The position numbers were made by a program, and so were the translations under genes. A stretch of 64,000 nt of DNA from Gillisella vitis (GTDB lineage: Bacteria; Pseudomonadota; Alphaproteobacteria; Rhizobiales; Rhizobiaceae), in assembly GCF_001541345.2 (NCBI RefSeq), contig NZ_LMVL02000007.1, positions 124,001 through 188,000 on the forward strand, read 5' to 3'. Below are positions 1-64,000 of this stretch, one piece after another (position 1 is the first letter of the stretch; each line of letters starts with the position of its first letter). The notes below the pieces were generated by a model, which saw only the letters and a list, made by a program, of their open reading frames with translations, made no database searches and was not told the DNA's origin.

Positions 1-2
1 CG

Positions 3-125
3 GGGATCGACCTCGAAACGCTTCTGATCGCCACCCATGCCCTTCACACGTTTCTTCCGAACGATCCCATGCCGAGCCATATTTTCACGTCGGGGATTCC
101 CAAAGCATACGGAATGCGCACATGA
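3..125 (+). CDS. C-terminal end of a probable HMG-CoA-lyase-like (HMGL family) protein, partial
   Basis: This is the tail of a gene that begins before the window: 40 codons closing with TGA at 123-125. It opens with GIDLETLL, which resembles the last helix of HMGL-type TIM-barrel lyases. The TGA overlaps the ATG of the next gene (ATGA at 122-125), so the two are probably translationally coupled. HMGL-like lyases paired with class III CoA-transferases are a known arrangement for activating an acid with CoA and then cleaving it. Only 40 residues are visible, so the family call is inference from weak similarity plus context. Confidence 0.45.
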   Translation, partial: GIDLETLLIATHALHTFLPNDPMPSHIFTSGIPKAYGMRT

Positions 126-1282
126 CCAAGACCCTTCCCTTAAGCGGCATCAAAGTTCTGGAATTTTCCCAGATGATCATGGGGCCATGCTGTGGTCTGA
201 TCCTCGCCGATCTCGGCGCTGACGTGATCAAGATCGAACCGATCAAAGGTGATCGCACCCGCAATCTGACGGGTCTTGCCGCCGGTTTTTTCGACACGTT
301 CGGTCGCAACAAGAAAAGTGTGGCGCTCGATCTGACGCTCAATGAGGACCGTGCCGTTCTCGATGACCTGATTGCCGAAACGGATATTCTGATCGAGAAT
401 TTTCGGCCTGGCATGATGAAAGCAACAGGGCTGGACTATGAGAGCCTGAAGAGCCAACATCCAGAGCTAATATATTGTTCGCTCAAGGGGTTTCTCGCGG
501 GCCCCTATCAACATCGTACCGCGCTGGACGAGGTCGTCCAGATGATGAGCGGTCTCGCATTCATGACGGGATTGCCAGATCGGCCGTTACGAACCGGTGC
601 GTCCGTCAACGATATCATGGGCGCCATGTTCGGCGTGATCGGTATCCAGGCGGCATTGCGCGAAAGACAAACCACCGGTCTTGGCCAGGAAGTGCAAGCT
701 TCACTCTACGAGAACGCTGCCTTCCTGATGGCTCCCGCCATGCTGGCGGAGGTCATAACGGGCCAGGCCTCGACACCCTTCTCGGTCACCGAACGTCCTT
801 GGCCGGCCTACGATCTTTTCGATCTCGCCGATGGCAACAAACTGTTCGTCGGTATTGTCGGTGACCAGCAGTGGCATGACTTCTGCGTGGCCTTCGAAAG
901 GTCCGGCTGGCTGGCCGATCCCCGACTAGCAAGCAATGCTTTGCGCCAGCAGGCTCGCTCTTGGCTTATTCCCGAAATCCGCAGTCTGTTCCTGTCGCTC
1001 GACGCACCCGAGGTGAAAGCCACTGTCGAGCAGCTTGGCCTGCCGTTTGCTCCGGTCTGCACACCCATCGAGTTGCTGGACGATCCGCATCTCAACGCGA
1101 ACCATGGCATGATCGACGTGGTGCTGAGCAACGGAATGGCCTCCAAGCTTCCAGCGCTGCCGCTGACGCTCGGCGGAAAGCGTCTCGGCGGAACGCGGCC
1201 GCGAGCGCCGCATATCGGCGAGCACACGTCCGAAGTCGCCCGCTCCAGCACGTTCGCTGCGCCGATCACACAGGTGGAGTGA
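122..1282 (+). CDS. CaiB/BaiF class III CoA-transferase family protein
   Basis: At 386 aa this has the usual length for family III CoA-transferases, which move CoA from an acyl-CoA donor to a carboxylic acid through an aspartyl-CoA anhydride. The N-terminus carries the family pattern GIKVLEFSQMIMGPCCG, then LGADVIKIEPIKGDRTR (residues about 27-43) and NKKSVALDL. The signature NDIMGAMFGVIGI follows near residue 163. The ATG overlaps the stop of the preceding HMGL-like gene. A lyase partner upstream suggests the acid is activated to its CoA ester and then cleaved. Donor and acceptor cannot be told from sequence. Confidence 0.88.
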   Translation: MTKTLPLSGIKVLEFSQMIMGPCCGLILADLGADVIKIEPIKGDRTRNLTGLAAGFFDTFGRNKKSVALDLTLNEDRAVLDDLIAETDILIENFRPGMMKATGLDYESLKSQHPELIYCSLKGFLAGPYQHRTALDEVVQMMSGLAFMTGLPDRPLRTGASVNDIMGAMFGVIGIQAALRERQTTGLGQEVQASLYENAAFLMAPAMLAEVITGQASTPFSVTERPWPAYDLFDLADGNKLFVGIVGDQQWHDFCVAFERSGWLADPRLASNALRQQARSWLIPEIRSLFLSLDAPEVKATVEQLGLPFAPVCTPIELLDDPHLNANHGMIDVVLSNGMASKLPALPLTLGGKRLGGTRPRAPHIGEHTSEVARSSTFAAPITQVE

Positions 1283-1368
1283 CAGGGAACGAACCGACGC
1301 TTTGTCGCGAAACGCCGTCAGGTGAAACCCCGCCACTCAGAGTAGGCATCAAACAGTTGGAGTCCGAC

Positions 1369-2460
1369 GTGAAGCTCGTCCCAAATCCGGCAATTGCCGA
1401 CCTTCCGCTCTACAATGCCGGCATGAATATCGAGTTTGCACGGAAGGTCAGTGGTAGATCGCAGATTGCTGCGCTCGCCAGCAATGAGAATCCATATGGC
1501 TGCTCGCCTAAAGTCCGAGCGATGTTCGCGTCGGATCTGTTTGATCCGTCGCGTTATCCGGACCCTGGTTGCACGGCATTGCGGGAGGCGATTTCAGCCA
1601 GAACCAATGTTGCCCTCGAGAATATCGTGGTGGGCAACGGATCCGAGGAAATCGTGGCAGCCATTTCCCGCGCTTATTTGGTCACTGGAAGTAGAGCGCT
1701 GACCGTCACGCCGAGTTTCGGCCTGCATGAGATCGATCCGATCGCGGCCGGTGCAACGGTCACGAAGATCCCGATGACGCAAGATATGGAGTTCGATATT
1801 GCCGCGCTTGAGGTGGCGCTCGCCGCGAAGCCTGCCGTCTTCTTCCTGCCGACGCCCTCCAACCCTGTCGGTTGTACGCTGGGCATGCTTCAGCTTGAGC
1901 GTCTTGCGGCAGCCACAAGTCCGGAGACCCTCTTCGTCATCGACGAGGCCTACTTCGAGTTCCAGAATGAAGTCGACGGGACGCGGTTCTTGGGTCGCAG
2001 CGGCCTCAACTGCGTCGTTCTGCGGACGTTTTCAAAAGCCTATGGTCTGGCAGGCCTGCGGGTCGGTTACGGCCTGTGCTCAAACGCCGGGATTGCCGAT
2101 ATGCTGAAGCGCGCCAAGCCGCCTTTCGACGTCAACTCCGCTGCGCAAATGGCAGCGACGATCGCGCTCGGCGATCAGGAATGGATGGAAGCCTCTGTTG
2201 CAAAAATAACGGCGGAACGTCAGCGCGTCGCGCTGCAAGTCACCGATCTTGGGCTGTTTGCCGCGCCGTCGTCGGCAAATTTCATCTTCGTAAGAACGCC
2301 GAAGCCGGGTTACGAGGTGGCACAGGCTCTTTTGATGAACGGGGTCGTCGTCAAGCCCTGGAAAGAAGCCGGTTTTGACAACTGGCTTAGGGTATCGATC
2401 GGCACAGATGTTGAGAACGATATGTTTCTCACAGCGCTGAAAGAAGTGATCACACCTTAA
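1369..2460 (+). CDS. HisC-like PLP aminotransferase (histidinol-phosphate aminotransferase family)
   Basis: This is a fold-type I class II aminotransferase of 363 aa. It shows the HisC hallmarks: SNENPYG near the start (residues about 38-44), the cofactor-region sequence VVGNGSEEI, the PTPSNPVG loop, VIDEAYFEF, and RTFSKAYGLAGLR with the Schiff-base lysine. The reading frame is open further upstream, but GTG 1369 is chosen. It has GGAG six bases before it, and the peptide then starts at the family's usual LPLYNAG region; ATG 1423 is the alternative. The gene lies 86 bases after the CoA-transferase. No other his gene is nearby, so it may serve an aromatic or other amino donor rather than histidine synthesis. 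Confidence 0.8.
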   Translation: MKLVPNPAIADLPLYNAGMNIEFARKVSGRSQIAALASNENPYGCSPKVRAMFASDLFDPSRYPDPGCTALREAISARTNVALENIVVGNGSEEIVAAISRAYLVTGSRALTVTPSFGLHEIDPIAAGATVTKIPMTQDMEFDIAALEVALAAKPAVFFLPTPSNPVGCTLGMLQLERLAAATSPETLFVIDEAYFEFQNEVDGTRFLGRSGLNCVVLRTFSKAYGLAGLRVGYGLCSNAGIADMLKRAKPPFDVNSAAQMAATIALGDQEWMEASVAKITAERQRVALQVTDLGLFAAPSSANFIFVRTPKPGYEVAQALLMNGVVVKPWKEAGFDNWLRVSIGTDVENDMFLTALKEVITP

Positions 2461-3051
2461 CCGCGCTCTTCAATGGCGAGTTTTGAATTGCTGGACCAAT
2501 TTGGGTTAGTCGCTTTTTCGGTCCGCCAGTCCAACATAACTGGTATCGAAATCTGCGTGTGCCGAATGTCGACCAATGCAATTGCCTAGCTGAATAGCCC
2601 AAGCCAATCTGCAGCTCTCAAAATCAAATCGCTTCCTTAACTAAGTTGTTTGTTCTCGTACGTCGGTTCACATCCCTTCAAGGCGAAATGGAGTAATTGC
2701 GAACATCAATGTGGTGGACATCCATTTAGAGCAGACCCGTGCGCCGGGGGCCGTCGGTCCCGGTTTCCGGCGTCGCCGTCGCTATGCTAAACCTCCTACG
2801 GCAACCCTTTTAACCGGTCTTGCGGGAGGCGAACGGATTTCGCAGTTTCTGCTGCATCTGGTATGCCCTTTGTTTTGGACGTCTGCGCAACGACCCAAGA
2901 TCTGTCGCTCCGCGAAACTGCGCGGTTGTGAACCTTGCTCACCAGATTGGCTGAAAGCGTCCCCCCCGGCAACAAGGTTGAGCTGCCGATCGCGCCGTGT
3001 TTTGAAGTAAGAAAATTGGCGGCGGGGCTATGACAAGGAACAGCAGAACAG
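2461..3051. other. Gene-poor decayed stretch
   Basis: About 590 bases lie between the HisC-like gene and the first recognisable pseudogene. Short open frames exist, but none has a good ribosome site or a family I recognise. A stretch near 2860-3010 reads in pieces in two frames (for example DVCATTQDLSLRETARL, then LAESVPPGNKVELPIAP), as a frameshifted coding remnant might, but I cannot assign it. Together with the pseudogenes that follow, this suggests a deletion and insertion scar. Confidence 0.4.
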
Positions 3052-3286
3052 TTTGACACGTTTTCGGAGCAGGCTGCGGACGATCCGATTTTCACCCGTG
3101 TCGCATCCAAATCCGCCAAACCCGACAAACATGCCATCCCGATGAGTGAAGAGGACATGGCCCGGCATCTCTCGCAGACGGGCCGCTACCGCATCCTTAC
3201 GAAACTGGTGCCGCGCGCGGTTGCGCCAAACCCGCGCCCGGAGTATCCCCCTCAAAAGTCTCGTTCTCGACACGGAGACGAGGGGG
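3052..3286 (+). pseudogene. Truncated, frameshifted DnaQ-type 3'-5' exonuclease fragment
   Basis: Reading from 3052 gives a peptide with DPIFTRV, EEDMARHLSQTGRYRILTKL and NPRPEYP, which I recognise as the N-terminal region of a rhizobial 3'-5' exonuclease of the RNase T/DnaQ superfamily. The frame then shifts by one base in a run of Cs at 3246-3251. The other frame continues LKSLVLDTET, the exonuclease motif I with its catalytic Asp and Glu. It breaks off just after this, where an IS5-like sequence begins. The rest of the exonuclease is absent, so this is a dead fragment. Family call from motif reading; exact boundaries uncertain. Confidence 0.6.
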
Positions 3287-3303
3287 TCTCAAAGCGCGCA
3301 AGG

Positions 3304-3554
3304 ATGCGTGATCCGCTTGAGAAACTCAACGCGATCATCCCCTGGCTTGTGTTTGAGAAGCCATTGGCGAAGACGCTGAAGCGGTCTGAGGAGCCGAAGG
3401 GCGGCCGACCTGTCTTCCCGTCGTGTTTGATGTTCAAGAACTTGGTGCCGCAGGCAATGTATATTCGTCTCCGAGGATCAGGCCGAGTCCGTCATCCAGG
3501 ACAACCGGCTGTCATTCATGCCGTTCCTCGCTGCCCGGGAACCCAACCGTGCTT
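3304..3554 (+). pseudogene. Decayed N-terminal part of an IS5-family transposase
   Basis: From ATG 3304 the frame reads MRDPLEKLNAIIPW, FEKPLAKTLKRS, KGGRP and MFKNLVPQAMY, the standard N-terminal region of IS5-family transposases. Near 3466-3470 the frame shifts and continues EDQAESVIQDNRLSFMPFL, the next conserved block of the same family. It stops at about 3554, before any DDE catalytic residue. It is fused directly to the truncated exonuclease upstream and is cut off downstream by the IS6 element, so it is an old insertion later overwritten. Not functional. Confidence 0.7.
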
Positions 3555-3618
3555 GAAGCCTCTTTCGCCCTCCGGCAGCGCGACACCAACCCGGCGACGG
3601 CTGGTGAACCCCCCAGAC

Positions 3619-4436
3619 GGCACTGTAAACTTAACGCTTCGAAGGCAGGGTTTTGGATTATGTCTTTGGTTCAGGCGACGCGCAGGCGTGCGATCTGGTG
3701 CCATTTTTCCATGGCTATTGCTCGAAGCTCGCGATAATGGCTGGATGGGATGTCGTGGCGGGGAATATGAAAGAGATTGGCGATCGGGTCGTGGATTGAA
3801 ACGAAGCGTTGCAGGTGCCTCGCTGACTTGAAACGCTTCATGATCCGCTCTCGCATTCGGATCGATTGATGGGAGTTTTCTGCCCGGTTGTTTAGGCCCT
3901 TGTGCGAGCGATGTTCGACGCCGGGCATGATATTGCGCTTTGCGGCGGCATAGGACCGAAGTTTGTCGGTGATCATCACACGGGGTAAACGACCTTGCCC
4001 TTTCAGAAGCTTTCGCATCAAACGCTTTGCAGCCTTGGTATTTCGGCGGCTCTGGACCAACACGTCAAGTACGAAGCCGCCCTGATCGACGGCGCGCCAA
4101 AGCCAATGTTTCTTGCCGGCGATCGTGATGACAACTTCATCGAGGTGCCATTTGTCGCCGAACCTGCCGGTCGATCGCTTCCGGATATCATTTGCAAAGT
4201 GCCTGCCGAATTTCTCAGCCCAGAGCCGCACCGTCTGGTGAGAAACGATGACGCCACGCGCGGCCAGCATATCCTCGACCATTCGCAGACTGAGCGGAAA
4301 CCGGAAATAGAGCCAAACGGCGTGGGCAATCACGTCAGCTGGAAATCGGTGGCGACGATAAAGAGGATCACGGGCAAGTCTGGTCATACCGCCAGATCCC
4401 ACATTTTGCTCGACGCCCGGTTAACGTTACGGTGCC
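3619..4436 (-). mobile_element. IS6-family insertion sequence, about 818 bp
   Basis: A single transposase gene on the minus strand is bounded by imperfect terminal inverted repeats. The left end at 3619-3635 reads GGCACTGTAAACTTAAC, and the right end at 4420-4436, read on the minus strand, is GGCACCGTAACGTTAAC. These agree at 14 of 17 positions. The 818-bp total is typical of the IS6 family. I see no 8-bp target duplication: CCCCAGAC on the left, GGTGCACC on the right. This fits a copy that arose by recombination or replicative fusion, or loss of one flank. It cuts an IS5 remnant on one side and a LysR gene on the other. Confidence 0.75.
3671..4387 (-). CDS. IS6-family DDE transposase
   Basis: A transposase of 238 aa, normal length for the family. 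Visible parts are the N-terminal helix-turn-helix region (HAVWLYFRFPLSLRMVEDML, then VSHQTVRLWAEKFG) and the DDE triad: D in KWHLDEVVI, D in VMITDKLRSY and E in NNRAENSHQ. The C-terminal block RERIMKRFKS is also typical. ATG 4387 gives the usual family start MTRLARDPLYRRH; GTG 4402 would add five residues. The frame is intact and all catalytic residues are present, so the element may still be active. Confidence 0.9.
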   Translation of the reverse strand: MTRLARDPLYRRHRFPADVIAHAVWLYFRFPLSLRMVEDMLAARGVIVSHQTVRLWAEKFGRHFANDIRKRSTGRFGDKWHLDEVVITIAGKKHWLWRAVDQGGFVLDVLVQSRRNTKAAKRLMRKLLKGQGRLPRVMITDKLRSYAAAKRNIMPGVEHRSHKGLNNRAENSHQSIRMRERIMKRFKSARHLQRFVSIHDPIANLFHIPRHDIPSSHYRELRAIAMEKWHQIARLRVA

Positions 4437-4437
4437 G

Positions 4438-4599
4438 GTGCACCTCTTGCCGGAGTGGACGCTGCCGCAGGGCGGCATTTATGCCGTGTTTCCACCGGCC
4501 AGATTTCGACCCGCCAAGGTGAGATCCTTTATCGATATGCTAATGGTGGCCGAGCGCAAGCGCAAAACTGCGATGCTTCCCACTGGCGGACCCAGTTGA
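4438..4599 (+). pseudogene. C-terminal stub of a LysR-family regulator cut by the IS6 element
   Basis: Immediately after the IS right end an open frame encodes LLPEWTLPQGGIYAVFP, ARFRPAKVRSFIDML and then a stop at 4597-4599. This matches the last strand and helix of LysR substrate-binding domains (pattern LP.W.LP.GGIYAV.P...R.P.KVR.FID). Everything upstream, including the DNA-binding domain, is missing, so the gene was probably truncated by the IS6 insertion or by a deletion that used it. It ends three bases from the 3' end of hpaR on the opposite strand. Non-functional. Confidence 0.75.
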
Positions 4600-4602
4600 C
4601 GA

Positions 4603-5112
4603 TCAATCTTCTTGCGGTGATCCGCCAGCTTCGTTGCGATAGGAGGCAAGTTCGTCCAGAAGCTCTAGCAAAATCTCCATCCGCTCGCGGCTGAAGCGAT
4701 TTTCGAGGTCCTGATAGATCTTGCGGCTGTCGGGCATGACCTCGCGAATGATCATGTCTCCAGCAGGGGCGATTTTGAGCAGCACGCGGCGCCCGTCGGC
4801 GCTGTCCTTGTGCTTGGAAATAAAGCCGCGTTCTTCCAGCGAGCGGATCATTCGCGTCAGGCTGGGGGCCAGAATAAAGGCGCGTTCGGCCACTTCTGAA
4901 GCGTCCAGCGTGCCAGCCTCGTGCAGAACACGGATGACGCGCCATTGCTGTTCGGTCACATCATGCTGCGCCAGCATGGGCCGAAAATGGCTCATCACCG
5001 CCTCACGGGCGCGCAACAGGGTAATGGGAAGGGAACGGCGCGTGGCGCGCGGTGCGGTTACACCTTCCAGCGCCTCTGCGTTTTCATGCGGTTTCAGGGG
5101 TCCGTCAGCCAT
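4603..5112 (-). CDS. hpaR: MarR-family repressor of homoprotocatechuate catabolism
   Basis: A MarR-type winged-helix protein of 169 aa. The core contains LLRAREAVMSHFRPML, then EQQWRVIRVLHEAG, the recognition region LDASEVAERAFILAPSLTRMI, and a wing with SADGRRVLLKIAP. This matches HpaR, which represses the homoprotocatechuate meta-cleavage genes until pathway intermediates are present. The first 25 or so residues are an extra tail with little predicted structure. It is transcribed leftwards from the start of the hpa island, downstream of hpaA. A dyad TTAACACGTTCA lies 24 bases before the ATG and is a candidate autoregulatory site. Confidence 0.85.
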   Translation of the reverse strand: MADGPLKPHENAEALEGVTAPRATRRSLPITLLRAREAVMSHFRPMLAQHDVTEQQWRVIRVLHEAGTLDASEVAERAFILAPSLTRMIRSLEERGFISKHKDSADGRRVLLKIAPAGDMIIREVMPDSRKIYQDLENRFSRERMEILLELLDELASYRNEAGGSPQED

Positions 5113-5135
5113 TTTCTTCCAACTCTTATATTATC

Positions 5136-5147
5136 TTAACACGTTCA
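5136..5147 (-). promoter_or_regulatory. Candidate HpaR operator upstream of hpaR
   Basis: The 12-mer TTAACACGTTCA is an imperfect dyad lying 24 bases before the hpaR ATG, beside an AT-rich stretch that could supply a -10. It agrees at 9 of 12 positions with TTAACATGATAA at 8267-8278, which overlaps the promoter in front of hpaF. MarR regulators normally bind short dyads over their own and target promoters. The match is seen in the sequence; the binding is inferred. Confidence 0.4.
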
Positions 5148-5185
5148 TTGTTCCATTCCGGCCCGGATCGCAAGACTTGGCAGTA

Positions 5186-6031
5186 TCAGGCGGGTCGGTT
5201 TTTTTGTCCATTGCGCCATTCGCCCGGCGGCAGGCCGGTGCGATTGTTGAAAAAGCGGGAGAAATAGGCCGGATCGTGAAAGCCGATTTCATAGGCCACA
5301 TCTTCAACCGAGCGCACTGTAAACAAAAGAAGCCGCTTTGCTTCCAGCAGGCGGCGCTCATCAATGAAAGCCTTGACCGAGAGACCATAGGCCTGCCGAC
5401 AGGATTTGCCGAGCAAATGCGGCGTGGTGCCAAGCGCTGAAACATAGTGTTCAACGGGCCAGTTTTCACGAAAATGCGCATCGACCAGACGTCGGAAGGC
5501 CTGCGCCAGCCCATTGCCGCCTTTTGCCGGGGCATGGTCAAGGCTGGCGAGGTCATTGGTGGCAACAGCCACCAGCGCCGCAAGCGATGCCGCATGGCCT
5601 TGCCGATAGTCATCATGCAGGCGCTGCATGATGACGAGAAGCTTGCTCCACGCGGGATGGTCGCTCTGCCCACGGGCCATGATGGGTTGATCGAAATCGA
5701 GAGATGAAAACGCTGCAATTTGGGGAAGGGCGCTGTCAGCAATAGAGGCAACAATCGCATCGGCAACATCGGCTGCCACTGTAAATCCGTGCACCACGCC
5801 GCTTGGTACAAAAGACACAGCCGGTGCAATAAAATCCAATTGCTGATCTTCGATGAAATAGCTGCCGTGACCGCTGGTCCAGAGGGTTATTTGCGCCATT
5901 CGATCATGTTTATGGGCATCGACACGGCCATAATGCATGTGTCTGCGCTCCATCACGGTTTCGACATGCAGAAAACCAATGTCCAATTGCTTGTCCGGCT
6001 CGCCGTAAATGAAAAAGCTGGGAACAGTCAT
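5186..6031 (-). CDS. hpaA: AraC-family activator of the 4-hydroxyphenylacetate hydroxylase genes
   Basis: A protein of 281 aa with an N-terminal cupin sensor and a C-terminal AraC helix-turn-helix pair. The first 150 residues carry cupin-like features (YGRVDAHKHDRMAQI, then FIAPAVSFVPSGVVHGF). The DNA-binding part has LLEAKRLLLF, then VEDVAYEIGFHDPAYFSRFFNNRTG. This is the layout of HpaA and PobR activators, which sense hydroxylated aromatic acids and switch on the hydroxylase. The frame is open far upstream, but ATG 6031 fits the family length. It leaves a 105-base divergent region to hpaB, its likely target. Confidence 0.85.
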   Translation of the reverse strand: MTVPSFFIYGEPDKQLDIGFLHVETVMERRHMHYGRVDAHKHDRMAQITLWTSGHGSYFIEDQQLDFIAPAVSFVPSGVVHGFTVAADVADAIVASIADSALPQIAAFSSLDFDQPIMARGQSDHPAWSKLLVIMQRLHDDYRQGHAASLAALVAVATNDLASLDHAPAKGGNGLAQAFRRLVDAHFRENWPVEHYVSALGTTPHLLGKSCRQAYGLSVKAFIDERRLLEAKRLLLFTVRSVEDVAYEIGFHDPAYFSRFFNNRTGLPPGEWRNGQKNRPA

Positions 6032-6136
6032 GAGAAGGCATCCGCCGAAAAAAGTACAATTGATTTTGCCATTCTGTCCATGGTTGACACGAATGGCAAG
6101 GGCTACGGTTTGATCATCGTCAAGGGAGGAACTGAG

Positions 6137-7702
6137 ATGAAAGCCGAAGATTTCCGCAGTGAAAAAACACGTCCATTCACCGGTGCTGAATATATCGCAT
6201 CGCTGCGCGATGGACGCGAAGTCTATATCAATGGTGAGCGGGTAGACGATGTTACCACCCACCCGTCCATGCGCAATTCCGTGCGCTCTCTGGCCCGGCT
6301 GTATGATGCCCTGCACGATCCGGCCAAGAAGGATATTTTGACCACGCCAACCGATACTGGCAATGGCGGCTATACCCATAAATTTTTCAAGCATGCCAGC
6401 TCGGTTGAGGATCTTGTTGCCCAGCAGGGCGCGATTACCGAATGGGCGCGCATGACCTATGGTTGGATGGGCCGCACCGCCGATTATAAAGCGTCGTTGA
6501 TGAACACGCTGAACGTCAACGCCGAATGGTATGGCGATTATGCCGACAATGCCCGCGCGTGGCACAAGCGCACGCAGGAATCGGCGCTGTTTCTCAACCA
6601 TGCCATCGTCAATCCACCGATTGATCGGCACAAGCCCGCCGAGCATGTGAAGGACGTTTTTGTCCATGTGACCAAGGAAACCGATGCGGGGGTTTATGTC
6701 TCCGGGGCCAAGGTTGTGGCCACATCGTCGGCGCTGACCCATTACAATCTTCTGGCGCAGGCGTCTGCCACCGTCACCGAAGACCCATCCCTGTCGCTGA
6801 CATTCATTGCTCCGATGAATGCGCCCGGCATCAAGATGTTCTGCCGCACCTCTTATGAGGAAGCCTCAAACCGCTTGGGCCAGCCGTTTGACTATCCACT
6901 GTCATCGCGGTTTGATGAAAATGACGCCATTCTCGTGCTCGACAACGTGTTTGTGCCTTGGGAAGACATTCTGATTTACAAGGATGCCAAGCGTATCCTG
7001 TCGTTCACGGTGATGTCCGGCTTCATGCAGGGCTTCTGCTTCCAGGGCTGCGGTCGTTTTATCGTCAAGCTGGAGTTTCTGGCGGGCCTGCTGGCCAAGG
7101 CACTCCGCGCCACTGGCGGCGATGCGTTCCGTGGCAATCAGGCCATGCTGGGCGAGGTGATTGCCCTGCGCCACAAGTTCAAGGCGTTTTACGATGCCAT
7201 GGCGCGCAATCCGCAGGAGTGGGTGGGCGGTGCCAAATTGCCGAACCTCGAAGCGGCGCTTTGCTACCGCGCCTTCATGTCGGATGCCTATCCGCGCATT
7301 ATCGACCTGATCCGCCGCTCTGTGGCCTCCGGGCTGATTTACCTGCCATCATCGGCCAAAGATTTCGCCAATCCCGAGATTGATCGCTATCTGGCGCAAT
7401 ATGTGCGTGGCTCCAACGATATGGGCCACAAGGAGCGCATCAAGATCATGAAATTGCTCTGGGATGCGACGGGCACCGAATTTGGCGGCCGCCATGCGCT
7501 CTATGAGCTGAACTATGCCGGAACGCCCGAAGATGTCCGTCTTCAGGTGTTGAAGGGTGCCGAAAAGGGCAGGGTGCTGCGCGATATGGAAGCGTTGGTG
7601 GATACCTGCATGGGCGATTACGACGAGCACGGCTGGACCGGCGACACCTGGCTGCAACCGCTTGACGGCCGCGCGGATGCTCTGCGCGATGCCGCTGAAT
7701 AA
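6137..7702 (+). CDS. hpaB: 4-hydroxyphenylacetate 3-monooxygenase, oxygenase subunit
   Basis: The oxygenase component of the two-part FADH2-dependent hydroxylase that turns 4-hydroxyphenylacetate into 3,4-dihydroxyphenylacetate. At 521 aa it matches the HpaB family. Visible features are GAEYIASLRDGREVYINGE at the start, SALTHYNLLAQA and RFDENDAILVLDNVFVPWED mid-protein, and a helical acyl-CoA-dehydrogenase-like C-terminus (NDMGHKERIKIMKLLWDATG, EFGGRHALYELNY). ATG 6137 is chosen because GGGAGG lies seven bases upstream, although the frame is open for a long way before it. It is the first gene rightward from the hpaA promoter region, with hpaC 11 bases after. Confidence 0.95.
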   Translation: MKAEDFRSEKTRPFTGAEYIASLRDGREVYINGERVDDVTTHPSMRNSVRSLARLYDALHDPAKKDILTTPTDTGNGGYTHKFFKHASSVEDLVAQQGAITEWARMTYGWMGRTADYKASLMNTLNVNAEWYGDYADNARAWHKRTQESALFLNHAIVNPPIDRHKPAEHVKDVFVHVTKETDAGVYVSGAKVVATSSALTHYNLLAQASATVTEDPSLSLTFIAPMNAPGIKMFCRTSYEEASNRLGQPFDYPLSSRFDENDAILVLDNVFVPWEDILIYKDAKRILSFTVMSGFMQGFCFQGCGRFIVKLEFLAGLLAKALRATGGDAFRGNQAMLGEVIALRHKFKAFYDAMARNPQEWVGGAKLPNLEAALCYRAFMSDAYPRIIDLIRRSVASGLIYLPSSAKDFANPEIDRYLAQYVRGSNDMGHKERIKIMKLLWDATGTEFGGRHALYELNYAGTPEDVRLQVLKGAEKGRVLRDMEALVDTCMGDYDEHGWTGDTWLQPLDGRADALRDAAE

Positions 7703-7713
7703 GGACGGCGGTC

Positions 7714-8229
7714 ATGCTCCCTACACCTGTATCGCAAGCCGAATTTCGAGACGCTATGGCGCGGGTTTGCGCGCCAGTCAATGTCATCACCACCAATGGA
7801 CCCGCCGGACGCGGCGGGTTCACCGCCACCGCCATGTGCTCGGTAACGGATGAGCCGCCAACCTTGCTGGTGTGCATGAACAGTCGCTCGGCCCAGACCG
7901 GACTTTTTATGGAGAACCGCCGTTTTTGCGTGAATGTCCTGACAGCCGATCACAAGGATTTGGCAGGCTTTTTTGCTGGCCGGGAGCAGGATATGGCGTC
8001 GCGCTTTGCCGCTGCGGATTGGGTCGAGTTTGCCTCCGGCAATCATGCGCTGGCGGGAGCCATAGTCTCATTTGATTGCTACCTGAAAGAAGCCCGTCTG
8101 GTGGGCACGCACAATATCATGATCGGTGAAGTTGTTGACATTCGCACCCGCAGCGATGGGGACGCGCTGCTGTATTTCGATCGGAGCTTTGTCAACGTCG
8201 CCTCACCAGCAATGGCACTGCCGCGATAA
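7714..8229 (+). CDS. hpaC: 4-hydroxyphenylacetate 3-monooxygenase, flavin reductase subunit
   Basis: A short-chain flavin reductase of 171 aa that makes FADH2 from NAD(P)H for HpaB. It has the flavin reductase-like split-barrel pattern: FRDAMARVCAPVNVITT, GFTATAMCSVTDEPPTLLVCMN, then NRRFCVNVLT and MASRFA. It starts 11 bases after hpaB, so the two are co-transcribed and made together. It ends at 8229. A promoter-like sequence follows before hpaF, suggesting that hpaBC and the meta-cleavage genes can be controlled separately. Confidence 0.93.
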   Translation: MLPTPVSQAEFRDAMARVCAPVNVITTNGPAGRGGFTATAMCSVTDEPPTLLVCMNSRSAQTGLFMENRRFCVNVLTADHKDLAGFFAGREQDMASRFAAADWVEFASGNHALAGAIVSFDCYLKEARLVGTHNIMIGEVVDIRTRSDGDALLYFDRSFVNVASPAMALPR

Positions 8230-8245
8230 TTATGATGCGGACCGC

Positions 8246-8278
8246 TTGACACCCTCGCCAATATATTTAACATGATAA
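8246..8278 (+). promoter_or_regulatory. Promoter with overlapping dyad operator before hpaF
   Basis: TTGACA at 8246-8251 is a perfect -35. It is followed after 16 bases by TAACAT at 8268-8273, a four-of-six -10. The imperfect dyad TTAACATGATAA at 8267-8278 covers the -10 and resembles the site in front of hpaR, as expected if HpaR blocks RNA polymerase here. The first gene downstream is hpaF at 8320. The elements are read directly; the regulation is inferred. Confidence 0.5.
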
Positions 8279-8319
8279 CTACATTGGCGGGGAGCCAACT
8301 GGTCAGCGGTGGAGGAACT

Positions 8320-8712
8320 ATGCCGCATTTCAATATTGAATACTCATCCAACCTTGATGGTCGGGTTGATTTTGATGCTCTGTGCGGCCGAATTCTGGAT
8401 GAGCTGCTGGCAACGGGATTGTTTGAAATTGGCGCGGTGCGGGTTCGAGCGTTTCGTGCAGAGGCTTATGCCATTGCCGACAGATTGCCAGAAAACGCCT
8501 TCATCGACATGTCGTTCCGGGTGGGTGTCGGTCGCAGTGCCGAGGATAAAAAGCGAGTGGGTGAGCGCATTTTTGCCGTGGTGACGGAAGAACTCGCCAC
8601 CCTCTTTGAGACGCCTCATTTCGCGCTGACGCTGGAGATCCGCGAGATCGATCCCGACCTGAGCTGGAAAAAGAACGCCATCCATCCACGGCTACGACAA
8701 AAGACCGGCTGA
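8320..8712 (+). CDS. hpaF: 5-carboxymethyl-2-hydroxymuconate delta-isomerase
   Basis: A 130-aa member of the tautomerase superfamily (CHMI), which isomerises 5-carboxymethyl-2-hydroxymuconate in homoprotocatechuate breakdown. It begins MPHFNIEYS: loss of Met exposes the catalytic Pro-1 typical of this family. IDMSFRVGVGRSAEDKKRVGE follows mid-protein. ATG 8320 is preceded by GGAGGAAC. An upstream in-frame start at 8272 would add 16 residues and bury the catalytic proline, so it is rejected. It is the first gene after the internal promoter, so probably first in the meta-cleavage transcript. Confidence 0.9.
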   Translation: MPHFNIEYSSNLDGRVDFDALCGRILDELLATGLFEIGAVRVRAFRAEAYAIADRLPENAFIDMSFRVGVGRSAEDKKRVGERIFAVVTEELATLFETPHFALTLEIREIDPDLSWKKNAIHPRLRQKTG

Positions 8713-8810
8713 CGGCTCACTTTCGGCCCCCAAATCCAACAGAGATTAATGCGCAACAGGGCCGCAGCACGCCTGCACGTCCGCTGCCTGAACGAGACGA
8801 CGGAGAGATT

Positions 8811-10328
8811 ATGTCCAAGCTTGAAGACAATATTCAAAAGGCGAAGAATTACCTTGCCCGCTTTGCGCAAGATGGCGTTCTGAACCACATCAATGGTGAG
8901 GCCGTTGCGGCCCTTGATGGCGCAACCTTTGAGACGATCTCTCCGGTTGATTTGAAGCCGCTGGGGCGAGTTGCTCACGGCAAGGCTGCCGATATTGATC
9001 TGGCTGCCAAGGCGGCCCGCGCTGCGTTTCCTGCATGGGCCGCCTTGGGCGGCGATGCGCGCAAAAAGCTGCTGCACCGAATCGCCGATGCCATTGAGGC
9101 CCGCGCTGAGGAAATTGCCTTTGTTGAGGCGATGGATACCGGACAATCGCTGAAATTCATGGCGAAAGCCGCGCTGCGTGGTGCAGAAAACTTCCGCTTC
9201 TTCGCTGATCGCGCCCCAGAAGCACGGGATGGCAAGAGCATTCGCGCACCCGGTCAGGTGAATGTCACCACCCGCACCCCCATTGGCCCAGTGGGCATTA
9301 TCACGCCCTGGAACACGCCGTTCATGCTGTCCACGTGGAAGATTGCGCCTGCCTTGGCCGCCGGCTGCACCATTGTTCACAAACCAGCGGAATTTTCACC
9401 GCTGACAGCCCGTCTTCTGGTGGAGATTGCCGAAGAGGCAGGCCTGCCAAAGGGTGTCTGGAACCTCGTCAATGGCTTGGGCGAAGATGCGGGCAAGGCG
9501 TTGACAGAGCACCCACTGATCAAGGCCATCGGTTTTGTCGGCGAAAGCCGCACCGGATCGATGATCATGAAACAGGGGGCTGATACGCTAAAGCGCGTGC
9601 ATTTCGAGCTGGGGGGCAAAAACCCGGTGATCGTGTTTGCCGATGCTGATCTGGAACGGGCAGCGGACGCCGCCGTGTTCATGATCTACTCGCTGAACGG
9701 CGAACGCTGCACCTCATCTTCGCGCCTTTTGGTCGAGGCCAGTGTCTATGACAGGTTTACCGCCATGGTGGCTGAAAAGGCCAAGCGCATCAAGGTTGGC
9801 CATCCGCTTGACCCTGAAACGGTGATCGGGCCGTTGGTTCACCCCGTGCATGAGAAAAAGGTTCTCGAATATATCGCCATTGGCAAATCCGAAGGCGCGA
9901 CAGTGGCGGCGGGCGGTGCGAAATTTGATGGTCCCGGCGGTGGTTGCTATGTGTCGCCAACCCTGTTTACCGGTGCCAACAACCAGATGCGGATTGCGCA
10001 GGAAGAAATCTTTGGCCCTGTGCTGACGGCGATCCCGTTCACGGATGAGGCCGAAGCGCTTGCGATTGCCAATGACGTTCAATACGGCCTGACGGGCTAT
10101 CTCTGGACATCTGATGTGACCCGCGCCTTCCGTTTCACCGATCAGCTCGAAGCCGGGATGATCTGGGTGAATTCCGAGAATGTGCGCCATCTGCCAACGC
10201 CCTTCGGTGGCGTTAAAAATTCCGGCATTGGCCGTGACGGCGGCGACTGGTCGTTCGATTTCTATATGGAAACCAAGAATGTGGCCTTCGCCACCACGCC
10301 GCATGCAATCCAGAAACTGGGCGGCTGA
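8811..10328 (+). CDS. hpaE: 5-carboxymethyl-2-hydroxymuconate semialdehyde dehydrogenase
   Basis: An NAD-dependent aldehyde dehydrogenase of 505 aa. It oxidises the ring-cleavage semialdehyde to 5-carboxymethyl-2-hydroxymuconate. The family features are present: the oxyanion-hole Asn region GIITPWNTPFML, cofactor-site lysine in IVHKPAEFSPLTA, catalytic Glu in FELGGKNPVIVF, and catalytic Cys in LNGERCTSSSRLLV. The C-terminus has PFGGVKNSGIGRDGG. About 100 bases separate it from hpaF. It lies just before the ring-cleaving dioxygenase gene, which supports the HpaE assignment over a generic aldehyde dehydrogenase. Confidence 0.93.
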   Translation: MSKLEDNIQKAKNYLARFAQDGVLNHINGEAVAALDGATFETISPVDLKPLGRVAHGKAADIDLAAKAARAAFPAWAALGGDARKKLLHRIADAIEARAEEIAFVEAMDTGQSLKFMAKAALRGAENFRFFADRAPEARDGKSIRAPGQVNVTTRTPIGPVGIITPWNTPFMLSTWKIAPALAAGCTIVHKPAEFSPLTARLLVEIAEEAGLPKGVWNLVNGLGEDAGKALTEHPLIKAIGFVGESRTGSMIMKQGADTLKRVHFELGGKNPVIVFADADLERAADAAVFMIYSLNGERCTSSSRLLVEASVYDRFTAMVAEKAKRIKVGHPLDPETVIGPLVHPVHEKKVLEYIAIGKSEGATVAAGGAKFDGPGGGCYVSPTLFTGANNQMRIAQEEIFGPVLTAIPFTDEAEALAIANDVQYGLTGYLWTSDVTRAFRFTDQLEAGMIWVNSENVRHLPTPFGGVKNSGIGRDGGDWSFDFYMETKNVAFATTPHAIQKLGG

Positions 10329-10390
10329 TCATCAATCAAGAACAAGCATGAGTGTCTGTTTTAAACAACAGATGGACGGAGGAGAATACC

Positions 10391-11371
10391 ATGGCATTAC
10401 CCACACCCAATCTTTACCCACCCTTCAACATTGTGCGTTTGAGCCATGTTGAATTTGGCGTCAAGGACCTGGCTAAATCCCGCGCGTTTTATGTCGATAC
10501 GCTCGGCCTGCAAGTGACGGATGAAACATCCGAGGTGATCTATCTGCGGGCAATGGAAGAGCGCGGGCACCACTGCATCGTGTTGCGCAAATCGGAGGTT
10601 TCCGAAGCACGTGACCTTGGCTTCAAGGTGTACGATGAAGAGGAACTGGACAAGGCGGCGCATTTCTTCACGGGCAAGGGCCTGCCGGTGGAATGGGTCG
10701 AGCGGCCCTATCAGGCCCGCACCTTCCGCACCCGTGATCCCCATGGGATTCCGCTGGAATTTTACGCCCGGATGGACCGTTTGCCGCCGATCCACCAGCA
10801 ATATGCCCTTTACCGGGGCGTCAAGCCGCTGCGCATCGATCACTTCAACTGCTTCTCATCCAATGTCGATGAGTCTGTTGCCTTCTACAACGAGATTGGT
10901 TTCCGCGTCACAGAATATACCGCTGATGAAGAAACCGGTCGTCTCTGGGCGGCGTGGACCCACCGCAAAGGTGGCGTGCATGATATCGCCTTTACCAATG
11001 GCACAGGGCCACGTTTGCATCACACTGCCTTCTGGGTGCCGACCCCGCTCAACATCATCGATCTGCTGGACCTGATGGCGACCACCGGCTGGATCAGCAA
11101 TATCGAGCGCGGCCCGGGCCGTCATGGCATTTCCAATGCCTTCTTCCTGTATATTCTCGACCCGGATGGCCATCGCATCGAGATCTATTGCTCCGATTAC
11201 CAGACGGTTGACCCTGATCTGGAGCCGATCAAATGGGATTTGAAGGACCCGCAGCGCCAGACCCTGTGGGGTGCGCCTGCACCACGGTCCTGGTTTGAGC
11301 ATGGCAGCGTGTTTTCTGGCACAGACATGCGCGACTCCGACCTCAAGGCACAGCCTATCATCGCGCCCTGA
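10391..11371 (+). CDS. hpaD: 3,4-dihydroxyphenylacetate 2,3-dioxygenase, VOC (type I extradiol) class
   Basis: A ring-cleaving dioxygenase of 326 aa with two glyoxalase/VOC modules. It opens homoprotocatechuate between carbons 2 and 3. Module 1 starts RLSHVEFGVKDLAKSRAFY; module 2 starts LRIDHFNCFSSNVDESVAFY. Likely metal ligands are His in RIDHFNC, His in RLHHTAFWV and Glu in HRIEIYCSDY, the 2-His-1-Glu set of type I extradiol enzymes. ATG 10391 has GGAGGAG seven bases before it; the frame is open to 10352. It is unrelated in fold to the LigB-type HpaD of E. coli and resembles the Arthrobacter/Brevibacterium enzymes. Confidence 0.92.
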   Translation: MALPTPNLYPPFNIVRLSHVEFGVKDLAKSRAFYVDTLGLQVTDETSEVIYLRAMEERGHHCIVLRKSEVSEARDLGFKVYDEEELDKAAHFFTGKGLPVEWVERPYQARTFRTRDPHGIPLEFYARMDRLPPIHQQYALYRGVKPLRIDHFNCFSSNVDESVAFYNEIGFRVTEYTADEETGRLWAAWTHRKGGVHDIAFTNGTGPRLHHTAFWVPTPLNIIDLLDLMATTGWISNIERGPGRHGISNAFFLYILDPDGHRIEIYCSDYQTVDPDLEPIKWDLKDPQRQTLWGAPAPRSWFEHGSVFSGTDMRDSDLKAQPIIAP

Positions 11372-11454
11372 GCGCGGTCTGACGAGGAGGGAACGCACCC
11401 GCTGGAAACAGCGCGTTCCCTTTCGGCGAGAAGAGCAACGAGAGGGTAAATCCT

Positions 11455-12909
11455 ATGCAATTGAAAGACCCGACGCTGTTTCGACAAGCGGCACTGGTGG
11501 GTGGTGAGTGGATTGAAGCCGATCCTGCCAATGCCATCAAAGTGACCAATCCGGCGACGGGCGAAGTCATCGGCCATGTGCCGAAACTTGGGGCGGCGGA
11601 GACAAGAAAAGCGATCGCGGCAGCAGACGTTGCACAGAAGGATTGGGCGGCGCGCACCGCTAAGGAACGCGCCGTCATTCTGCGAAAATGGTTCGAGTTG
11701 ATGATGGCCAATCAGGACGATCTTGGCCGCATCCTCACGCTGGAGCAGGGCAAGCCATTTCCGGAAGCCAAGGGCGAAATTGCCTATGGTGCAAGTTTTA
11801 TCGAGTGGTTTGCCGAGGAAGCCCGCCGCGTTTATGGCGATATCATTCCCGGCCACCAGAAAGACAAGCGCATTCTGGTGATGAAGCAACCCATCGGCGT
11901 TGTGGCTGCCATCACCCCATGGAATTTCCCCAATGCCATGATCACCCGCAAGGCCGGGCCAGCTTTTGCGGCCGGTTGCGCCATGGTGCTCAAGCCCGCA
12001 GCCCAGACGCCCTTTTCAGCTATTGCTCTTGCGGTGCTGGGCGAACGGGCAGGCCTGCCCGCTGGCATTTTCAGTGTTATCACCGGTTCTGCCCGCGACA
12101 TCGGCGCGGAAATGACCGCAAATCCTGTCGTACGCAAATTGACGTTTACGGGTTCCACAGAGGTTGGCGCGGAGCTTTATCGTCAATCGGCCCCGACGAT
12201 CAAAAAGCTTGGCCTTGAACTGGGTGGCAATGCACCTTTCATCGTGTTTGACGATGCCGATCTCGATGCCGCCGTTGAAGGGGCTTTGATTGCCAAATTC
12301 CGCAACAATGGCCAGACATGCGTCTGCGCCAATCGGCTGTATGTTCAAGATGGTGTTTATGATACCTTTGCTGAAAAGCTTGGCAAGGCGGTCGCCAAAC
12401 TCAAGACCGGCAATGGTTTCGACGAAGGCGTCATACTTGGACCGTTGATCGATGAAGCGGCCTTGAAAAAGGTTAGCGAACACGTCGCGGATGCTGTTTC
12501 CAAGGGGGCCACGATCCTTCAAGGCGGTAAGCCACATGCTTTGGGTGGCACGTTTTATGAGGCGACCGTGCTCACCAATGTCACTCAGGCCATGGCGATT
12601 GCCACTGAAGAAACCTTTGGACCGGTCGCGCCGTTGTTTCGCTTTCACGATGAAGCCGATGTGATTGCCAAGGCCAATGACACCGAATTCGGTCTGGCCT
12701 CCTATTTCTTTGCCAAGGATCTCGCCAGGGTCTTCCGGGTGGCTGAAGCGCTGGAATATGGCATGGTTGGCGTCAATACCGGCCTGATCTCGACTGCCGA
12801 AGCACCGTTCGGCGGTGTCAAATCCTCCGGCCTGGGCCGTGAAGGGTCCAGATACGGGATCGATGATTTTATTGAAATTAAATATGTCTGCCTTGGCGGC
12901 ATTGCATAA
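11455..12909 (+). CDS. Succinate-semialdehyde dehydrogenase, NAD(P)-dependent
   Basis: An aldehyde dehydrogenase of 484 aa close to GabD. It has AITPWNFPNAMI, MVLKPAAQTPFSA, the catalytic Glu in GLELGGNAPFIVF, and the GabD-type paired cysteines in NNGQTCVCANRLYV. The C-terminus has PFGGVKSSGLGREGS. In this pathway HpaI releases pyruvate and succinic semialdehyde, and this enzyme would finish the job by making succinate for the TCA cycle. It lies between hpaD and hpaG in the same direction, with about 80 bases to hpaD and 13 to hpaG. Symbol left blank because both gabD and sad are used. Confidence 0.9.
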   Translation: MQLKDPTLFRQAALVGGEWIEADPANAIKVTNPATGEVIGHVPKLGAAETRKAIAAADVAQKDWAARTAKERAVILRKWFELMMANQDDLGRILTLEQGKPFPEAKGEIAYGASFIEWFAEEARRVYGDIIPGHQKDKRILVMKQPIGVVAAITPWNFPNAMITRKAGPAFAAGCAMVLKPAAQTPFSAIALAVLGERAGLPAGIFSVITGSARDIGAEMTANPVVRKLTFTGSTEVGAELYRQSAPTIKKLGLELGGNAPFIVFDDADLDAAVEGALIAKFRNNGQTCVCANRLYVQDGVYDTFAEKLGKAVAKLKTGNGFDEGVILGPLIDEAALKKVSEHVADAVSKGATILQGGKPHALGGTFYEATVLTNVTQAMAIATEETFGPVAPLFRFHDEADVIAKANDTEFGLASYFFAKDLARVFRVAEALEYGMVGVNTGLISTAEAPFGGVKSSGLGREGSRYGIDDFIEIKYVCLGGIA

Positions 12910-12922
12910 TGGGAGTTCAATC

Positions 12923-13798
12923 ATGACCCAGCATCCTAAATTCGCCAGCTTCACCGCCGGGCAGCGACAGGCGTATGGCCTGATTGTTGACGATGGTGTG
13001 ATTGATCTTTCCTCGCGTTTCGGCTCGCGCTACCCGACCCTCAAGGACGTGGTCGTGGCCAATGCGTTTCAGGAACTGCTGGATGCCGTATCCGGTCAGA
13101 AGCCTGATTTTCCGGTGAGTGACATCACTTACGATATTCCGATTGCCACCCCGGAAAAGCTGATCTGCGTTGGCGTGAACTTCCCTGATCGCAATGAGGA
13201 ATATAAGGATGGGCAGGCGGCTCCGACCAATCCGTCGCTGTTCATCCGCTTTCCGCGCTCGTTCATCGGCCATGACCAGCCGCTGATCCGCCCGCCGGAA
13301 AGCCACCAGCTGGATTATGAAGGTGAAGTCACCATCGTTATCGGCAAGGGCGGTCGTCGCATTGCCGAAGCGGATGCCCTGTCGCACATTGCGGCGCTCA
13401 CACTTTGCAATGAAGGCACATTGCGTGACTGGGTGCGCCACGCCAAGTTTAACGTCACCCAGGGCAAGAATTTCGATGCCTCCGGCTCCATCGGACCATG
13501 GCTTGTGCCGTTTACCGATGAAAGCCAATTGGCGGACATCAAGCTGGAAACCCGCGTGAATGGTGAAGTGCGCCAGAGCGACCGCACCAGCCGGATGATC
13601 TTTTCGTTCGCCAAGATCATCAATTACATCTCGACCTTCACCACGCTGGTTCCCGGCGACGTGATTGTCTGCGGCACGCCGACCGGGGCGGGGGCCCGTT
13701 TTGATCCACCCATCTGGTTGAAGCCGGGTGATGTGGTGGAGGTGGAAGCCGAGGGCATTGGCCTGTTGCGCAACACCATTGCTGATGAGGAGCTCTAG
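12923..13798 (+). CDS. hpaG: Single-domain FAH-family decarboxylase/isomerase of the homoprotocatechuate pathway
   Basis: A fumarylacetoacetate-hydrolase-fold protein of 291 aa. It has ICVGVNFPDRNEEY, PSLFIRFPRSFIGH, the metal-binding stretch LDYEGEVTIVIGKGG, KNFDASGSIGPW and GDVIVCGTPTGAG. In enterobacteria HpaG is a two-domain protein that decarboxylates 5-oxopent-3-ene-1,2,5-tricarboxylate and isomerises the product. Here only one domain is present. ATG 12923 has GGGAG seven bases upstream and is preferred over an open upstream start at 12815 that overlaps the dehydrogenase gene. hpaH follows after one base. Confidence 0.85.
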   Translation: MTQHPKFASFTAGQRQAYGLIVDDGVIDLSSRFGSRYPTLKDVVVANAFQELLDAVSGQKPDFPVSDITYDIPIATPEKLICVGVNFPDRNEEYKDGQAAPTNPSLFIRFPRSFIGHDQPLIRPPESHQLDYEGEVTIVIGKGGRRIAEADALSHIAALTLCNEGTLRDWVRHAKFNVTQGKNFDASGSIGPWLVPFTDESQLADIKLETRVNGEVRQSDRTSRMIFSFAKIINYISTFTTLVPGDVIVCGTPTGAGARFDPPIWLKPGDVVEVEAEGIGLLRNTIADEEL

Positions 13799-13799
13799 G

Positions 13800-14603
13800 A
13801 TGCTGACACGAGATCAAATTGAAGCCGCAGCCCTAAGCCTTGATGAGGCCGAAAAAACCCGTGTGCAGACAGGGCTTTTGTCCTTGAATCACCCGGATAT
13901 GGTGATGGATGACGCCTACGCCATTCAAGGCGCATGGGTGAAGCGGAAAATCGCCAGCGGGCGAAAGGTGATTGGCTGGAAGATTGGCCTCACCTCCAAA
14001 GCCATGCAATACGCGCTTAACATCAACATCCCTGATTCCGGCGTGCTGTTTGACGATATGGTGTTTGAGGATGGCGCAACGGTGCCCAAAGACCGCTTCA
14101 TCCAGCCGCGGATTGAGGCGGAAATTGCTTTTGTGATGAAAGCACCTCTGAAAGGTCCTGATGTGACCGTGTTCGACGTGCTGAACGCCACGGATTATGT
14201 GACGCCTGCGCTGGAAATTCTCGATACGCGCATCCTGCGGGTTGACCCGGAGACGAAGAAGACTCGCACTGTTTTTGACACCATTTCTGACAATGCTGCC
14301 AATGCGGGCATTGTGACAGGTGGGCGGGCCGTGCGTCCCGATCAGCTTGACATGCGGTGGATGGGGGCGATCGTATCGCGCAATGCAGAGGTTGAGGAAA
14401 CCGGCCTGGGTGCTGGCGTCTTGAATCAGCCCGCGCGGGGCATTGCCTGGCTTGCCAATCGTCTGGCCCAATATGGGGATGGAATCGAGGCCGGGCAGGT
14501 GGTTCTGGCAGGTTCATTCATTCGCCCTGTTGAGGCACGACATGGCGATACTATCGTCGGTGATTTCGGACCTTATGGTACCGTGAGCCTCTATTTCGAA
14601 TAA
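13800..14603 (+). CDS. hpaH: 2-oxo-hept-3-ene-1,7-dioate hydratase
   Basis: A hydratase of 267 aa in the FAH-related 2-oxopent-4-enoate hydratase family. It adds water to 2-oxohept-3-ene-1,7-dioate, giving the substrate for HpaI. Motifs include [27 protein letters not shown] with metal-ligand glutamates, and [17 protein letters not shown] near the C-terminus. ATG 13800 follows the TAG of hpaG by one base and has GAGGAGC just upstream. The frame is open to 13728, but that start would sit inside hpaG. hpaI follows after 14 bases. Confidence 0.92.
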
Positions 14604-14617
14604 CAGAGACGGATTCC

Positions 14618-15424
14618 ATGCCCGCACCTAAAAACACCTTCAAGCAGGCCCTCAAGGATAAGCGCACCCAGATCGGCTTTTGGCAGGCGCTTGCCAACCC
14701 TTATACGGTCGAGATTTCGGCCGATGCCGGCTATGATTGGTTGCTGCTGGATGGAGAGCACGCACCCAATGACGTGCCGCTGCTGATGGCGCAATTGCAG
14801 GCGATGAAAGGCTCATCCAGCCACGCGGTGATCCGTCCGCCGATTGGTGAAACATGGATGGTCAAGCAAATGCTCGACATCGGTGCGCAGACTCTGCTGA
14901 TCCCCATGGTCGAGAGCAAGGAACAGGCCGAAACCATGGTGAAGGCCGTCCGTTACCCGCCCCATGGTGTGCGGGGGGTCGGTGCAGCTTTGGCGCGGGC
15001 ATCGCGCTTCAATCGCATTCCTGATTATCTTCAAACTGCAAACGAAGAAATCTGTCTGCTTTTGCAAATTGAGAGCCGGGCGGGTCTTGCCGCACTTGAT
15101 GCTATTGCCGCAGTCGATGGTGTCGATGGTGTGTTTATCGGCCCGGCAGATCTTGCTGCGGATATGGGTTATCTCGGCAAACCGGGTGCGCCAGAGGTGC
15201 AGGCCGAGGTCGAGAAGGCACTTTTGAAAATCCAGTCCCATGGCAAAGCCGCTGGCATCCTGATCGGTGATCTCGCCCTTGCACGACGCTATGTCGATCT
15301 TGGGGCCAGTTTTGTCGCCATTGGCAACGATGTAACCTTGTTTGCCAATGCCACGAGCAAGCTTCTGGCAGATTTTAACGCGGCTCAGCCCTCCAAAGGT
15401 GCCGGCGAAGCCAAGGTCTACTAG
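14618..15424 (+). CDS. hpaI: 4-hydroxy-2-oxoheptane-1,7-dioate aldolase
   Basis: A class II pyruvate aldolase of 268 aa (HpcH/HpaI family). It splits 4-hydroxy-2-oxoheptanedioate into pyruvate and succinic semialdehyde. The TIM barrel carries the expected residues: catalytic His in LLLDGEHAPND, Arg in HAVIRPPIG, metal-binding Glu in LLQIESRAGL and Asp in GPADLAADMGY. MVESKEQAETMVKAVRYPP matches the family centre. It is the last gene of the hpa operon; its product feeds the succinate-semialdehyde dehydrogenase at 11455. Confidence 0.95.
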   Translation: MPAPKNTFKQALKDKRTQIGFWQALANPYTVEISADAGYDWLLLDGEHAPNDVPLLMAQLQAMKGSSSHAVIRPPIGETWMVKQMLDIGAQTLLIPMVESKEQAETMVKAVRYPPHGVRGVGAALARASRFNRIPDYLQTANEEICLLLQIESRAGLAALDAIAAVDGVDGVFIGPADLAADMGYLGKPGAPEVQAEVEKALLKIQSHGKAAGILIGDLALARRYVDLGASFVAIGNDVTLFANATSKLLADFNAAQPSKGAGEAKVY

Positions 15425-15461
15425 GTATTTTCCTTGCTATAATGACAAAAGCGTTCAGTGG

Positions 15462-15492
15462 AATCCTCAAGGATTGAATGGCAAATTTTTTA
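15462..15492 (+). terminator. Weak candidate terminator after hpaI
   Basis: A short stem AATCC/GGATT with a TCAA loop (15462-15475) is followed eleven bases later by a run of six Ts. The stem is only five base pairs and the T-run is distant, so this is a poor intrinsic terminator. It is the only candidate between hpaI and the next gene. Confidence 0.25.
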
Positions 15493-15677
15493 TCGGATTT
15501 ACAAACCTTCGCGATTTTCCTCATTTGATGATGGCAGAGTTGATGAACCAGAATCGGATGCTCAAGAACATTATCTGATGAAGCGATAGGCCTTCCGCTT
15601 GAGCGAAAAGACAGGTCCCCGGAACTTCCATGCCATCGAAGGATTATTGGTAGGCTTATTCCATCTGGAGGAATACC

Positions 15678-16112
15678 ATGTCCGAGAAAACCAGTCTTTT
15701 TTCAAAATTTTCCGGCATGATCGCTGACCTTACCGGCAAGCCAGCAACATTCGTCATCGCGGTTGCCGGGATTATCCTCTGGGCGGTCAGCGGTCCGCTC
15801 TTCGGCTTTTCAGAAACCTGGCAACTCGTGGTCAATACCGGAACGACAATCATCACATTCCTGATGGTCTTCGTCCTGCAAAACTCTCAGAACCGAGACG
15901 GCAAGGCCGTTCAGGCAAAACTTGACGAGTTAATCCTGACCAGTGCAGCCGAAAACCGGTTTATGGGCATCGAACATCTGGACGAAAAGGAGCTAAAGCG
16001 CCTGACGCGACTTCTGAAAGAGGCCGCTGAGAGCGATCCAGATCATGTGCCCTCCGAGAAAGTCGATCATCTCATTCTTGATCGTCGGACAAAGCTACGA
16101 AAGAGAGACTAA
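15678..16112 (+). CDS. Low-affinity iron permease family small membrane protein
   Basis: A protein of 144 aa with two predicted membrane segments (about residues 24-44, FVIAVAGIILWAVSGPLFGF, and 53-68, TGTTIITFLMVFVLQN). The following stretch is conserved and soluble: QNRDGKAVQAKLDEL. This is the pattern of the low-affinity iron permease family (PF04120), common in Rhizobiales, although transport by the bacterial members is unproven. A strong GGAGGAA precedes ATG 15678. It stands alone after the hpa operon, with the Fic gene 211 bases downstream. Confidence 0.8.
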   Translation: MSEKTSLFSKFSGMIADLTGKPATFVIAVAGIILWAVSGPLFGFSETWQLVVNTGTTIITFLMVFVLQNSQNRDGKAVQAKLDELILTSAAENRFMGIEHLDEKELKRLTRLLKEAAESDPDHVPSEKVDHLILDRRTKLRKRD

Positions 16113-16296
16113 AAGGGTCTACGTTCCGACTAAGTTAGGAACGATCATGGTTTGAAATGCTTGAATTCCATTCTATCGACCTCATGTCGGAGGCGAGCGG
16201 TAATGAAAGCGGTGTTTGATAAAGGACCCACAGCAGATTTCAAATCCGGATGATCGATAGAACGACTTGCAATAGCTCATCAATGGGCATAATTTT

Positions 16297-16323
16297 GAGT
16301 TATAGAAAAGGCGGCTATAACTC
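16297..16323 (+). promoter_or_regulatory. Dyad over the ribosome site of the Fic gene
   Basis: GAGTTATAG at 16297-16305 and CTATAACTC at 16315-16323 are perfect 9-bp inverted arms with a nine-base loop, AAAAGGCGG. The right arm ends at the base before the ATG of the Fic gene, and the purine-rich ribosome site lies in the loop. It could be a protein operator or an RNA hairpin. The Fic protein ends in a winged-helix domain, which makes autoregulation plausible. Confidence 0.55.
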
Positions 16324-17430
16324 ATGCAATGGAACTGGCAACGGCCCGATTGGCCAAACTTCTCCTATGACATTGAGAACATGGCCCTGTTGGAGCAAAG
16401 GTTTCTCCAGTCATCCGGTGAGGTGATTGGTGCTGTCAGGCATTTCAGTGACGACGACAGTAACCAATTGCGGATTGAGTTACTGAGCGACGAAGCCATC
16501 AAAACGTCAGAGATCGAAGGTGAGTTCCTTGATCGAGCAAGCGTCCAGTCATCGCTGCGCCGACAATTTGGTCTCAACACAGACAATCGTCCGGTCCGAC
16601 CGCAAGAGCGCGGGATCGCAGAGATGATGGCTGACGTCTATAAAAACTGGTCCGGCCCGCTCCAGCATGAGGACCTTTTCCAGTGGCACTCGATGCTGAT
16701 GGCGGGAAACCGATATATCGAAACAATTGGCGCCTACCGTCGCCACACTGATGCAATGCAGATCGTCTCAGGTCGCCTGGACAAGCCTATAATCCACTTT
16801 GAGGCACCGCCATCTCGCCAAGTGGCTGCGGAAATGACGCTTTTCATCGACTGGTTCAATCGGTCGGGTCCAGGCGGGGCAACTCCATTATCTGCGCTGA
16901 CCCGCGCAGCCATCGGACACCTCTATTTCGAAAGCATCCATCCCTTTGAGGACGGCAACGGTAGAATTGGACGTGCGCTTGCTGAAAAATCACTAGCGCA
17001 GAACATTGGGCAACCAAGCCTGATTTCACTTGCCTTTACAATTGAGCGTGACCGAAAGGCCTATTACTGCGAACTTGAGAGCCATCAGCGAAAACTCGAT
17101 ATCAACGGATGGCTTCTCTATTTTTCGCAGACGGTCCTGGAGGCCCAACAGGCGACGATTGATCGTATTGCCTTTTTCATTCAAAAGGCAAAATTCTATG
17201 ATCGGTTTCGGGACCGGTTTAATGAGCGCCAGGAAAAAGTCATCGCCCGTATTTTTCGAGAGGGTATCGCTGGTTTTAAAGGCGGGTTGAGCGCAGAAAA
17301 TTACATTTCAATCACAGCCACATCACGTGCGACGGCAACGCGTGACCTCCAGCACCTTGTCGAGATCGGGGCATTCACCCGCACCGGAGAGCGGCGACAT
17401 ACGCGATACACCCTACAACTTCAAAGCTGA
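16324..17430 (+). CDS. Fic/DUF4172 family protein with C-terminal winged helix
   Basis: A 368-aa protein in three parts. The N-terminus (MQWNWQRPDWPNFSYD) is of the DUF4172 type found on bacterial Fic proteins. A self-inhibiting motif, TSEIEGE (S/TxxxEG), lies near residue 60, and the Fic core carries the active-site loop HPFEDGNGRIGR with the catalytic His near residue 206. The last 60 or so residues (GLSAENYISITATSRATATRDLQHLVE, GAFTRTGERRHTRY) form a winged helix-turn-helix. Fic enzymes usually transfer AMP from ATP to hydroxyls on target proteins; the target is unknown. Inhibition by the N-terminal glutamate is expected from the family. Confidence 0.88.
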   Translation: MQWNWQRPDWPNFSYDIENMALLEQRFLQSSGEVIGAVRHFSDDDSNQLRIELLSDEAIKTSEIEGEFLDRASVQSSLRRQFGLNTDNRPVRPQERGIAEMMADVYKNWSGPLQHEDLFQWHSMLMAGNRYIETIGAYRRHTDAMQIVSGRLDKPIIHFEAPPSRQVAAEMTLFIDWFNRSGPGGATPLSALTRAAIGHLYFESIHPFEDGNGRIGRALAEKSLAQNIGQPSLISLAFTIERDRKAYYCELESHQRKLDINGWLLYFSQTVLEAQQATIDRIAFFIQKAKFYDRFRDRFNERQEKVIARIFREGIAGFKGGLSAENYISITATSRATATRDLQHLVEIGAFTRTGERRHTRYTLQLQS

Positions 17431-17519
17431 CCAGCATTTCAATAGGCCAGCATTTTGATCGGATTGTCTGCTCGTCGTTTTGTCCAGGTGTCAGAGAATC
17501 CCAAGGATATTCAATGCGC

Positions 17520-19154
17520 CTACACATCGCGTAGCGCTCTACCCTGGTGTTGTAGCGTTGTAAAATGGCTATATCTTTGGCTGTGGATATTGGCCAACGC
17601 CCCGCCCTGTGGATGATAGGTCTTTGTTACGCCGCTCAAGGCTTCCATTGCCTGGCTAACGCCTGAAAAGGCCTTTCCCGCCACGGCACCCAAAATCGCC
17701 GATCCCAGCAAAACCGGTTCCGCCATGGCCGGTGCCAACACGGGCTTACCACAGGCATCGGCCAATACTTGCCGCACCAGATCACTCTCGCCAGCGCCAC
17801 CGCTGATCACAACGCGCTCAATAAACGCGCCCGACGCGGCCTGTGTCTCAATGATTTGACGCAGACCATAACCAATGCCGCACAGGCCAGCGATATAGAG
17901 CGCAACCAGACTATCAAAATCCCGGTCCATACCCAGACCGGCAATGATGGCGCGTGCGTGGGGATCGGCAAACGGCGCGCGGTTGCCGAGGAATTCCGGC
18001 ACGATGTGCAAACCTTTCGCCAAATGCACGACATCGGGCAGGGTGCTGACCTTGGCCGCTGCCGCCTGCGCCAACAGAACCGGCAGAGCAACACCCTGTT
18101 CACGCGCCTTTGTGGCTGTCTCTGGTGCTGCCGGGTGAAAGGCCAGCAATTGATCAATCGCCGCACCGGCGGCACTCTGTCCGCCCTCATTCAACCACAT
18201 GCCCGGCACCATGGCCGAGTAATAGGGCCCCCAGACGCCGGGTACAAACACGGGTTCAACAGTTGAGGTCATGGTGCAGGAGGAGGTGCCAAACACATAG
18301 GCCATATTGTCTTTAGGGCCGCTGCCAATGCCCACTGTACCAATGCCGCCCGCGTGGGCATCAATCATGCCTGCGGCCACCGCCGTGCCAGTTGTTAGGC
18401 CCATGGCGATAGCGGCGGTTTCTGTCAGACCCTGCCCAAGCGGCGTTCCGGGTTCGACAATGCGCTGGCCAATGCGGCTGAAGCCCTCGTCCGCCAGTTC
18501 TCCCAGCCCAATCGCATGGAAATAGCTGGCGTCCCATCTCTGCTCATGGGCCAAATAGGTCCATTTGCAGGTCACGGTACAGGTGGAGCGGGCAAGCTCG
18601 CCCGTTGCCTTCCAGGTGAGAAAATCGGCAAGATCAAAAAACTGCCAAGCACTTTTGAAGGTCTCGGGACGATTTTCCTTCAACCAGAGAATCTTGGGCG
18701 TTTCCATCTCTGGTGAAATCTTACCACCGACATAGCGCAGCACATCATGGCCGATGGCGTTGATTTTCTCCGCTTGCGTCACGGCTCGTTGATCCATCCA
18801 GACGATGATGTCCCGCTCCGCAAGCTCTGACGAACCCACTGGCAATGGCTTTCCACCTTCACCCAGCACCACCAGCGAGCACGTGGCATCAAAGCCGAGG
18901 CCGATGACATGAGCTGGATCGTCCACACCTTCGGCAACCTGCCGGACAACCGTGCAGACGGCATCCCAGATATCTGTGCTGGACTGCTCGGCAATTGCCC
19001 CGGCCTCGCGAAACAGCGCAATATCGCGTTTGGCAACGGCCACAAGCGTACCGCTCAGATCAAACAGGCCGGCACGGGCGCTGCCTGTGCCGACGTCGAC
19101 GCCGATAATATAGCGTTCAAGCCCGGTCGCGACGGTGTCAGTTGCTTCGGTCAT
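17520..19154 (-). CDS. rbtK: D-ribulokinase-like FGGY pentulose kinase
   Basis: A kinase of 544 aa, usual length for FGGY pentulose kinases. The N-terminal ATPase lobe starts IIGVDVGTGSARAGLFD; the middle has GMIDAHAGGIGTVG and the C-terminal lobe has VVISGGAGESDLVRQVLADACG. It sits 49 bases downstream of a gene almost identical in pattern to ribitol 2-dehydrogenase. D-ribulose, the product of that enzyme, is therefore the likely substrate, giving D-ribulose 5-phosphate for the pentose phosphate pathway. It is the last gene of the sugar-import operon that starts at 23168. Family is clear; the substrate is inferred from context. Confidence 0.82.
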   Translation of the reverse strand: MTEATDTVATGLERYIIGVDVGTGSARAGLFDLSGTLVAVAKRDIALFREAGAIAEQSSTDIWDAVCTVVRQVAEGVDDPAHVIGLGFDATCSLVVLGEGGKPLPVGSSELAERDIIVWMDQRAVTQAEKINAIGHDVLRYVGGKISPEMETPKILWLKENRPETFKSAWQFFDLADFLTWKATGELARSTCTVTCKWTYLAHEQRWDASYFHAIGLGELADEGFSRIGQRIVEPGTPLGQGLTETAAIAMGLTTGTAVAAGMIDAHAGGIGTVGIGSGPKDNMAYVFGTSSCTMTSTVEPVFVPGVWGPYYSAMVPGMWLNEGGQSAAGAAIDQLLAFHPAAPETATKAREQGVALPVLLAQAAAAKVSTLPDVVHLAKGLHIVPEFLGNRAPFADPHARAIIAGLGMDRDFDSLVALYIAGLCGIGYGLRQIIETQAASGAFIERVVISGGAGESDLVRQVLADACGKPVLAPAMAEPVLLGSAILGAVAGKAFSGVSQAMEALSGVTKTYHPQGGALANIHSQRYSHFTTLQHQGRALRDV

Positions 19155-19203
19155 GGCAAATGCTCTTCAAATATAGATGGGACAATGATGAGGTTGGCGC
19201 CGA

Positions 19204-19932
19204 TTAAAGATCGACGCTGTTGGGCACAATCACCAGATCACGGATGGTGACATTGCGTGGTCGCGACAGCATGAAGAGCACAGCCTCTGCCACTTCCTGC
19301 GGCTGCATCAGGCTGCCATTGGCCAGTGCTTCATCCATCTTGGCCTTTGGCCAATCATCGAGCAATGCAGTGACGACTGGACCGGGCAACACCGCGCCCA
19401 CACGCACCCCGTGTTGCGAAACCTGTCTGCGGGTGGAATGCACAAAGGCCTGAACGGCAAATTTCGAGGCCGTGTAAATCGGCTCCCACACCACAGGCAC
19501 CACGCCTGCAATCGAGCTGGTAAACAGGATATCGCCGGATTTTTGCGCAATCAGATGCGGCAAAACCGCATGCACCGAGCGAAAGGCCGCGTTGATATTG
19601 AGGTTCAACATCCGATCCCAAGCATCTGGGTCGCCTTCTGCCACGGCACCGCCAATATAGGCTCCGGCGTTGGCGTGGAAAATATCGAGACCACCTGCGA
19701 CCTCCAGAATGCGCGGCAGCATGGCGGAAACCTCTGGCCCATTCAAAAGATCCACCACCAGCGGCTTGGCACGCTCACCGAGTTCTGCGCAAAGCGCATC
19801 CAGTTTGTCCTTGGCGCGGTCGATCAACACCACCGTTGCGCCTTCCGCCAGCAGAATTTTGGCGCAAGCGAGACCAATGCCCGATGCAGCGCCGGTGATG
19901 GCGGCGACTTTGCCTTTCATGATATCTGTCAT
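19204..19932 (-). CDS. rbtD: Ribitol 2-dehydrogenase (short-chain dehydrogenase)
   Basis: A classical SDR of 242 aa that oxidises ribitol to D-ribulose with NAD. It has the nucleotide motif TGAASGIG, the catalytic Ser in FTSSIAGVV, and [17 protein letters not shown] with the YxxxK pair. The stretches [22 protein letters not shown] and [19 protein letters not shown] are as I recall them from Klebsiella ribitol dehydrogenase, so the substrate call is stronger than usual for an SDR. ATG 19932 has AAGGAGA eight bases upstream; the open frame runs further up with no ribosome site. Neighbours are a sugar ABC importer and a pentulose kinase. Confidence 0.88.
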
Positions 19933-19957
19933 GATACAATTCTCCTTGTAAATCTTG

Positions 19958-21220
19958 TTAGGCGCGGCCGTGACTGACACGGGAGCGGCGCGCAAGCGAA
20001 TCCACAATCACGGCAATGGCAAGCACGGCCCCGGTGATCATGTAACGCAGCGATGAGCTGAGGTTGAGGAGCGTCAAACCATTGGAAATCGCCTGAATGA
20101 CGATGATGCCAAGCAGCGCCGAATAGGCACTGCCACGCCCGCCAAACAGGCTGGTGCCACCAATCACGGCGGCGGCAATGGCGTTCAAGTTCACATCACC
20201 CGTGCCTGCCTGCTGGCTGGACGATGCAAGACGCGATGCCGACAGTACGCCGCCAAGGGCTGCAAGGGTTGAGCACAGCATAAACGCGCTCATATAGATG
20301 CGGCGAACATTGATGCCCGCCCGGCGGGCGGCTTCACGATTGCCACCTACGGCAAACATCGAGCGGCCCCATTGTGTCTTGGTCAGGAGGTAATTGACCA
20401 CCACCACCAGCGCCACAAATAGCGCAAACATCCAAGGCACGCCGCGTCCGAGGTTGAGATAGTAGACGGCAAATTCAAAGCCCAGCGTGAGGATGGCGGC
20501 CTTGATCAACAACCCACTCAAGGGTTTTGAGGACAGGTTGACCGCTTGGCGGCGCTTGCGAACAGCCAGCCCAAACACAATCATCACAACACCGGGCACC
20601 AAAGCCAGCGTGAAGGACAGCCAATGCGGCATCACCAGAATTTGGCCAAAACGCACCAAAGGTGAGGCATAGGGCAAATTGATACTGCCCGTTGGGCCGA
20701 GAATGTAGAGCTGCATGCCCAGCAAGGCCAGCAGGCCAGACAGCGTGGCGACAAAGCTTGGCATGCCCATGCGGTTATACAGCACCGCATAAAGCGCACC
20801 CACCGCCGCCCCGGTGACCAGAGCCGCAAACACGGCAACAATCACCGGAAGGCCGGAATTGACCCACAAGACACCAATGATGGCCGAGGCCAGACCACTC
20901 ATGGAACCAACCGAGAGGTCAATCTCACCCAACAACAACACACAAACAATGCCCAGCGAAATGATACCAACGGTTGCGCAATCAAAAAGCAGATTGACCA
21001 GATTGTTCGGGGCCAGAAAAATCGGGTTGAGAATGCTGAACACGGTGGAAATCACAATCAGACCAATGGCGACTGGCAACATGCCCAGATCGCCCGATTT
21101 GATCCGATTGATAAAACTGCGCAACATGCCCAGCACACCATCATCGTGGGTGACGCGTTCATCGCTGCGGTCCAAGGCTTGGGAGGACTTGGTTTCAGGG
21201 TTCGACATATTGTTGCTCAT
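19958..21220 (-). CDS. Sugar ABC transporter permease (RbsC/FrcC/XylH type), probably ribitol
   Basis: A membrane protein of 420 aa with about ten hydrophobic segments after a 45-residue cytoplasmic tail. Typical carbohydrate-uptake-2 features include [17 protein letters not shown] near residue 105, and [18 protein letters not shown] and [17 protein letters not shown] in the C-terminal third. The ATG overlaps the stop of the ATPase gene (ATGA), and the dehydrogenase gene follows after 25 bases. It forms the membrane channel of the importer that serves the ribitol enzymes downstream. The substrate is inferred from the operon. Confidence 0.9.
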
Positions 21221-22050
21221 GCGGGTCTCCCCCTCGTGTCTGGGGCGCTGGTTTCTTGGCTATTTGTCTTGCGGGTCAGGCGGCGCGACACGGAATTTTC
21301 CGTGGCCCCGGTGATGGAGGCAACCAGCTCCTGATTGGATGCGTCAGGGGTAAAGACGCCGTTGTTCTTGCCCAGGCGCAGCACCACAATGCGATCGGCC
21401 ACGGCGCGCACATCTTCCATATTGTGGCTGATGATGATGACGCCCAGTCCGCGTTCGCGCACCCGCTCAATCAGGTTCAAAACTTCGGCTGTCTGGGCAA
21501 CACCAAGGGCCGCCGTTGGCTCATCCAGCATGATGATTTTCGGGTCCAGAAGTAGTGATCTTGCAATGGCAACCGTCTGGCGTTGACCACCTGATAGCGA
21601 GGCAATCGGCTCTCGAACGGAGGGAATCCGCGCTGCCAGCTCCTTCAAAAGCGTCCAAGCACGCACTTCCATGGCCACTTCATCGAGGTTCCATGGCGCA
21701 AGCTCGTGACCAAGGAAAAGATTGGCCACCACATCCAGATTTTCGCATAGGGCGAGGTCTTGAAACACCGTGGCAATGCCCAGTTCCAGCGCACGGCTGG
21801 GGCTATCGAGCGAGACGTTTTCGCCGCAAAATTCAATGGTGCCGGAGGTTGGCTGATGCACGCCTGCCAGCACCTTGATCAAGGTGGATTTGCCAGCGCC
21901 GTTATCACCCACAAGGGCAACCACTTCGCCGGGCCAGACTTCCAGATCAATATCCGTCAGCGCCGAGACAGCACCAAAATTCTTCGAAATATTGCGCAAT
22001 TTCAGAATAGGGCCACCCGTTTTCGGGGCCGCTTGGTCATTTTGCACCAT
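21217..22050 (-). CDS. Sugar ABC transporter ATPase, single-domain (FrcA type)
   Basis: An ATPase of 277 aa with one nucleotide-binding domain, unlike the two-domain RbsA/XylG proteins of enterobacteria. It shows Walker A GDNGAGKSTLIK, Q-loop VFQDLALCENLDVV, signature LSGGQRQTVAIARSLL, Walker B IIMLDEPTAALG and the H-loop region VIIISHNME. Single-domain ATPases paired with RbsC-type permeases are characteristic of rhizobial importers such as FrcBCA. It lies between the binding-protein gene (71 bases upstream) and the permease gene (4-base overlap). Confidence 0.93.
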   Translation of the reverse strand: MVQNDQAAPKTGGPILKLRNISKNFGAVSALTDIDLEVWPGEVVALVGDNGAGKSTLIKVLAGVHQPTSGTIEFCGENVSLDSPSRALELGIATVFQDLALCENLDVVANLFLGHELAPWNLDEVAMEVRAWTLLKELAARIPSVREPIASLSGGQRQTVAIARSLLLDPKIIMLDEPTAALGVAQTAEVLNLIERVRERGLGVIIISHNMEDVRAVADRIVVLRLGKNNGVFTPDASNQELVASITGATENSVSRRLTRKTNSQETSAPDTRGRPA

Positions 22051-22121
22051 GGCGAAACGCTCTTTTCAGGTTCGGGGCATGTCCGATCCGGCAGTGCCGG
22101 ACCGAACACAGATCAGAACAA

Positions 22122-23168
22122 TTACTGGGTGATGCCCAGCTTTTTGCAGCCAGCGGCATATTCACCCGTGCAGACTTCGGCAGGCGTCTGAATCTTCTTA
22201 TCAAAGATTTCAGCCTTGATGTTTTCTGCCGTCACCACAGCCGGAATGAACAGCTGCGAGGGGGTGTCATAAAGCGTCGTCTTGGCTTCCGGCTTTTCAC
22301 CCTTCAGAAACTGGACGGTGACTTTAGCAGCCGCCGCCGCAACAATTTCCGATGGCTTGGAAATCGTGTTGTACTGGTCGCCGGAAATGATCAGCTGAAG
22401 CGCTGCGATGGTCGCATCATTGCCCGTAACAGGTGGAACCGGATTAACACCAGCCGCCTTAAACGCTGCAATCGCACCGCCGCCCGTGCCGTCATTGGCG
22501 GCAACAACGCCCTTGATGTCTGCGCCAAAGCGGGTGATTTGGCCAGCGGCCCATTCCTGCGCTTTTGGCGGCGCCCATTCTGGCGTATCAAATTCGGCCA
22601 GCGTCTTGTAACCTGAATCCTTCAGGCCTTTATGAACACCATCGCGGATCAGGCCAGCGGCGGCATCGGTGGGCGAGCCGTTGATTTCAAGAATACCCGC
22701 ACCCTGTGGCACGCCCTTGGCCTTCAGGTGCTGCACCAAAGACTTGGCAATGGCCTCGCCAATACCAGCATTATCGAAGGACACATAATAATCCGCCGCT
22801 TTCTTTGGAATCGGACGATCATAGGCAATGACCTTCACATCCTGCGACTGCGCCAATTCGACCAGTGCTGCGGCAGCAGACGAATCCACCGGGTCCAGTA
22901 CAATCACCTTTGCGCCTTGCGCAATCACCGAGTTGAATTGCTGCTGCTGAAGCGCGGTATCGCCATTGGCGTTTTGATAAATCACCGTGCATCCGGCGCA
23001 CAGCTTGGCCATCTCGGCCTTGAAGCCCGGATAATCGTGGTTTTCATAGCGTGTCGATGCCTGATCCGGCATCAGAAACGCAACGGTTGCCTTCTCTTGC
23101 GCCAAGGCAGAGCCTGCAAACATGGCAGCGGCAGCAACCGACACCATCATCATGGAATGAAATTTCAT
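22122..23168 (-). CDS. Sugar ABC transporter periplasmic binding protein, probably ribitol
   Basis: A periplasmic binding protein of 348 aa (PBP type 1, RbsB/XylF-like). It begins with a signal peptide ending GSALAQ. The mature part reads KATVAFLMPDQASTRYEN, with CAGCTVIYQNANGD, VIVLDPVDSSAAA and VIAYDRPI, as in xylose- and ribose-binding proteins. Two cysteines in CAGC, and two more near the C-terminus (VCTGEYAAGCKKL), may form disulphides. It is the first gene of the operon, next to the divergent LacI regulator and a 30-bp palindrome. Ligand inferred from rbtD and rbtK downstream. Confidence 0.9.
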   Translation of the reverse strand: MKFHSMMMVSVAAAAMFAGSALAQEKATVAFLMPDQASTRYENHDYPGFKAEMAKLCAGCTVIYQNANGDTALQQQQFNSVIAQGAKVIVLDPVDSSAAAALVELAQSQDVKVIAYDRPIPKKAADYYVSFDNAGIGEAIAKSLVQHLKAKGVPQGAGILEINGSPTDAAAGLIRDGVHKGLKDSGYKTLAEFDTPEWAPPKAQEWAAGQITRFGADIKGVVAANDGTGGGAIAAFKAAGVNPVPPVTGNDATIAALQLIISGDQYNTISKPSEIVAAAAAKVTVQFLKGEKPEAKTTLYDTPSQLFIPAVVTAENIKAEIFDKKIQTPAEVCTGEYAAGCKKLGITQ

Positions 23169-23315
23169 AGCTTCCTCCTCTAGAACCCAAAACCAGCAGT
23201 GAGAGACGCATGCAACAGAAGACAGTGATCACGACTCAACGAGCGCACGATGATGCGACAACAATCCTGAATTGCTTGAGTGCCTCCCGGTCAACCCTCC
23301 AAAGCCAACCAACTT

Positions 23316-23345
23316 CATCGATTGAGCAACACTGCTCAATCGATG
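23316..23345. promoter_or_regulatory. 30-bp palindromic operator between ribitol operon and its LacI regulator
   Basis: CATCGATTGAGCA and TGCTCAATCGATG are perfect 13-bp inverted arms around a four-base centre, ACAC. The site lies 59 bases before the LacI gene and 147 bases before the binding-protein gene. On the minus strand a perfect TTGACA occurs at 23379-23374, just upstream of the site, so a repressor here could block the operon promoter. Its long, exact symmetry makes chance unlikely. The dyad is seen directly; its function as the regulator's operator is inferred. Confidence 0.7.
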
Positions 23346-23404
23346 ACGCAAGAATTGCCATCTTCTGACTTTGATGTCAAGTTGGGTTTCAACGGGAGGC
23401 GCTT

Positions 23405-24454
23405 GTGAATCAGAAAAAAACCGCCAAGAAGACCACGATCTACGATCTGGCCGAGCTTGCTGGCACATCGGCCAGTGCTGTGAGTGCTGTTTTGAACGGC
23501 AATTGGAAGAAGCGCCGGATCAGCACGCAATTGGCGGAAAAAATCAGACGGATTGCTGAAGAGCAAGGCTACGCGCTCAACATGCAGGCCAGTCTGTTGC
23601 GCCGGGAAAAATCACAGATCATCGGCATGATCGTCCCTAAGTATGACAACCGTTATTTTGGCTCGATCGTCGAAACCTTCGAGGATATGGCGCGGGCGAG
23701 GGGCCTTTTCCCGATCATCACCTGCACGCGACGTGACCCAGAGCTTGAAGTGGAGGCTGCACGCACTCTGCTGTCCTATCAAGTGGAATGGCTGGTTTCG
23801 ACCGGAGCGACCAACCCTGACCGGATCACCGAAATATGCACGTCTGCCGGGGCGCGCAGCATTAATCTCGACCTGCCGGGAACGGCAGCACCTTCGGTTA
23901 TTTCGGATAATTTTGCAGGGGCGCGGGAATTGACCCGTCGTATTCTAAAAAATTGTCACAGAAAAACCGGCAAGGCCGCACCGTTGCTGTTTGTTGGCGG
24001 GCGCGCCACTGATCACAACACCTTGGAGCGGGTGCGCGGTTTTCGGGCAGCCCATCAGGATATGGGCGTTCCGATCGATGAACGCCACATACTGGCTTGC
24101 GGATACGCCCCTGAAAAAGCGGAAAAAGCTTTACAAACACTGGCGATGGTTGAAGGCGAAATTCCAGGCGGAATGTTTGTAAACTCCACCATCTCTCTTG
24201 AAGGCGTCATGCAGTGGCTCAAGACCTCCGGCTTTGTCGCGGAGCGGCTACCAGCAATGGGCTGTTTCGACTGGGATCCCTTTGTGGCGCTTTTGGGTGG
24301 CGACATCGAAATGGTGCGTCAGGATGTGGACGGCATGCTCAAGGCGGTTTTTGAGATTATCGACACGGGAATATCACAGAATACCTTCATTGAGGTGCCG
24401 CCGTTATTCGCTGGACAAGCAAAGGTGGAGGCGGAAATCAACCCTTACCTCTGA
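23405..24454 (+). CDS. LacI-family regulator of the ribitol operon
   Basis: A regulator of 349 aa. The N-terminal helix-turn-helix is TTIYDLAELAGTSASAVSAVLNG (residues about 9-31), with the usual hinge after it. A periplasmic-binding-protein-like sensor follows, starting SQIIGMIVPKYDNRYFGSIV. It starts with GTG 23405, which has GGGAGG five bases upstream. Divergent from the ribitol import operon, it should bind the 30-bp palindrome between them. The unusual basic stretch NWKKRRI just after the recognition helix is a family variation. Inducer probably ribitol or D-ribulose, by context only. Confidence 0.87.
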   Translation: MNQKKTAKKTTIYDLAELAGTSASAVSAVLNGNWKKRRISTQLAEKIRRIAEEQGYALNMQASLLRREKSQIIGMIVPKYDNRYFGSIVETFEDMARARGLFPIITCTRRDPELEVEAARTLLSYQVEWLVSTGATNPDRITEICTSAGARSINLDLPGTAAPSVISDNFAGARELTRRILKNCHRKTGKAAPLLFVGGRATDHNTLERVRGFRAAHQDMGVPIDERHILACGYAPEKAEKALQTLAMVEGEIPGGMFVNSTISLEGVMQWLKTSGFVAERLPAMGCFDWDPFVALLGGDIEMVRQDVDGMLKAVFEIIDTGISQNTFIEVPPLFAGQAKVEAEINPYL

Positions 24455-24650
24455 ACTGACCGACTGCCCGGATTCAGCCATCTGACGATTATCGCAGTTG
24501 CTCGGATATCTTGACGTTCATGCTGTCTGCCGTTTTGACGACTGCCCCCATAAGGCAGCAGCTCCGCTGCTCTCGTTGTGGAGCCTCAACAGGTTGTTGA
24601 TGTTCACATTGAGGCTCAAAGTGGCAAAGGTGGCTGACCCGAAGCGAAGA

Positions 24651-25859
24651 TCAGGTGCGCGGTTGCGTCAGTGCCAAGGCGACCGTCAACGCGGCCAGGG
24701 CGGCGGTCAGGGTCAAGGGTCCCGCAGCGCCATAATGATCGACGACATAACCGCCGACAACCGCGCCAATCGTGATCGCGACCTGGAAAGAGACGACCAT
24801 CAGGCTGCCCGCTGCCTCCAGGGCGTCAGGTGCACTGCGTGACAGGTTGGTCGGCAGCACCACGGGTGCCATGCCGAAGGCAAAGCCCCAAAGCGTAACA
24901 AGGCTGAAGGCAACGCCGACATAGCTACCCCAAAGCACCAAGGCGAGCGCTGCAGACGCCATCAACACGGCGGTGACAGCGAGTGCCATATGAATACTGG
25001 CGTCAGCCATCCGGCCACCCGCAACGTTACCGATTACCGACGCGACGCCAAATCCGAGAAGTGCCAGGGCAATCGGGCCAGTTTCAAGCAGCGTCACCTG
25101 TTCCAGGAAAGGGCGCACATAAACCGAGCCGGCAAAATGCCCCGTCATCAGCAAAAGGATGGCCAACATTCCAAGTTGAACCCCACGCCGCCGCGTCAGC
25201 CGGAATACATCAGAGAGACTGTTGCTTGTGCTTGAAGGCAATGTTGGCAAGCAGATTATCTGCAGCAGCATGGCAAGTGCAGCTAGCCCCGCAGTCATAG
25301 ACATGGCGCTGCGCCAGCCCAACCAGTCACTGATCAAAGCGCCTATCGATGGCGCCGCGATCGTCGCGAGTGAAACGCCGAGCGTAACGATCGCCATGCC
25401 CCGTCCTGTTGCGTTGGTCCCAACCAACCTGGAGACGACGGCAACCGAAAGTGCCCAGAAGCCGCTGAGGGCAATGCCGAGGCCTGCTCGACCGAGCATC
25501 AATAGCCAAAAATCCGTCGCCACCGCCGCAAGAATATTGGAGCCGATTGCCAACGCACTGAGGCCGACCAGCACTGTCTTGCGGTTTAATCTGCCGATCA
25601 GGACATTGCTCAACAGGGCCGTGATGGCGCCCACGAAAGCGGTGGCAGTCACAACCTGCCCGGCTGTTCCCTCACTGATCCCAAGATCACGAGCCATTGG
25701 CGTCAGCAGGCCTGCCGGCAGGAACTCAGCCGAGACCAGCGCAAAACTGGTGGCCGCCATCGAAAGGACGGCGAGCCAGGTGGCAGAGCTCCACGCGACC
25801 GGCTCAGCGGTATCGAGGTCTATATCCGCGCTGTTAAATTGTGATGTTCTGTCCGTCAT
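24651..25859 (-). CDS. MFS transporter, DHA1 (drug:H+ antiporter-like) family
   Basis: A protein of 402 aa with 12 predicted membrane segments. The first begins WLAVLSMAATSFALVSAEFLPAGLL, matching AraJ/YdhP/NepI-type exporters, and the DHA1 loop appears as NVLIGRLNRKTVLVGL. ATG 25859 has AGGAG eight bases upstream and is preferred to the earlier in-frame start. It lies 60 bases downstream of an AraC-type regulator in the same direction, so that regulator probably controls it. Exporters of this type handle nucleosides, sugars or drugs; the substrate cannot be told. Confidence 0.85.
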   Translation of the reverse strand: MTDRTSQFNSADIDLDTAEPVAWSSATWLAVLSMAATSFALVSAEFLPAGLLTPMARDLGISEGTAGQVVTATAFVGAITALLSNVLIGRLNRKTVLVGLSALAIGSNILAAVATDFWLLMLGRAGLGIALSGFWALSVAVVSRLVGTNATGRGMAIVTLGVSLATIAAPSIGALISDWLGWRSAMSMTAGLAALAMLLQIICLPTLPSSTSNSLSDVFRLTRRRGVQLGMLAILLLMTGHFAGSVYVRPFLEQVTLLETGPIALALLGFGVASVIGNVAGGRMADASIHMALAVTAVLMASAALALVLWGSYVGVAFSLVTLWGFAFGMAPVVLPTNLSRSAPDALEAAGSLMVVSFQVAITIGAVVGGYVVDHYGAAGPLTLTAALAALTVALALTQPRT

Positions 25860-25919
25860 TGACGTATCTCCTGAATCCGGAAGCACTTCATAGACGAAAG
25901 ATTTGGGATTATATGTAGC

Positions 25920-26909
25920 TTAAAATCCGAAAACCATGTCCGTTCGTCCGGAAACTGTGCGGCGCACAACGCCGGGTGAGACCGTGGTAATGCGTTTGAA
26001 AGCGCGCGCGAACGACGCTTCGGATTCATAGCCCAGGCGAGATGCAACCTCGGCAACCGACATGCCACCTTGCCCCAACAACTCACGGGCAAGCTGCATG
26101 CGCAGGCGAGCGAGATAGCGTGCCGCGCCTTCCCCTAAAACAGCACTGAAGCGTTCGGCAAAGATCGAGCGCGACTGGCCTGCCACACCGGCAAGGCTTT
26201 CAAGCGTCCAGTTATGGCCGGGATCGCGGTGCATGGCTGCCAACACACGACCAAGATGGGGGTCGCGGATGGCGGCGAGCCAGCCGGTGGTTGCCGCTCC
26301 GCTGCAATTGACCCAACAGCGGATAAGCCGCGCGACGAGCAAGTCAGCCATACGCGTCAGGATCGTTGCGCTGCCCATCTGGGGTTGTGAAGCCTCTGTC
26401 GTCATAGCCGTCAGCAGAGGGCCAATGATCGGGTCATTGCCAGCGACATCGCAGCCCTTGATGATTGGCGGCATCAGGGCGATCAAAGGATCAAGGGCAT
26501 AGGCGCTCAGCGCCATGGAGCCGCAAAAAAGCGTGCTGGTCGCCCCCGTTCCTTCCCGCACCAATTCGCAAACCTTGCTGCTCAACCTTTTTATCTGACA
26601 GCTTTTGAGCGAGTCGCCTTCAACATCCGGCGCGCTGGCCAATCGATGTGCGATACCTTGCGGCAGTAGGACCAGATCCCCATCGTGCAATTCCTGCCAT
26701 CCCTGGGCTTCGGTATGAATCCAGCATGGACCTTGGCTGATAAAATGGAAACGAAGCAGCTGTTGGTGCGGCAGAGCGATGCTCCACGGATGCCGCAGTT
26801 CGCAGCGCCCATAGTTTACTCCACTCAAACGAAAGTCCTGTAGAACTTCGCTTAGCGCATCCATTGGGATATTTGACGGCGACAATCGTTGAGACGAATG
26901 ATCAGACAT
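25920..26909 (-). CDS. AraC-family regulator with N-terminal cupin domain
   Basis: A regulator of 329 aa of the cupin_6 plus AraC type. The N-terminus contains LRFHFISQGPCWIHTEA and LHDGDLVLLPQGIAHRL, the sensing cupin. The C-terminus has DPGHNWTLESLAGVAGQSRSIFAERF, then LLGQGGMSVAEVASRLGYES, the two helix-turn-helix units. Proteins of this type often stand beside an MFS exporter they control, as here (60 bases upstream of the transporter). ATG 26864 (MDALSEVLQDF) would give a more usual family start; 26909 lacks a good ribosome site too. Confidence 0.85.
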   Translation of the reverse strand: MSDHSSQRLSPSNIPMDALSEVLQDFRLSGVNYGRCELRHPWSIALPHQQLLRFHFISQGPCWIHTEAQGWQELHDGDLVLLPQGIAHRLASAPDVEGDSLKSCQIKRLSSKVCELVREGTGATSTLFCGSMALSAYALDPLIALMPPIIKGCDVAGNDPIIGPLLTAMTTEASQPQMGSATILTRMADLLVARLIRCWVNCSGAATTGWLAAIRDPHLGRVLAAMHRDPGHNWTLESLAGVAGQSRSIFAERFSAVLGEGAARYLARLRMQLARELLGQGGMSVAEVASRLGYESEASFARAFKRITTVSPGVVRRTVSGRTDMVFGF

Positions 26910-26989
26910 TACTCTAATTTATGCACCAAACGTCTGCTGCGCAAGCACGAAGATTTATGAATTCAAGTGTGCTTCCCATCGTCGCGCCC

Positions 26990-27430
26990 TCACTCATTCC
27001 AGTCAGCCAATGGATTAAGCCAAGTCCTGAAAGCGAGGGGTATCCGCTCCTTCATAGTGACCGCGGAGCTGGCGCGACGGCTTACAGGCCAGAGTGCCGT
27101 GATGTTATCTCGCTCTACTGCAAAGACAGGTAGCAGGGGACCCAGCTTCCCGCTTTTGACCCAATGGGGTCGCCACAAAGCTCGTGCCAATGCCAGCCGC
27201 AACCGTCGCCATGACACATTCCTCGCATCGATGATGTTGCCCGCAGATGGCAAGCCGGTGAAGGCCGGCCTGTGCCGGCTGCCGTGCCGCTTGAAAATAC
27301 GCAGATCCTGCGGCGCCAAAAGGGTGCCAATCGGGATTCCGTTTTCCGGCAGGGTGCCGAGCACTATGCCCGCGCCCTTAAACGCAGCGGGGAGGGGCTG
27401 GTTCGTTTCGCCGTTGACAATCAGAGAGGC
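26990..27430 (-). pseudogene. Decayed LysR-family regulator fragment
   Basis: On the minus strand pieces of a LysR sensor domain appear in two frames. One frame has GTLPENGIPIGTLLAPQDLRIF and later VKSGKLGPLLPVFAVERDN, then ITALWPVSRRASSAV. The segment between them reads best in another frame as VMATVAAGIGTSFVATPL. This is the order found in LysR substrate-binding domains (loop, then AAVAAGLGI..VP.PL, then SGKLVPLLP, then WP.SRR). No helix-turn-helix remains. It overlaps the 3' end of the 331-aa gene by about ten bases. Frame changes show that it is dead. Confidence 0.5.
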
Positions 27431-28416
27431 ATGCCGACCCATGCACATCTCTCTGACCGCATCTTGATATATTCCGGATCAGCGGCTAACGCGGGAGAGA
27501 CTTCACTCCAACTTAAATCCGATGGCGGTCCGAGGTAAAGGATAGCGTCGAACTGCTCCTCCATTAAAGGAGAGCGCTCGGGATCGACATGAATCTTTAC
27601 AATCGCATCGCGTTGCTTGGTCAACATAGCGTGCGGGTAATATGATCGAAAGCTTGCCTCTCCCAGCGGAGTGCCTCGAATGGGAACAAGACTCGGTGTG
27701 TGCCATGAGCACATATCGGACTGCAAAGTCGTTAGATCGACAAACACGGGCGTCCAGACAGAATAGACATTGGCTCCTTGTGCCTCAAGCAACGACACGA
27801 TTGAATTTTGTAGCGGGATGGACTCTAATTCCATGGCCTGTCCCTCTTCCGATTGCCAGAAGAGTCTCTTGCGTAGAAGGTGCATACCGCCGTAGATGAC
27901 TAAAGCGCGGCGCTGCTTCGCCAGCACTTCACTTTGAATAATTCGTGCCGCACAGCTGTCACGGTCTTCAAGTGTATTCCATGTTTCTTGGAGTTCAGCG
28001 GCGCTGTTGACCCTAGACCAATCTATTGGCGGGTCACCCAACAAAACACGAATCTGCCGCTCTTTGGGCAGCGTTGCATTCAAATCGCGAACGTCTCGAA
28101 ATAGTCCCTCAAAGACGGGGCAATCCCACACATCGTGGGGTTGCGTCGTATTCTGCCAAGCTTTGCAGATTTCTCTATCAGGGATATCTTCTCCTGAAAT
28201 AAAACGGTCCATGATGCTTTGGTAGAGAGAGTTACCGCTCTCCACCACTATGTCGTTCACGAGGGCGGAAAACCGTGGGTCGCGGATGAGCGCACGTCTC
28301 AACGCATATGCCTGCTCACAACCGTGCCCGCCGTCGCAAAGGGCAACCACATCGTGGGATTTGAAAGCCTCCAGAAGGCCGGTGATTGGATCATTGATAG
28401 TCGCAAAGGTCGTCAT
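27421..28416 (-). CDS. Conserved hypothetical protein, possibly erythromycin-esterase/ChaN-like fold
   Basis: A soluble 331-aa protein without signal peptide or membrane segments. Conserved-looking stretches are VVALCDGGHGCEQAYALRR, DIVVESGNSLYQSIMDRFISG, RVLLGDPPIDW and LVIYGGMHLLRK. An early G(E/D)GGHG-type motif, a carboxylate strand (VVES) and a later GxxH motif recall the erythromycin esterase and ChaN/TraB-like groups. I cannot confirm membership. It is flanked by a LysR pseudogene and an IS630 remnant and may have arrived with them. No operon partner. Confidence 0.55.
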   Translation of the reverse strand: MTTFATINDPITGLLEAFKSHDVVALCDGGHGCEQAYALRRALIRDPRFSALVNDIVVESGNSLYQSIMDRFISGEDIPDREICKAWQNTTQPHDVWDCPVFEGLFRDVRDLNATLPKERQIRVLLGDPPIDWSRVNSAAELQETWNTLEDRDSCAARIIQSEVLAKQRRALVIYGGMHLLRKRLFWQSEEGQAMELESIPLQNSIVSLLEAQGANVYSVWTPVFVDLTTLQSDMCSWHTPSLVPIRGTPLGEASFRSYYPHAMLTKQRDAIVKIHVDPERSPLMEEQFDAILYLGPPSDLSWSEVSPALAADPEYIKMRSERCAWVGMPL

Positions 28417-28604
28417 CTGGCGCCTCGGTTTTTGTCAGCAGCGTTATGTTTTTCCGGCAGCGGTCTGTGGCGTCAAGGTTGAATGTGCGCCAGTTCGCAA
28501 AATAGAAATGTCCGGCGGATCCAATCCGGCACCACGGCCAGCCCCGATCTCAGCGGCTGATCCCAGCTGCAAGATCGGATCGGGGCGGGTGAGAGGCACC
28601 GCCA

Positions 28605-29201
28605 TTATTCAACCATAGAATGCATAAACAACGCTTTCTCCCGTCGAGCAATCACGGCTAGATCGTGATGTTTCCTGGCACGACGAGATTGTTGGACATA
28701 TGCCATCCTGCCTGATCCATGATGAGAATGGCGTGTGCATCGTCGGCAATATGACGAGAGATTTCGGCCAGATGCTGTGTCATGGCATAGGTATCGCACC
28801 AAGGCATGATCAGAGTTTCCGCCTTGCCAAGCCTCGGGCCGGTAGCACCGAAGATGTAGGCCGATCTGTTGCGTTGATTGCGAGGCGCTGAAGGTCGCGT
28901 CCCTCGTGCGGCCCAGGCGGCGATCTCTGCTACTGCGGCCGGGAAGTTTTTTTTAAAAATTCTCAATGGTTTGAGGGTCTTACGCGTGATGGTTGGGGCA
29001 AGCGGTGAGTTTGCTATAGCTCATCGCATTCAGTTCACGCCCAAGCTGCTGGCGGCTCAGTGAAATGCGATGCTCCTGCCAAAGCCATTGCACCAGACCA
29101 ACCAGCCTCCAACGTACCACACCGCCGAGATAAGGAACGGGACCTTTCTCGACCGCAGCGACAAGCACCTTGCGCTGCTTGTCGTTCAGCCCACGGCTCA
29201 C
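28605..29201 (-). pseudogene. IS630-family transposase remnant
   Basis: Two open pieces on the minus strand match consecutive parts of an IS630-family transposase. The first, 29201-28980, reads LNDKQRKVLVAAVEKGPVP, VVRWRLVGLVQWLW and LGRELNAMSYSKLTA (helix-turn-helix half). The second, 28966-28605, reads IFKKNFPAAVAEI, then WAARGTRPSAPRNQRNRSAY and LIMDQAGWHMSNNLVVP. About 29 residues that normally lie between AEI and WARRGTRPSAP, including the first catalytic Asp (FQDEAR), are deleted. The part after NITI, with the last catalytic residue, is missing. Inactive. Confidence 0.75.
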
Positions 29202-29543
29202 GGCCCTTGGCCTTTCCGGCTCTCAGACCGTCTGGGCCGTCCCGATTGAAACGCTCGCCCTAGTCTCGAATGATCTGCAAACCAACCCCGCCCAGCGAAG
29301 CTGTCTGGCTGCCTGTAAACTGCTCCGGCTTTGCTGGAGACTGTTTGATTTAAGTTATGCTGCCATGGATGGGCGTAGTAACGTTGTTCGGTTTCGGCTG
29401 ACTAAGGCATCTGTTACACAACTCTGCTAGAACAAGGCGCCCGCTTCACCCACCCGTCACTTAAAGACCGCAGTCGCCGCTTCCCGCCGGAGGCATCGAG
29501 GTCGCGCTTTGCCAAAGCATGGACAAATCGCCAGCTTTTCTCC
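29202..29543. other. Non-coding or decayed stretch
   Basis: These 342 bases separate the IS630 remnant from the 3' end of the UdgX gene. I see no gene with a credible ribosome site. No clear hairpin with a T-run is present for the leftward UdgX transcript. It may contain unrecognisable ends of the IS630 element. Confidence 0.4.
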
Positions 29544-31022
29544 TTACGCAACAAGTCTACCGATCTGGCTTATGTCGTCTCGAAAGCGCGCGAGTTCTTC
29601 GTTTCTCTTGATCTCGTCTGGAATACGAAGCAGGTAGGACGGATGAACGGTGACGAATAGATGTCGCGTTTCGTCCATGACAATTGGCCGGCTGCGGACA
29701 TCCTCCAACCGGTCCTTTCGATCGGTGAGCGAAAACAGCGCAATTGCGCCCATGGCGACAATCAGCTTCGGTTTCACCATATCGATCTCTTGGGTGAGCC
29801 ACCACCTGCATTGCTGCACCTCTGCGATATTCGGGCGTTGATGGATACGGCGCTTTCCCCGTGGTTCATACTTGAAGTGCTTCACCGCGTTGGTGACGTA
29901 GAGCATACGCCGGTCCAGGCCGGCCTGCGCCAGAGCCTCGTCGAACACTCGGCCCGCCGGTCCGACGAACGGCCTGCCTGCGAGATCCTCCTGGTCCCCC
30001 GGCTGCTCTCCAACGATCATGATCATTGCATCGACAGGCCCTTCGCCGAACACGGTCTGTGTTGCCCGGCAGGAGAGATCACATCGATTGCAGCGTCGCG
30101 CTTCCTGGCGTAGCGCGTCTATCGTGTCCGCTTCGGCCGCTGGCGCTGCCGGCACACGCGCGGCAGCCTCCTGGAGGCGATGATGAAAAGGCAGCGGCTC
30201 ACTGGCTTGTCGACGGGCCATATCGATCAGCTTGGCTTCCGCCCCGGCGATCAAGCTAGGAATAAGCTCTGCCTCCGGCAGGTTCTTCCAATATTTCTTC
30301 GGCATCTCCGTCATCATCATCTTCACCTTCAAGCGGGCGGGATTGAAGATGGATGCATAATATATGCGCCAGAGATCGTCGGTTTGATCGCGTATATCGG
30401 GCTTTATCGCCGGGTCTGTCGAGGTCATAAGTGTCTGGCCATCCCATGACGCGGACCCGTGGGGCGTCAGGATAATCCAATCCATGTCATTGAACCGACG
30501 TTGGAAAAACGGCGCGACGCGCGCGATGATAAAGTGGTCAGGCTCAAACCAGGCGACAAAGCGCCGTCGGCCTGCAACACCAACAGGCAATGGCACTTCC
30601 TTGAAGCGCAAGAAGGCCGTCATCTTATGATAATCGCGCCCCACCGATTTCTGCATCCGGTACGCCAGCGCCACATCGGCATCCGTCTTCACCTCAAGAA
30701 GGTGCCTTTCCTGCCTCAACCGAAAGAGAAGGCGATACAGCAAGGCGAAGCGGCCGGGATCGGAATGACACACAACGGCTTCTCCAAGCTGAAGGAAGGC
30801 TGCCGGGACGGACATATGCGCCATTCCACCTGTGTGTTCTGCCGGGCTTGGCGTGCTGCTTTCTTTGGATTGGCTTGCATCAGCACCAAACAGCCCCTGT
30901 TCATCACCGATAAGCCGCCAGTCGATAGCTTTTGGTTCGATCCCGGCCTGTAGGCACCGTCGCGCGGCCTCGCGCCATTCAGACAGATCACCGCGACCTT
31001 CGAGAAAGCAGGTTTCAGTCAT
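29544..31022 (-). CDS. UdgX-family uracil-DNA glycosylase fused to N-terminal DUF4130 domain
   Basis: A two-domain protein of 492 aa. Residues about 70-260 are the DUF4130 type (VPAAFLQLGEAVVCHSDPGR, MQKSVGRDYHKMTAFLRFKEV). Residues about 300-490 are a family-4/UdgX uracil-DNA glycosylase: cysteines CNRCDLSC for an iron-sulphur cluster, motif GEQPGDQEDLAGRPFVGPAG, and the UdgX-specific loop KRRIHQRP. In the mycobacterial enzyme the His of this loop bonds covalently to DNA after uracil removal. HPSYLLR is the second active-site motif. The gene overlaps the radical SAM gene upstream by four bases (ATGA), so the two are made together, probably for DNA repair. Confidence 0.88.
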   Translation of the reverse strand: MTETCFLEGRGDLSEWREAARRCLQAGIEPKAIDWRLIGDEQGLFGADASQSKESSTPSPAEHTGGMAHMSVPAAFLQLGEAVVCHSDPGRFALLYRLLFRLRQERHLLEVKTDADVALAYRMQKSVGRDYHKMTAFLRFKEVPLPVGVAGRRRFVAWFEPDHFIIARVAPFFQRRFNDMDWIILTPHGSASWDGQTLMTSTDPAIKPDIRDQTDDLWRIYYASIFNPARLKVKMMMTEMPKKYWKNLPEAELIPSLIAGAEAKLIDMARRQASEPLPFHHRLQEAAARVPAAPAAEADTIDALRQEARRCNRCDLSCRATQTVFGEGPVDAMIMIVGEQPGDQEDLAGRPFVGPAGRVFDEALAQAGLDRRMLYVTNAVKHFKYEPRGKRRIHQRPNIAEVQQCRWWLTQEIDMVKPKLIVAMGAIALFSLTDRKDRLEDVRSRPIVMDETRHLFVTVHPSYLLRIPDEIKRNEELARFRDDISQIGRLVA

Positions 31023-32251
31023 AATAACGATAATTGCTCCGGCTTTGGCATGAACATCGCCCGCAAGTCGGCGCGATCGATCAAGCGATGCGGCGTCCAG
31101 CCCTCAGCAATGATGAACGGCTGGACTTTTTTGAGTGACACGCTGAGACGCCCGATATCCTCGAGCCGCAGCCGCTTGAACCGCCGTGTTGAGAGAATGG
31201 ATGTAACGGTCTTTGTGCCGAAGCCAGGCACACGCAGAAGCGCTTCCTTGTCGGCGAGATTGATGTCGACAGGAAATCGATCGCGATGACCAAGCGCCCA
31301 GGCCAGTTTCGGATCGAGGTCGAGATCGAGCATGCCGTCTGGCCGTGCCGCCGTGATCTCTGCGATGTCGAACCCGTAGAAACGGTAAAGCCAGTCTGCC
31401 TGATACAATCGATGCTCCCGCATCAGCGGCGGCTTGATCAGCGGAAGGTTTTTTGACGAATCCGGGATCGGGCTGAAGGCGGAATAGTAGACACGCTTCA
31501 AGCCGTAGCTCCCATAGAGCCTTGCACTGGTGCCAAGGATGGTCGCATCGTCGGCAGCGTCGGCGCCGACGATCATCTGTGTGCTCTGCCCGGCGGGTGC
31601 GAACCTCTTTCGCCGTTTGGTCTGTAGGGTCGGGTCGGCCATTTCTTCGATCTTCAAGCGCAAATTGCCCATCGACTGGCGAATGTTGTCGGGCCGCTTT
31701 TCCGGGGCGAATTTGCCGATGCCGGCATCGGTAGGCAATTCGATATTGATCGAAAGGCGATCAGCGTAGAGCCCGGCCTCCTCAATCAGTTGCGCGGACG
31801 CCTCGGGAATAGATTTGAGATGAATGTAGCCATGGAAATTATGTGTCGTGCGCAATTCGCGAGCGATGCGGACCATCTCCTCCATTGTGTAATCGGAAGA
31901 GCGGATGATGCCAGAGGACAGAAAGAGACCCTCGATGTAATTGCGGCGATAGAATTCGAGCGTCAGCCAGATGACCTCCTCGACCGAAAACCGCGCCCGC
32001 TCAACATTGCTGGACGATCGGTTGATACAATACGCACAGTCGTAAATACAGAAATTCGTCATCAGGATTTTAAGGAGAGAGATGCATCGCCCGTCCGGCG
32101 CATAGGCGTGGCAGATCCCGGAGCCCTCCGTCGATCCCAGCCCGCCCGCGGCTGCTGCGTTCCGCTTTGTCGTTCCGCTGGAGGCGCAAGACGCATCGTA
32201 TTTTGCGGCATCCGAGAGGATGGCGAGGCGTTCTTTGAGTGACTTTTTCAT
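31019..32251 (-). CDS. Putative DNA modification/repair radical SAM protein
   Basis: A radical SAM protein of 410 aa. The cluster motif is CIYDCAYC (CX3CX2C) in LMTNFCIYDCAYCINRSSSN, preceded by DAAKYDASCASSG, both typical of the family that accompanies uracil-DNA glycosylases. The C-terminus has a helix-hairpin-helix DNA-binding motif (DKEALLRVPGFGTKTVTSIL). ATG 32251 gives the family start MKKSLKERLAILSDAAKYD; a TTG 36 bases upstream would add 12 residues. Its last four bases overlap the UdgX/DUF4130 gene. The reaction is not known for this family. Confidence 0.85.
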   Translation of the reverse strand: MKKSLKERLAILSDAAKYDASCASSGTTKRNAAAAGGLGSTEGSGICHAYAPDGRCISLLKILMTNFCIYDCAYCINRSSSNVERARFSVEEVIWLTLEFYRRNYIEGLFLSSGIIRSSDYTMEEMVRIARELRTTHNFHGYIHLKSIPEASAQLIEEAGLYADRLSINIELPTDAGIGKFAPEKRPDNIRQSMGNLRLKIEEMADPTLQTKRRKRFAPAGQSTQMIVGADAADDATILGTSARLYGSYGLKRVYYSAFSPIPDSSKNLPLIKPPLMREHRLYQADWLYRFYGFDIAEITAARPDGMLDLDLDPKLAWALGHRDRFPVDINLADKEALLRVPGFGTKTVTSILSTRRFKRLRLEDIGRLSVSLKKVQPFIIAEGWTPHRLIDRADLRAMFMPKPEQLSLL

Positions 32252-32331
32252 ATGACGTTCACTAAATGTTCTAATCGTATCTGTCAATATTAGCGCAGTT
32301 CACAGTTCGATATCCCTGCTGACGTGCCGCC

Positions 32332-33615
32332 CTATTTTGAGCCAGGTGAAGCTGGCACTTTCAGCGTCATCAAAAGGTGACCTTCTGGCGTAAGGCTGGC
32401 GACGGCGCTGCCATGATGTAGTTCCAGGGCTTTGCGCGTAATGGCAAGGCCAAGCCCGTGACCCTTCGCGGTCTCGCCCATTTCGGATCGGGAGAATGGC
32501 AGGAAAATCCTGTCTAGATCGCAAGCGGGAACGCCGGGGCCATTGTCAGAGACACTGATCGACAAGACATCCTGAAATGCCTGCGCCGTCACGGTAACGG
32601 TCGAATTGTTAGTTGTAAACTTGACCGCATTTCGAACAACGTTCTCTATCGCCCGGTAGATGAGTTCTCCGTTCAATGTTGCGATAAAGCTGTCACATCC
32701 GGCATAGGTCACATTGATTCCGCGGTCCTGCCCTTCAAAGCAGGCATCTTCGACAATCCGGATTATCAGATCAATGAGATCAATGGTCTGGCGTTCTGGC
32801 GGTGCATGTTGGGGCGAGCTTATGCGGGCCAACGTTAGGATCTCGTCGACAAGGGCGTCAAGCCGCATGACTTCCCGCCCCATACGCGAGGCGATCATAT
32901 CGACGCGCCTCGGATTCTTGTCCAGCACGCCCAAAACGGCCTGTAATCTCGAGAGTGGCGAGCGGAGTTCATGGGAGACATCATGAAAGAGCCGCTGTTG
33001 CGCTTCCTGCAATTCCTGCAAACGTGCGGCTGTCACATCGAAATCCATAGCCAGCGCCGTGATTTCATCCTGGCCTTTTCCGAAATTGCCGCCGATTCTG
33101 GTGTGAAAATCGCCTTTCGCCAAGGCACTGAGCCCGTTTCTGAGTTTGGCCACAGGACCGACCAGATAGCGTGTGATCCAAAGGGCCGATAACGTACTGG
33201 CAATAACTGTGGCGATCCAGGGTAGAGAGTCGGGAAGTGCCTCCTCAATGAAATTATAGTGTTTGAGTTGACTGGAAAGGCGAAAACAAGCGCCGTCGTG
33301 ATGGCGGTAGATACTTAAGGCCTCGTCGTTTCCGGTTCCCATTGCGCATTGAATGTTCGCAACAGGCGAAATGTTAACGACCACCGGATTTGCGAGACTG
33401 GCCCAAACCTCTGCAAGCTTACCGGCCTCGACCAAGCCTCTTTGCTCGAGAACCTCCCCCATGGTTTGAACCGCAAGCGAGATGCGTTCTTGCTGCCTTT
33501 GGCTTTTCAGCGGAAACAGATGGAAGACCCTATCCAGAGAAACGATACCCATGATGGATACAGTCATCGCCAGCCAGACGAAAATGAAGAACCTGCGGAA
33601 GAGCCTTGTCATCAA
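32332..33615 (-). CDS. Sensor histidine kinase, CpxA/OmpR-partner type
   Basis: A membrane kinase of 427 aa. It has a first membrane segment at about residues 9-26 (FIFVWLAMTVSIMGIVSL) and a periplasmic part of about 120 residues that may hold a disulphide (CAMGTGNDE, GACFRLS). A second segment near residue 140 (LPWIATVIASTLSALWI) is followed by a HAMP linker. The phospho-acceptor His is in FHDVSHELRSPLSRLQA; the ATPase has the N-box NVVRNAVKF, DNGPGVP and GHGLGLAITRKAL. It overlaps the response-regulator gene by four bases. The exact CpxR-type box at 34364-34379 suggests that the pair senses envelope stress and drives the efflux pump. Confidence 0.9.
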   Translation of the reverse strand: MMTRLFRRFFIFVWLAMTVSIMGIVSLDRVFHLFPLKSQRQQERISLAVQTMGEVLEQRGLVEAGKLAEVWASLANPVVVNISPVANIQCAMGTGNDEALSIYRHHDGACFRLSSQLKHYNFIEEALPDSLPWIATVIASTLSALWITRYLVGPVAKLRNGLSALAKGDFHTRIGGNFGKGQDEITALAMDFDVTAARLQELQEAQQRLFHDVSHELRSPLSRLQAVLGVLDKNPRRVDMIASRMGREVMRLDALVDEILTLARISSPQHAPPERQTIDLIDLIIRIVEDACFEGQDRGINVTYAGCDSFIATLNGELIYRAIENVVRNAVKFTTNNSTVTVTAQAFQDVLSISVSDNGPGVPACDLDRIFLPFSRSEMGETAKGHGLGLAITRKALELHHGSAVASLTPEGHLLMTLKVPASPGSK

Positions 33616-34298
33616 ACATCCTGGATGAGTTGATAGCCTTGTCCGCGAACGGACTGGATCCAGGATTGCCCGTCCTCCCGTCGGCCCAGTTTCTGCCGCA
33701 CGCTGCTGATGTGGACATCGATACGCCGATCAAAGGCGACGAGCGGACGGCCAAATGCCTGCTTTGAGATAAACTGCCTTGACAGCAGCTGTCCCGCATT
33801 GCGCACCAGGACTTCAAGCAGGATGAATTCCGTGCCTGTGAGTTCAAACGGCAGGCCTCGCCATTCCGCAGTTCTGTTGGCCGGGTTCAAAACCAGATCG
33901 CCGGATCGTAATTGCTCTGTCTCGACATCCTTGTCTGGTCCAATGCGTCTGAGGATGGCGCGCAGCCGGGCAACAAGCTCACCGGATGAGCAGGGTTTCG
34001 CCACATAATCATCGGCACCCAGATTGAGGCCGGAAATGCGGTCTACGTCATCGCCACGGGCTGTGAGCATGAGGACGGGGACCTCGCTGACACGGCGTAT
34101 CCGTTGCAGAACATCAATTCCGTTCATTTGCGGCATCATAATATCAAGCACGACCATATCGATCTTGCGGGCTGCGATCTCGGCCAGTCCCTGCTTGCCA
34201 TTGATCGCTGAAAATACCGTGAAGCCTTCTTCCGTCAGGTACTCACTCAGAATCGTGGTCAACTCCGTATCGTCGTCAATCAAGAGTACATTGGTCAT
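33612..34298 (-). CDS. OmpR/CpxR-type response regulator
   Basis: A regulator of 228 aa. The receiver domain has DDDTELTTIL acidic residues, the phospho-acceptor Asp in VVLDIMMPQMNG (about residue 52) and the conserved Lys in VAKPCSSGELVARL. The C-terminal winged helix is of the OmpR type: FELTGTEFILLEVLVRNAGQ, then FDRRIDVHISSVRQKLGR and SVRGQGYQL. It is the first gene of the kinase pair, divergent from the RND operon. GTAAA-N5-GTAAA in the shared promoter region matches the CpxR binding consensus, so control of both operons by this protein is likely. Confidence 0.92.
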   Translation of the reverse strand: MTNVLLIDDDTELTTILSEYLTEEGFTVFSAINGKQGLAEIAARKIDMVVLDIMMPQMNGIDVLQRIRRVSEVPVLMLTARGDDVDRISGLNLGADDYVAKPCSSGELVARLRAILRRIGPDKDVETEQLRSGDLVLNPANRTAEWRGLPFELTGTEFILLEVLVRNAGQLLSRQFISKQAFGRPLVAFDRRIDVHISSVRQKLGRREDGQSWIQSVRGQGYQLIQDV

Positions 34299-34363
34299 CG
34301 ATCTGGTCTGCCATTGAACTTATAAAGGACAGGATAAACCGGGCGCACGGTTAGCAAGTGTTA

Positions 34364-34379
34364 TTTTACCCAATTTTAC
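34364..34379 (-). promoter_or_regulatory. CpxR-type box GTAAA-N5-GTAAA
   Basis: Read on the minus strand, 34379-34364 is GTAAAATTGGGTAAAA, an exact match to the CpxR consensus GTAAA-N5-GTAAA with repeats one helical turn apart. It lies 66 bases before the response-regulator ATG and 75 bases before the outer-membrane-factor ATG, in the only promoter region the two operons share. The match is observed; the use is inferred. Confidence 0.65.
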
Positions 34380-34453
34380 TCATCCCTGACGGCACTTAAC
34401 ATTCACATCTTTAAAGATCGGTCCGGACGATTGGGAAACCAGGGCCGGATCTG

Positions 34454-35929
34454 ATGACGCCAGCACATGACAATGCACTTCAAACGGACAATAGACGACG
34501 GCATGGCAGATGGTGGCTAAGCCTGATTGTCGTACCGTTGTCGGCCTGCGTGGCGGCTACCCAGTCCAATGTGGACATTTCCAAATTGGCAAGCCGGTGG
34601 CATGCGACGTTGCCACATTCAGGCAGTACCGCTCAGCTTGTCGATTGGTGGAGCAGCTTTGACGATCCTGCTCTCTCAGAGCTATTGCGCACCGCCGAAG
34701 CCAACAGCCCGACCCTCGAATCCGCAGTCGCCGAGATCGAAGAAGCCCGCGCCACGATGGCCTCATCAAAGGCGGACTATTTCCCATCCCTGACGGGTTC
34801 TGGATCCGATGACCGTTCTGGAACGCGAGGATCGAGAGCCAACCGCGTGTCACCCTCCACCACGGGCACCGGAGAGCTGGATGCATCCTGGGAGCTCGAT
34901 TTCTTCGGCAAGACACGCAACACCGTCGAGGCTGCCCGCCAGCGCGTCGCCGAGGAAACGGCGGATTGGTATGATGCGCGTGTCACGCTTGCGGCTGAGG
35001 TGGCCGATGACTACGTGCAATACAGGGCATGTCGGCAATTGCAGGGCATTTACGCGGCCGAGCTTGTTTCTCAACGCGATACGGTCAAAGCGACGGAGGC
35101 CTCTGCCGCATCCGGGCTGAAATCGACCTCTGATCTTGCCCTGATCAGGGCAAGTGCTGCGAGCACATCGTCTTCCCTGAAGTCGCAGGAAGCGGACTGC
35201 GAAGTTCTGATCAAGTCGATTACCGAACTTGTTGCCGTCGATGAAGGCAAGGTGCGGGATATCCTCAAGAAAAGCTCGTCACGAATACCGCGCCCCGCAA
35301 AGCTTTCAGTTGATGCAATACCGGCCAACGTTATCCGGCAAAGACCGGATGTGAATGCGTTGGAAAAAGAAGTGGCCGCCTCGCTCGCGGATATCGGGAC
35401 GGCCAAAGCCGATCTTTATCCGAGCTTTTCTCTCAGCGGGACCCTGACGGCGAGCCATTCGACATCGACCGGCACGAGCTTGCCGTGGTCCTTTGGGCCG
35501 TCGGTTTCGATCCCGATTTTTGACGGGGGATCGCTTCGCGCGACCGTCAAATACAAGGAAGCGGCCTACAAGGCGGCAGTTGCCAGTTACAAGTCAGGTG
35601 TCCTGAGCGCCATCAATGCGGTGGAAACCGCGATGGTGAATGTCAATAGCACCGAGCGTCAGATTGGTGACGCTGTTGTCGCGGCAAAGAACTACCGCAC
35701 GTATTTCAAAGCGATAGACACAAATTGGAAGGCGGGCGGAGCAAGTGTGCTCGATCGCGAGGATGCACGTCGCGAATTGCAGGCTGCCGAACTGACCCTT
35801 GTGGAAAATCAACGGGATGCCGTGCGCGATTGGATCACTCTGTACAAGGCGATGGGCGGCGGATGGACCCCGAATGCCTCCGGCGGCGTGATGCCAAGCG
35901 ACGTAAGTGCCAAAGGAGTAAAACAGTGA
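34454..35929 (+). CDS. RND efflux outer-membrane factor, NodT/OprM-type lipoprotein
   Basis: An outer-membrane channel of 491 aa. The N-terminus has a hydrophobic signal followed by a lipobox-like LSAC near residue 31. Two OEP repeats follow: the first with DPALSELLRTAEANSPTLESAVAEIEEARA, the second with RQRPDVNALEKEVAASLADIGTAKADLYPSFSL. NodT-family members share these features. It forms the outer-membrane exit duct of the tripartite pump. The GTG start of the adaptor gene overlaps its stop codon, so the operon is tightly coupled. It lies divergent from the two-component genes, with the CpxR-type box between. Confidence 0.9.
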   Translation: MTPAHDNALQTDNRRRHGRWWLSLIVVPLSACVAATQSNVDISKLASRWHATLPHSGSTAQLVDWWSSFDDPALSELLRTAEANSPTLESAVAEIEEARATMASSKADYFPSLTGSGSDDRSGTRGSRANRVSPSTTGTGELDASWELDFFGKTRNTVEAARQRVAEETADWYDARVTLAAEVADDYVQYRACRQLQGIYAAELVSQRDTVKATEASAASGLKSTSDLALIRASAASTSSSLKSQEADCEVLIKSITELVAVDEGKVRDILKKSSSRIPRPAKLSVDAIPANVIRQRPDVNALEKEVAASLADIGTAKADLYPSFSLSGTLTASHSTSTGTSLPWSFGPSVSIPIFDGGSLRATVKYKEAAYKAAVASYKSGVLSAINAVETAMVNVNSTERQIGDAVVAAKNYRTYFKAIDTNWKAGGASVLDREDARRELQAAELTLVENQRDAVRDWITLYKAMGGGWTPNASGGVMPSDVSAKGVKQ

Positions 35930-37032
35930 CTTCAGTTTTCCGCCGTACGGGGTTGGTTGTTGTATCGGTGGCGTGTCTTGGCGTCCCATCCATGGTCTTT
36001 TCCAAGACCGAGCAAACACAAACCACACAGTCAGCGACGCTGACCGTCTCAGTTACCACACCACAAACATTGCAATGGGCAGACACGATCGCAGTCAGCG
36101 GCTGGTTGGCTGCTTGGCAGGAAGCCATTGTTGCTGCGGAAACGGGCTCTTTAAAAATCACGGATGTCCTGGTTGATGTCGGCTCTGTGGTGAAGAAGGG
36201 CGATGTGATGGCGAGGCTGTCAGATGAGAGCGCCATCGCCGATGTTCACAAACAGGAAGCGGCTGTTGCATCTGCCAAGGCCACTCTCGCCAAAGCAAAA
36301 GCAGATAGCGCGCGGGCAAAAAAGGTCACCGGTTCCGGTGCGCTGTCCGATCAGGACACCCTTGGCTATTACATCACCGAACAGACAGACGCCGCCGACC
36401 TCGCTTCCGATGAAGCCTCGCTTGAATCAAGCAGAATAACGCTTGCGCAGACAACGATAACGGCACCGGACAGCGGAATCGTCTCAACGCGTTCTGCCGA
36501 TCTCGGCAATGTCGTCTCGGCCGGAACGGAGCTGTTTCGCCTCGTGCGCCAAGGGCGCGTTGAGTGGCAGGCTGAAGTTCCGTCCTACCAGTTGCCGCGC
36601 ATCCATCCCGGGGCCAAGGCCACCATTCATGATCAATCGGGCCATGATCAATCGGGCAAGAGTTTTGAGGGAACCGTCCGCCTTGTAAGCCCGATTGTGA
36701 GCGATGACACAGGACGGGGCACAATCTATGTGACCCTTCCTGATGATCCCGATATCCGGGTTGGTCTCTACGAATCCGGCACCATTGAGCTGGCCGTCAC
36801 GCCAGCTCTCACCTTGCCCGAAACCGCTTTGGTTTACAGTGACGGCATCAATTACGTCTTCAAGGTTAACGCCGATAGCCGGGTTTCGCGTGTGCGGGTG
36901 GACATTGGCCGACGAAATGACGGCCGGGTCGAGATCCTTTCCGGGATTGATGCTTCGGCGCAAATTGTGGAAGCAGGGGGAGCCTTCCTGTCCGACAATG
37001 ATCTCGTGCTTGTGAAGGCTGCAACCAAATGA
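35926..37032 (+). CDS. RND efflux periplasmic adaptor (membrane fusion protein)
   Basis: A periplasmic adaptor of 368 aa. A signal sequence ends near residue 26. Next come the lipoyl half-motif (AAETGSLKITDVLVDVGSVVKKGDVMARL), a coiled-coil hairpin of about 75 residues (HKQEAAVASAKATLAKAKAD), the second lipoyl half (TITAPDSGIVSTRSADLGNVV) and a beta-barrel. GTG 35926 is chosen: AAAGGAG lies just upstream and the stop of the previous gene overlaps it. A perfect 15-bp tandem duplication at 36628-36657 gives an in-frame repeat, HDQSGHDQSG. The RND gene overlaps its end by four bases. Confidence 0.9.
   Translation: MTSVFRRTGLVVVSVACLGVPSMVFSKTEQTQTTQSATLTVSVTTPQTLQWADTIAVSGWLAAWQEAIVAAETGSLKITDVLVDVGSVVKKGDVMARLSDESAIADVHKQEAAVASAKATLAKAKADSARAKKVTGSGALSDQDTLGYYITEQTDAADLASDEASLESSRITLAQTTITAPDSGIVSTRSADLGNVVSAGTELFRLVRQGRVEWQAEVPSYQLPRIHPGAKATIHDQSGHDQSGKSFEGTVRLVSPIVSDDTGRGTIYVTLPDDPDIRVGLYESGTIELAVTPALTLPETALVYSDGINYVFKVNADSRVSRVRVDIGRRNDGRVEILSGIDASAQIVEAGGAFLSDNDLVLVKAATK
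36628..36657 (+). repeat. In-frame 15-bp tandem duplication within the adaptor gene
   Basis: CATGATCAATCGGGC occurs twice, back to back (36628-36642 and 36643-36657), with no mismatch. It adds five residues (HDQSG) to a barrel-domain loop of the adaptor without breaking the frame. Perfect identity suggests a recent duplication by slippage. It may also be an assembly or strain-specific variant. Confidence 0.85.
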
Positions 37033-40000
37033 ACATTTCAGCTTTTTCCATCCGCAATCCGGTTCCAGCTATTCTCCTGTTTGCACTCATGACCGTGTGT
37101 GGCTTGATTGCCTTCGAGAAGCTCAGGGTTCAGCAGTTTCCCGACATGGATCTGCCGACGATCAAGATTAGCGCAACGCTGGATGGTGCGGCACCATCGC
37201 AACTTGAAACCGAAGTCGCTCGCAAGATTGAGGACAAGCTCGCGACCCTCAACAAGCTGGATCACATCACCACGACAATTACCGACGGCTCGGTGTCGAT
37301 CAGCGTTTCCTTCAGCCTTGAAAAAGACGGCGAGCAAGCGCTGAACGAAGTTCGCAACGCTGTGGACAGCGTTACCGATCTGCCATCCGCGATGCAGACA
37401 CCAAGCGTCTCACGGGTCACGGTGCAATCGTCCGTGTTGCAGACCTATGCTGTGCGATCAAAGAAGCTGAATGAAACGGAACTGTCCTGGTTCGTTGACA
37501 ATGACATGACCAAGGCTTTGCTGACAGCCCAAGGTGTCGGAGAGGTTGATCGTTTTGGCGGTGTGGATCGAGAAGTTCATGTCGATATCAACCCGGCATT
37601 GTTGACAGCATTTGGTGTCACAGCGGCAGATGTGTCGTCGCAGCTCAAATTGGTGCAGGAAAATGCGTCCGGCGGGCGTGGAGATTTGAACGGACTGCAT
37701 CAGACGGTGCGGACATTGGGTGCTGTCAACTCCGTACAGGAGGTTGCAGCAATTACAATTCCGTTCTCCAATGGCAAGAGCGTGCGCCTCGACCAGATCG
37801 CCAAGGTGAGCGATAACTATTCCCAAAGATCTTCCCTTGCTTATCTGGGGCAGACGCCGGTGATTGCCGTTGAGGTCAAGCGCAGCAACGGTTATTCCGA
37901 TACGGGTGTCGCCACCGATCTGGCGCGGGTGATGGCAACATTTGCAGCCGAGCATCCCGAAGTCGAAATTGTGCAGGCCTACACAACGGTTCAGCCAACA
38001 ATCGACAATTATGACGCTTCGATGCACATGCTGTATGAGGGAGCGGCCCTGGCAATTGTCGTGGTCTTTCTTTTCTTGCGCGATTTTCGAGCAACCATCC
38101 TCTCTGCCGTTGCTTTGCCACTCTCGATTATTCCGACATTCCTTGTGATCTATCTCGCGAATTTCAGCCTCAATACGATTTCTCTTCTGTCGATTTCGCT
38201 GGTGGTGGGGATTCTCGTTGACGATGCAATCGTCGAGGTTGAAAATATCGAGCGACATCTGCGCATGGGCAAAAAACCCTATGATGCAGCCATGGAAGCG
38301 GCAGATGAGATCGGCCTTGCCGTGATTGCAACAACATTCACGCTGGTTGCGGTTTTCCTGCCCACCGCGTTTATGGCCGGTATTCCCGGGTTGATCTTCA
38401 AGCAATTCGGTGTGACCGCCGCCGTCGCCGTGCTGGCGTCACTGATGGTTGCCCGTTTTCTGACGCCGATGATGGCTGCGTATATGATGAAGGCGACGCC
38501 GAAAGTGGAAGTGGATGGGGTCATCATGAAGACCTATCTCTCCATTGTGCGCGCATGTCTGCGCCACCGCTTTCTGACCAGTCTTGGCATTATCGTTTTC
38601 CTTGTCGTCTCACTTTCGGCAGTGTCTCTGCTGAAGACCGGCTTCTTTCCGGCCTCTGACAACGCTCAGACCCAGGTGACGTTGACAATGCCCCCTGGAA
38701 CAGAGCTTTCCGACACAGAAGCCATGTCGCTTAAAGCCGTGAAACTGATTTCCGGACTTGAGAATATAAAGCGCGTGTTCACTGTCGTCGGCTCCTCCAC
38801 AAGTGGGGCCGGTGCTGATAGCAGCACAACCAGTGACGTTACAACCGCGACATTGGTGGTTGATCTTACCCCAATCGATGATCGAAAGCTGAAGCAATCG
38901 GAAATCGAGCAGCAGATGCGTGATGCCTTGCAGCAGCTTACTGGCGTTCGTGTCGAAGTCGGCAACGGGGGCAATGGCACCGAGCTCCAGCTAACGCTGG
39001 CAAGCGATGATCCGACGCTTCTCGATCAGACAGCCGCTGCCGTTGGAGAGCAGTTGCATGGCTTGAAAGGGATTGGTGGCATCACGTCCAGCGCGGCCAG
39101 ACAGGCCCCCGAAATTCAAATCACGCCGAATTTCGCCCGCGCGGCGGCTTTGGGCATCACCTCGGATACGATTGCGGACGTTGTGCGTGTCGCAACTGAC
39201 GGCGACTATTCCACATCCCGTTCCAAACTGAATCTTCCTCAGCGGCAGATCGATATCCGTGTCCGGCTCGATCCCAAATATATTCACAACCTTGATGCCA
39301 TCTCGCAACTGCAACTTTCTGGGACGAACGGAAAAGTGTCACTTGGCGCAATTGCCGGAATCCGAATCGGGGGCAGCCCCTCGGAGATTGATCGGATCGA
39401 CCGATCCCGCAACATTACCTTCACCATCCAGTTGAACGGTCGTGCCTTGGGAGATGTCAACAAGGAAGCGATGGCGTTACCGGGCCTCAATCATCTCCCA
39501 CCAGGAGTGCATATCGTCCAGCAAGGCGAGCTTGAGCGCATGTCGGAATTGTTCACCAGTTTTGCCTTGGCGATGGGCATCGGCATCTTCTGTATTTATG
39601 CGGTGCTGGTCTTGTTGTTCCACGATTTCATGCAACCGGCGACGATCCTGATGGCACTTCCGCTCTCGCTTGGCGGCGCGCTCTTTCCGTTGATTGTGAC
39701 GGGCACGAGTTTCTCGATGCCCGCAGTCATCGGCCTTTTGATGCTGATGGGCATTGTCAGCAAGAATTCAATCCTGCTGGTGGAATATGCCATCATGGCG
39801 CGACGCAATGGCATGAGCCGCTATGAGGCGCTGGTTGATGCCTGCCACAAACGCGCCCGGCCAATCGTGATGACGACAATCGCCATGGGCGCTGGCATGG
39901 CACCTGTTGCCCTCAGCCTCAGCGGCGGCGATACGAGTTTCCGTCAACCGATGGCTATCGTTGTGATTGGCGGCTTGCTCACGTCCACCGTCCTGAGCTT

Positions 40001-40112
40001 ATTGGTGATCCCCGTCATTTTCACCTTTGTTGATGACCTGCTGGACCTTGTCAAAAGGCCTTTCATAAAAAGTCAAAAGGATATCCCTGATGGGGAATCC
40101 GCAAGCGGCTGA
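37029..40112 (+). CDS. RND multidrug/solute efflux transporter (AcrB/MexF superfamily)
   Basis: An inner-membrane proton-driven exporter of 1027 aa, the standard length. It starts MNISAFSIRNPVPAILLFALM (first membrane segment), followed by a large periplasmic loop. The transmembrane core has the proton-relay region LSISLVVGILVDDAIVEVENIERHL, with paired aspartates, and later GIVSKNSILLVEYAI and PIVMTTIAMGAGMAPVALS. It ends in a membrane segment and short tail. It is the third gene of the tripartite operon, overlapping the adaptor by four bases. Substrate unknown. Regulation by the divergent two-component system is likely. Confidence 0.93.
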   Translation: MNISAFSIRNPVPAILLFALMTVCGLIAFEKLRVQQFPDMDLPTIKISATLDGAAPSQLETEVARKIEDKLATLNKLDHITTTITDGSVSISVSFSLEKDGEQALNEVRNAVDSVTDLPSAMQTPSVSRVTVQSSVLQTYAVRSKKLNETELSWFVDNDMTKALLTAQGVGEVDRFGGVDREVHVDINPALLTAFGVTAADVSSQLKLVQENASGGRGDLNGLHQTVRTLGAVNSVQEVAAITIPFSNGKSVRLDQIAKVSDNYSQRSSLAYLGQTPVIAVEVKRSNGYSDTGVATDLARVMATFAAEHPEVEIVQAYTTVQPTIDNYDASMHMLYEGAALAIVVVFLFLRDFRATILSAVALPLSIIPTFLVIYLANFSLNTISLLSISLVVGILVDDAIVEVENIERHLRMGKKPYDAAMEAADEIGLAVIATTFTLVAVFLPTAFMAGIPGLIFKQFGVTAAVAVLASLMVARFLTPMMAAYMMKATPKVEVDGVIMKTYLSIVRACLRHRFLTSLGIIVFLVVSLSAVSLLKTGFFPASDNAQTQVTLTMPPGTELSDTEAMSLKAVKLISGLENIKRVFTVVGSSTSGAGADSSTTSDVTTATLVVDLTPIDDRKLKQSEIEQQMRDALQQLTGVRVEVGNGGNGTELQLTLASDDPTLLDQTAAAVGEQLHGLKGIGGITSSAARQAPEIQITPNFARAAALGITSDTIADVVRVATDGDYSTSRSKLNLPQRQIDIRVRLDPKYIHNLDAISQLQLSGTNGKVSLGAIAGIRIGGSPSEIDRIDRSRNITFTIQLNGRALGDVNKEAMALPGLNHLPPGVHIVQQGELERMSELFTSFALAMGIGIFCIYAVLVLLFHDFMQPATILMALPLSLGGALFPLIVTGTSFSMPAVIGLLMLMGIVSKNSILLVEYAIMARRNGMSRYEALVDACHKRARPIVMTTIAMGAGMAPVALSLSGGDTSFRQPMAIVVIGGLLTSTVLSLLVIPVIFTFVDDLLDLVKRPFIKSQKDIPDGESASG

Positions 40113-40149
40113 TGGTTTCGATTAAGTTGATTGGCTGTCTCCTGGCACT

Positions 40150-41445
40150 CTAACGTAGGTGAGCGACAACTACAGATGCTGGTGTCGCCAAGTTCGACAG
40201 GAGTTGCAAGCTTGCAGTCAGCAGCACTTGCGCCCCTGCGACAGAATCCGCAGGTTTGACATACTCTTCTTCGTTATGGCTCAATCCATCTCGACATGGA
40301 GTAAAAATCATCGCAGAGGGTGCGACACGATTGATGAAAAGTGCATCGTGAAAAGCACCGGACACCATGGATTTATGGGCAAAACCGGCATCAATCGCGG
40401 CGCTCTCCAGTATGGTAACCAGATGATCCGTGAAACGCGCTGGAGCCATGTCGAAGAGCAGTTCAATTTCGAGATCACATCCATTCTCGCCAGCATGATC
40501 CTGCAGGACCTTGCGTATCTTCGCTTCGATCAGATCCAGTTGCTCAAAATTGGGGTGGCGGATATCCAGCGAAAACGTCACGGCTGCCGGAATGGCATTG
40601 ATGGCCCCCGGTTCCAGCGAAAACCGGCCGACTGTCAGACGTGATTGGGCATCTTGCGGCATGATGTCATGATAAAGCACGTTCAAGCCGGAGACGGCGG
40701 CGCGCATGGGGTCTTTGCGGTAGGACAGTGCTGTGGTGCCTGCATGGGCAGTCTGGCCCGAAATGGTCACCTGAAGCCAGCGGGTGCCTTGAATCCCCGT
40801 GACGATGCCGATGGGCAGACCCTCTTTTTCCAAGGATGGGCCTTGCTCGATATGCACTTCAAGATAAGCAAACACCGGAAAGCCCAGCGGCCTCATGGCA
40901 GCGCCTTGCAAGTCAGCAAGCGTTGCTGCCAAATCATCGGAAAACAGCGCGCCATCCGTTGCCCGCGCCATAGGCCATGCGGGGGAAATGGCACCCTGCG
41001 AAAAGGCCATGGACCCCATGCATCCGGGGGCAAAACGGCAGCCTTCTTCATTGGTGAAGGCAACGACTTCCACGGCGCGCTCTGTCTCTATGCCGTGATC
41101 TTCCAATGTTTCGAGCACTTCGAACGCGCAGAGTGTGCCTAGCGCACCATCAAACCGCCCGCCAGAGGGCTGACTGTCGAGATGACTGCCAATCAGCAGC
41201 GGCGGTAAATCCGGATTTAGTCCCTCGCGGCGCAGGAACAGGTTGGCGATCGGGTCCTGATAGACAGAAAATCCACGCGCCCGACCAAGATCGGCCAGCA
41301 ATTGCCGCGCCTGACGATCAAGCGCCGTCAGGGCCTGCCGATTAACACCACCTTTGGACGTAGCACCAATCGCGGCAAATTGGTCCAATCGGGCCAAAAG
41401 CCGCTCGCCATTGACCTCTAACAGTCCTTTACCCGCTTGTGCCAT
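40150..41445 (-). CDS. Zn-dependent amidase, N-carbamoyl-L-amino-acid hydrolase/allantoate amidohydrolase family
   Basis: A peptidase-M20-related hydrolase of 431 aa. Metal ligands are His and Asp in IGSHLDSQPSGGRFDGALG (about residues 83-101) and Glu in FTNEEGCRFAPGCMGS; a later EVHIEQGP carries a further ligand. The C-terminus has the expected SGAFHDALF and HNEEEYV. Family members cleave carbamoyl or ureido groups from amino acids or allantoate. It is the last gene of a short leftward pair with the BtpA-like gene (five bases upstream), within a cluster of unknown substrate. Confidence 0.85.
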   Translation of the reverse strand: MAQAGKGLLEVNGERLLARLDQFAAIGATSKGGVNRQALTALDRQARQLLADLGRARGFSVYQDPIANLFLRREGLNPDLPPLLIGSHLDSQPSGGRFDGALGTLCAFEVLETLEDHGIETERAVEVVAFTNEEGCRFAPGCMGSMAFSQGAISPAWPMARATDGALFSDDLAATLADLQGAAMRPLGFPVFAYLEVHIEQGPSLEKEGLPIGIVTGIQGTRWLQVTISGQTAHAGTTALSYRKDPMRAAVSGLNVLYHDIMPQDAQSRLTVGRFSLEPGAINAIPAAVTFSLDIRHPNFEQLDLIEAKIRKVLQDHAGENGCDLEIELLFDMAPARFTDHLVTILESAAIDAGFAHKSMVSGAFHDALFINRVAPSAMIFTPCRDGLSHNEEEYVKPADSVAGAQVLLTASLQLLSNLATPASVVVAHLR

Positions 41446-41450
41446 GGTAT

Positions 41451-42293
41451 TTACGCCTTCAAGCCCGGCTGGGCCGCCGCCACAAAAGCCTTAACGCGCT
41501 CAATATCCACGGGATTCCACCAGACATCGCCATGTTTGAGTGATGAAGCAACGATAACCCCGTTGGTGCGTTTCAGGATCTCGACGATATTGTCCTTGGA
41601 AACACCCGAACCAACCAAAAGAGGCAGATGCGTCGCCGCTCCAATCTCTTCAATCTCCTCCATCGTCGCGGAATTGCCGGTGCGTTGGCCGGTGGCAATC
41701 ACCGCATCGGCATCGAAAAACGCAAGGTCACGGGTCAATTCCTGAATGGTGCGGTCGGCAGTGATGGCGTGGGCGCCGTGCTTGACATGGCTATCGGCAA
41801 ACACCTTGATATGTTCGGCCCGTAGCATGGAACGGTAGCGCATGGCCTCCGCCGCCCGTCCCTCCATGAAGCCTTCATTCGCGACATAGGCATTGGCCCA
41901 TTGGTTGACCCGCACGAATTTTGCCCCGCCCGCCATGGCAATGGCAAAGGCCGGAATGGGCGCATTGGCCAGGACATTGATACCCAGTGGCACACCAACC
42001 GCACGGCAAATGCGGTCAGTCACCACACTCATGAAGGCGGATGTTTCCGGCCCGATGTCATCCGGCTTGGAAAAAGGAATGTCGCCGTGGTTTTCAATCA
42101 TCAGCCCATGCATGCCGCCCTCAATCAGCGCTTCGGCATCAAGCATGCAGGCATCGTAAATCTCTGTCATGCTCGCGCCGCGATAGCGCGGCGCACCGGG
42201 AAAGGCCGGGCAATGGATCATGCCGATCAGCGCCTTGTCGCGCCCGAAAATTTCCCGTATGGCGCTTGATGTGTTGTCGGATATATCCAGCAT
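41451..42293 (-). CDS. BtpA/SgcQ family TIM-barrel protein
   Basis: A protein of 280 aa. It begins with LIGMIHCPAFPGAPRYRG (about residues 22-39), a conserved block of the BtpA/SgcQ family. IEGGMHGLMIENHGDIPF and LLVGSGVSKDNIVEIL follow, consistent with a phosphate-binding TIM barrel. E. coli SgcQ is annotated as a putative nucleosidase without firm proof; plant and cyanobacterial BtpA is linked to photosystem I. Next to a PfkB kinase and a sugar-type importer, a role on a glycosylated substrate is plausible. It is divergent from the kinase gene, with only 46 bases between the starts. Confidence 0.85.
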   Translation of the reverse strand: MLDISDNTSSAIREIFGRDKALIGMIHCPAFPGAPRYRGASMTEIYDACMLDAEALIEGGMHGLMIENHGDIPFSKPDDIGPETSAFMSVVTDRICRAVGVPLGINVLANAPIPAFAIAMAGGAKFVRVNQWANAYVANEGFMEGRAAEAMRYRSMLRAEHIKVFADSHVKHGAHAITADRTIQELTRDLAFFDADAVIATGQRTGNSATMEEIEEIGAATHLPLLVGSGVSKDNIVEILKRTNGVIVASSLKHGDVWWNPVDIERVKAFVAAAQPGLKA

Positions 42294-42339
42294 TTCTCAT
42301 TTCCTTTTGAAAGCCTGCCATGCGTGTTGAAAGTCTGTG

Positions 42340-43236
42340 ATGCGTGCCTGGGTAATCGGCAATGTCGCAATCGATGAAATCATGTCCGTACCGACCATGC
42401 CAGAGGCTGGCGCGTCGATTTTTGGCCAGCAGCAAAGCACGGATCTGGGTGGCAAAGGCGCCAACCAGGCGATTGTTCTGGGCCGCGCCGGTTTGGGCAC
42501 CACGCTGATTGCCGCTGTCGGCAACGACTTTCGCGCCTCGATGATCCGGCAGAGCCTGTCTCTGGAGCCGATCGATACCCGCTTGATCGAACTTGTCGAT
42601 AAAGCCAGCGACGTCTCGATGATCTTCACCATACCGGATGGCGAAAATGCCATCATCACCACAACAGACTGCGCCGCCAGCGTCCGGCCCGAGCATGTTA
42701 CCAGCGTCTTACAGGCGGCAAAACCCGGCGATCTGGCCATTCTCCAAGGCAATCTCACCGATGATACCACGGCTGCCCTCCTACACGAGGCCAAACGCCG
42801 TGGTATGATCACCGCCTTTAACCCATCACCGTTGCGGCCCGGCTTTGCTGCCCTTTGGTCGCTGATCGACATTGCCTTTTTGAACCAGGGCGAAGCCGAT
42901 AAGCTGACAGGTGAAAGCGGCGAAGCCGCCACCCAATGCTTGCGTGATGCCGGTGTTGGTACCGTCATCATCACCCTTGGCGGCAAGGGAGCGATCTTGG
43001 CGGATCGCACCGGCACCACCACAATCCCAGCCGTTCCATCCGTTGCTGTTGACACCACTGGTGCTGGCGACACGTTCATGGCGGTTGCGCTGGCGTCCAG
43101 CAGTTTGCGCCATGTCATGCCCGATGGCCTGGCGCTGCGCCATGCAGCACAGGCCGCCAGCATCACCGTCAGTCGCCGGGGAACCCGGTCTGCGTTTCCA
43201 TCACAGACCGAGTTGGCAGCTATCCTCGCCACGTGA
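42340..43236 (+). CDS. PfkB-family carbohydrate/nucleoside kinase (ribokinase-like)
   Basis: A kinase of 298 aa. The N-terminal pattern is STDLGGKGANQAIVLGRAG (about residues 31-49), and the C-terminal signature with the catalytic base Asp is VDTTGAGDTFMAVAL. ILADRTGTTTIPAV and FLNQGEADKLTG also fit ribokinases. ATG 42340 or the GTG just before it could be used; neither has a strong ribosome site. It is the only gene of this cluster on the plus strand, with five bases to the convergent neighbour at 43242 and 46 to the divergent BtpA gene. Substrate unknown: a sugar or nucleoside. Confidence 0.87.
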   Translation: MRAWVIGNVAIDEIMSVPTMPEAGASIFGQQQSTDLGGKGANQAIVLGRAGLGTTLIAAVGNDFRASMIRQSLSLEPIDTRLIELVDKASDVSMIFTIPDGENAIITTTDCAASVRPEHVTSVLQAAKPGDLAILQGNLTDDTTAALLHEAKRRGMITAFNPSPLRPGFAALWSLIDIAFLNQGEADKLTGESGEAATQCLRDAGVGTVIITLGGKGAILADRTGTTTIPAVPSVAVDTTGAGDTFMAVALASSSLRHVMPDGLALRHAAQAASITVSRRGTRSAFPSQTELAAILAT

Positions 43237-43241
43237 GAACA

Positions 43242-44012
43242 TCACCGCGCTTGCGTCATCCAGCCCAGAATGTTCTTCCACAGCTTGCCATAGCCTTCCC
43301 ACTCGCAAAACGCAGGCGAGAGCCAATGGGGTCCGATATCAGACGTCCAGGCCACGGTACGGCCCTTGCCAAACGTGCCGGTGACCAGCAGCGGATGGCT
43401 GCCCTGATCCTTGGGCAGACGTACAATCACCTCGACATCATCACCCTCGCGCACCTCAACCTCGTTGACGCCGAGCAGCAAAGGCCATTCACCGGTGAGG
43501 CCAGCAACGGTTGGGTGGTTGGGCTTGATCACATCGGCGGTTGAGCCTTCAGGGATTTCCACCCGGTCATCATAGGGCAGGCAGGTGACGGGCAGCACGT
43601 CTTCCACCGGCGTGCGACGCCAGCGGGCCTTGCCATCAATGCCCTGGAACGAGAAATAGCCACCGACCATCAGCAGGTTGCCGCCCTTTTCCACCCAGGC
43701 CTTGATCAGCTTCAGGCGGTTGGGAACGGTTTTGGAATGCAGCCACACGGCAGGTGGCAGCAGCAGGGAATTCGCCCCGATGTCGGAGAGGATAATGGCA
43801 TCATAGGCATCGAGACCGGCCATCTCGAAGGGGAATTTTTCCACTGCTTCATGGGCAGGCATATAGGTCAGCTCAAATTCGCTGCCTTCCAATGCTTTCA
43901 CCAGCGGCTCCGCGCCCAGATGAAAGGTGACGCTGCCAAACTGATCAAAACCTTTGTAATGCGTGGCGGAGCTGACCCAGCTTTCACCCACGAGAAGAAT
44001 TTTCTTTGTCAT
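43242..44012 (-). CDS. ThuA/DUF1355-like glutamine-amidotransferase-fold protein
   Basis: A soluble protein of 256 aa. It starts TKKILLVGESWVSSATHYKGFDQF, then has YDAIILSDIGANSLLLPP and WVEKGGNLLMVGGYFSFQGIDG, the layout of the class I amidotransferase-like DUF1355 group, often annotated as cytoplasmic protein. GKGRTVAWTSDIGPHW follows near the C-terminus. No classical amidotransferase Cys-His-Glu triad is apparent, so an enzymatic role is uncertain. ATG 44012 has AAGGAC seven bases upstream. It lies 30 bases downstream of the phosphotriesterase-family gene in the same direction. Confidence 0.7.
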   Translation of the reverse strand: MTKKILLVGESWVSSATHYKGFDQFGSVTFHLGAEPLVKALEGSEFELTYMPAHEAVEKFPFEMAGLDAYDAIILSDIGANSLLLPPAVWLHSKTVPNRLKLIKAWVEKGGNLLMVGGYFSFQGIDGKARWRRTPVEDVLPVTCLPYDDRVEIPEGSTADVIKPNHPTVAGLTGEWPLLLGVNEVEVREGDDVEVIVRLPKDQGSHPLLVTGTFGKGRTVAWTSDIGPHWLSPAFCEWEGYGKLWKNILGWMTQAR

Positions 44013-44042
44013 GTTCTTTGTCCTTATCTGATGCAACAGGTC

Positions 44043-45110
44043 TCAGGCGGCAGCCTGAAAGACCGAACGGGGATTGCCCCGCATGAGGGTGGTGAGAGCG
44101 TCAGCACCGAGGCCATGACGCTGGAGGCGCGGCAAGAAATGCCGCAAAATATAGGCATAGCCATTGCCGCCATAGCGGCTGAGCATCATCTTCAAAAACA
44201 CATCATGGGAGAGCAGGATGCGGTCGAAATGGCCCATCTCCACCAGCTTGACGATGGCGCGGGCGGCATCCTCATCGCTGGGGCATTGCACCTGCTGATC
44301 GGCGTAGAAAAAATCCATGCCGATCATGTCATATTCAATAAACGCACCCCGGCTGGCCAGTTCGCCTTGATAGGTCAGATCATCATGGGATGGGTTCATG
44401 TGGCACAGCACCGTGTGGCGCAGGTCTGCCCCTTCTTCTGCGGCAATATCCAGCACTTTGTGACCCAGCCGATACCAGCCCGGCAGATGCACCATCAGCG
44501 GCAGGCCGGTGCGTAACTGCGCCTGGGCTGCGGCCCGCAGTGACTTTTCCTCCTCAGCGGTGAAATCAGAGGAGACGCCAATTTCCCCAATCAGGCCGAT
44601 TTTGACATCGGTACCATCAACGCCAACCAGCGCTTCCTGCACAATTTCATCGGCAATGGCCTCCACCGTCATCTCTGCCACCTTGGCGGGATGGGATGAA
44701 GCCAGATAATAGCCAGCGCCCATAACAATATTCAGCCCGGACGCCTTGGCAATACGGCGCAGCGCCATAGGATTACGGCCAATGCCCTGACAGGTTGGCT
44801 CTACCACGGTCTTGCCACCCGCTTTGGCAAAATCCATCAGCTCAAGGATGGCCAAAGGCTCGTCATCCAGCGTGATGTTATGCTTGTTCACAAAGGGGTC
44901 CTGGCGCAACTCGCCCAGAATCTCCATGCAGACGAAGCCTTCTGCCAGATATTGCCGATCAGGCGTTTTAGGCTGATGCCACCAACAACGGCAATCATTG
45001 AGGATGTGCTCGTGCATCAAGGTCACGCCCATCTGGTCCACTGAGATGGGGCCGGCCACCGTCATCACCTTGCCGGAGCGGATATGAGCCTCTGAGAGTT
45101 CACTGGTCAT
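44043..45110 (-). CDS. Phosphotriesterase-family metal-dependent hydrolase
   Basis: A hydrolase of 355 aa in the amidohydrolase superfamily. Ligands visible are HEH in VTLMHEHILND (about residues 32-42), the Glu after strand 4 (IGLIGEIGVS), His in PLMVHLPGW, His in HTVLCHMNPSHDD and Asp in ILLSHDVFLK. The bridging ligand after strand 4 is Glu, not the carbamylated Lys of organophosphate-degrading enzymes, so a lactonase, amidase or carboxylesterase role is likelier. It starts three bases after the permease stop and is part of the importer operon. Natural substrate unknown. Confidence 0.85.
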   Translation of the reverse strand: MTSELSEAHIRSGKVMTVAGPISVDQMGVTLMHEHILNDCRCWWHQPKTPDRQYLAEGFVCMEILGELRQDPFVNKHNITLDDEPLAILELMDFAKAGGKTVVEPTCQGIGRNPMALRRIAKASGLNIVMGAGYYLASSHPAKVAEMTVEAIADEIVQEALVGVDGTDVKIGLIGEIGVSSDFTAEEEKSLRAAAQAQLRTGLPLMVHLPGWYRLGHKVLDIAAEEGADLRHTVLCHMNPSHDDLTYQGELASRGAFIEYDMIGMDFFYADQQVQCPSDEDAARAIVKLVEMGHFDRILLSHDVFLKMMLSRYGGNGYAYILRHFLPRLQRHGLGADALTTLMRGNPRSVFQAAA

Positions 45111-45113
45111 ATC

Positions 45114-46118
45114 TCACCCTTTCTTCGCGGCGCCGAAGCGGAAGTTTGCGGAAAAGATCCGGGTGTTCAGCCAGATCGCCACAAGAATGATCGCGCCCGT
45201 GACAATCTGCGTGAAAAACGGCGAGATATGCATGAGAATGAGACCATTGCCGATCACCGCGATGGTCATGGTGCCCAGCAGCGTTCCCAGCATGGTGCCG
45301 CGCCCGCCCGTCAGCGACGTGCCACCCAAAACCACGGCAGCAATCACCTGCAATTCAAAGCCGACGGCGGCGTTGGAGGAGCCTGAACCAAGGCGGGCCG
45401 CAATCAACAGGCCAGCAAGGGCGCAAGCCACGCCAGACACCAGATAGACAGAGGCGACTATCCATTTCGCGGGCATGCCCACCCGACGTGCCGCTTCCAG
45501 ATTGGAGCCGACGGCCACCACCTGACGGCCATATTTGGTGGAGGAGACCAACACAAACCCAAAGACTGTCACGGCAATGGCAATCAGAGCCGGAACCGGA
45601 AGGCTCAGGAACTCGCCACGACCCAGCGTGAAGAACCCCGGCACCTCGTTGATGGGAATGGAATAGCCTTGGGTGATGTAGAGCGCCACGCCGCGCAAGA
45701 TCGAAAGCCCTGCCAGCGTGACAATAAAGGCCGGAATACCCTGATAGGCAATGAACCATCCCTGAATCAGGCCGATCATGCCACCCAGAACCAGCATCAA
45801 CAGCACGGCCAAGGGCCATGACAGGCCAGTTGCCAGCACAATGGCCACCGTTGCATTGATCAGCGCCACCAGCGAGCCAACGGAAAGATCAATGCCGCCA
45901 GTCACAATCACCAGTGTCATCGCCACAGCAACAATCAAAATGGGAGCAGCTTGTCGCACCACATTGAGAATATTGCCGAGCGTGAGAAATGTATCGGTTG
46001 TGACGGAGAAGAACACCATGCAGGCAAAGAAGAAAATCGCAATCGACAGAACCTGGGCATTTTCGGTGATAAAGTCAGCGAAGGGCGAGCCTTTGGCGCG
46101 TTCAGTATAGGCGGTCAA
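45114..46118 (-). CDS. Sugar-type ABC transporter permease (RbsC-like)
   Basis: A membrane protein of 334 aa with eight to ten hydrophobic segments. It has VTGGIDLSVGSLVALINATVAI near residue 70, GWFIAYQGIPAFIVTLAGLSIL in the middle, and VVLGGTSLTGGRGTMLGTLLG with the conserved glycine loop in the C-terminal part. These are standard for carbohydrate uptake family 2 permeases. It overlaps the ATPase gene by four bases and is followed after three bases by the phosphotriesterase-family gene. Ribose- or nucleoside-like cargo would fit the family, but nothing in the sequence fixes it. Confidence 0.9.
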   Translation of the reverse strand: MTAYTERAKGSPFADFITENAQVLSIAIFFFACMVFFSVTTDTFLTLGNILNVVRQAAPILIVAVAMTLVIVTGGIDLSVGSLVALINATVAIVLATGLSWPLAVLLMLVLGGMIGLIQGWFIAYQGIPAFIVTLAGLSILRGVALYITQGYSIPINEVPGFFTLGRGEFLSLPVPALIAIAVTVFGFVLVSSTKYGRQVVAVGSNLEAARRVGMPAKWIVASVYLVSGVACALAGLLIAARLGSGSSNAAVGFELQVIAAVVLGGTSLTGGRGTMLGTLLGTMTIAVIGNGLILMHISPFFTQIVTGAIILVAIWLNTRIFSANFRFGAAKKG

Positions 46119-46930
46119 TGTCTTTCCCCTCCGACGATCAATTTCACCAGATCTTCAAGGTTGGTGCTACCAATCTGCCGCTCGGCCACTTTCGTGCCTT
46201 CATACATCACCGCGATGCGGTCGCAGACACGAAACAAATCTTGCAGGCGATGGGTGATCAGCACCACGGAAACGCCTCGGGCCTTGACGCGGTTGATCAG
46301 TGCCAACACCGCTTCCACTTCCGCCACGGCCAGCGCCGAAGTTGGCTCATCCATGATCAGCACTTTGGGATTGAAGGAGGCCGCACGGGCAATGGCAATC
46401 GCCTGCCGCTGGCCGCCCGACAATTTCTCGACCTTGGCGGTGAGGCGCGGAATGCGGATTTCCAGCGCATCCAGCATCTTGCGGGCTTCCACCAGCATCC
46501 GGGCGCGATCCAGAAACGGGCCTTTGGTCAATTCCCGGCCCAGAAACAGATTGCCAACCACATCAATATGGTCACACAGGCTCAAATCCTGAAACACCAT
46601 CTCGATATTGCGCGAGCGCGCCTCGGCGGGACCGGAAAACCGCACCGCCTCGCCGTCCAGCGTGATGGTACCATCATCCGGGATATAGGTGCCGGAAATC
46701 ACCTTGGTGAGCGTTGATTTACCCGCCGCATTGTCGCCGACCAAGCCTAAGCATTCGCCGGGAAAAAGATCGAGATCAACACCACGCAGCGCCTGATGCG
46801 AGCCAAAAGTTTTGCGGATACCACGAAGCGAAATCCGGGGTTCACGCGCACCGCCTTCTCCGGGTTGCCGGGGGAGATCAACTCCCCCGGCTCCAGAGAC
46901 AGCGGTTGGGAGCTGTCCACCGGAAATCAT
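46115..46930 (-). CDS. Sugar-type ABC transporter ATPase, single-domain (FrcA type)
   Basis: An ATPase of 271 aa. An extra N-terminal tail of about 30 residues rich in Gly and Pro precedes the domain. Walker A is GDNAAGKSTLTK, Q-loop VFQDLSLCDHIDVV, signature LSGGQRQAIAIARAA, Walker B VLIMDEPTSALA, and the H-loop VLITHRLQD. As in the ribitol importer, one domain replaces the two of RbsA. The gene overlaps both neighbours by four bases (ATGA at each junction), showing tight co-translation with the binding protein and permease. Confidence 0.92.
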   Translation of the reverse strand: MISGGQLPTAVSGAGGVDLPRQPGEGGAREPRISLRGIRKTFGSHQALRGVDLDLFPGECLGLVGDNAAGKSTLTKVISGTYIPDDGTITLDGEAVRFSGPAEARSRNIEMVFQDLSLCDHIDVVGNLFLGRELTKGPFLDRARMLVEARKMLDALEIRIPRLTAKVEKLSGGQRQAIAIARAASFNPKVLIMDEPTSALAVAEVEAVLALINRVKARGVSVVLITHRLQDLFRVCDRIAVMYEGTKVAERQIGSTNLEDLVKLIVGGERH

Positions 46931-47886
46931 TTGAACACTGCCCGGTAAGGCTCAACATTGGCCTTGGTGACGATGGTGACCGGCACGGCAATGGTCTTTT
47001 CAACCTTGCCGCCGTCAGCAATGGTCTTCAGCGCTTTCACAGCCGCTTCACCCATGGCTGCCGGGTCCTGCTGGATCACCGCGGCAACATAACCGGCATC
47101 AATGCCAGCAATCGCCTGCGCCGTCAGATCCCAGCCAAACACTTTGACACTGTCCTGCTTGCCCTGGCTTTGCACGGCGGCAACGGCACCCAGCAGGGCT
47201 GGCTCGCCCGTGGCATAGATTGCGGTCATATCAGGGTTGCCAGTGATCAGGTTTTCGGCCGCTGCCAGTGCATTGTCCTGGACGTTCTGGCCATCAACCA
47301 CACCTGCCGACGTGATACCGGAGACGCCCTTGATGGTGTCTTCAAAGCCCTTCTGGCGGATATTCTGGATGAAGGAGTTCAGCGCGCCGACAACGCCCAG
47401 CTTGGCTTTGCCACCCATGTCCTTCTTGACGTAATCGACGAAGAATTTGCCAATATCGGCTCCTGCCTTGGCGTTATCGACGCCAATCTGTGCCTTCTGA
47501 GGGCCAGCAGGCAAAATGCTGTCGATGGCGACCACCGGAATGCCGGCGTCGGCTGCTTGTTTGACCGCTGGCATGATGCCGTTGACGTCAATGGCCACAA
47601 CGGCAATACCGTCTACCTTCTGCTGAATATAGGTCTCGATGGCGCTGTTTTGAGCAGCAGGGTCATTGTTGGCGTTGAAAATCACCAGTTTTGCGCCTGC
47701 GGCATCTGCGGCCTTCTGGGCACCCTGATTAATCTGGTTGAAAAACAGTGCCTGTTGATTGATCTGCACCAGCGCAAAGGTTTTTTGCGCGGCATTGGCA
47801 ATTCCTGCGGTCAGGCACAGGCCGGTGAGGGCTGTGACAGCCAAGGCTGCATTGATGGTTCTACGTGTGAAAGTCCGGGTCATCAT
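46927..47886 (-). CDS. Sugar-type ABC transporter periplasmic binding protein
   Basis: A periplasmic protein of 319 aa (RbsB-like, PBP type 1). A signal peptide ends GIANAAQ. The mature part has FALVQINQQALFFNQINQGAQ, DGIAVVAIDVNGIMPAVKQAADAG and DMTAIYATGEPALLGAVAAVQSQG, the usual lobes. It is the first structural gene after the LacI regulator, only 36 bases downstream of its stop. The regulator and importer may therefore share one transcript. The binding-site residues do not identify the ligand. Confidence 0.9.
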   Translation of the reverse strand: MMTRTFTRRTINAALAVTALTGLCLTAGIANAAQKTFALVQINQQALFFNQINQGAQKAADAAGAKLVIFNANNDPAAQNSAIETYIQQKVDGIAVVAIDVNGIMPAVKQAADAGIPVVAIDSILPAGPQKAQIGVDNAKAGADIGKFFVDYVKKDMGGKAKLGVVGALNSFIQNIRQKGFEDTIKGVSGITSAGVVDGQNVQDNALAAAENLITGNPDMTAIYATGEPALLGAVAAVQSQGKQDSVKVFGWDLTAQAIAGIDAGYVAAVIQQDPAAMGEAAVKALKTIADGGKVEKTIAVPVTIVTKANVEPYRAVFK

Positions 47887-47922
47887 TCCATCCTCTGGTT
47901 ATAGGTTTGCCCGTTGCTTTTG

Positions 47923-48942
47923 TTATTTCGCTGGCGGTGCAACGGAGTTCCGCACGACGATTTCCACTGGCAGCAATTCCTCCGATGCTTTCGGAGGCTG
48001 TTGCCAATCCGTATCAAGAAGCAGCGAAAGAGCGCGACTTCCCATTCCCCGCACCGGCTGACGGATTGCCGTCAACGGCGGGGCAAAAAGATGCAAAGGT
48101 CCAACATCATCGAAGCCGATGACGGAAATCTGCTCAGGAATGGAGATCCCTTCCGCTCTGAGCACTTCAATGACGCCAATGGCAATTTCGTCGGAGCTGG
48201 CGAAAATCGCGGTCGCCTCGCGGTCTCCTTCCAGAAAACGCCGCGCTGCCTGTCTGCCAAACTCGGCGGTATAATCACCGCAGTAGCGCTCAATCACCGC
48301 ATTCTCACCGTGCTTGGCGCGCATGGCGGCTTCAAAGCCGGTAAAGCGGCGCTCGGTGCTGATCATCACATCCGGCCCGCCAATATAGAGAACATGTCGA
48401 TGGCCAAAACCGGCGAGATGCTGCCCGGCCAGTTCTCCGCCTTGCTGGTTGTCACAAAACAGCTTTGGCACGGTCGCATCCGGCACGTCTTCATCGACCA
48501 CAATCACTTTTCCGGTGCGGTTAATGATCGCCGCCAACTCACCCTGGTCGGGGTGATTGGTGATAAAGATCAGGCCATCCACATGGTTGCGCTCCAGCAG
48601 ACTGAGGTATGCCATCTCGCGGCCCGGGCGGTTTAGCGTAGCGTAGAGCGACAGTGCCAAACCGCGCAGATCCGCTTCCTCCTCGACGGCAGCCACCAGA
48701 GTTGCAAAGAACGGATTGGCAATATCCGGCACCACAAGACCGATGGTGTCCGAGCGGCCACGGCTGAGACGCCTAGCGTGCGGATTTGGCTGATATTTGA
48801 GCGCGACAATGGCGTCTTCAATCCGCTTGCGCGTCTCGCCGGGAAGGTCAAGCGAGCCATTCAGCATGCGCGACACGGTGGTCACCGACACGCCAGCGGC
48901 GGCGGCAACATCCTTTAACCCAGTGACCCGTTCCTTGACCAT
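47923..48942 (-). CDS. LacI-family regulator of the unknown-substrate cluster
   Basis: A regulator of 339 aa. The helix-turn-helix is TGLKDVAAAAGVSVTTVSRMLNG, with the hinge following RRLSRGRSD, and the sensor starts TIGLVVPDIANPFFATLV. ATG 48942 gives the usual seven-residue lead into the helix-turn-helix; the open frame upstream covers the operator and is unlikely to be translated. Its operators, TGTAAAGCGGTTTA and GTAAAGCGCTTTAC, lie 9-36 bases upstream of the ATG. It leads a run of leftward genes with very short gaps, so it probably controls its own transcript and the importer. Confidence 0.88.
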   Translation of the reverse strand: MVKERVTGLKDVAAAAGVSVTTVSRMLNGSLDLPGETRKRIEDAIVALKYQPNPHARRLSRGRSDTIGLVVPDIANPFFATLVAAVEEEADLRGLALSLYATLNRPGREMAYLSLLERNHVDGLIFITNHPDQGELAAIINRTGKVIVVDEDVPDATVPKLFCDNQQGGELAGQHLAGFGHRHVLYIGGPDVMISTERRFTGFEAAMRAKHGENAVIERYCGDYTAEFGRQAARRFLEGDREATAIFASSDEIAIGVIEVLRAEGISIPEQISVIGFDDVGPLHLFAPPLTAIRQPVRGMGSRALSLLLDTDWQQPPKASEELLPVEIVVRNSVAPPAK

Positions 48943-48950
48943 ATCCACCC

Positions 48951-48978
48951 TGTAAAGCGGTTTAGTAAAGCGCTTTAC
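48951..48978 (-). promoter_or_regulatory. Tandem LacI-type operators with promoter
   Basis: GTAAAGCGCTTTAC at 48965-48978 is a perfect 14-bp palindrome with the central CG typical of LacI-family sites. A second, imperfect copy, TGTAAAGCGGTTTA, adjoins it at 48951-48964. On the minus strand TTGACA at 49009-49004 and TGAACT 17 bases later (48986-48981) form a plausible promoter. The operators fall just after it, where a repressor would block transcription of the LacI gene and the cluster behind it. Confidence 0.7.
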
Positions 48979-49097
48979 AAAGTTCACATAGCCCTGCGCT
49001 TTTTGTCAAGCAACCATAAGGCTATTTTTTAGTCGGCGGCGAATGTCGCATAAAATGTAAGCGAAAGATTCTATTTATCGTTTCAATGAACATCCTT

Positions 49098-49331
49098 TTA
49101 TGGCGTTAAAATCCGAGGACGCATGGACTTAATTTCCAATCTGAGAAGGGACGTCTGGGATGTTGACTCCATGCCACATACGGCAAGAAGGTCTTCCATA
49201 TCCGCTGTGCTCAGGGCATGCCGGTGATGGAGCCACACTGCGTAGGTGGCAATTTCCAGCAGAAAACCAAACACCTTCAGAGAGGGAAATGCGCTCGGAA
49301 ATTTCATTTCGTCTCGATACCCAAGACGCAC
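49098..49331 (-). pseudogene. IS6-family transposase remnant
   Basis: A short minus-strand frame contains EIATYAVWLHHRHALSTADM, then EDLLAVCGM. This lines up with the N-terminal helix-turn-helix of IS6 transposases (compare HAVWLYFRFPLSLRMVEDML in the copy at 3671). No DDE region is present on either side. It is a degraded fragment, different in sequence from the intact copy, so it is from another IS6 subgroup or a much older event. Confidence 0.6.
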
Positions 49332-49530
49332 GGATCAAACAACTTGGCATTACCATCCAGCATATTGCTTACAACCGAACTCAACCAATGATTTTATATT
49401 TGGTCCGATTTCGTACAAAAGTTGTTGCGCTGCACGGTTTTTAACGCCATCATCATATGCGTCGCCAGCCACGCAAGGGCGCAGGCGTTTGAAAGAGACT
49501 CGTGCTTTCGCCTCGTTCATGGAGAGCACG

Positions 49531-50298
49531 ATGTCCGGACAACATGCCAGCTTGTTTGAAAACCGCCTGCTTCGAGCGCTTTCGCCGGCCGACCTTCATT
49601 TACTTGTTCCCAGCCTCGAGCGAGTGCAGCTCAGTCTCCGGCAATCGCTTGAGACAGCACATCAGCCGATCGATCGCGTCTATTTTCTTGAGTCTGGCCT
49701 GGGTTCCGTGGTTGCCAGCAAAGATGGCGGCACGACAGTCGAAGTCGGCCTGTTCGGCCGCGACGGCATGACAGGCACGTCCATCGCCTTGGGTGATACG
49801 GAAAGTCCGTTCGATTGCTTCACACAGATGGACGGTTCTGCGATGCGCATTTCGGCTGACAACCTGCGTAAAGCCATGTCCAAAAGCATCGCGGTTACAG
49901 ACCTGCTCATCCACTATGCGCGCTCGCTTGGTATACAGACGACTTATACGGCTCTTGCGAACGGCCAAATCAAGCTGGAGGAGCGGCTGGCGCGGTGGAT
50001 TCTGATGGTGGATGATCGCGTCGATCATGGCAGTTTTCTTGTGACCCATGAGTTTCTCGCAATGATGCTCGGGGTCCGACGCCCCGGCGTCACGGTGGCG
50101 TTACAGATTCTCGAGTCCAGCCATCTGATCAGGTCGCAGCGCGGCGAGATTGTCGTCAAAGACCGAGAAGGGCTCATAAGACTCACCAAAGGCACATATG
50201 GCCCGTCCGAGGAAGAATATGAGCGCTTGACCGGCATTCGTCTTGGGAAATCCAAACCGGTTCCAAAGGACGATACACCTCTTGCAACACCTGCCTGA
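49531..50298 (+). CDS. Crp/Fnr-family transcription regulator
   Basis: A regulator of 255 aa. The N-terminal cyclic-nucleotide-binding-like fold includes RVYFLESGLGSVVASKDGG, TVEVGLFGRDGMTG and ALGDTESPFDCFTQMDG. A dimer helix (LLIHYARSLGIQTTYTALANG) leads to the C-terminal helix-turn-helix, THEFLAMMLGVRRPGVTVALQILE. No N-terminal cysteine set for an iron-sulphur cluster is present, so an Fnr-type oxygen sensor is unlikely. ATG 49531 has GGAGAG four bases upstream; earlier in-frame starts cover decayed sequence. A 68-aa gene follows 41 bases downstream. Confidence 0.87.
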   Translation: MSGQHASLFENRLLRALSPADLHLLVPSLERVQLSLRQSLETAHQPIDRVYFLESGLGSVVASKDGGTTVEVGLFGRDGMTGTSIALGDTESPFDCFTQMDGSAMRISADNLRKAMSKSIAVTDLLIHYARSLGIQTTYTALANGQIKLEERLARWILMVDDRVDHGSFLVTHEFLAMMLGVRRPGVTVALQILESSHLIRSQRGEIVVKDREGLIRLTKGTYGPSEEEYERLTGIRLGKSKPVPKDDTPLATPA

Positions 50299-50339
50299 AA
50301 AGCCACCGGCGCAAATCCGGCAACCGTTGAGGACCAGAC

Positions 50340-50546
50340 ATGACCTCAATATATGACCGACCGATCGACACAACATCCGACGCCAGTCTTCTGGATGCAT
50401 TCACTGAAGCCTGCGCACAACATGGAATTTCGCCTGACGGCGACGATGGTTGCGATCTTGCAACCATTCTTAATCGCGCGTTTGACCGAGGCATCACCAG
50501 CAAGGATGCGCTTATCGCTCTTGTCCTAAACCTGGTCACGGAATGA
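50340..50546 (+). CDS. Small hypothetical protein of 68 aa
   Basis: A short acidic protein (MTSIYDRPIDTTSDASLLDAF...) with no signal or membrane segment. It looks mostly helical, with a repeated LLDAF/LATILNRAF/ALIALVLNLV pattern of leucines and alanines. Gene length, codon use and position right after the Crp/Fnr gene, with a hairpin terminator 60 bases beyond, favour a real gene. I recognise no family. It may be a small partner of the regulator. Confidence 0.5.
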   Translation: MTSIYDRPIDTTSDASLLDAFTEACAQHGISPDGDDGCDLATILNRAFDRGITSKDALIALVLNLVTE

Positions 50547-50605
50547 AATGAGACCAACATCTTCCGATATAATTGCGCAGTTTCTAGCAACGAATTCGAG
50601 GGGAC

Positions 50606-50648
50606 AATACGAGGATTCATTGAAAATGACTCCTCGTATTGCTTTTGA
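50606..50648 (+). terminator. Hairpin terminator after the Crp/Fnr and 68-aa genes
   Basis: AATACGAGGA at 50606-50615 pairs with TCCTCGTATT at 50631-50640, with an inner stem TCATT/AATGA. GCTTTT follows the right arm. The long stem and partial T-run suit rho-independent termination of the rightward transcript. Confidence 0.6.
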
Positions 50649-50795
50649 AAGCATCTCAAGCCTCTGATATATTTGAGATATGTTCAATTCTTTCAAATCG
50701 AGGAAGCGTCAGCATCTTCGAGACCTGGTATCACTGCAATAATCGAACGTTTGGCAATTGGGATTGGGTCGGTGGCTTGGCATCCTTGCGGCAAG

Positions 50796-50835
50796 CTCAT
50801 TCACCGGCATGACATCCGTCATGCCGGTGAATGAG
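50796..50835. repeat. Perfect 18-bp hairpin without T-run
   Basis: CTCATTCACCGGCATGAC (50796-50813) and GTCATGCCGGTGAATGAG (50818-50835) are exact inverted arms with a four-base loop, ATCC. It lies 34 bases beyond the 3' end of the amino-acid binding protein gene (leftward). No T-run follows on either strand, so it is not a standard intrinsic terminator. It could stabilise the mRNA end or be a small intergenic repeat. Confidence 0.7.
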
Positions 50836-50868
50836 ATCTATATCCCCAATCAAGTTTAGGGTTATTGA

Positions 50869-51708
50869 TTATGGAATTGGATCGAACTTCAATTCGCTCA
50901 GTTTCACAACCTTGTCGGTGCGGGTCATTTTATATTCGGTATCCGGGCCAAGCCATTTGTTCCAGATCTTGTTGATTTCGCCATCCGCATCAAGGGCGCG
51001 CAGCGTATCATTGATCTTGGCGGTCAGGGCAGGCTCGTCCTTTTTCATGCCAACGCCGATGGGCTGATAGAGCATCGGATCATCAATCATCCGCATCTTC
51101 TTGCCCTTGGTCTGGGATTCGTTGACGAATTTGGTGGTGGTCATGGTGTTGGCAACCATGCCTTCTGCCTTGCCCTGCTGAACGGCGAGATAGGCCGATG
51201 CCGTATCCTGGAAGGTCAGCGGGTCCGACTTGTTGAGCTTGATCGACATCTCGGATGTAGAACCCTTGGTCGAGGCCAAACGCTTGCCGGTGAAATCAGC
51301 CTTGGTCTTGCCGGAATTGTCGTCAGGAACAATCAGCATTTCCTTGGCAAGGTAGTAAGGGTCGCTGAACTGAATCTGTTCGGCGCGGCTCAAAGTGTAG
51401 GCGAGATTGGCAACGGTGATATCAACGCGGCCAAGCTTGACTTCCGGCACGCGGGCTTCCACCGATACCGGCTTGATTTCGGCCTTCACGCCCAGTTTTG
51501 CAGCAATGGCGTTGCACAGATCAACGTCAAAGCCAGCCATTTCGCGGGTCTTGGGGTCTGGAGAAGCAAAAGGGGGAACATCGGCGAAGGTTGCGCAACG
51601 CAGGGTCTTGGCGGCCATGATATCGGCCAGCTGATCGGCGCTTGCAGGGGCTGCAATGGCGGTGGTGGCGGCAAGCGCCAGACCTAGGGTGATGCATTTC
51701 ATGTTCAT
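50869..51708 (-). CDS. Amino-acid ABC transporter periplasmic binding protein (SBP family 3)
   Basis: A periplasmic protein of 279 aa. A signal peptide ends PASA. The mature part has LADIMAAKTLRCATFADVPPFASPD, the family's GFDVDLCNAIAAKLGV motif and DITVANLAYTLSRAEQIQFSDPYYL, followed by the second lobe. This is the polar amino acid/opine binding family. It is the last gene of the leftward ATPase-permease-permease-SDR set, separated from the ATPase by 75 bases. The neighbouring 5-oxoprolinase genes suggest uptake of 5-oxoproline, glutamate-like or D-amino acids, but the ligand is not readable. Confidence 0.9.
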   Translation of the reverse strand: MNMKCITLGLALAATTAIAAPASADQLADIMAAKTLRCATFADVPPFASPDPKTREMAGFDVDLCNAIAAKLGVKAEIKPVSVEARVPEVKLGRVDITVANLAYTLSRAEQIQFSDPYYLAKEMLIVPDDNSGKTKADFTGKRLASTKGSTSEMSIKLNKSDPLTFQDTASAYLAVQQGKAEGMVANTMTTTKFVNESQTKGKKMRMIDDPMLYQPIGVGMKKDEPALTAKINDTLRALDADGEINKIWNKWLGPDTEYKMTRTDKVVKLSELKFDPIP

Positions 51709-51783
51709 TGCTGTTCTCCTTGGTTTTTATTGTGATGGTACGTAGGTGGTTTGGTCCTTTTTGCCCGTTTCTGAGATTGAGCC

Positions 51784-52551
51784 TTAGTGGCGCAACTCTG
51801 AGAGAAAACGCTGGGCGCGGGGATGGGTAGGATTGGTGAAAAAGGTTTCCGGCGGAGCCATTTCCAGAATTTGTCCGGCATCGATAAACCAGATGTGGTC
51901 GGCCACGTCGCGGGCAAAGCCCATTTCATGGGTCACGCACATCATGGTCATGCCATCGGCGGCAAGGCTTTTCATCACCGCCAAGACTTCGCCGACCATT
52001 TCCGGGTCCAGCGCGCTGGTTGGCTCATCAAACAGCATCACGGGCGGTTCCATAGCAAGCGCCCGGGCAATGGCCACGCGCTGCTGCTGGCCGCCAGACA
52101 ATTGTGCCGGATAGGCATTGGCTTTGTCAGCGAGGCCAACCCGGTCCAGCAACCGAATGGCCTTATCATGGGCCACATCCGGGGAAACGCCTTTGACCCG
52201 CACGGGCGACATGGCGACGTTATCGACAACAGACAAGTGCGGAAACAGGTTAAAGCTCTGGAACACAAAGCCAATCTGGCTGCGCAGGGCATTGAGCTGC
52301 TTTGTGCGCATTGGCACATGCACTTCTTGCCCCTCGAAGGAAATCGAGCCGCTGCTGATTTCCTCAAGACGATTAATGGTGCGGATCAGGGTTGATTTGC
52401 CAGAGCCAGAGGGGCCGCAAATCACCACAACCTCGCCCCGGTTGACATGGGCATCAACACCTTTGAGCACTTCGTAATTGCCATAGCTCTTGCGAACCTT
52501 GGACAGCGTGATGGTTTGCTGCTTTTCAATGGCTGGCTTGGATAAGGGCAT
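51784..52551 (-). CDS. Amino-acid ABC transporter ATPase (GlnQ/HisP type)
   Basis: An ATPase of 255 aa. Walker A is [18 protein letters not shown], then the Q-loop [17 protein letters not shown], signature [16 protein letters not shown], Walker [21 protein letters not shown] and the H-loop [14 protein letters not shown]. These are exact GlnQ-type patterns. It starts five bases after the second permease gene and is followed by the binding protein gene. It powers uptake of the amino acid bound by that protein. Confidence 0.95.
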
Positions 52552-52556
52552 GGCTT

Positions 52557-53309
52557 CTACTCCGAGACAAGTTGAGGCGTGATGCTGGGGGCGTCGTCGC
52601 CTTTACCGGACAGACCGGCGCGGCGGCGGGAGATGCTGCCCTCCAACCGTTTGGCGGCATGGGTCAGGCTCCAGCAAATCACGTAATAGATCAGGGCAAG
52701 GATCAGGTAGACCTGAAACGGCTGGGTCAGCAGGTCATTGTTGACCTGATTGGCGGCAAAGGTCAGGTCCGGCACATTGATGACAGAACCGAGCGTCGTG
52801 TCCTTGATGGTCGAGACGAAGGTGGACAGGATACTGGGAATGACATTGTACAGCGCCTGCGGCAGAACCACATAGCGCATGGCGCTGGGATAGCTGTGCC
52901 CAAGGGCTTTTGCCGCTTCCATCTGTCCGTGGCCGAGAGCAACAATGCCGCTTCGGACAACTTCACTGAGAAAGCAGCTTTGGTAAACCACCAGCGTTGT
53001 CAGCATGGTGACAAAGCTTGGCACATCGGCACCCGTGAGCAGCGGTACCAGAAAATAGCACCACAAAATCAGCATCAGCAACGGCACGCCGCGGGTGACA
53101 TAGACCAGGAAGGTGACCGGCCAACGTAGCGTGCGCCATTTGGACATGCGCGCAAGGGCCAGAAGAATGCTAAGTGGAAAGGCCAGTGCGATGCTGAGAA
53201 CTGACAGGATCAGCGTGTTGGCAAGGCCACCAAGCGGACCATTGGGATATTGGCCGATCAACAACAGCAACCAATAATCCTGCACAATCTTGATGATGTC
53301 ATGGATCAT
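52557..53309 (-). CDS. Amino-acid ABC transporter permease
   Basis: A membrane protein of 250 aa of the HisM/GlnP type. It has several hydrophobic segments ([38 protein letters not shown]) and the cytoplasmic EAA loop [20 protein letters not shown] (about residue 125) that contacts the ATPase. A hydrophilic tail of about 25 residues, rich in Arg, Gly and Ser, ends the protein. It overlaps the first permease gene by four bases and precedes the ATPase gene by five. Together the two permeases form a heterodimer. Confidence 0.92.
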
Positions 53310-54013
53310 GAACGGATACCCCTTGCATGATCAACGCGCCATGACAGATACGCGCCCCCAGCCATGATCAATAGCGAGAAAAACAGATACAGCACTGTGC
53401 CAATCAGATAGCTCTCAAAGGTTCTGAAGGTGATGTTTTCAATTTCCTTCACCGCATGGGTAAGCTCTGACGCACCAACAACAATCGCAAGACTGCTGTT
53501 TTTAAACAGTGAGACCGTATGATTGATCAGCGGCGGCAGCGCATTGCGCACCCCTTGCGGGATCATCACGTACCGCATGGCCGAGATGTAGCCGTGGCCC
53601 AAAGCGCGGGCTGCTTCCATCTGGCCGGGGCTGATCGAGCGCAGGCCGGAGCGCAGGTCTTCACTGAAATACGCCGCCTGACACAGTCCAAGTCCGATGA
53701 CCGCAAAGATGGTTTCGGCATTGTGGTTGACAAGCCAAGCGCTGAGGCCACTGGGCATCAGGGTGAAAATGCCGAAATACCACAACACCAGTTGCACCAA
53801 AGTTGGCACATTACGGTGATAGGAAACATAGGCCGTTACAATGGCATTGCCGATACCCCCCGGCGAAAACCGCAGCGCCAGCAGCAAAACCGCGAGTGTC
53901 ATCGCCAAAACCCATGAGCCGATGGCGATAATAAAGGTCATCTCAATGCCGTGCAGCAGCATGGAGACATAGTCTGGATTGCCGAGAATTGCTGAGAGAT
54001 CGAACCCCTTCAA
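53306..54013 (-). CDS. Amino-acid ABC transporter permease
   Basis: A membrane protein of 235 aa of the HisQ/GltJ type. Motifs include MLLHGIEMTFIIAIGSWVLAM, YHRNVPTLVQLVLWYFGIFTL and the EAA loop GQMEAARALGHGYISAMRYV (about residue 130), nearly the same as in its partner. It overlaps the SDR gene upstream and the second permease downstream by four bases each (ATGA). This chain of overlaps shows that dehydrogenase and importer are made from one transcript. Confidence 0.92.
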   Translation of the reverse strand: MKGFDLSAILGNPDYVSMLLHGIEMTFIIAIGSWVLAMTLAVLLLALRFSPGGIGNAIVTAYVSYHRNVPTLVQLVLWYFGIFTLMPSGLSAWLVNHNAETIFAVIGLGLCQAAYFSEDLRSGLRSISPGQMEAARALGHGYISAMRYVMIPQGVRNALPPLINHTVSLFKNSSLAIVVGASELTHAVKEIENITFRTFESYLIGTVLYLFFSLLIMAGGAYLSWRVDHARGIRS

Positions 54014-54762
54014 GGCTTCCGCTCCTCCGGCTTGGCCGTCTGCAATCCGCCCATCACCTGAAGGGTGGGGGTGATTTCCATATGGCCGATGTTAACGGCA
54101 ATGGGTGCGGCAATGGCAAAGGCAATGGCATCGGCAATGTCGGACGCCTGCGGCAATTCAAAGCCATCGATAAAGCGCTCGCGCACCGATGGATCATCGC
54201 CATGCACATGGGTGAAAATATCGGTTGCAACGCGACCGGGGCAGATTTCCGTCACGCGCACCCGCTTGCCAAAGGCATCAATGCGCAGCTGGTTGGACAG
54301 CATGCTAACGCCAGCCTTGGTGGCGTGATAGGAGGAGTTTCCGCCAAAATTATACTGGGCGGCAATGGATGAGATATTGATGACGTGGCCACGATCGCGC
54401 GCCACCATGCCTGGCACAACCATGCGGCACAGATGCAAGACAGCCCGCAGGTTCACATCCACCAGCAGGTCAATATCGCCGTCTTCGGCTTCCAGAAACT
54501 TCTTTGGACGGTCAACACCGGCATTATTGACGAGAATATCAAATGGAATTTTGGATGTGAGGTCCGCCAGGGCGGCGCGGTCCGTGACGTCAATCACATG
54601 GGCAATGCAGCCGGTTTTCTCGGAAAGCTGCTTGAGAAGATCACCACTTCTGGCAACCGCATGCACTTCAACATTCTCAGCGCACAGCCGCTCCACAATA
54701 GCGGCTCCGATCCCGGAGGATGCGCCAGTGACGAGCGCAGTTTTGTAATCCGAAAATGGCAT
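54010..54762 (-). CDS. Short-chain dehydrogenase/reductase
   Basis: A classical SDR of 250 aa. The cofactor motif is TGASSGIG, then NNAGVD, catalytic Ser in INISSIAAQYN, and YHATKAGVSMLSNQLR with YxxxK. PGRVATDIFTHVHGD follows. YdfG-like members of this group oxidise 3-hydroxy acids such as serine. As first gene of an amino-acid import operon, it probably acts on the imported compound. A dyad 77 bases upstream of the ATG is the likely LysR site. The substrate is not defined. Confidence 0.88.
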   Translation of the reverse strand: MPFSDYKTALVTGASSGIGAAIVERLCAENVEVHAVARSGDLLKQLSEKTGCIAHVIDVTDRAALADLTSKIPFDILVNNAGVDRPKKFLEAEDGDIDLLVDVNLRAVLHLCRMVVPGMVARDRGHVINISSIAAQYNFGGNSSYHATKAGVSMLSNQLRIDAFGKRVRVTEICPGRVATDIFTHVHGDDPSVRERFIDGFELPQASDIADAIAFAIAAPIAVNIGHMEITPTLQVMGGLQTAKPEERKP

Positions 54763-54838
54763 CTGACGTCCTCTTTTGTTCTTGGGAAAGACTAGCGAAG
54801 CTTTAGTCTGAGCGATAATGCCGATTATATGTGGAGTG

Positions 54839-54853
54839 ATAAGCCTATCTTAT
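54839..54853. promoter_or_regulatory. LysR-type T-N11-A dyad
   Basis: ATAAG-CCTAT-CTTAT is a perfect 5-bp dyad that holds the LysR consensus T-N11-A (T at 54840, A at 54852). It lies between the SDR/importer operon (ATG at 54762, leftward) and the LysR gene (ATG 55002, rightward), 77 and 148 bases from the two starts. This is the usual place for a LysR recognition site. Confidence 0.6.
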
Positions 54854-55001
54854 GAGCTTGGTGGCAATTGCCCAAAAACTGGTCGTCATGATCGCACAAC
54901 CCGCCTATGTCAGCTCAGAACCTTGTTTTACCCATTTACGGCGTGACGGCTGCTGCCTAGTGTGAAGACTTGACCCCATAGAATTCGAGTTTACTCCCCC
55001 C

Positions 55002-55907
55002 ATGGATATCAGGCGCTTCAAGTCATTTATCGTGATTGTCGATACCGGTAGCATCACCCGCGCAGCCGATATTCTGCACATCGCCCAGCCTGCCCTGAGC
55101 CAACAGCTTGCCTCGCTGGAAGAGCATTTTGGCACAAAGCTTTTGCTGCGCAGCCAGCAGGGCGTGGTGATGACCGATGCGGGCGCGCAAGTTTATCGTC
55201 ACGCACAAATGATTTTGCGGCAGATGGATCAGGCCCACGCCGATGTTCTGGCGGCAGGCAAGCATCTGGCCGGGCGGGTATCAGTTGGGTTGGCACCGTT
55301 TAGCAGTGCGGCCACGCTCTCGTTTGAGTTGCTGGCGGAAACACGCAGGCTTTATCCGGGCATTGTGCTGCATCTGACCGAAAGCGTGGGGCAGGCCTAT
55401 AGCCAGATGTTGATGAACAACAAGCTGGAAATCGCCCTCATTCATGGCACGGGGCCAATGAAGGGCGTTCATTTTGATCCACTGTTGCGCGAGGATTTCT
55501 TTCTGGTGGCCCATGAGGATTTTGGCATTGAGGCGGATGACAAGCCGCTCTCGGTTGCCAATCTGGAGGAGCTGCCTTTTTTGCTGCCGCCACCCTATAA
55601 TTTTGTGCGCCGGGCTGTAGACATGGCCTTTGCCCGCAGCCGTACCAAGCTGAACGTGATTGGCGAGGTGGAGGTTATTCGCACCCTGACACGCGCCGTG
55701 AGTGGCGGGGTTGGCGCAACTATCATGCCCAAGGCGGTGGCCGACCGCATCACCGCAGAAGCCAGCAGCCAGATCATCTGCCGCACCCTGTCGCCACAGA
55801 TTGAAGAAACCCTGTCACTCTGCGTGTCGGAACACGCGCAATTGTCTGATTCCGCCGTGGCAGTCAGGGATATTTTGCTGCGTTTGACGCGGCAGTTGAA
55901 GGTGTGA
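55002..55907 (+). CDS. LysR-family regulator divergent from the SDR/amino-acid importer
   Basis: A regulator of 301 aa. The helix-turn-helix is MDIRRFKSFIVIVDTGSITRAADILHIAQPALSQQ, in pieces FIVIVDTGSITRAA and HIAQPALSQQLASLEE. The sensor domain starts GRVSVGLAPFSSA. The first block resembles Nac/Cbl-type regulators linked to nitrogen or sulphur use. It is divergent from the SDR/ABC operon, with a T-N11-A dyad between, so that operon is the most likely target. The effector is unknown. Confidence 0.9.
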   Translation: MDIRRFKSFIVIVDTGSITRAADILHIAQPALSQQLASLEEHFGTKLLLRSQQGVVMTDAGAQVYRHAQMILRQMDQAHADVLAAGKHLAGRVSVGLAPFSSAATLSFELLAETRRLYPGIVLHLTESVGQAYSQMLMNNKLEIALIHGTGPMKGVHFDPLLREDFFLVAHEDFGIEADDKPLSVANLEELPFLLPPPYNFVRRAVDMAFARSRTKLNVIGEVEVIRTLTRAVSGGVGATIMPKAVADRITAEASSQIICRTLSPQIEETLSLCVSEHAQLSDSAVAVRDILLRLTRQLKV

Positions 55908-55939
55908 GTGAGCAATCTCACATTGTGGGGTAAGAACCT

Positions 55940-56079
55940 CTCCCCAACCCTCCCCACAAGGGGGAGGGAGCACCTTGAATGTTTTGATGCCGTTGTTTTT
56001 TTAATTGTTTACGAAGAGAAATCATACGCTTGCTTAAGACTCGACAGCCTCCCTCCCCCTTGTGGGGAGGGTTGGGGAG
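55940..56079. repeat. 31-bp perfect inverted repeat pair between convergent genes
   Basis: Arm 1 (55940-55970) and arm 2 (56049-56079) are exact 31-bp inverted copies with a GGGGAGGG-rich core, separated by 78 bases of AT-richer sequence. Arm 2 is followed by TCTTTTTG. Each arm also folds partly on itself (CTCCCC/GGGGAG). The pair sits exactly between a rightward LysR gene and a leftward aminotransferase gene, so it may terminate both. It resembles a dispersed repeat that I recall from Rhizobiales genomes. Confidence 0.85.
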
Positions 56080-56097
56080 GGGTCTTTTTGCCTAAGC

Positions 56098-57300
56098 CTA
56101 TTTCATATCCTTACAGAATTGCGCAATCCGGTCACAACCTGCAGTTAGTCGTTCCATGCTGGTGGCATAGGAAATGCGAAAGAAGGGGCTCATGCCGTAG
56201 GCCGCACCTTGAACGGTGGCAACGTGCTGCTCATCAATCAGGGCCGAGACAAAATCAGTGTCGTTTTCAATCTTGCGGCCACCCTTGGTGGTTTTGCCAA
56301 TCAGGCCAGCGATGCTGGGAAAGATGTAAAACGCACCTTCAGGCTTATGGGCGCGCAGGCCATCAATTTCGGCAAGACGCGATAGCACATAATCACGACG
56401 GCCCTTGTAGATATTGGCGCGTTCTTTCAGCAAATCTTGCGGGCCATCCAGAACAGCCAAGGCAGCAGCCTGAGTGATGGTGGATGTACCGCCAGAGTTC
56501 TGGCCATTGACATTGCTAATCGCCTTGATCAAATCCTTCGGGCCACCGCAATAGCCAAGCCGCCAGCCGGTCATGGCATAGGCCTTCGAGGCACCGTTCA
56601 CCGTCAGCACGCGGTCATAGAGGCGGGGTTCCACTTCTGCGATGGTGCAGAATTCAAACCCGTCATAGATCAGGTGCTCGTAAATGTCGTCGGTCATGAT
56701 CCAGACATCGGGATGACGCAGCATCACTTCGGCAATCGCGGCCATATCCTTGCGCGAGCAGGCGGCACCTGTGGGATTGTTGGGGAAGTTCAAAAACAGC
56801 CATTTGGTTTTCGGCGTAATGGCGGCCTCAAGGTCTTCCGCGCGCAGCTTGAAGCCATTCTGCTGTGGGCATTCCACAGGAACCGGCACACCGCCGGCAA
56901 AGCGCACGATATCGGCATAGCTGATCCACGATGGGGTGGGGATCACCACTTCATCGCCGGGATTGCAGGTGGCCATCACCGCATTGAAAATCACCTGCTT
57001 GCCACCGCCCGCGACAACAATCTGGCTTGGGTCATAGTCCAGACCGTTTTCGCGCTTGAATTTGCGAGAAATCGCCGCTTTCAAGGCAGCAGTGCCATCC
57101 AGCGGTGGATATTTGGTGTCACCAGCCAGCGCTGCCGCGTGCGCAGCTTCAATGGCGTGGGCGGGGGTGGCAAAATCCGGCTCGCCGGATGAGAGGGATA
57201 CAACGTCAATGCCCTGTGCGGCAAGTTCGCGGGCACGCTGCGTCATGGCTGCGGAAGCGGAAACCGCGACATTCTTGAGACGGTCGGCAATCATGGGCAT
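56098..57300 (-). CDS. Class I PLP aminotransferase (aspartate/prephenate type)
   Basis: An aminotransferase of 400 aa in the AatA-like subgroup. Key motifs are SLSSGEPDFATPAHA, YPPLDGTAALKAAI, NFPNNPTGAACSRKDM, WIMTDDIYEHLIYDG, the PLP lysine in VNGASKAYAMTGWRLGYCGG and FFRISYAT at the end. ATG 57300 is used; a TTG two codons earlier and an ATG two codons later are also possible. It is downstream of the 5-oxoprolinase genes (49-base gap), where it could use the glutamate they release, for example as aspartate:2-oxoglutarate aminotransferase. Confidence 0.88.
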   Translation of the reverse strand: MPMIADRLKNVAVSASAAMTQRARELAAQGIDVVSLSSGEPDFATPAHAIEAAHAAALAGDTKYPPLDGTAALKAAISRKFKRENGLDYDPSQIVVAGGGKQVIFNAVMATCNPGDEVVIPTPSWISYADIVRFAGGVPVPVECPQQNGFKLRAEDLEAAITPKTKWLFLNFPNNPTGAACSRKDMAAIAEVMLRHPDVWIMTDDIYEHLIYDGFEFCTIAEVEPRLYDRVLTVNGASKAYAMTGWRLGYCGGPKDLIKAISNVNGQNSGGTSTITQAAALAVLDGPQDLLKERANIYKGRRDYVLSRLAEIDGLRAHKPEGAFYIFPSIAGLIGKTTKGGRKIENDTDFVSALIDEQHVATVQGAAYGMSPFFRISYATSMERLTAGCDRIAQFCKDMK

Positions 57301-57349
57301 GGTCAATGGCTTTCGAGGGTTGTGGTGAAGGTTTCAAAATCGGTTGATG

Positions 57350-58117
57350 TCAAGCAATCACGTCGCGCGCAGGCGCAAGGGTAGCACCCGTGGCTTCAAT
57401 TTCACTGCGCACAATCTTGGCCAATTCCAGAGAACCCGGCGTATCGCTGTGAACAAGAATGGAGCGGGCGGGCATGGCAATGGTCTGGCCATCGATGGTG
57501 GTGACGGTTGCGGTTTCAAGGAATTGTTTGACGCGCGCACGCACGGCCATTTCTTCCTTGATAACGGAATTGGGCACGCCGCGCGGCACAAGTGCTCCCT
57601 TTGCGTCATAGGCGCGGTCGGCCAGAAACAGCGTCAGTGTTTTTAATCCGCAGCGGAGCGCCGAGCGTTCGATTTCCGAGCCGGACATGCAAAACACAAT
57701 AATCTCAGGAGCCACGGTTTTCACCGCCGTCAGCACTAGATCGCACAGCGCCGGGTCTTGGTTCACCCGATTGCCCATCGCGGCATGAAAGCTGATGTGA
57801 TCAACGCAAAGCCCTTCGCTGGCTGCAATCGCGCTCAAAGCCCCGAGTTGATAAAGCACCTGCGCCCGCAGTTCTTCCGCCGACACTGGTATATCGCGGC
57901 GGCCAAAACCAACCCGGTCTGGAAAGCCGGGGTGCGCACCAATGCCAACGCCGCGCGCCTTGGCCAGCCGCACCATCCTCAGCATCATCTCCGGGTCGCC
58001 CGCATGAAAACCACAGGCGATATTGGCCGAGGACACAACATCCATCAACGCTTCATCATCACACAAGCGGTAGGGACCAAAGCCTTCGCCCATATCGGAA
58101 TTGAGATCAATCTTCAT
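57350..58117 (-). CDS. pxpA: 5-oxoprolinase subunit A (LamB/YcsF family)
   Basis: A protein of 255 aa of the LamB/YcsF family. It starts KIDLNSDMGEGFGPY, then has the metal- or substrate-site stretch CGFHAGDPEMMLRM, GAHPGFPDRVGFGRR and DRAYDAKGALVPRG, all family hallmarks. PxpA with PxpB and PxpC uses ATP to open 5-oxoproline to glutamate. The start has GAGGA upstream. It follows the PxpC gene by 15 bases, so the order here is B-C-A. Confidence 0.93.
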   Translation of the reverse strand: MKIDLNSDMGEGFGPYRLCDDEALMDVVSSANIACGFHAGDPEMMLRMVRLAKARGVGIGAHPGFPDRVGFGRRDIPVSAEELRAQVLYQLGALSAIAASEGLCVDHISFHAAMGNRVNQDPALCDLVLTAVKTVAPEIIVFCMSGSEIERSALRCGLKTLTLFLADRAYDAKGALVPRGVPNSVIKEEMAVRARVKQFLETATVTTIDGQTIAMPARSILVHSDTPGSLELAKIVRSEIEATGATLAPARDVIA

Positions 58118-58132
58118 CGTCTATCCTCAGAT

Positions 58133-59131
58133 TTAGCGCTTGGTCATGGTGGCGAGGGCGTCGGTCAACAGCGGCACAGTGTTGCGGATATCAGCCAGAT
58201 AGGCCGCCATGGCTTGTTCTGCCGCTTTCGCCTCCGCCAAGCTGGACTGCACAAAGCGGATGCGGCTGCCAATGCGGGCTTGGCCCAAACGCCAAAGATC
58301 AATGTCAATCACACCCGCCATTTTGGGATAACCGCCTGCGGTATTGGCATCACTCATTTGAATGATCGGCTCACCAGCGGGTGGCACCTGCACCACGCCT
58401 GTGACCACGCCATGGGAGCGCATTTCAACATGCTCCTTGAGCTTCACCGGCGTGCCAGACAGGCGATAGCCGGTGCGGTCGCTCTGGGAGGAGATTTTCC
58501 AATCCTGCGCCCAGAACCGTATCGATTCTTCACCAAACCAGTCATGCTCACCCGCAGGCAGGGCGCGGATGGGCAAAATGCCATTCTCAACCGCTGGAAA
58601 ATGATCCTGCAAAGCCACCTCTGGCGGCATCACCCCAAAGCCGGAAGATGGAATCAGCGGGGCTGGCACCTCACCTATTGCCAAACGATCATCAGAGGCC
58701 AAAAAACGCCCTTGATAACCACCAAAGGCTCCCCGCAACGAGGTGCTGCGAGATCCCATCACCAGCGGCACATCAATGCCGCCGGAAAAGCACAGGTAGG
58801 CCCGCGCCGCTTTGGTGGGTGTTTTCAGCTCAAGTTCTTGACCTGCCAAAACCGGAAGTGCCCACCATGGCGGCATGGTTTTGCCGTCCAGCGTTGCCGC
58901 GCAATCGGCCCCGGTGATGGCGACAAAACCGTCTTTCTCAAACCGCAGCCGAAAGGGGAAGGTTTGAATTTCCAAGCCTGCGGCACCCTCATCATTGCCC
59001 AGCATCAGATTGCCAATTTTCAGCGCAACCGGGTCCATCGCGCCGCAGGTGGTGACGCCAATGTTGCGAAACCCAAAGCGGCCAAGGTCCTGCACGGTGT
59101 TGAGGGGGCCGGTGGTGAGAACCTCGATCAT
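58133..59131 (-). CDS. pxpC: 5-oxoprolinase subunit C (KipA/AHS2 family)
   Basis: A protein of 332 aa of the biotin-dependent carboxyltransferase (AHS2/KipA) family. It starts IEVLTTGPLNTVQDLGRFGFRNIG, a standard opening, with GAMDPVALKIGNLMLGND, ARAYLCFSGGIDVP and PLVMGSRSTSLRGAFGG following. Family relatives include the C-terminal part of urea amidolyase. It overlaps the PxpB gene by four bases. With PxpB and PxpA it should form 5-oxoprolinase. Confidence 0.92.
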   Translation of the reverse strand: MIEVLTTGPLNTVQDLGRFGFRNIGVTTCGAMDPVALKIGNLMLGNDEGAAGLEIQTFPFRLRFEKDGFVAITGADCAATLDGKTMPPWWALPVLAGQELELKTPTKAARAYLCFSGGIDVPLVMGSRSTSLRGAFGGYQGRFLASDDRLAIGEVPAPLIPSSGFGVMPPEVALQDHFPAVENGILPIRALPAGEHDWFGEESIRFWAQDWKISSQSDRTGYRLSGTPVKLKEHVEMRSHGVVTGVVQVPPAGEPIIQMSDANTAGGYPKMAGVIDIDLWRLGQARIGSRIRFVQSSLAEAKAAEQAMAAYLADIRNTVPLLTDALATMTKR

Positions 59132-59838
59132 AGCTCGATCCTCTCGGCAATAAAGCGCACCGTATCGCCGGGGGCCAGCAGGGCAGGGGAAGCCGCCATG
59201 GGATCAAACATCGGCATTTCGGCAAAGCCGATGGAGTTCCAGCCATTTGGCCCGGTCAAGACGGCAACGCCGGTCTGCATGCCGCCAATGGTCAGGCACC
59301 CACGCGCCATTTTCAGCGATGGCACGGTTTTGCGCGGCATGTGAATGCGCGGGTCCAGACCATGCAGATAGCCAAAGCCCGGTGCAGAACCCAGAGTAAA
59401 CACGGTATAGGTGCCAGCCGCATGAATTTTGACGATATCGCGGTCTGACAGGCCGGAAAGATCGCAAAGCGCGGGAAGATCGGTGGCATGTTCGCCGCCA
59501 TAGGTCACCGGGATTTCAACGGTTTTTCCGCTCAAATCCATGCCTTGCGCTGCATTCCACGCTTCCAGCAAACGACTTGATATGGCCTCATGATCTTCTG
59601 GTGTATCATGCAGTACCAACAGCAGATTGGTCATGCCTGGCACAATTTCCTGCACGTCTGGCCAATCCTGAACCATGGCAGACAAGGCCCAGATGCGGCG
59701 TTGCGAGGCCAGATCAAATGGGCCGGGGGCATCGACCACGAAGGCTTTGGTGCCAATGACGGAGATTTTCGGCATATCCGCTGTAGACGAGGCAATCACT
59801 GCGGGATGTTTCAGGGCTTTCATATCCATTGTCGCCAT
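59128..59838 (-). CDS. pxpB: 5-oxoprolinase subunit B (KipI/AHS1 family)
   Basis: A protein of 236 aa of the AHS1/KipI family. Conserved parts are VQEIVPGMTNLLLVLHD near residue 63, VEIPVTYGGEHATDL, and the signature FTLGSAPGFGYLHGLDPRIHMPRK. ATG 59838 overlaps the stop of the BCCP-like gene (TGATG); ATG 59829 is a possible alternative. It pairs with PxpC downstream (4-base overlap). In Bacillus the homologue KipI inhibits a sensor kinase, but here the complete PxpABC set supports the enzyme role. Confidence 0.92.
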   Translation of the reverse strand: MATMDMKALKHPAVIASSTADMPKISVIGTKAFVVDAPGPFDLASQRRIWALSAMVQDWPDVQEIVPGMTNLLLVLHDTPEDHEAISSRLLEAWNAAQGMDLSGKTVEIPVTYGGEHATDLPALCDLSGLSDRDIVKIHAAGTYTVFTLGSAPGFGYLHGLDPRIHMPRKTVPSLKMARGCLTIGGMQTGVAVLTGPNGWNSIGFAEMPMFDPMAASPALLAPGDTVRFIAERIEL

Positions 59839-60278
59839 CAGTGTTGCTCGACCAGAAACAGAGGATCGCCATAGCCAACGAGGGTACCGCTTTTGACCAA
59901 GGCTTCGCCGAGAATGCCATCTTGCGGTGCGCTTACCGCCAGCAGTACAGGGCCAATTTTGACGAAGCCGAGTGTGTCGCCTGCTTTGACCACTGAGCGA
60001 TCGTTTGATGCTTCATCGGCCCGGGCTGGATGATGCGCCAGAAAATGCCCCACAGAAGGTGCCTTAACTGCAACCACCGCCGCTGTCGGTTTGTCCCGCT
60101 TTTGGCGTGAGACCTGGGCAGAACCTCCCGCCATCACAATTTTGATCTGCTGATCGTCTCGCTCAATGGCGATGGCGCTGACACCAGCTTGCTCCAGCCA
60201 TGATGTGAGCGTTGCGATCACCTCTGGACTGGTGAAGTCCATGCTGGATCGGGATTTGGAACGATTGCGTGGTGTCAT
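59838..60278 (-). CDS. BCCP-like protein lacking the biotinylated lysine
   Basis: A protein of 146 aa annotated by shape as a biotin carboxyl carrier-like protein. The N-terminal half ([22 protein letters not shown]) resembles an AccB lead, and the C-terminal half ([43 protein letters not shown]) is a biotinyl domain. Where normal BCCPs have EAMKM, this one reads KIGPVLL: the modified lysine is replaced by proline. It therefore cannot carry biotin in the usual way. ATG 60278 overlaps the stop of the biotin carboxylase (ATGA). It is followed by PxpB. Confidence 0.75.
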
Positions 60279-61648
60279 GCTGCGCTCCGCTTGCTCAACC
60301 ATTTTTCAAGATGGTGGATATCGGCACCACCCGCGCAAAAGCCCTCATCTTCAAAAATCGCCTTATGCAGCGCGATATTGGTGGTGATCCCGTCGATCTT
60401 GAGTGCGTCCAGAGCTACGCGCATCCGCACAATGGCCTCGTCGCGGGTTGGGGCATGCACAATCAGCTTGGCAATCAGCGAGTCATAATGGGCAGGCACG
60501 GTATAGCCTGCCACCGCATGGGTATCGACACGCACGCCCTCGCCGGAGGGAAGCTGCAAAGCGGTGATCGTGCCCGGTGATCCGGCAAAGGTGTAGGGGT
60601 CTTCGGCATTGATCCGGCATTCAAACGAATGGCCGTTGGTTTGAATATCCGCTTGGGTCGGCAGCAGCGGCAGGCCCAATGCCACGCGCAATTGTTCGCA
60701 GACAATATCCAACCCGCTGGTCATTTCGGTCACGGGATGTTCCACCTGAAGGCGGGTGTTCATTTCAATGAAATAGAATTCGCCATTCTCATAGAGAAAT
60801 TCAAACGTTCCGACGCCGCGATAGCCAATACGCTGGCAGGCCGCCACGCAACGCGCACCCACAGCGGCAGCGATATCGGCGGGAATGCCGGGTGATGGCG
60901 CTTCTTCCACCACTTTCTGGTGGCGGCGCTGCATGGAGCAATCGCGGTGGCCCAGCCAGACGGCATTGCCGAAATTATCGCACAACACCTGAATTTCCAC
61001 ATGGCGCGGCTTTTCCAGGAATTTTTCCATGTACAATTCGGGATTGCCAAAAGCCCGCCGTGCTTCCTCACGGGTGACGGAAACGGCATCAGCAAGGGCC
61101 GCCGCATCGCGCACAATGCGCATGCCTCGTCCACCGCCGCCGCCTGCGGCCTTGATAATCACCGGGTAGCCAATCTTGGCGGCGATCTCGGCAATGTCAG
61201 CCATGTCTTCGCCAAGGGCCGTGTCGGGTCCCGGCACGCAAGGCACGCCTGCCTCGATCATTGCCCGCTTGGCGGCAATCTTGTCGCCCATAATGCGAAT
61301 GGCAGAGGCTGGTGGGCCTATGAAGGTCAGCCCCGCCTGCTCAACGGCTTGCGCAAAATCAGCGTTTTCCGACAGGAAGCCGTAGCCCGGATGCACCGCA
61401 CCGGCACCAGATGCCCGCATGGCCAGAAGAATTGCGGATTGATTGAGATAGCTGCGCCCCGGCGCAGAAGGCCCAATACAGATGAATTCATCCCCCGTTG
61501 CACCATAGGGCGCATCCCGGTCGGCCTCAGAGCAGATCATCACGGTGCGCAGGCCAAGCTCCCGGCAGGCCCGCTGGATGCGCAAGGCAATCTCGCCGCG
61601 ATTGGCAATCAGGACCGTATCAAAGGGGCGTTTCGTGTCCGATGTCAT
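60275..61648 (-). CDS. accC: Biotin carboxylase (AccC family)
   Basis: An ATP-grasp biotin carboxylase of 457 aa. It has [21 protein letters not shown] at the start, the glycine-rich loop [26 protein letters not shown] with conserved Glu, and [15 protein letters not shown], including the catalytic Arg. It carboxylates biotin on a BCCP. It is sandwiched between a normal BCCP gene (4-base overlap) and the lysine-less BCCP-like gene. As it is embedded in a 5-oxoprolinase operon, it is a paralogue dedicated to this pathway rather than fatty-acid synthesis. Confidence 0.92.
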
Positions 61649-62064
61649 CCGGCAATCTCCAGCACGGGCTGCCCGGCATCCACCTCTTGGCCGTCCCCAG
61701 CAAGGATGCGAACAACCTTGCCTGCACGCTCTGCTGCGATGGTGTTGAACACTTTCATCGCTTCAATGATGAACAGGCTCTGGCCCACCTCCACCTGATC
61801 GCCAACCGAAACAAAGGGGGTCGCTCCGGGATTGGGAGCGCGGTGAAAGATGCCAAACACAGGCGTAGATACGGTATTGGCACTGCCACTGGCTGATGGA
61901 TTTGTTTGCTCTGCCACGCTGTCTTTTTGGCCGGTTACGGCGGCATCCTGGGCCTGTGCGTAATGGGAAATTCGAACTGTCGTGCCGTTTTCGGTGACGC
62001 TCAACTCCGAAATACGGGATTGACCAACAAAGTCTATGAGCGTTTTGATCTTGTCGAGATCCAT
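61645..62064 (-). CDS. accB: Biotin carboxyl carrier protein (AccB family)
   Basis: A protein of 139 aa. The N-terminus ([26 protein letters not shown]) is typical of AccB, followed by an Ala/Ser/Thr linker. The biotinyl domain has [24 protein letters not shown] with the EAMK biotin site near residue 101. It is the first gene of the leftward operon and overlaps accC by four bases. It supplies the carrier for the biotin carboxylase next door. The carboxyl acceptor is not clear from sequence. Confidence 0.92.
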
Positions 62065-62239
62065 TCAAACCACCGGCTGTGATAGTGTCATCATGCGGTC
62101 TTCAGAGGCCAGAGCAATTGCGTTGCAGCAGGATTGATCCGTAAAGACGTTCAAAAACAGCTAGCACGACCCTTCCTGTGATGGGGGCAAACAAAGTTTG
62201 AATGATGCTCAGCTGACCATAGGAAAGAAGGGGTGTTTC

Positions 62240-63160
62240 TCAGGCAAGACAGCTCCAATGGCCCTCTCCACCGAGACGCTTGATGACCTCCATCAGGATA
62301 TGTCTCACTTCAAGAACCGCCTTGGTCGGGGGGTGATTGACCGGCATATCCAGCACAAGGCGTCGAAACAGTTCTGGTCCGCTCAGCGGAATGACCGAAA
62401 GTTCTCCTGCCTGATGATCGGCGTAGACAGCTCCCCGTCCCAGAATGGTCAATCCCAACCCGGCACGGATAGCCGCTTTGGTGCTGGCCACTCCCTCAAT
62501 CACCCGAACAATATTGATTTTCTGACCAAGAATAAGGGCCTGCTTTTCCAAAAGGATGCGAATCCCATGACGCTGCGAGGGCATGATCAGCGGAAGGCTC
62601 AAAGCTTCGCGGAGCGGCAAATCATTCTGCCTTTGGGTAAAGGCATTCAGAGGCCCGACGGCATAGAGCCGCTCATCAAACAAAGGCACTGCGGTCGGTT
62701 TGGCCACATCCAGAAGGTTCACGGCCAGATCATGCGCATGGGTATCGGTCGCTGTGCGCAAGGTCTGGCTATCGCCCTCGCTGATCGTCAGGCGGATTTT
62801 TGGAAAGCGGCGGTCACATGCTTCCAGAACCGGAATGGAGAGAATGGGAGACAGCGAGCTAAGAATGCCAAGCGAGACATCACCACTTGGATATTTCGCC
62901 TGCTCCCGCGTTGCGGCTTCGGCCTGCTCTATCGCCCGAAGGATTGCCTGAGCATGGACCAGCAGCGTCTGACCTGCCTCCGTTACCACGACGCCACGCG
63001 AGGTGCGATTGAGCAATTGCAGCCCCAGTTGGTCTTCCAGCGCGCGCACATGCAGGCTCAGCGCTGGTTGGGCTACACCCAGTTCACTGGCGGCACGGGT
63101 AAAGGAACCCAGCTCCGCAATGCGCGCAAAATAGCGCATTTTTGTCACATCCAATGCCAA
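62240..63160 (-). CDS. LysR-family regulator, probable TTG start
   Basis: A regulator of 306 aa. The helix-turn-helix reads MRYFARIAELGSFTRAASELGVAQPALSLH; the sensor domain follows from SGDVSLGILSSLSPILSIP. The start is TTG 63160, because AGGAGG lies five bases upstream. ATG 63187 would add nine residues and overlap a dyad; ATG 63139 has no ribosome site. The gene is divergent from an RraA-like gene and upstream of the AccB/Pxp operon in the same direction, so either could be its target. A dyad over its leader suggests autoregulation. Confidence 0.85.
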   Translation of the reverse strand: MALDVTKMRYFARIAELGSFTRAASELGVAQPALSLHVRALEDQLGLQLLNRTSRGVVVTEAGQTLLVHAQAILRAIEQAEAATREQAKYPSGDVSLGILSSLSPILSIPVLEACDRRFPKIRLTISEGDSQTLRTATDTHAHDLAVNLLDVAKPTAVPLFDERLYAVGPLNAFTQRQNDLPLREALSLPLIMPSQRHGIRILLEKQALILGQKINIVRVIEGVASTKAAIRAGLGLTILGRGAVYADHQAGELSVIPLSGPELFRRLVLDMPVNHPPTKAVLEVRHILMEVIKRLGGEGHWSCLA

Positions 63161-63170
63161 GGTCGCCTCC

Positions 63171-63193
63171 TGATATACAAAATCCATATATCA
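63171..63193. promoter_or_regulatory. Dyad over the leader of the LysR gene
   Basis: TGATATA at 63171-63177 and TATATCA at 63187-63193 are perfect 7-bp inverted arms nine bases apart. The site lies just upstream of the AGGAGG and TTG start of the LysR gene and 121 bases before the divergent RraA-like gene. The AT-rich dyad suits LysR-type binding and autoregulation. Confidence 0.5.
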
Positions 63194-63314
63194 AGTATCG
63201 TCAATATATATTTGTTGGCATAGCGCAAGCCTCTTAAAACGGAGGAGATCGCGAAAGGGCTGGGGTTAACCAGCGCCGTTTCGCCCTATCGAACAATGTT
63301 GTTTTGAGGTTGCC

Positions 63315-63989
63315 ATGATCCACATTAAGAAAATTCCCGAGCGTCCAAGCCAGGAAGAGATTAATGCGATTGCGAAATTCTCGCCCGCGACCCTGCATGA
63401 GGCACAAGGCCGTCGTGGTGCGCTGTCCTCCCGCATCAAGCCAGTGGATTACCGCATGAAGCTTTGCGGGCCTGCTTTCACGGTCAAGTCCGCGCCACGC
63501 GACAACATCATGCTGCAACTGGCGATCAATTATGCGCAACCGGGCGACATCATCGTGGTATCCGGCGGCGAATACGAGGAGGCGGGGTCATTCGGTGATG
63601 TTCTGGCCAATGCCTGCCTCGCTAAAGGCATTGGGGGCTTGGTAACGGACACAGGCGTGCGCGACACCTTGCAGCTTCGAGATCTTGGCTTTCCGGTATT
63701 TTCACTCAGTGTCTGCATCAAGGGAACCGTGAAGGAAACCTTGACCGCAGTAAACGATCCCATCGTTATCGGTGATGAACTGGTGTATCCGGGCGACATC
63801 ATCGTCGGTGATGCCGACGGCGTGGTGGTCGTTCGTCGACAGGAAGCCATGGACGTTGCAGCACTTGCCCAAACCCGGGAAGATGCCGAAGCGGGCTATA
63901 TTGCCGCCTATAAGGCGGGGAAGTCGGTCATTGAAGTCAGTAATCTTGAGCCCGTGCTAAGGGCTAAAGGATTTTCGGTCGAAGCGTGA
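63315..63989 (+). CDS. RraA/HMG-aldolase family protein (4-carboxy-4-hydroxy-2-oxoadipate aldolase-like)
   Basis: A protein of 224 aa. The core GDVLANACLAKGIGGLVTDTGVRDTLQL carries the family's Arg-Asp pair that binds substrate and metal in class II pyruvate aldolases. PATLHEAQGRRGALSSRIKP is an extended N-terminal motif. The gene could be an aldolase of protocatechuate or gallate meta-cleavage (GalC/LigK-like) or another RraA-fold enzyme. RraA proper, which inhibits RNase E, is shorter. It is divergent from the LysR gene and ends 11 bases before the window's end, so partners may lie beyond. Confidence 0.8.
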   Translation: MIHIKKIPERPSQEEINAIAKFSPATLHEAQGRRGALSSRIKPVDYRMKLCGPAFTVKSAPRDNIMLQLAINYAQPGDIIVVSGGEYEEAGSFGDVLANACLAKGIGGLVTDTGVRDTLQLRDLGFPVFSLSVCIKGTVKETLTAVNDPIVIGDELVYPGDIIVGDADGVVVVRRQEAMDVAALAQTREDAEAGYIAAYKAGKSVIEVSNLEPVLRAKGFSVEA

Positions 63990-64000
63990 GCGGGTGCTCC

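Follow-up and report, generated by a model that had tools for sequence, protein, structure and literature searches.

A LacI-linked gene cluster of Gillisella vitis and a proposed route for breakdown of a sugar–amide compound

Gene content and conservation of the cluster

We analysed a 64-kb stretch of Gillisella vitis DNA (the window), in which nine genes occupy positions 40150–48942. Open reading frames and matches to Pfam and NCBIfam profiles bear out the nine gene calls of a first-pass annotation and the families that it named. The operon of this grapevine-associated bacterium is plasmid-borne. Its first gene encodes a LacI-family repressor (47923–48942, minus strand; PF00356 plus Peripla_BP), followed on the same strand by three importer genes: a periplasmic binding protein (46927–47886; PF13407; best solved relative 5hsg, 417 bits), a single-domain ABC ATPase of 271 amino acids (46115–46930; PF00005), which matches only the first half of sugar importer ATPases of around 500 amino acids, and an AraH/RbsC-like permease (45114–46118; PF02653), which scores below the cutoffs of both the AraH (206 bits) and the ribose permease (205 bits) NCBIfam models. 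Homology suggests uptake through a ribose-type ABC transporter. The remaining minus-strand genes encode a phosphotriesterase-family (PTE) amidohydrolase (44043–45110; PF02126), a GATase1-like protein (43242–44012; PF07090), a TIM-barrel protein of the BtpA/SgcQ family (41451–42293; PF03437) and, last, an M20 amidase of the hydantoinase/carbamoylase type (40150–41445; TIGR01879, 371 bits). A PfkB kinase gene (42337–43236) lies inverted on the plus strand, so that seven genes follow lacI on its strand, and not the eight in short-gapped order that had been described.

Conservation of the neighbourhood in other genomes, on which the first-pass annotation had made its reading depend, is found: lacI and the importer, PTE, GATase1-like, PfkB and BtpA genes occur together in 77 of the best 80 of 221 related loci, which are the closest ones and are not independent. 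The PfkB gene is on the opposite strand in 60 of these 77 loci, and in all of the best 80 it lies less than 0.8 kb from the BtpA gene. Rhizobia and agrobacteria commonly carry the operon, which also occurs on plasmids of Pantoea and Paracoccus. In agreement with the earlier statement that no described pathway has this gene set, we found none in the literature, judged by search results alone; nor did we find papers on six old pRL9 locus tags expected for the Rhizobium leguminosarum cluster. A permease mutant of that species, pRL90234, is named in PMC4495286; its tag number is 13 past that of the GATase1-like gene, so it is probably not this importer.

In one genome, the PTE and GATase1-like genes (module A) and the BtpA, PfkB and TenA genes (module B) are split between separate loci, each half with its own importer. 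As the modules are separable, they may act on different compounds, and a single linear pathway is not obligatory.

Operators, a likely promoter and the inverted kinase gene

Two tandem LacI operators, which had been noted before and which a pattern search confirms, lie at 48952–48977, upstream of the lacI ATG at 48942 (a further GTG of this frame is at 48987). The operators, GTAAAGCGGTTTA at 48952 and GTAAAGCGCTTTA at 48965, are 13 bp apart. With up to two mismatches the pattern has 9 matches in the window (2.15 expected), and all three exact matches fall at the tandem-operator spot. At least one operator is present in 76 of 76 related loci and at least two in 75 of 76; the spacing is 13 bp in all 78 spacings recorded. 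The sequence TTGACA (49004–49009, minus strand), 26 nt before the first operator, is the likely −35 box of a single operon promoter, and TTGAC precedes the first operator by 18–26 nt in all 76 related loci with lacI (a raw count, without a shuffled control). General scans were less telling: there are 5 promoter-like sites in the window (3.7 in shuffles), the TTGACA upstream of lacI not being among them, and 7 terminator-like sites (9.0 in shuffles). Homology and the conserved DNA point to LacI repression at the two tandem operators over one promoter.

The PfkB gene is arranged tail-to-tail with the GATase1-like gene (gap of 5 bp) and head-to-head with the BtpA gene (gap of 43 bp); in related loci, the PfkB and BtpA starts are 23–43 bp apart. 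A scan of 76 loci that began at lacI and ended 4 kb beyond the BtpA gene, with a threshold set to the 5th percentile of known sites, found no further operators, including at the PfkB–BtpA junction. Because no second operator was found in the cluster, transcription probably reads through the antisense PfkB gene to reach the BtpA and M20 genes. This architecture, with its closely spaced divergent starts, fits a non-contiguous operon, in which one transcript spans an antisense gene. Synonymous-site variation is lower at the first codons of the BtpA and PfkB genes, in inverted and in forward loci alike.

Families and active sites of the enzymes

The PTE-family protein matches 3k2g (568 bits), Pmi1525 (231 bits) and PTER (9efa, 213.5 bits). 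It has the HxH/H/H/D metal site (HEH motif) with a bridging Glu, and alignment with PTER places this Glu, E176 in the motif GEIG, where a carbamylated Lys would otherwise be, as had been proposed. All five metal-site motifs are present in 69 of 77 relatives. Among the relatives found, the nearest by sequence of known activity is PTER, which hydrolyses N-acyl amides, rather than a hydantoinase. Mammalian PTER, an N-acetyltaurine hydrolase, shares the bridging Glu, and its top structural match in the PDB is given in PMC11374699 as 3K2G, which is also the solved protein nearest to the window protein. However, the substrate contacts that the same source names for mouse PTER, R204, R233 and H300, are replaced by G211, P240 and F305 (chain numbering with an offset of 7, checked on E169 = chain 176). 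The activity of PTER is therefore not transferable, and we rejected N-acetyltaurine as the substrate on these residues.

The protein first described as DUF1355-like belongs to the GATase1_like family (PF07090, 430 bits), with 2gk3 and 3soz as its nearest solved proteins. We use the 771-bp form annotated in plasmid pAtS4e; the frame is open upstream to a TTG at 44036. At the elbow the translation reads, by eye, GGYFS, which we take to be the site of the class I amidotransferase nucleophile Cys; no Cys is present there.

The M20 protein scores well above the cutoff of the hydantoinase/carbamoylase subfamily (TIGR01879 cutoff, 204) and far below that of the allantoate deiminase AllC (TIGR03176; 207 bits, cutoff 598). 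Its solved relatives are 4wjb (331 bits) and the N-carbamoyl-β-alanine amidohydrolase 8c46 (264 bits). The M20 gene is present in 44 of 77 related loci. All 33 loci that lack it have a TenA gene, which is absent from 10 of the 77 and, by open reading frames and Pfam, from the window's own cluster; every locus has at least one of the two (hypergeometric value of 0.0023, ignoring the relatedness of loci). The TenA proteins that join or replace M20 in relatives are taken to be Cys-less: one representative (locus L044), aligned with 1rtw and 2rd3, lacks Cys135 and keeps the equivalent of Glu129, as TenA_E proteins do. By the account and criteria of PMC5635689, TenA_E proteins are amidohydrolases with the function of YlmB in thiamin salvage.

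The PfkB kinase is ribokinase-like (motifs GGKGANQA, QGN and DTTGAGD; best solved relative 3i3y/3ikh, 259 bits). PF00294 is its sole Pfam match, and it falls short of the ribokinase equivalog (TIGR02152; 197.8 bits, cutoff 299.65). Of the ribose contacts listed for ribokinase in PMC9604405 (N14, D16, G42, K43, N46, E143 and D255), five are kept, N14 is replaced by Ala and E143 by Asn; Glu143 of the Escherichia coli enzyme is described there as binding ribose. The resulting QGN motif stands at a single fixed place in 80 of 80 BtpA-linked kinases (best 80 of 221 loci), and all 15 additional linked kinases with GGKG-NQA have it as well. QGN occurs in 0 of 12 control PfkB proteins from the window genome, and all four GGKG-type control ribokinases read Q-x-E. 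As the QGN change is common to the linked kinases, we infer that this kinase phosphorylates the sugar of a conjugate rather than free ribose. The kinase rule has exceptions: in divergent loci, six PfkB proteins linked to BtpA have neither GGKG-NQA nor QGN.

Membership of the BtpA/SgcQ family is clear (PF03437, 240 bits, cutoff 30; TIGR00259, 227 bits, cutoff 153). The profile model for cyanobacterial BtpA carries the name photosystem I biogenesis protein, and the window protein does not reach its cutoff (NF045918; 191 bits, cutoff 400). Judged by search results alone, we found no enzyme reaction for the family in the literature, and a sequence search of the PDB gave a best match at E = 0.048. 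The nearest folds of the AlphaFold model (pLDDT 78.6, pTM 0.83) are phosphate-binding barrels, including HisF, HisA, TrpA, TrpF, DHPS, MJ1099 and ThiE. This match is common to many such barrels and gives no reaction. Two loops at the phosphate end are alike in 18 divergent BtpA proteins, with G230 and K253 invariant, and the other loops differ.

A sugar kinase (PfkB or FGGY) or a phosphotransferase system (PTS) lies within the approximately 20 kb or less examined at all 19 BtpA places in a sample of 398 genomes. The same holds for 17 of 19 plasmid BtpA regions, hand-picked for diversity; the other two, in Aminobacter (H88) and Phyllobacterium (H100), have no visible kinase. The pairing of BtpA with a sugar kinase or PTS extends to Thermus and Haloferax. 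In the window genome PfkB genes are few, with only 13 in 5.75 Mb. At E = 1e-60, a class-wide search found BtpA in 2 of 385 genomes, the window's own genome being one. Because a kinase or PTS is nearly always nearby, the fold is that of phosphate barrels and the loops are conserved, the most likely order is kinase first and BtpA second, and the substrate of BtpA would be a phosphorylated compound. That BtpA cleaves a C–N bond is a guess.

A proposed pathway and its alternatives

We propose that the cluster serves, under repression by LacI, as an operon for the breakdown of a ribose-like sugar with an N-linked, amide-bearing substituent, a reading to which we give a probability of about 0.5. The substrate would be a small nucleoside-like or glycosylamine-like compound brought in by the ribose-type transporter. 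Judging from their families, the PTER-type hydrolase and the M20 amidase (in relatives, the Cys-less TenA instead or as well) would hydrolyse amide-type bonds of the substituent, and PfkB would phosphorylate the sugar of the conjugate. BtpA may then bind the sugar phosphate and split or rearrange the sugar–substituent bond, which would supply central metabolism with a pentose or ketose phosphate. The scheme assigns no step to the GATase1-like protein. Both the substrate and the BtpA reaction in this scheme are proposals from sequence.

The first-pass annotation had suggested a different order, in which BtpA splits a glycosylated ureide or lactam, PfkB phosphorylates the free sugar, the PTE protein opens the ring and M20 decarbamoylates the product. 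Its sugar part and amide-type bonds fit the enzymes, and the M20 subfamily, with its relative that acts on N-carbamoyl-β-alanine, speaks for it. However, the BtpA fold, phosphate-end loops and near-constant kinase or PTS pairing favour a phosphorylated substrate, and the Glu143 of ribokinase is missing from the kinase in 80 of 80 close loci, so that the step order is not supported. With the PTE protein nearest to an N-acyl amide hydrolase and 33 of 77 loci without M20, the substrate may contain a ureido or hydantoin ring but need not, and we consider the route as a whole improbable. Unlikely, in our estimate, is the breakdown of glycated amino acids or peptides (Amadori-type compounds), with the kinase acting on the sugar, BtpA as the deglycase and amidases trimming peptide or amide bonds. 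FrlD/FrlB and FraD/FraB act in this way on glycated amino acids, kinase first and deglycase next, and TrpF and HisA, among the nearest folds of BtpA, are Amadori-type isomerases. The SgcQ locus has a gene of the ribulose-phosphate 3-epimerase family, and BtpA loci repeatedly include genes for γ-glutamyltransferase, an M42 peptidase and an ArgE/DapE deacylase, with an Amidase gene at locus L140; but amide hydrolases are common genes and the neighbour tallies are raw, without a chance control. Against the fructoselysine 6-kinase model the kinase reaches only 52 bits, where the cutoff is 247, and we know of no role for TenA, PTER-type PTE or GATase1-like proteins in known glycated amino acid routes.

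The interchange of TenA and M20 mirrors that of TenA_E and YlmB, and with the TenA_E pattern of the representative TenA it would suit salvage of thiamin fragments, in which M20 and TenA would process an N-formyl-aminomethylpyrimidine in the manner of YlmB and TenA_E, and PfkB would be a pyrimidine kinase. We regard this as very unlikely, given that an Rfam scan of window positions 37000–52500 (E up to 0.5) returned one weak snoRNA match and no TPP riboswitch, that control is by LacI and the importer is of the ribose type, that the kinase is ribokinase-like with PF00294 only, and that the window cluster is without TenA; to our knowledge, BtpA, PTE and GATase1 proteins have no place in such salvage. 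Phospho-furanose lactonases do exist in the PTE family, and the window protein has a weak match to NF045706 (60 bits), so that it might be a lactonase on a (phospho)furanose lactone in sugar lactone catabolism, with the amidase genes as accessories. This, too, seems very unlikely: the NF045706 cutoff of 630 is missed, PTER is far closer at 213.5 bits, and M20 or TenA is present in 77 of 77 loci.

The proposed pathway resembles the fructoselysine and fructose-asparagine routes, in which a PfkB-family kinase acts first and a SIS-fold deglycase next, and which include an amide hydrolase, FraE. The splitting enzyme here would be a TIM barrel instead, and the PTE, GATase1, TenA/M20 and LacI/ribose-type importer components are new relative to those routes. 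Kinase action before cleavage is also found in pseudouridine degradation, in which PsuK (a PfkB kinase) acts first and PsuG then cleaves the 5′-phosphate; PsuG is not a BtpA protein, and the window kinase scores 22 bits on the pseudouridine kinase model (cutoff 540). In the sgc cluster of enteric bacteria, SgcQ is found beside an M42 peptidase and a PTS, where the window has an ABC importer and a kinase, and its active-site side differs from that of the window BtpA.

More broadly, and with considerable doubt, BtpA proteins of Bacteria and Archaea might form a new class of enzymes that split sugar-phosphate C–N bonds (deglycases or nucleotide-type glycosidases) after a PfkB, FGGY or PTS step. 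The window operon might then encode a pathway for a sugar–amide metabolite common in plants or soil, with an antisense kinase gene in a non-contiguous operon conserved in alpha- and gammaproteobacteria (Pantoea). BtpA/SgcQ proteins are widespread, and their pairing with kinases opens the family to a brief biochemical test on a small number of candidate substrates. Many bacteria of plants and soil have the same gene set. The spread of the operon among rhizobia and agrobacteria, together with the detection of the R. leguminosarum GATase1-like protein in pea bacteroids, suggests that many root bacteria may use a substrate of plant or soil origin.

A conserved plasmid-borne gene set

Family models confirm all nine genes of the cluster (9 of 9; window 40150-48942). 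The minus strand carries, in order, LacI, binding protein, single-domain ATPase, permease, PTE (a PTER-type phosphotriesterase-family protein), GATase1-like, BtpA and M20 genes, separated by −4 to 36 bp except at the position of PfkB, which lies on the plus strand between the GATase1-like and BtpA genes. The first-pass annotation, which placed eight genes in series behind one LacI gene, thus stands for gene content, but not for the strand of the kinase. The window was assigned to a plasmid of the Agrobacterium vitis/Allorhizobium group because NZ_CP118261 matches the 8.8-kb cluster at 98.5% identity and nine further plasmid records cover 99–100% of it at 92–97% identity. Annotated plasmids of Pantoea, Paracoccus, Rhizobium, Shinella, Pararhizobium and Roseivivax also carry the whole cluster or parts of it.

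With the GATase1-like protein as the query, we collected the best 80 of 221 related loci from named genomes, which are close relatives and not independent; LacI, importer, PTE, GATase1-like, PfkB and BtpA co-occur in 77 of these 80 (tblastn, nine proteins of the window cluster as queries). The remaining three (L032, L038 and L070) combine BtpA, PfkB and GATase1-like genes with an importer judged by eye to be of the dipeptide type, and two of them encode a gamma-glutamyltransferase. In the phylum sample of 398 genomes, PTE was found in 10 (E 1e-60) and BtpA in 18 (E 1e-15), the window genome included in both counts. The gene set is genuine and conserved. No description of a corresponding route came up among the open-licence papers searched, in agreement with the first-pass annotation, which was aware of no described pathway with this combination.

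Genes for an RND efflux pump (window 35725-40112; the label is the annotation of the S4 plasmid) converge with the M20 gene, their ends 37 bp apart. Upstream of the operon is a Crp-family regulator gene (HTH_Crp_2, cNMP_binding; 49246-50298, plus strand).

On pRL9 of R. johnstonii 3841, an orthologue of the GATase1-like gene (L144:4876-5649) agrees in name, mass and place with pRL90221 of R. leguminosarum 3841. The latter is reported in pea bacteroids as a putative glutamine amidotransferase with a mass of 28.31 kDa (PMC7105596, PMC7900000). The computed mass of the orthologue is also 28.31, and the gene follows bdhA (pRL90175, 27.21 kDa in both) by 45 RefSeq tag steps, where the old numbering gives 46. 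From these agreements we infer that the two are the same gene and, as pRL90221 is seen in pea bacteroids, that the orthologous GATase1-like gene is expressed in nodules. In gpxA and gmcA mutants, the level of the pRL90221 protein is reduced (about 0.7; PMC7105596, PMC7900000).

Kinase orientation and transcription

PfkB is inverted in 60 of the 77 loci, its start 23–43 bp from that of BtpA. In the remaining 17 it is forward, 3′ of BtpA and a TenA gene (the TenA gene was read in two; tblastn shows TenA in every M20-less locus). The head-to-head PfkB/BtpA pair also occurs in three loci outside the class of the window and on a Pantoea plasmid, there adjoining the binding-protein gene. In four loci of the window's family, the PfkB at the same position is more distant (35–36% identity) and forward; four plasmids share this arrangement.

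At least one LacI operator was found in 76 of 76 loci scanned and at least two in 75, spaced by 13 bp in 78 of 78 spacings; L090 was left out because its LacI frame was not refinable. A search of the interval that starts at LacI and ends 4 kb beyond BtpA found no further operator in these 76 loci, and TTGAC precedes the first operator by 18–26 nt in all of them. Together, these patterns make a single LacI-controlled promoter likely, with BtpA and M20 probably transcribed by passage through the antisense kinase gene.

BtpA and its partner kinases

A model of BtpA (29 sequences) is a TIM barrel whose nearest folds include the phosphate-binding HisF, HisA, TrpA, TrpF, DHPS, MJ1099 and ThiE. Across 18 divergent BtpAs, the loop-7/loop-8 end is alike, with G230 and K253 invariant, whereas the loops following strands 2, 4 and 5 come in two types, one PfkB-linked and the other FGGY/PTS-linked. 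The constant end and the two types of other loops suggest ligands that share a sugar phosphate at one end and vary at the other.

In all 80 loci, PfkB and BtpA are no more than 0.8 kb apart; the number of PfkB genes in the window genome is 13 (from 14 rows, of which two are fragments of a single gene), or about 0.05 per 20 kb, counting PfkB only. Stretches fetched around the BtpA places of the phylum sample contained PfkB, an FGGY kinase or a PTS in 19 of 19 cases, and one additional place from a separate BtpA search also has PfkB. Of the more divergent partner kinases, ten (seven from the phylum sample) were classified with Pfam, and all ten are PfkB or FGGY. Among 19 plasmid BtpA regions picked and viewed (185 records matched, of which 60 were listed), a partner of this kind is present in 17, in one case as an FGGY gene in two frames; none was found in the regions viewed on the Aminobacter and Phyllobacterium plasmids.

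PfkB keeps the GGKG-NQA and catalytic Asp motifs, but all 80 loci show QGN in one constant position, which corresponds to Glu143 of E. coli ribokinase, one of seven ribose contacts (PMC9604405). QGN also occurs in 15 of 15 further BtpA-linked kinases with GGKG-NQA; both motifs are absent from six BtpA-linked kinases of another PfkB type and from the LacI–PfkB fusion of L092, which has no direct BtpA link. As controls from the window genome, Q-x-E is present in 4 of 4 GGKG-type ribokinases and QGN in 0 of 12 PfkB proteins.

The kinase-less BtpA gene of Aminobacter pANY103c (L153) lies near genes annotated for purine biosynthesis (SAICAR synthase, purH) and for a phosphoribosylanthranilate isomerase, perhaps a purine-derived pathway. 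On three Rhizobium plasmids (L158, L170 and L169), a distant BtpA adjoins a gamma-glutamyltransferase, with an FGGY kinase (in two frames in L169); in L158 and L170 the neighbourhood further includes a carbohydrate importer and a DeoR regulator. This gene set is separate and uncharacterised.

Modules, amide hydrolases and proposed mechanism

The cluster is two joined modules that can exist separately, each with the same kind of importer, because genome G311 splits them (importer, PTE, GATase1-like and penicillin amidase genes at one place; LacI, importer, TenA, BtpA and PfkB at another) and genome G418 carries the PTE half and is missing from the BtpA matches found at E 1e-15 in the 398-genome sample.

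The closest solved structure to the window PTE is 3k2g (568 bits), followed by Pmi1525 and PTER. PTER is an N-acetyltaurine hydrolase whose closest structural match, according to its authors, is 3K2G (PMC11374699). The window PTE differs from PTER at all three substrate residues (R204, R233 and H300 of PTER); because of this, its predicted substrate is other than that of PTER.

Family models and solved relatives identify M20 as a carbamoylase-type amidase. Over the 77 loci, 34 have both M20 and TenA, 10 M20 only, 33 TenA only and 0 neither, the TenA-family assignment (PF03070) having been checked on one protein. One aligned TenA representative is without the TenA cysteine and has the equivalent of P. 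furiosus Glu129, the pattern of TenA_E, an amidohydrolase with the same function as YlmB (PMC5635689). Amide hydrolases at other BtpA loci include an M42 peptidase, gamma-glutamyltransferase, an ArgE/DapE deacylase and Amidase; a penicillin amidase gene adjoins one PTE half.

The most likely mechanism would comprise import, amide hydrolysis, phosphorylation and then BtpA, in which the amide steps may precede or follow the kinase. The best substrate candidates are ribosyl-amides, nucleoside-like compounds and glycated amino acids.

A second sugar importer and a second GATase1-like gene lie near the cluster in L092 (14659-20412), L054, L056 and L066; in L092, the LacI–PfkB fusion protein (399 aa) precedes this importer.
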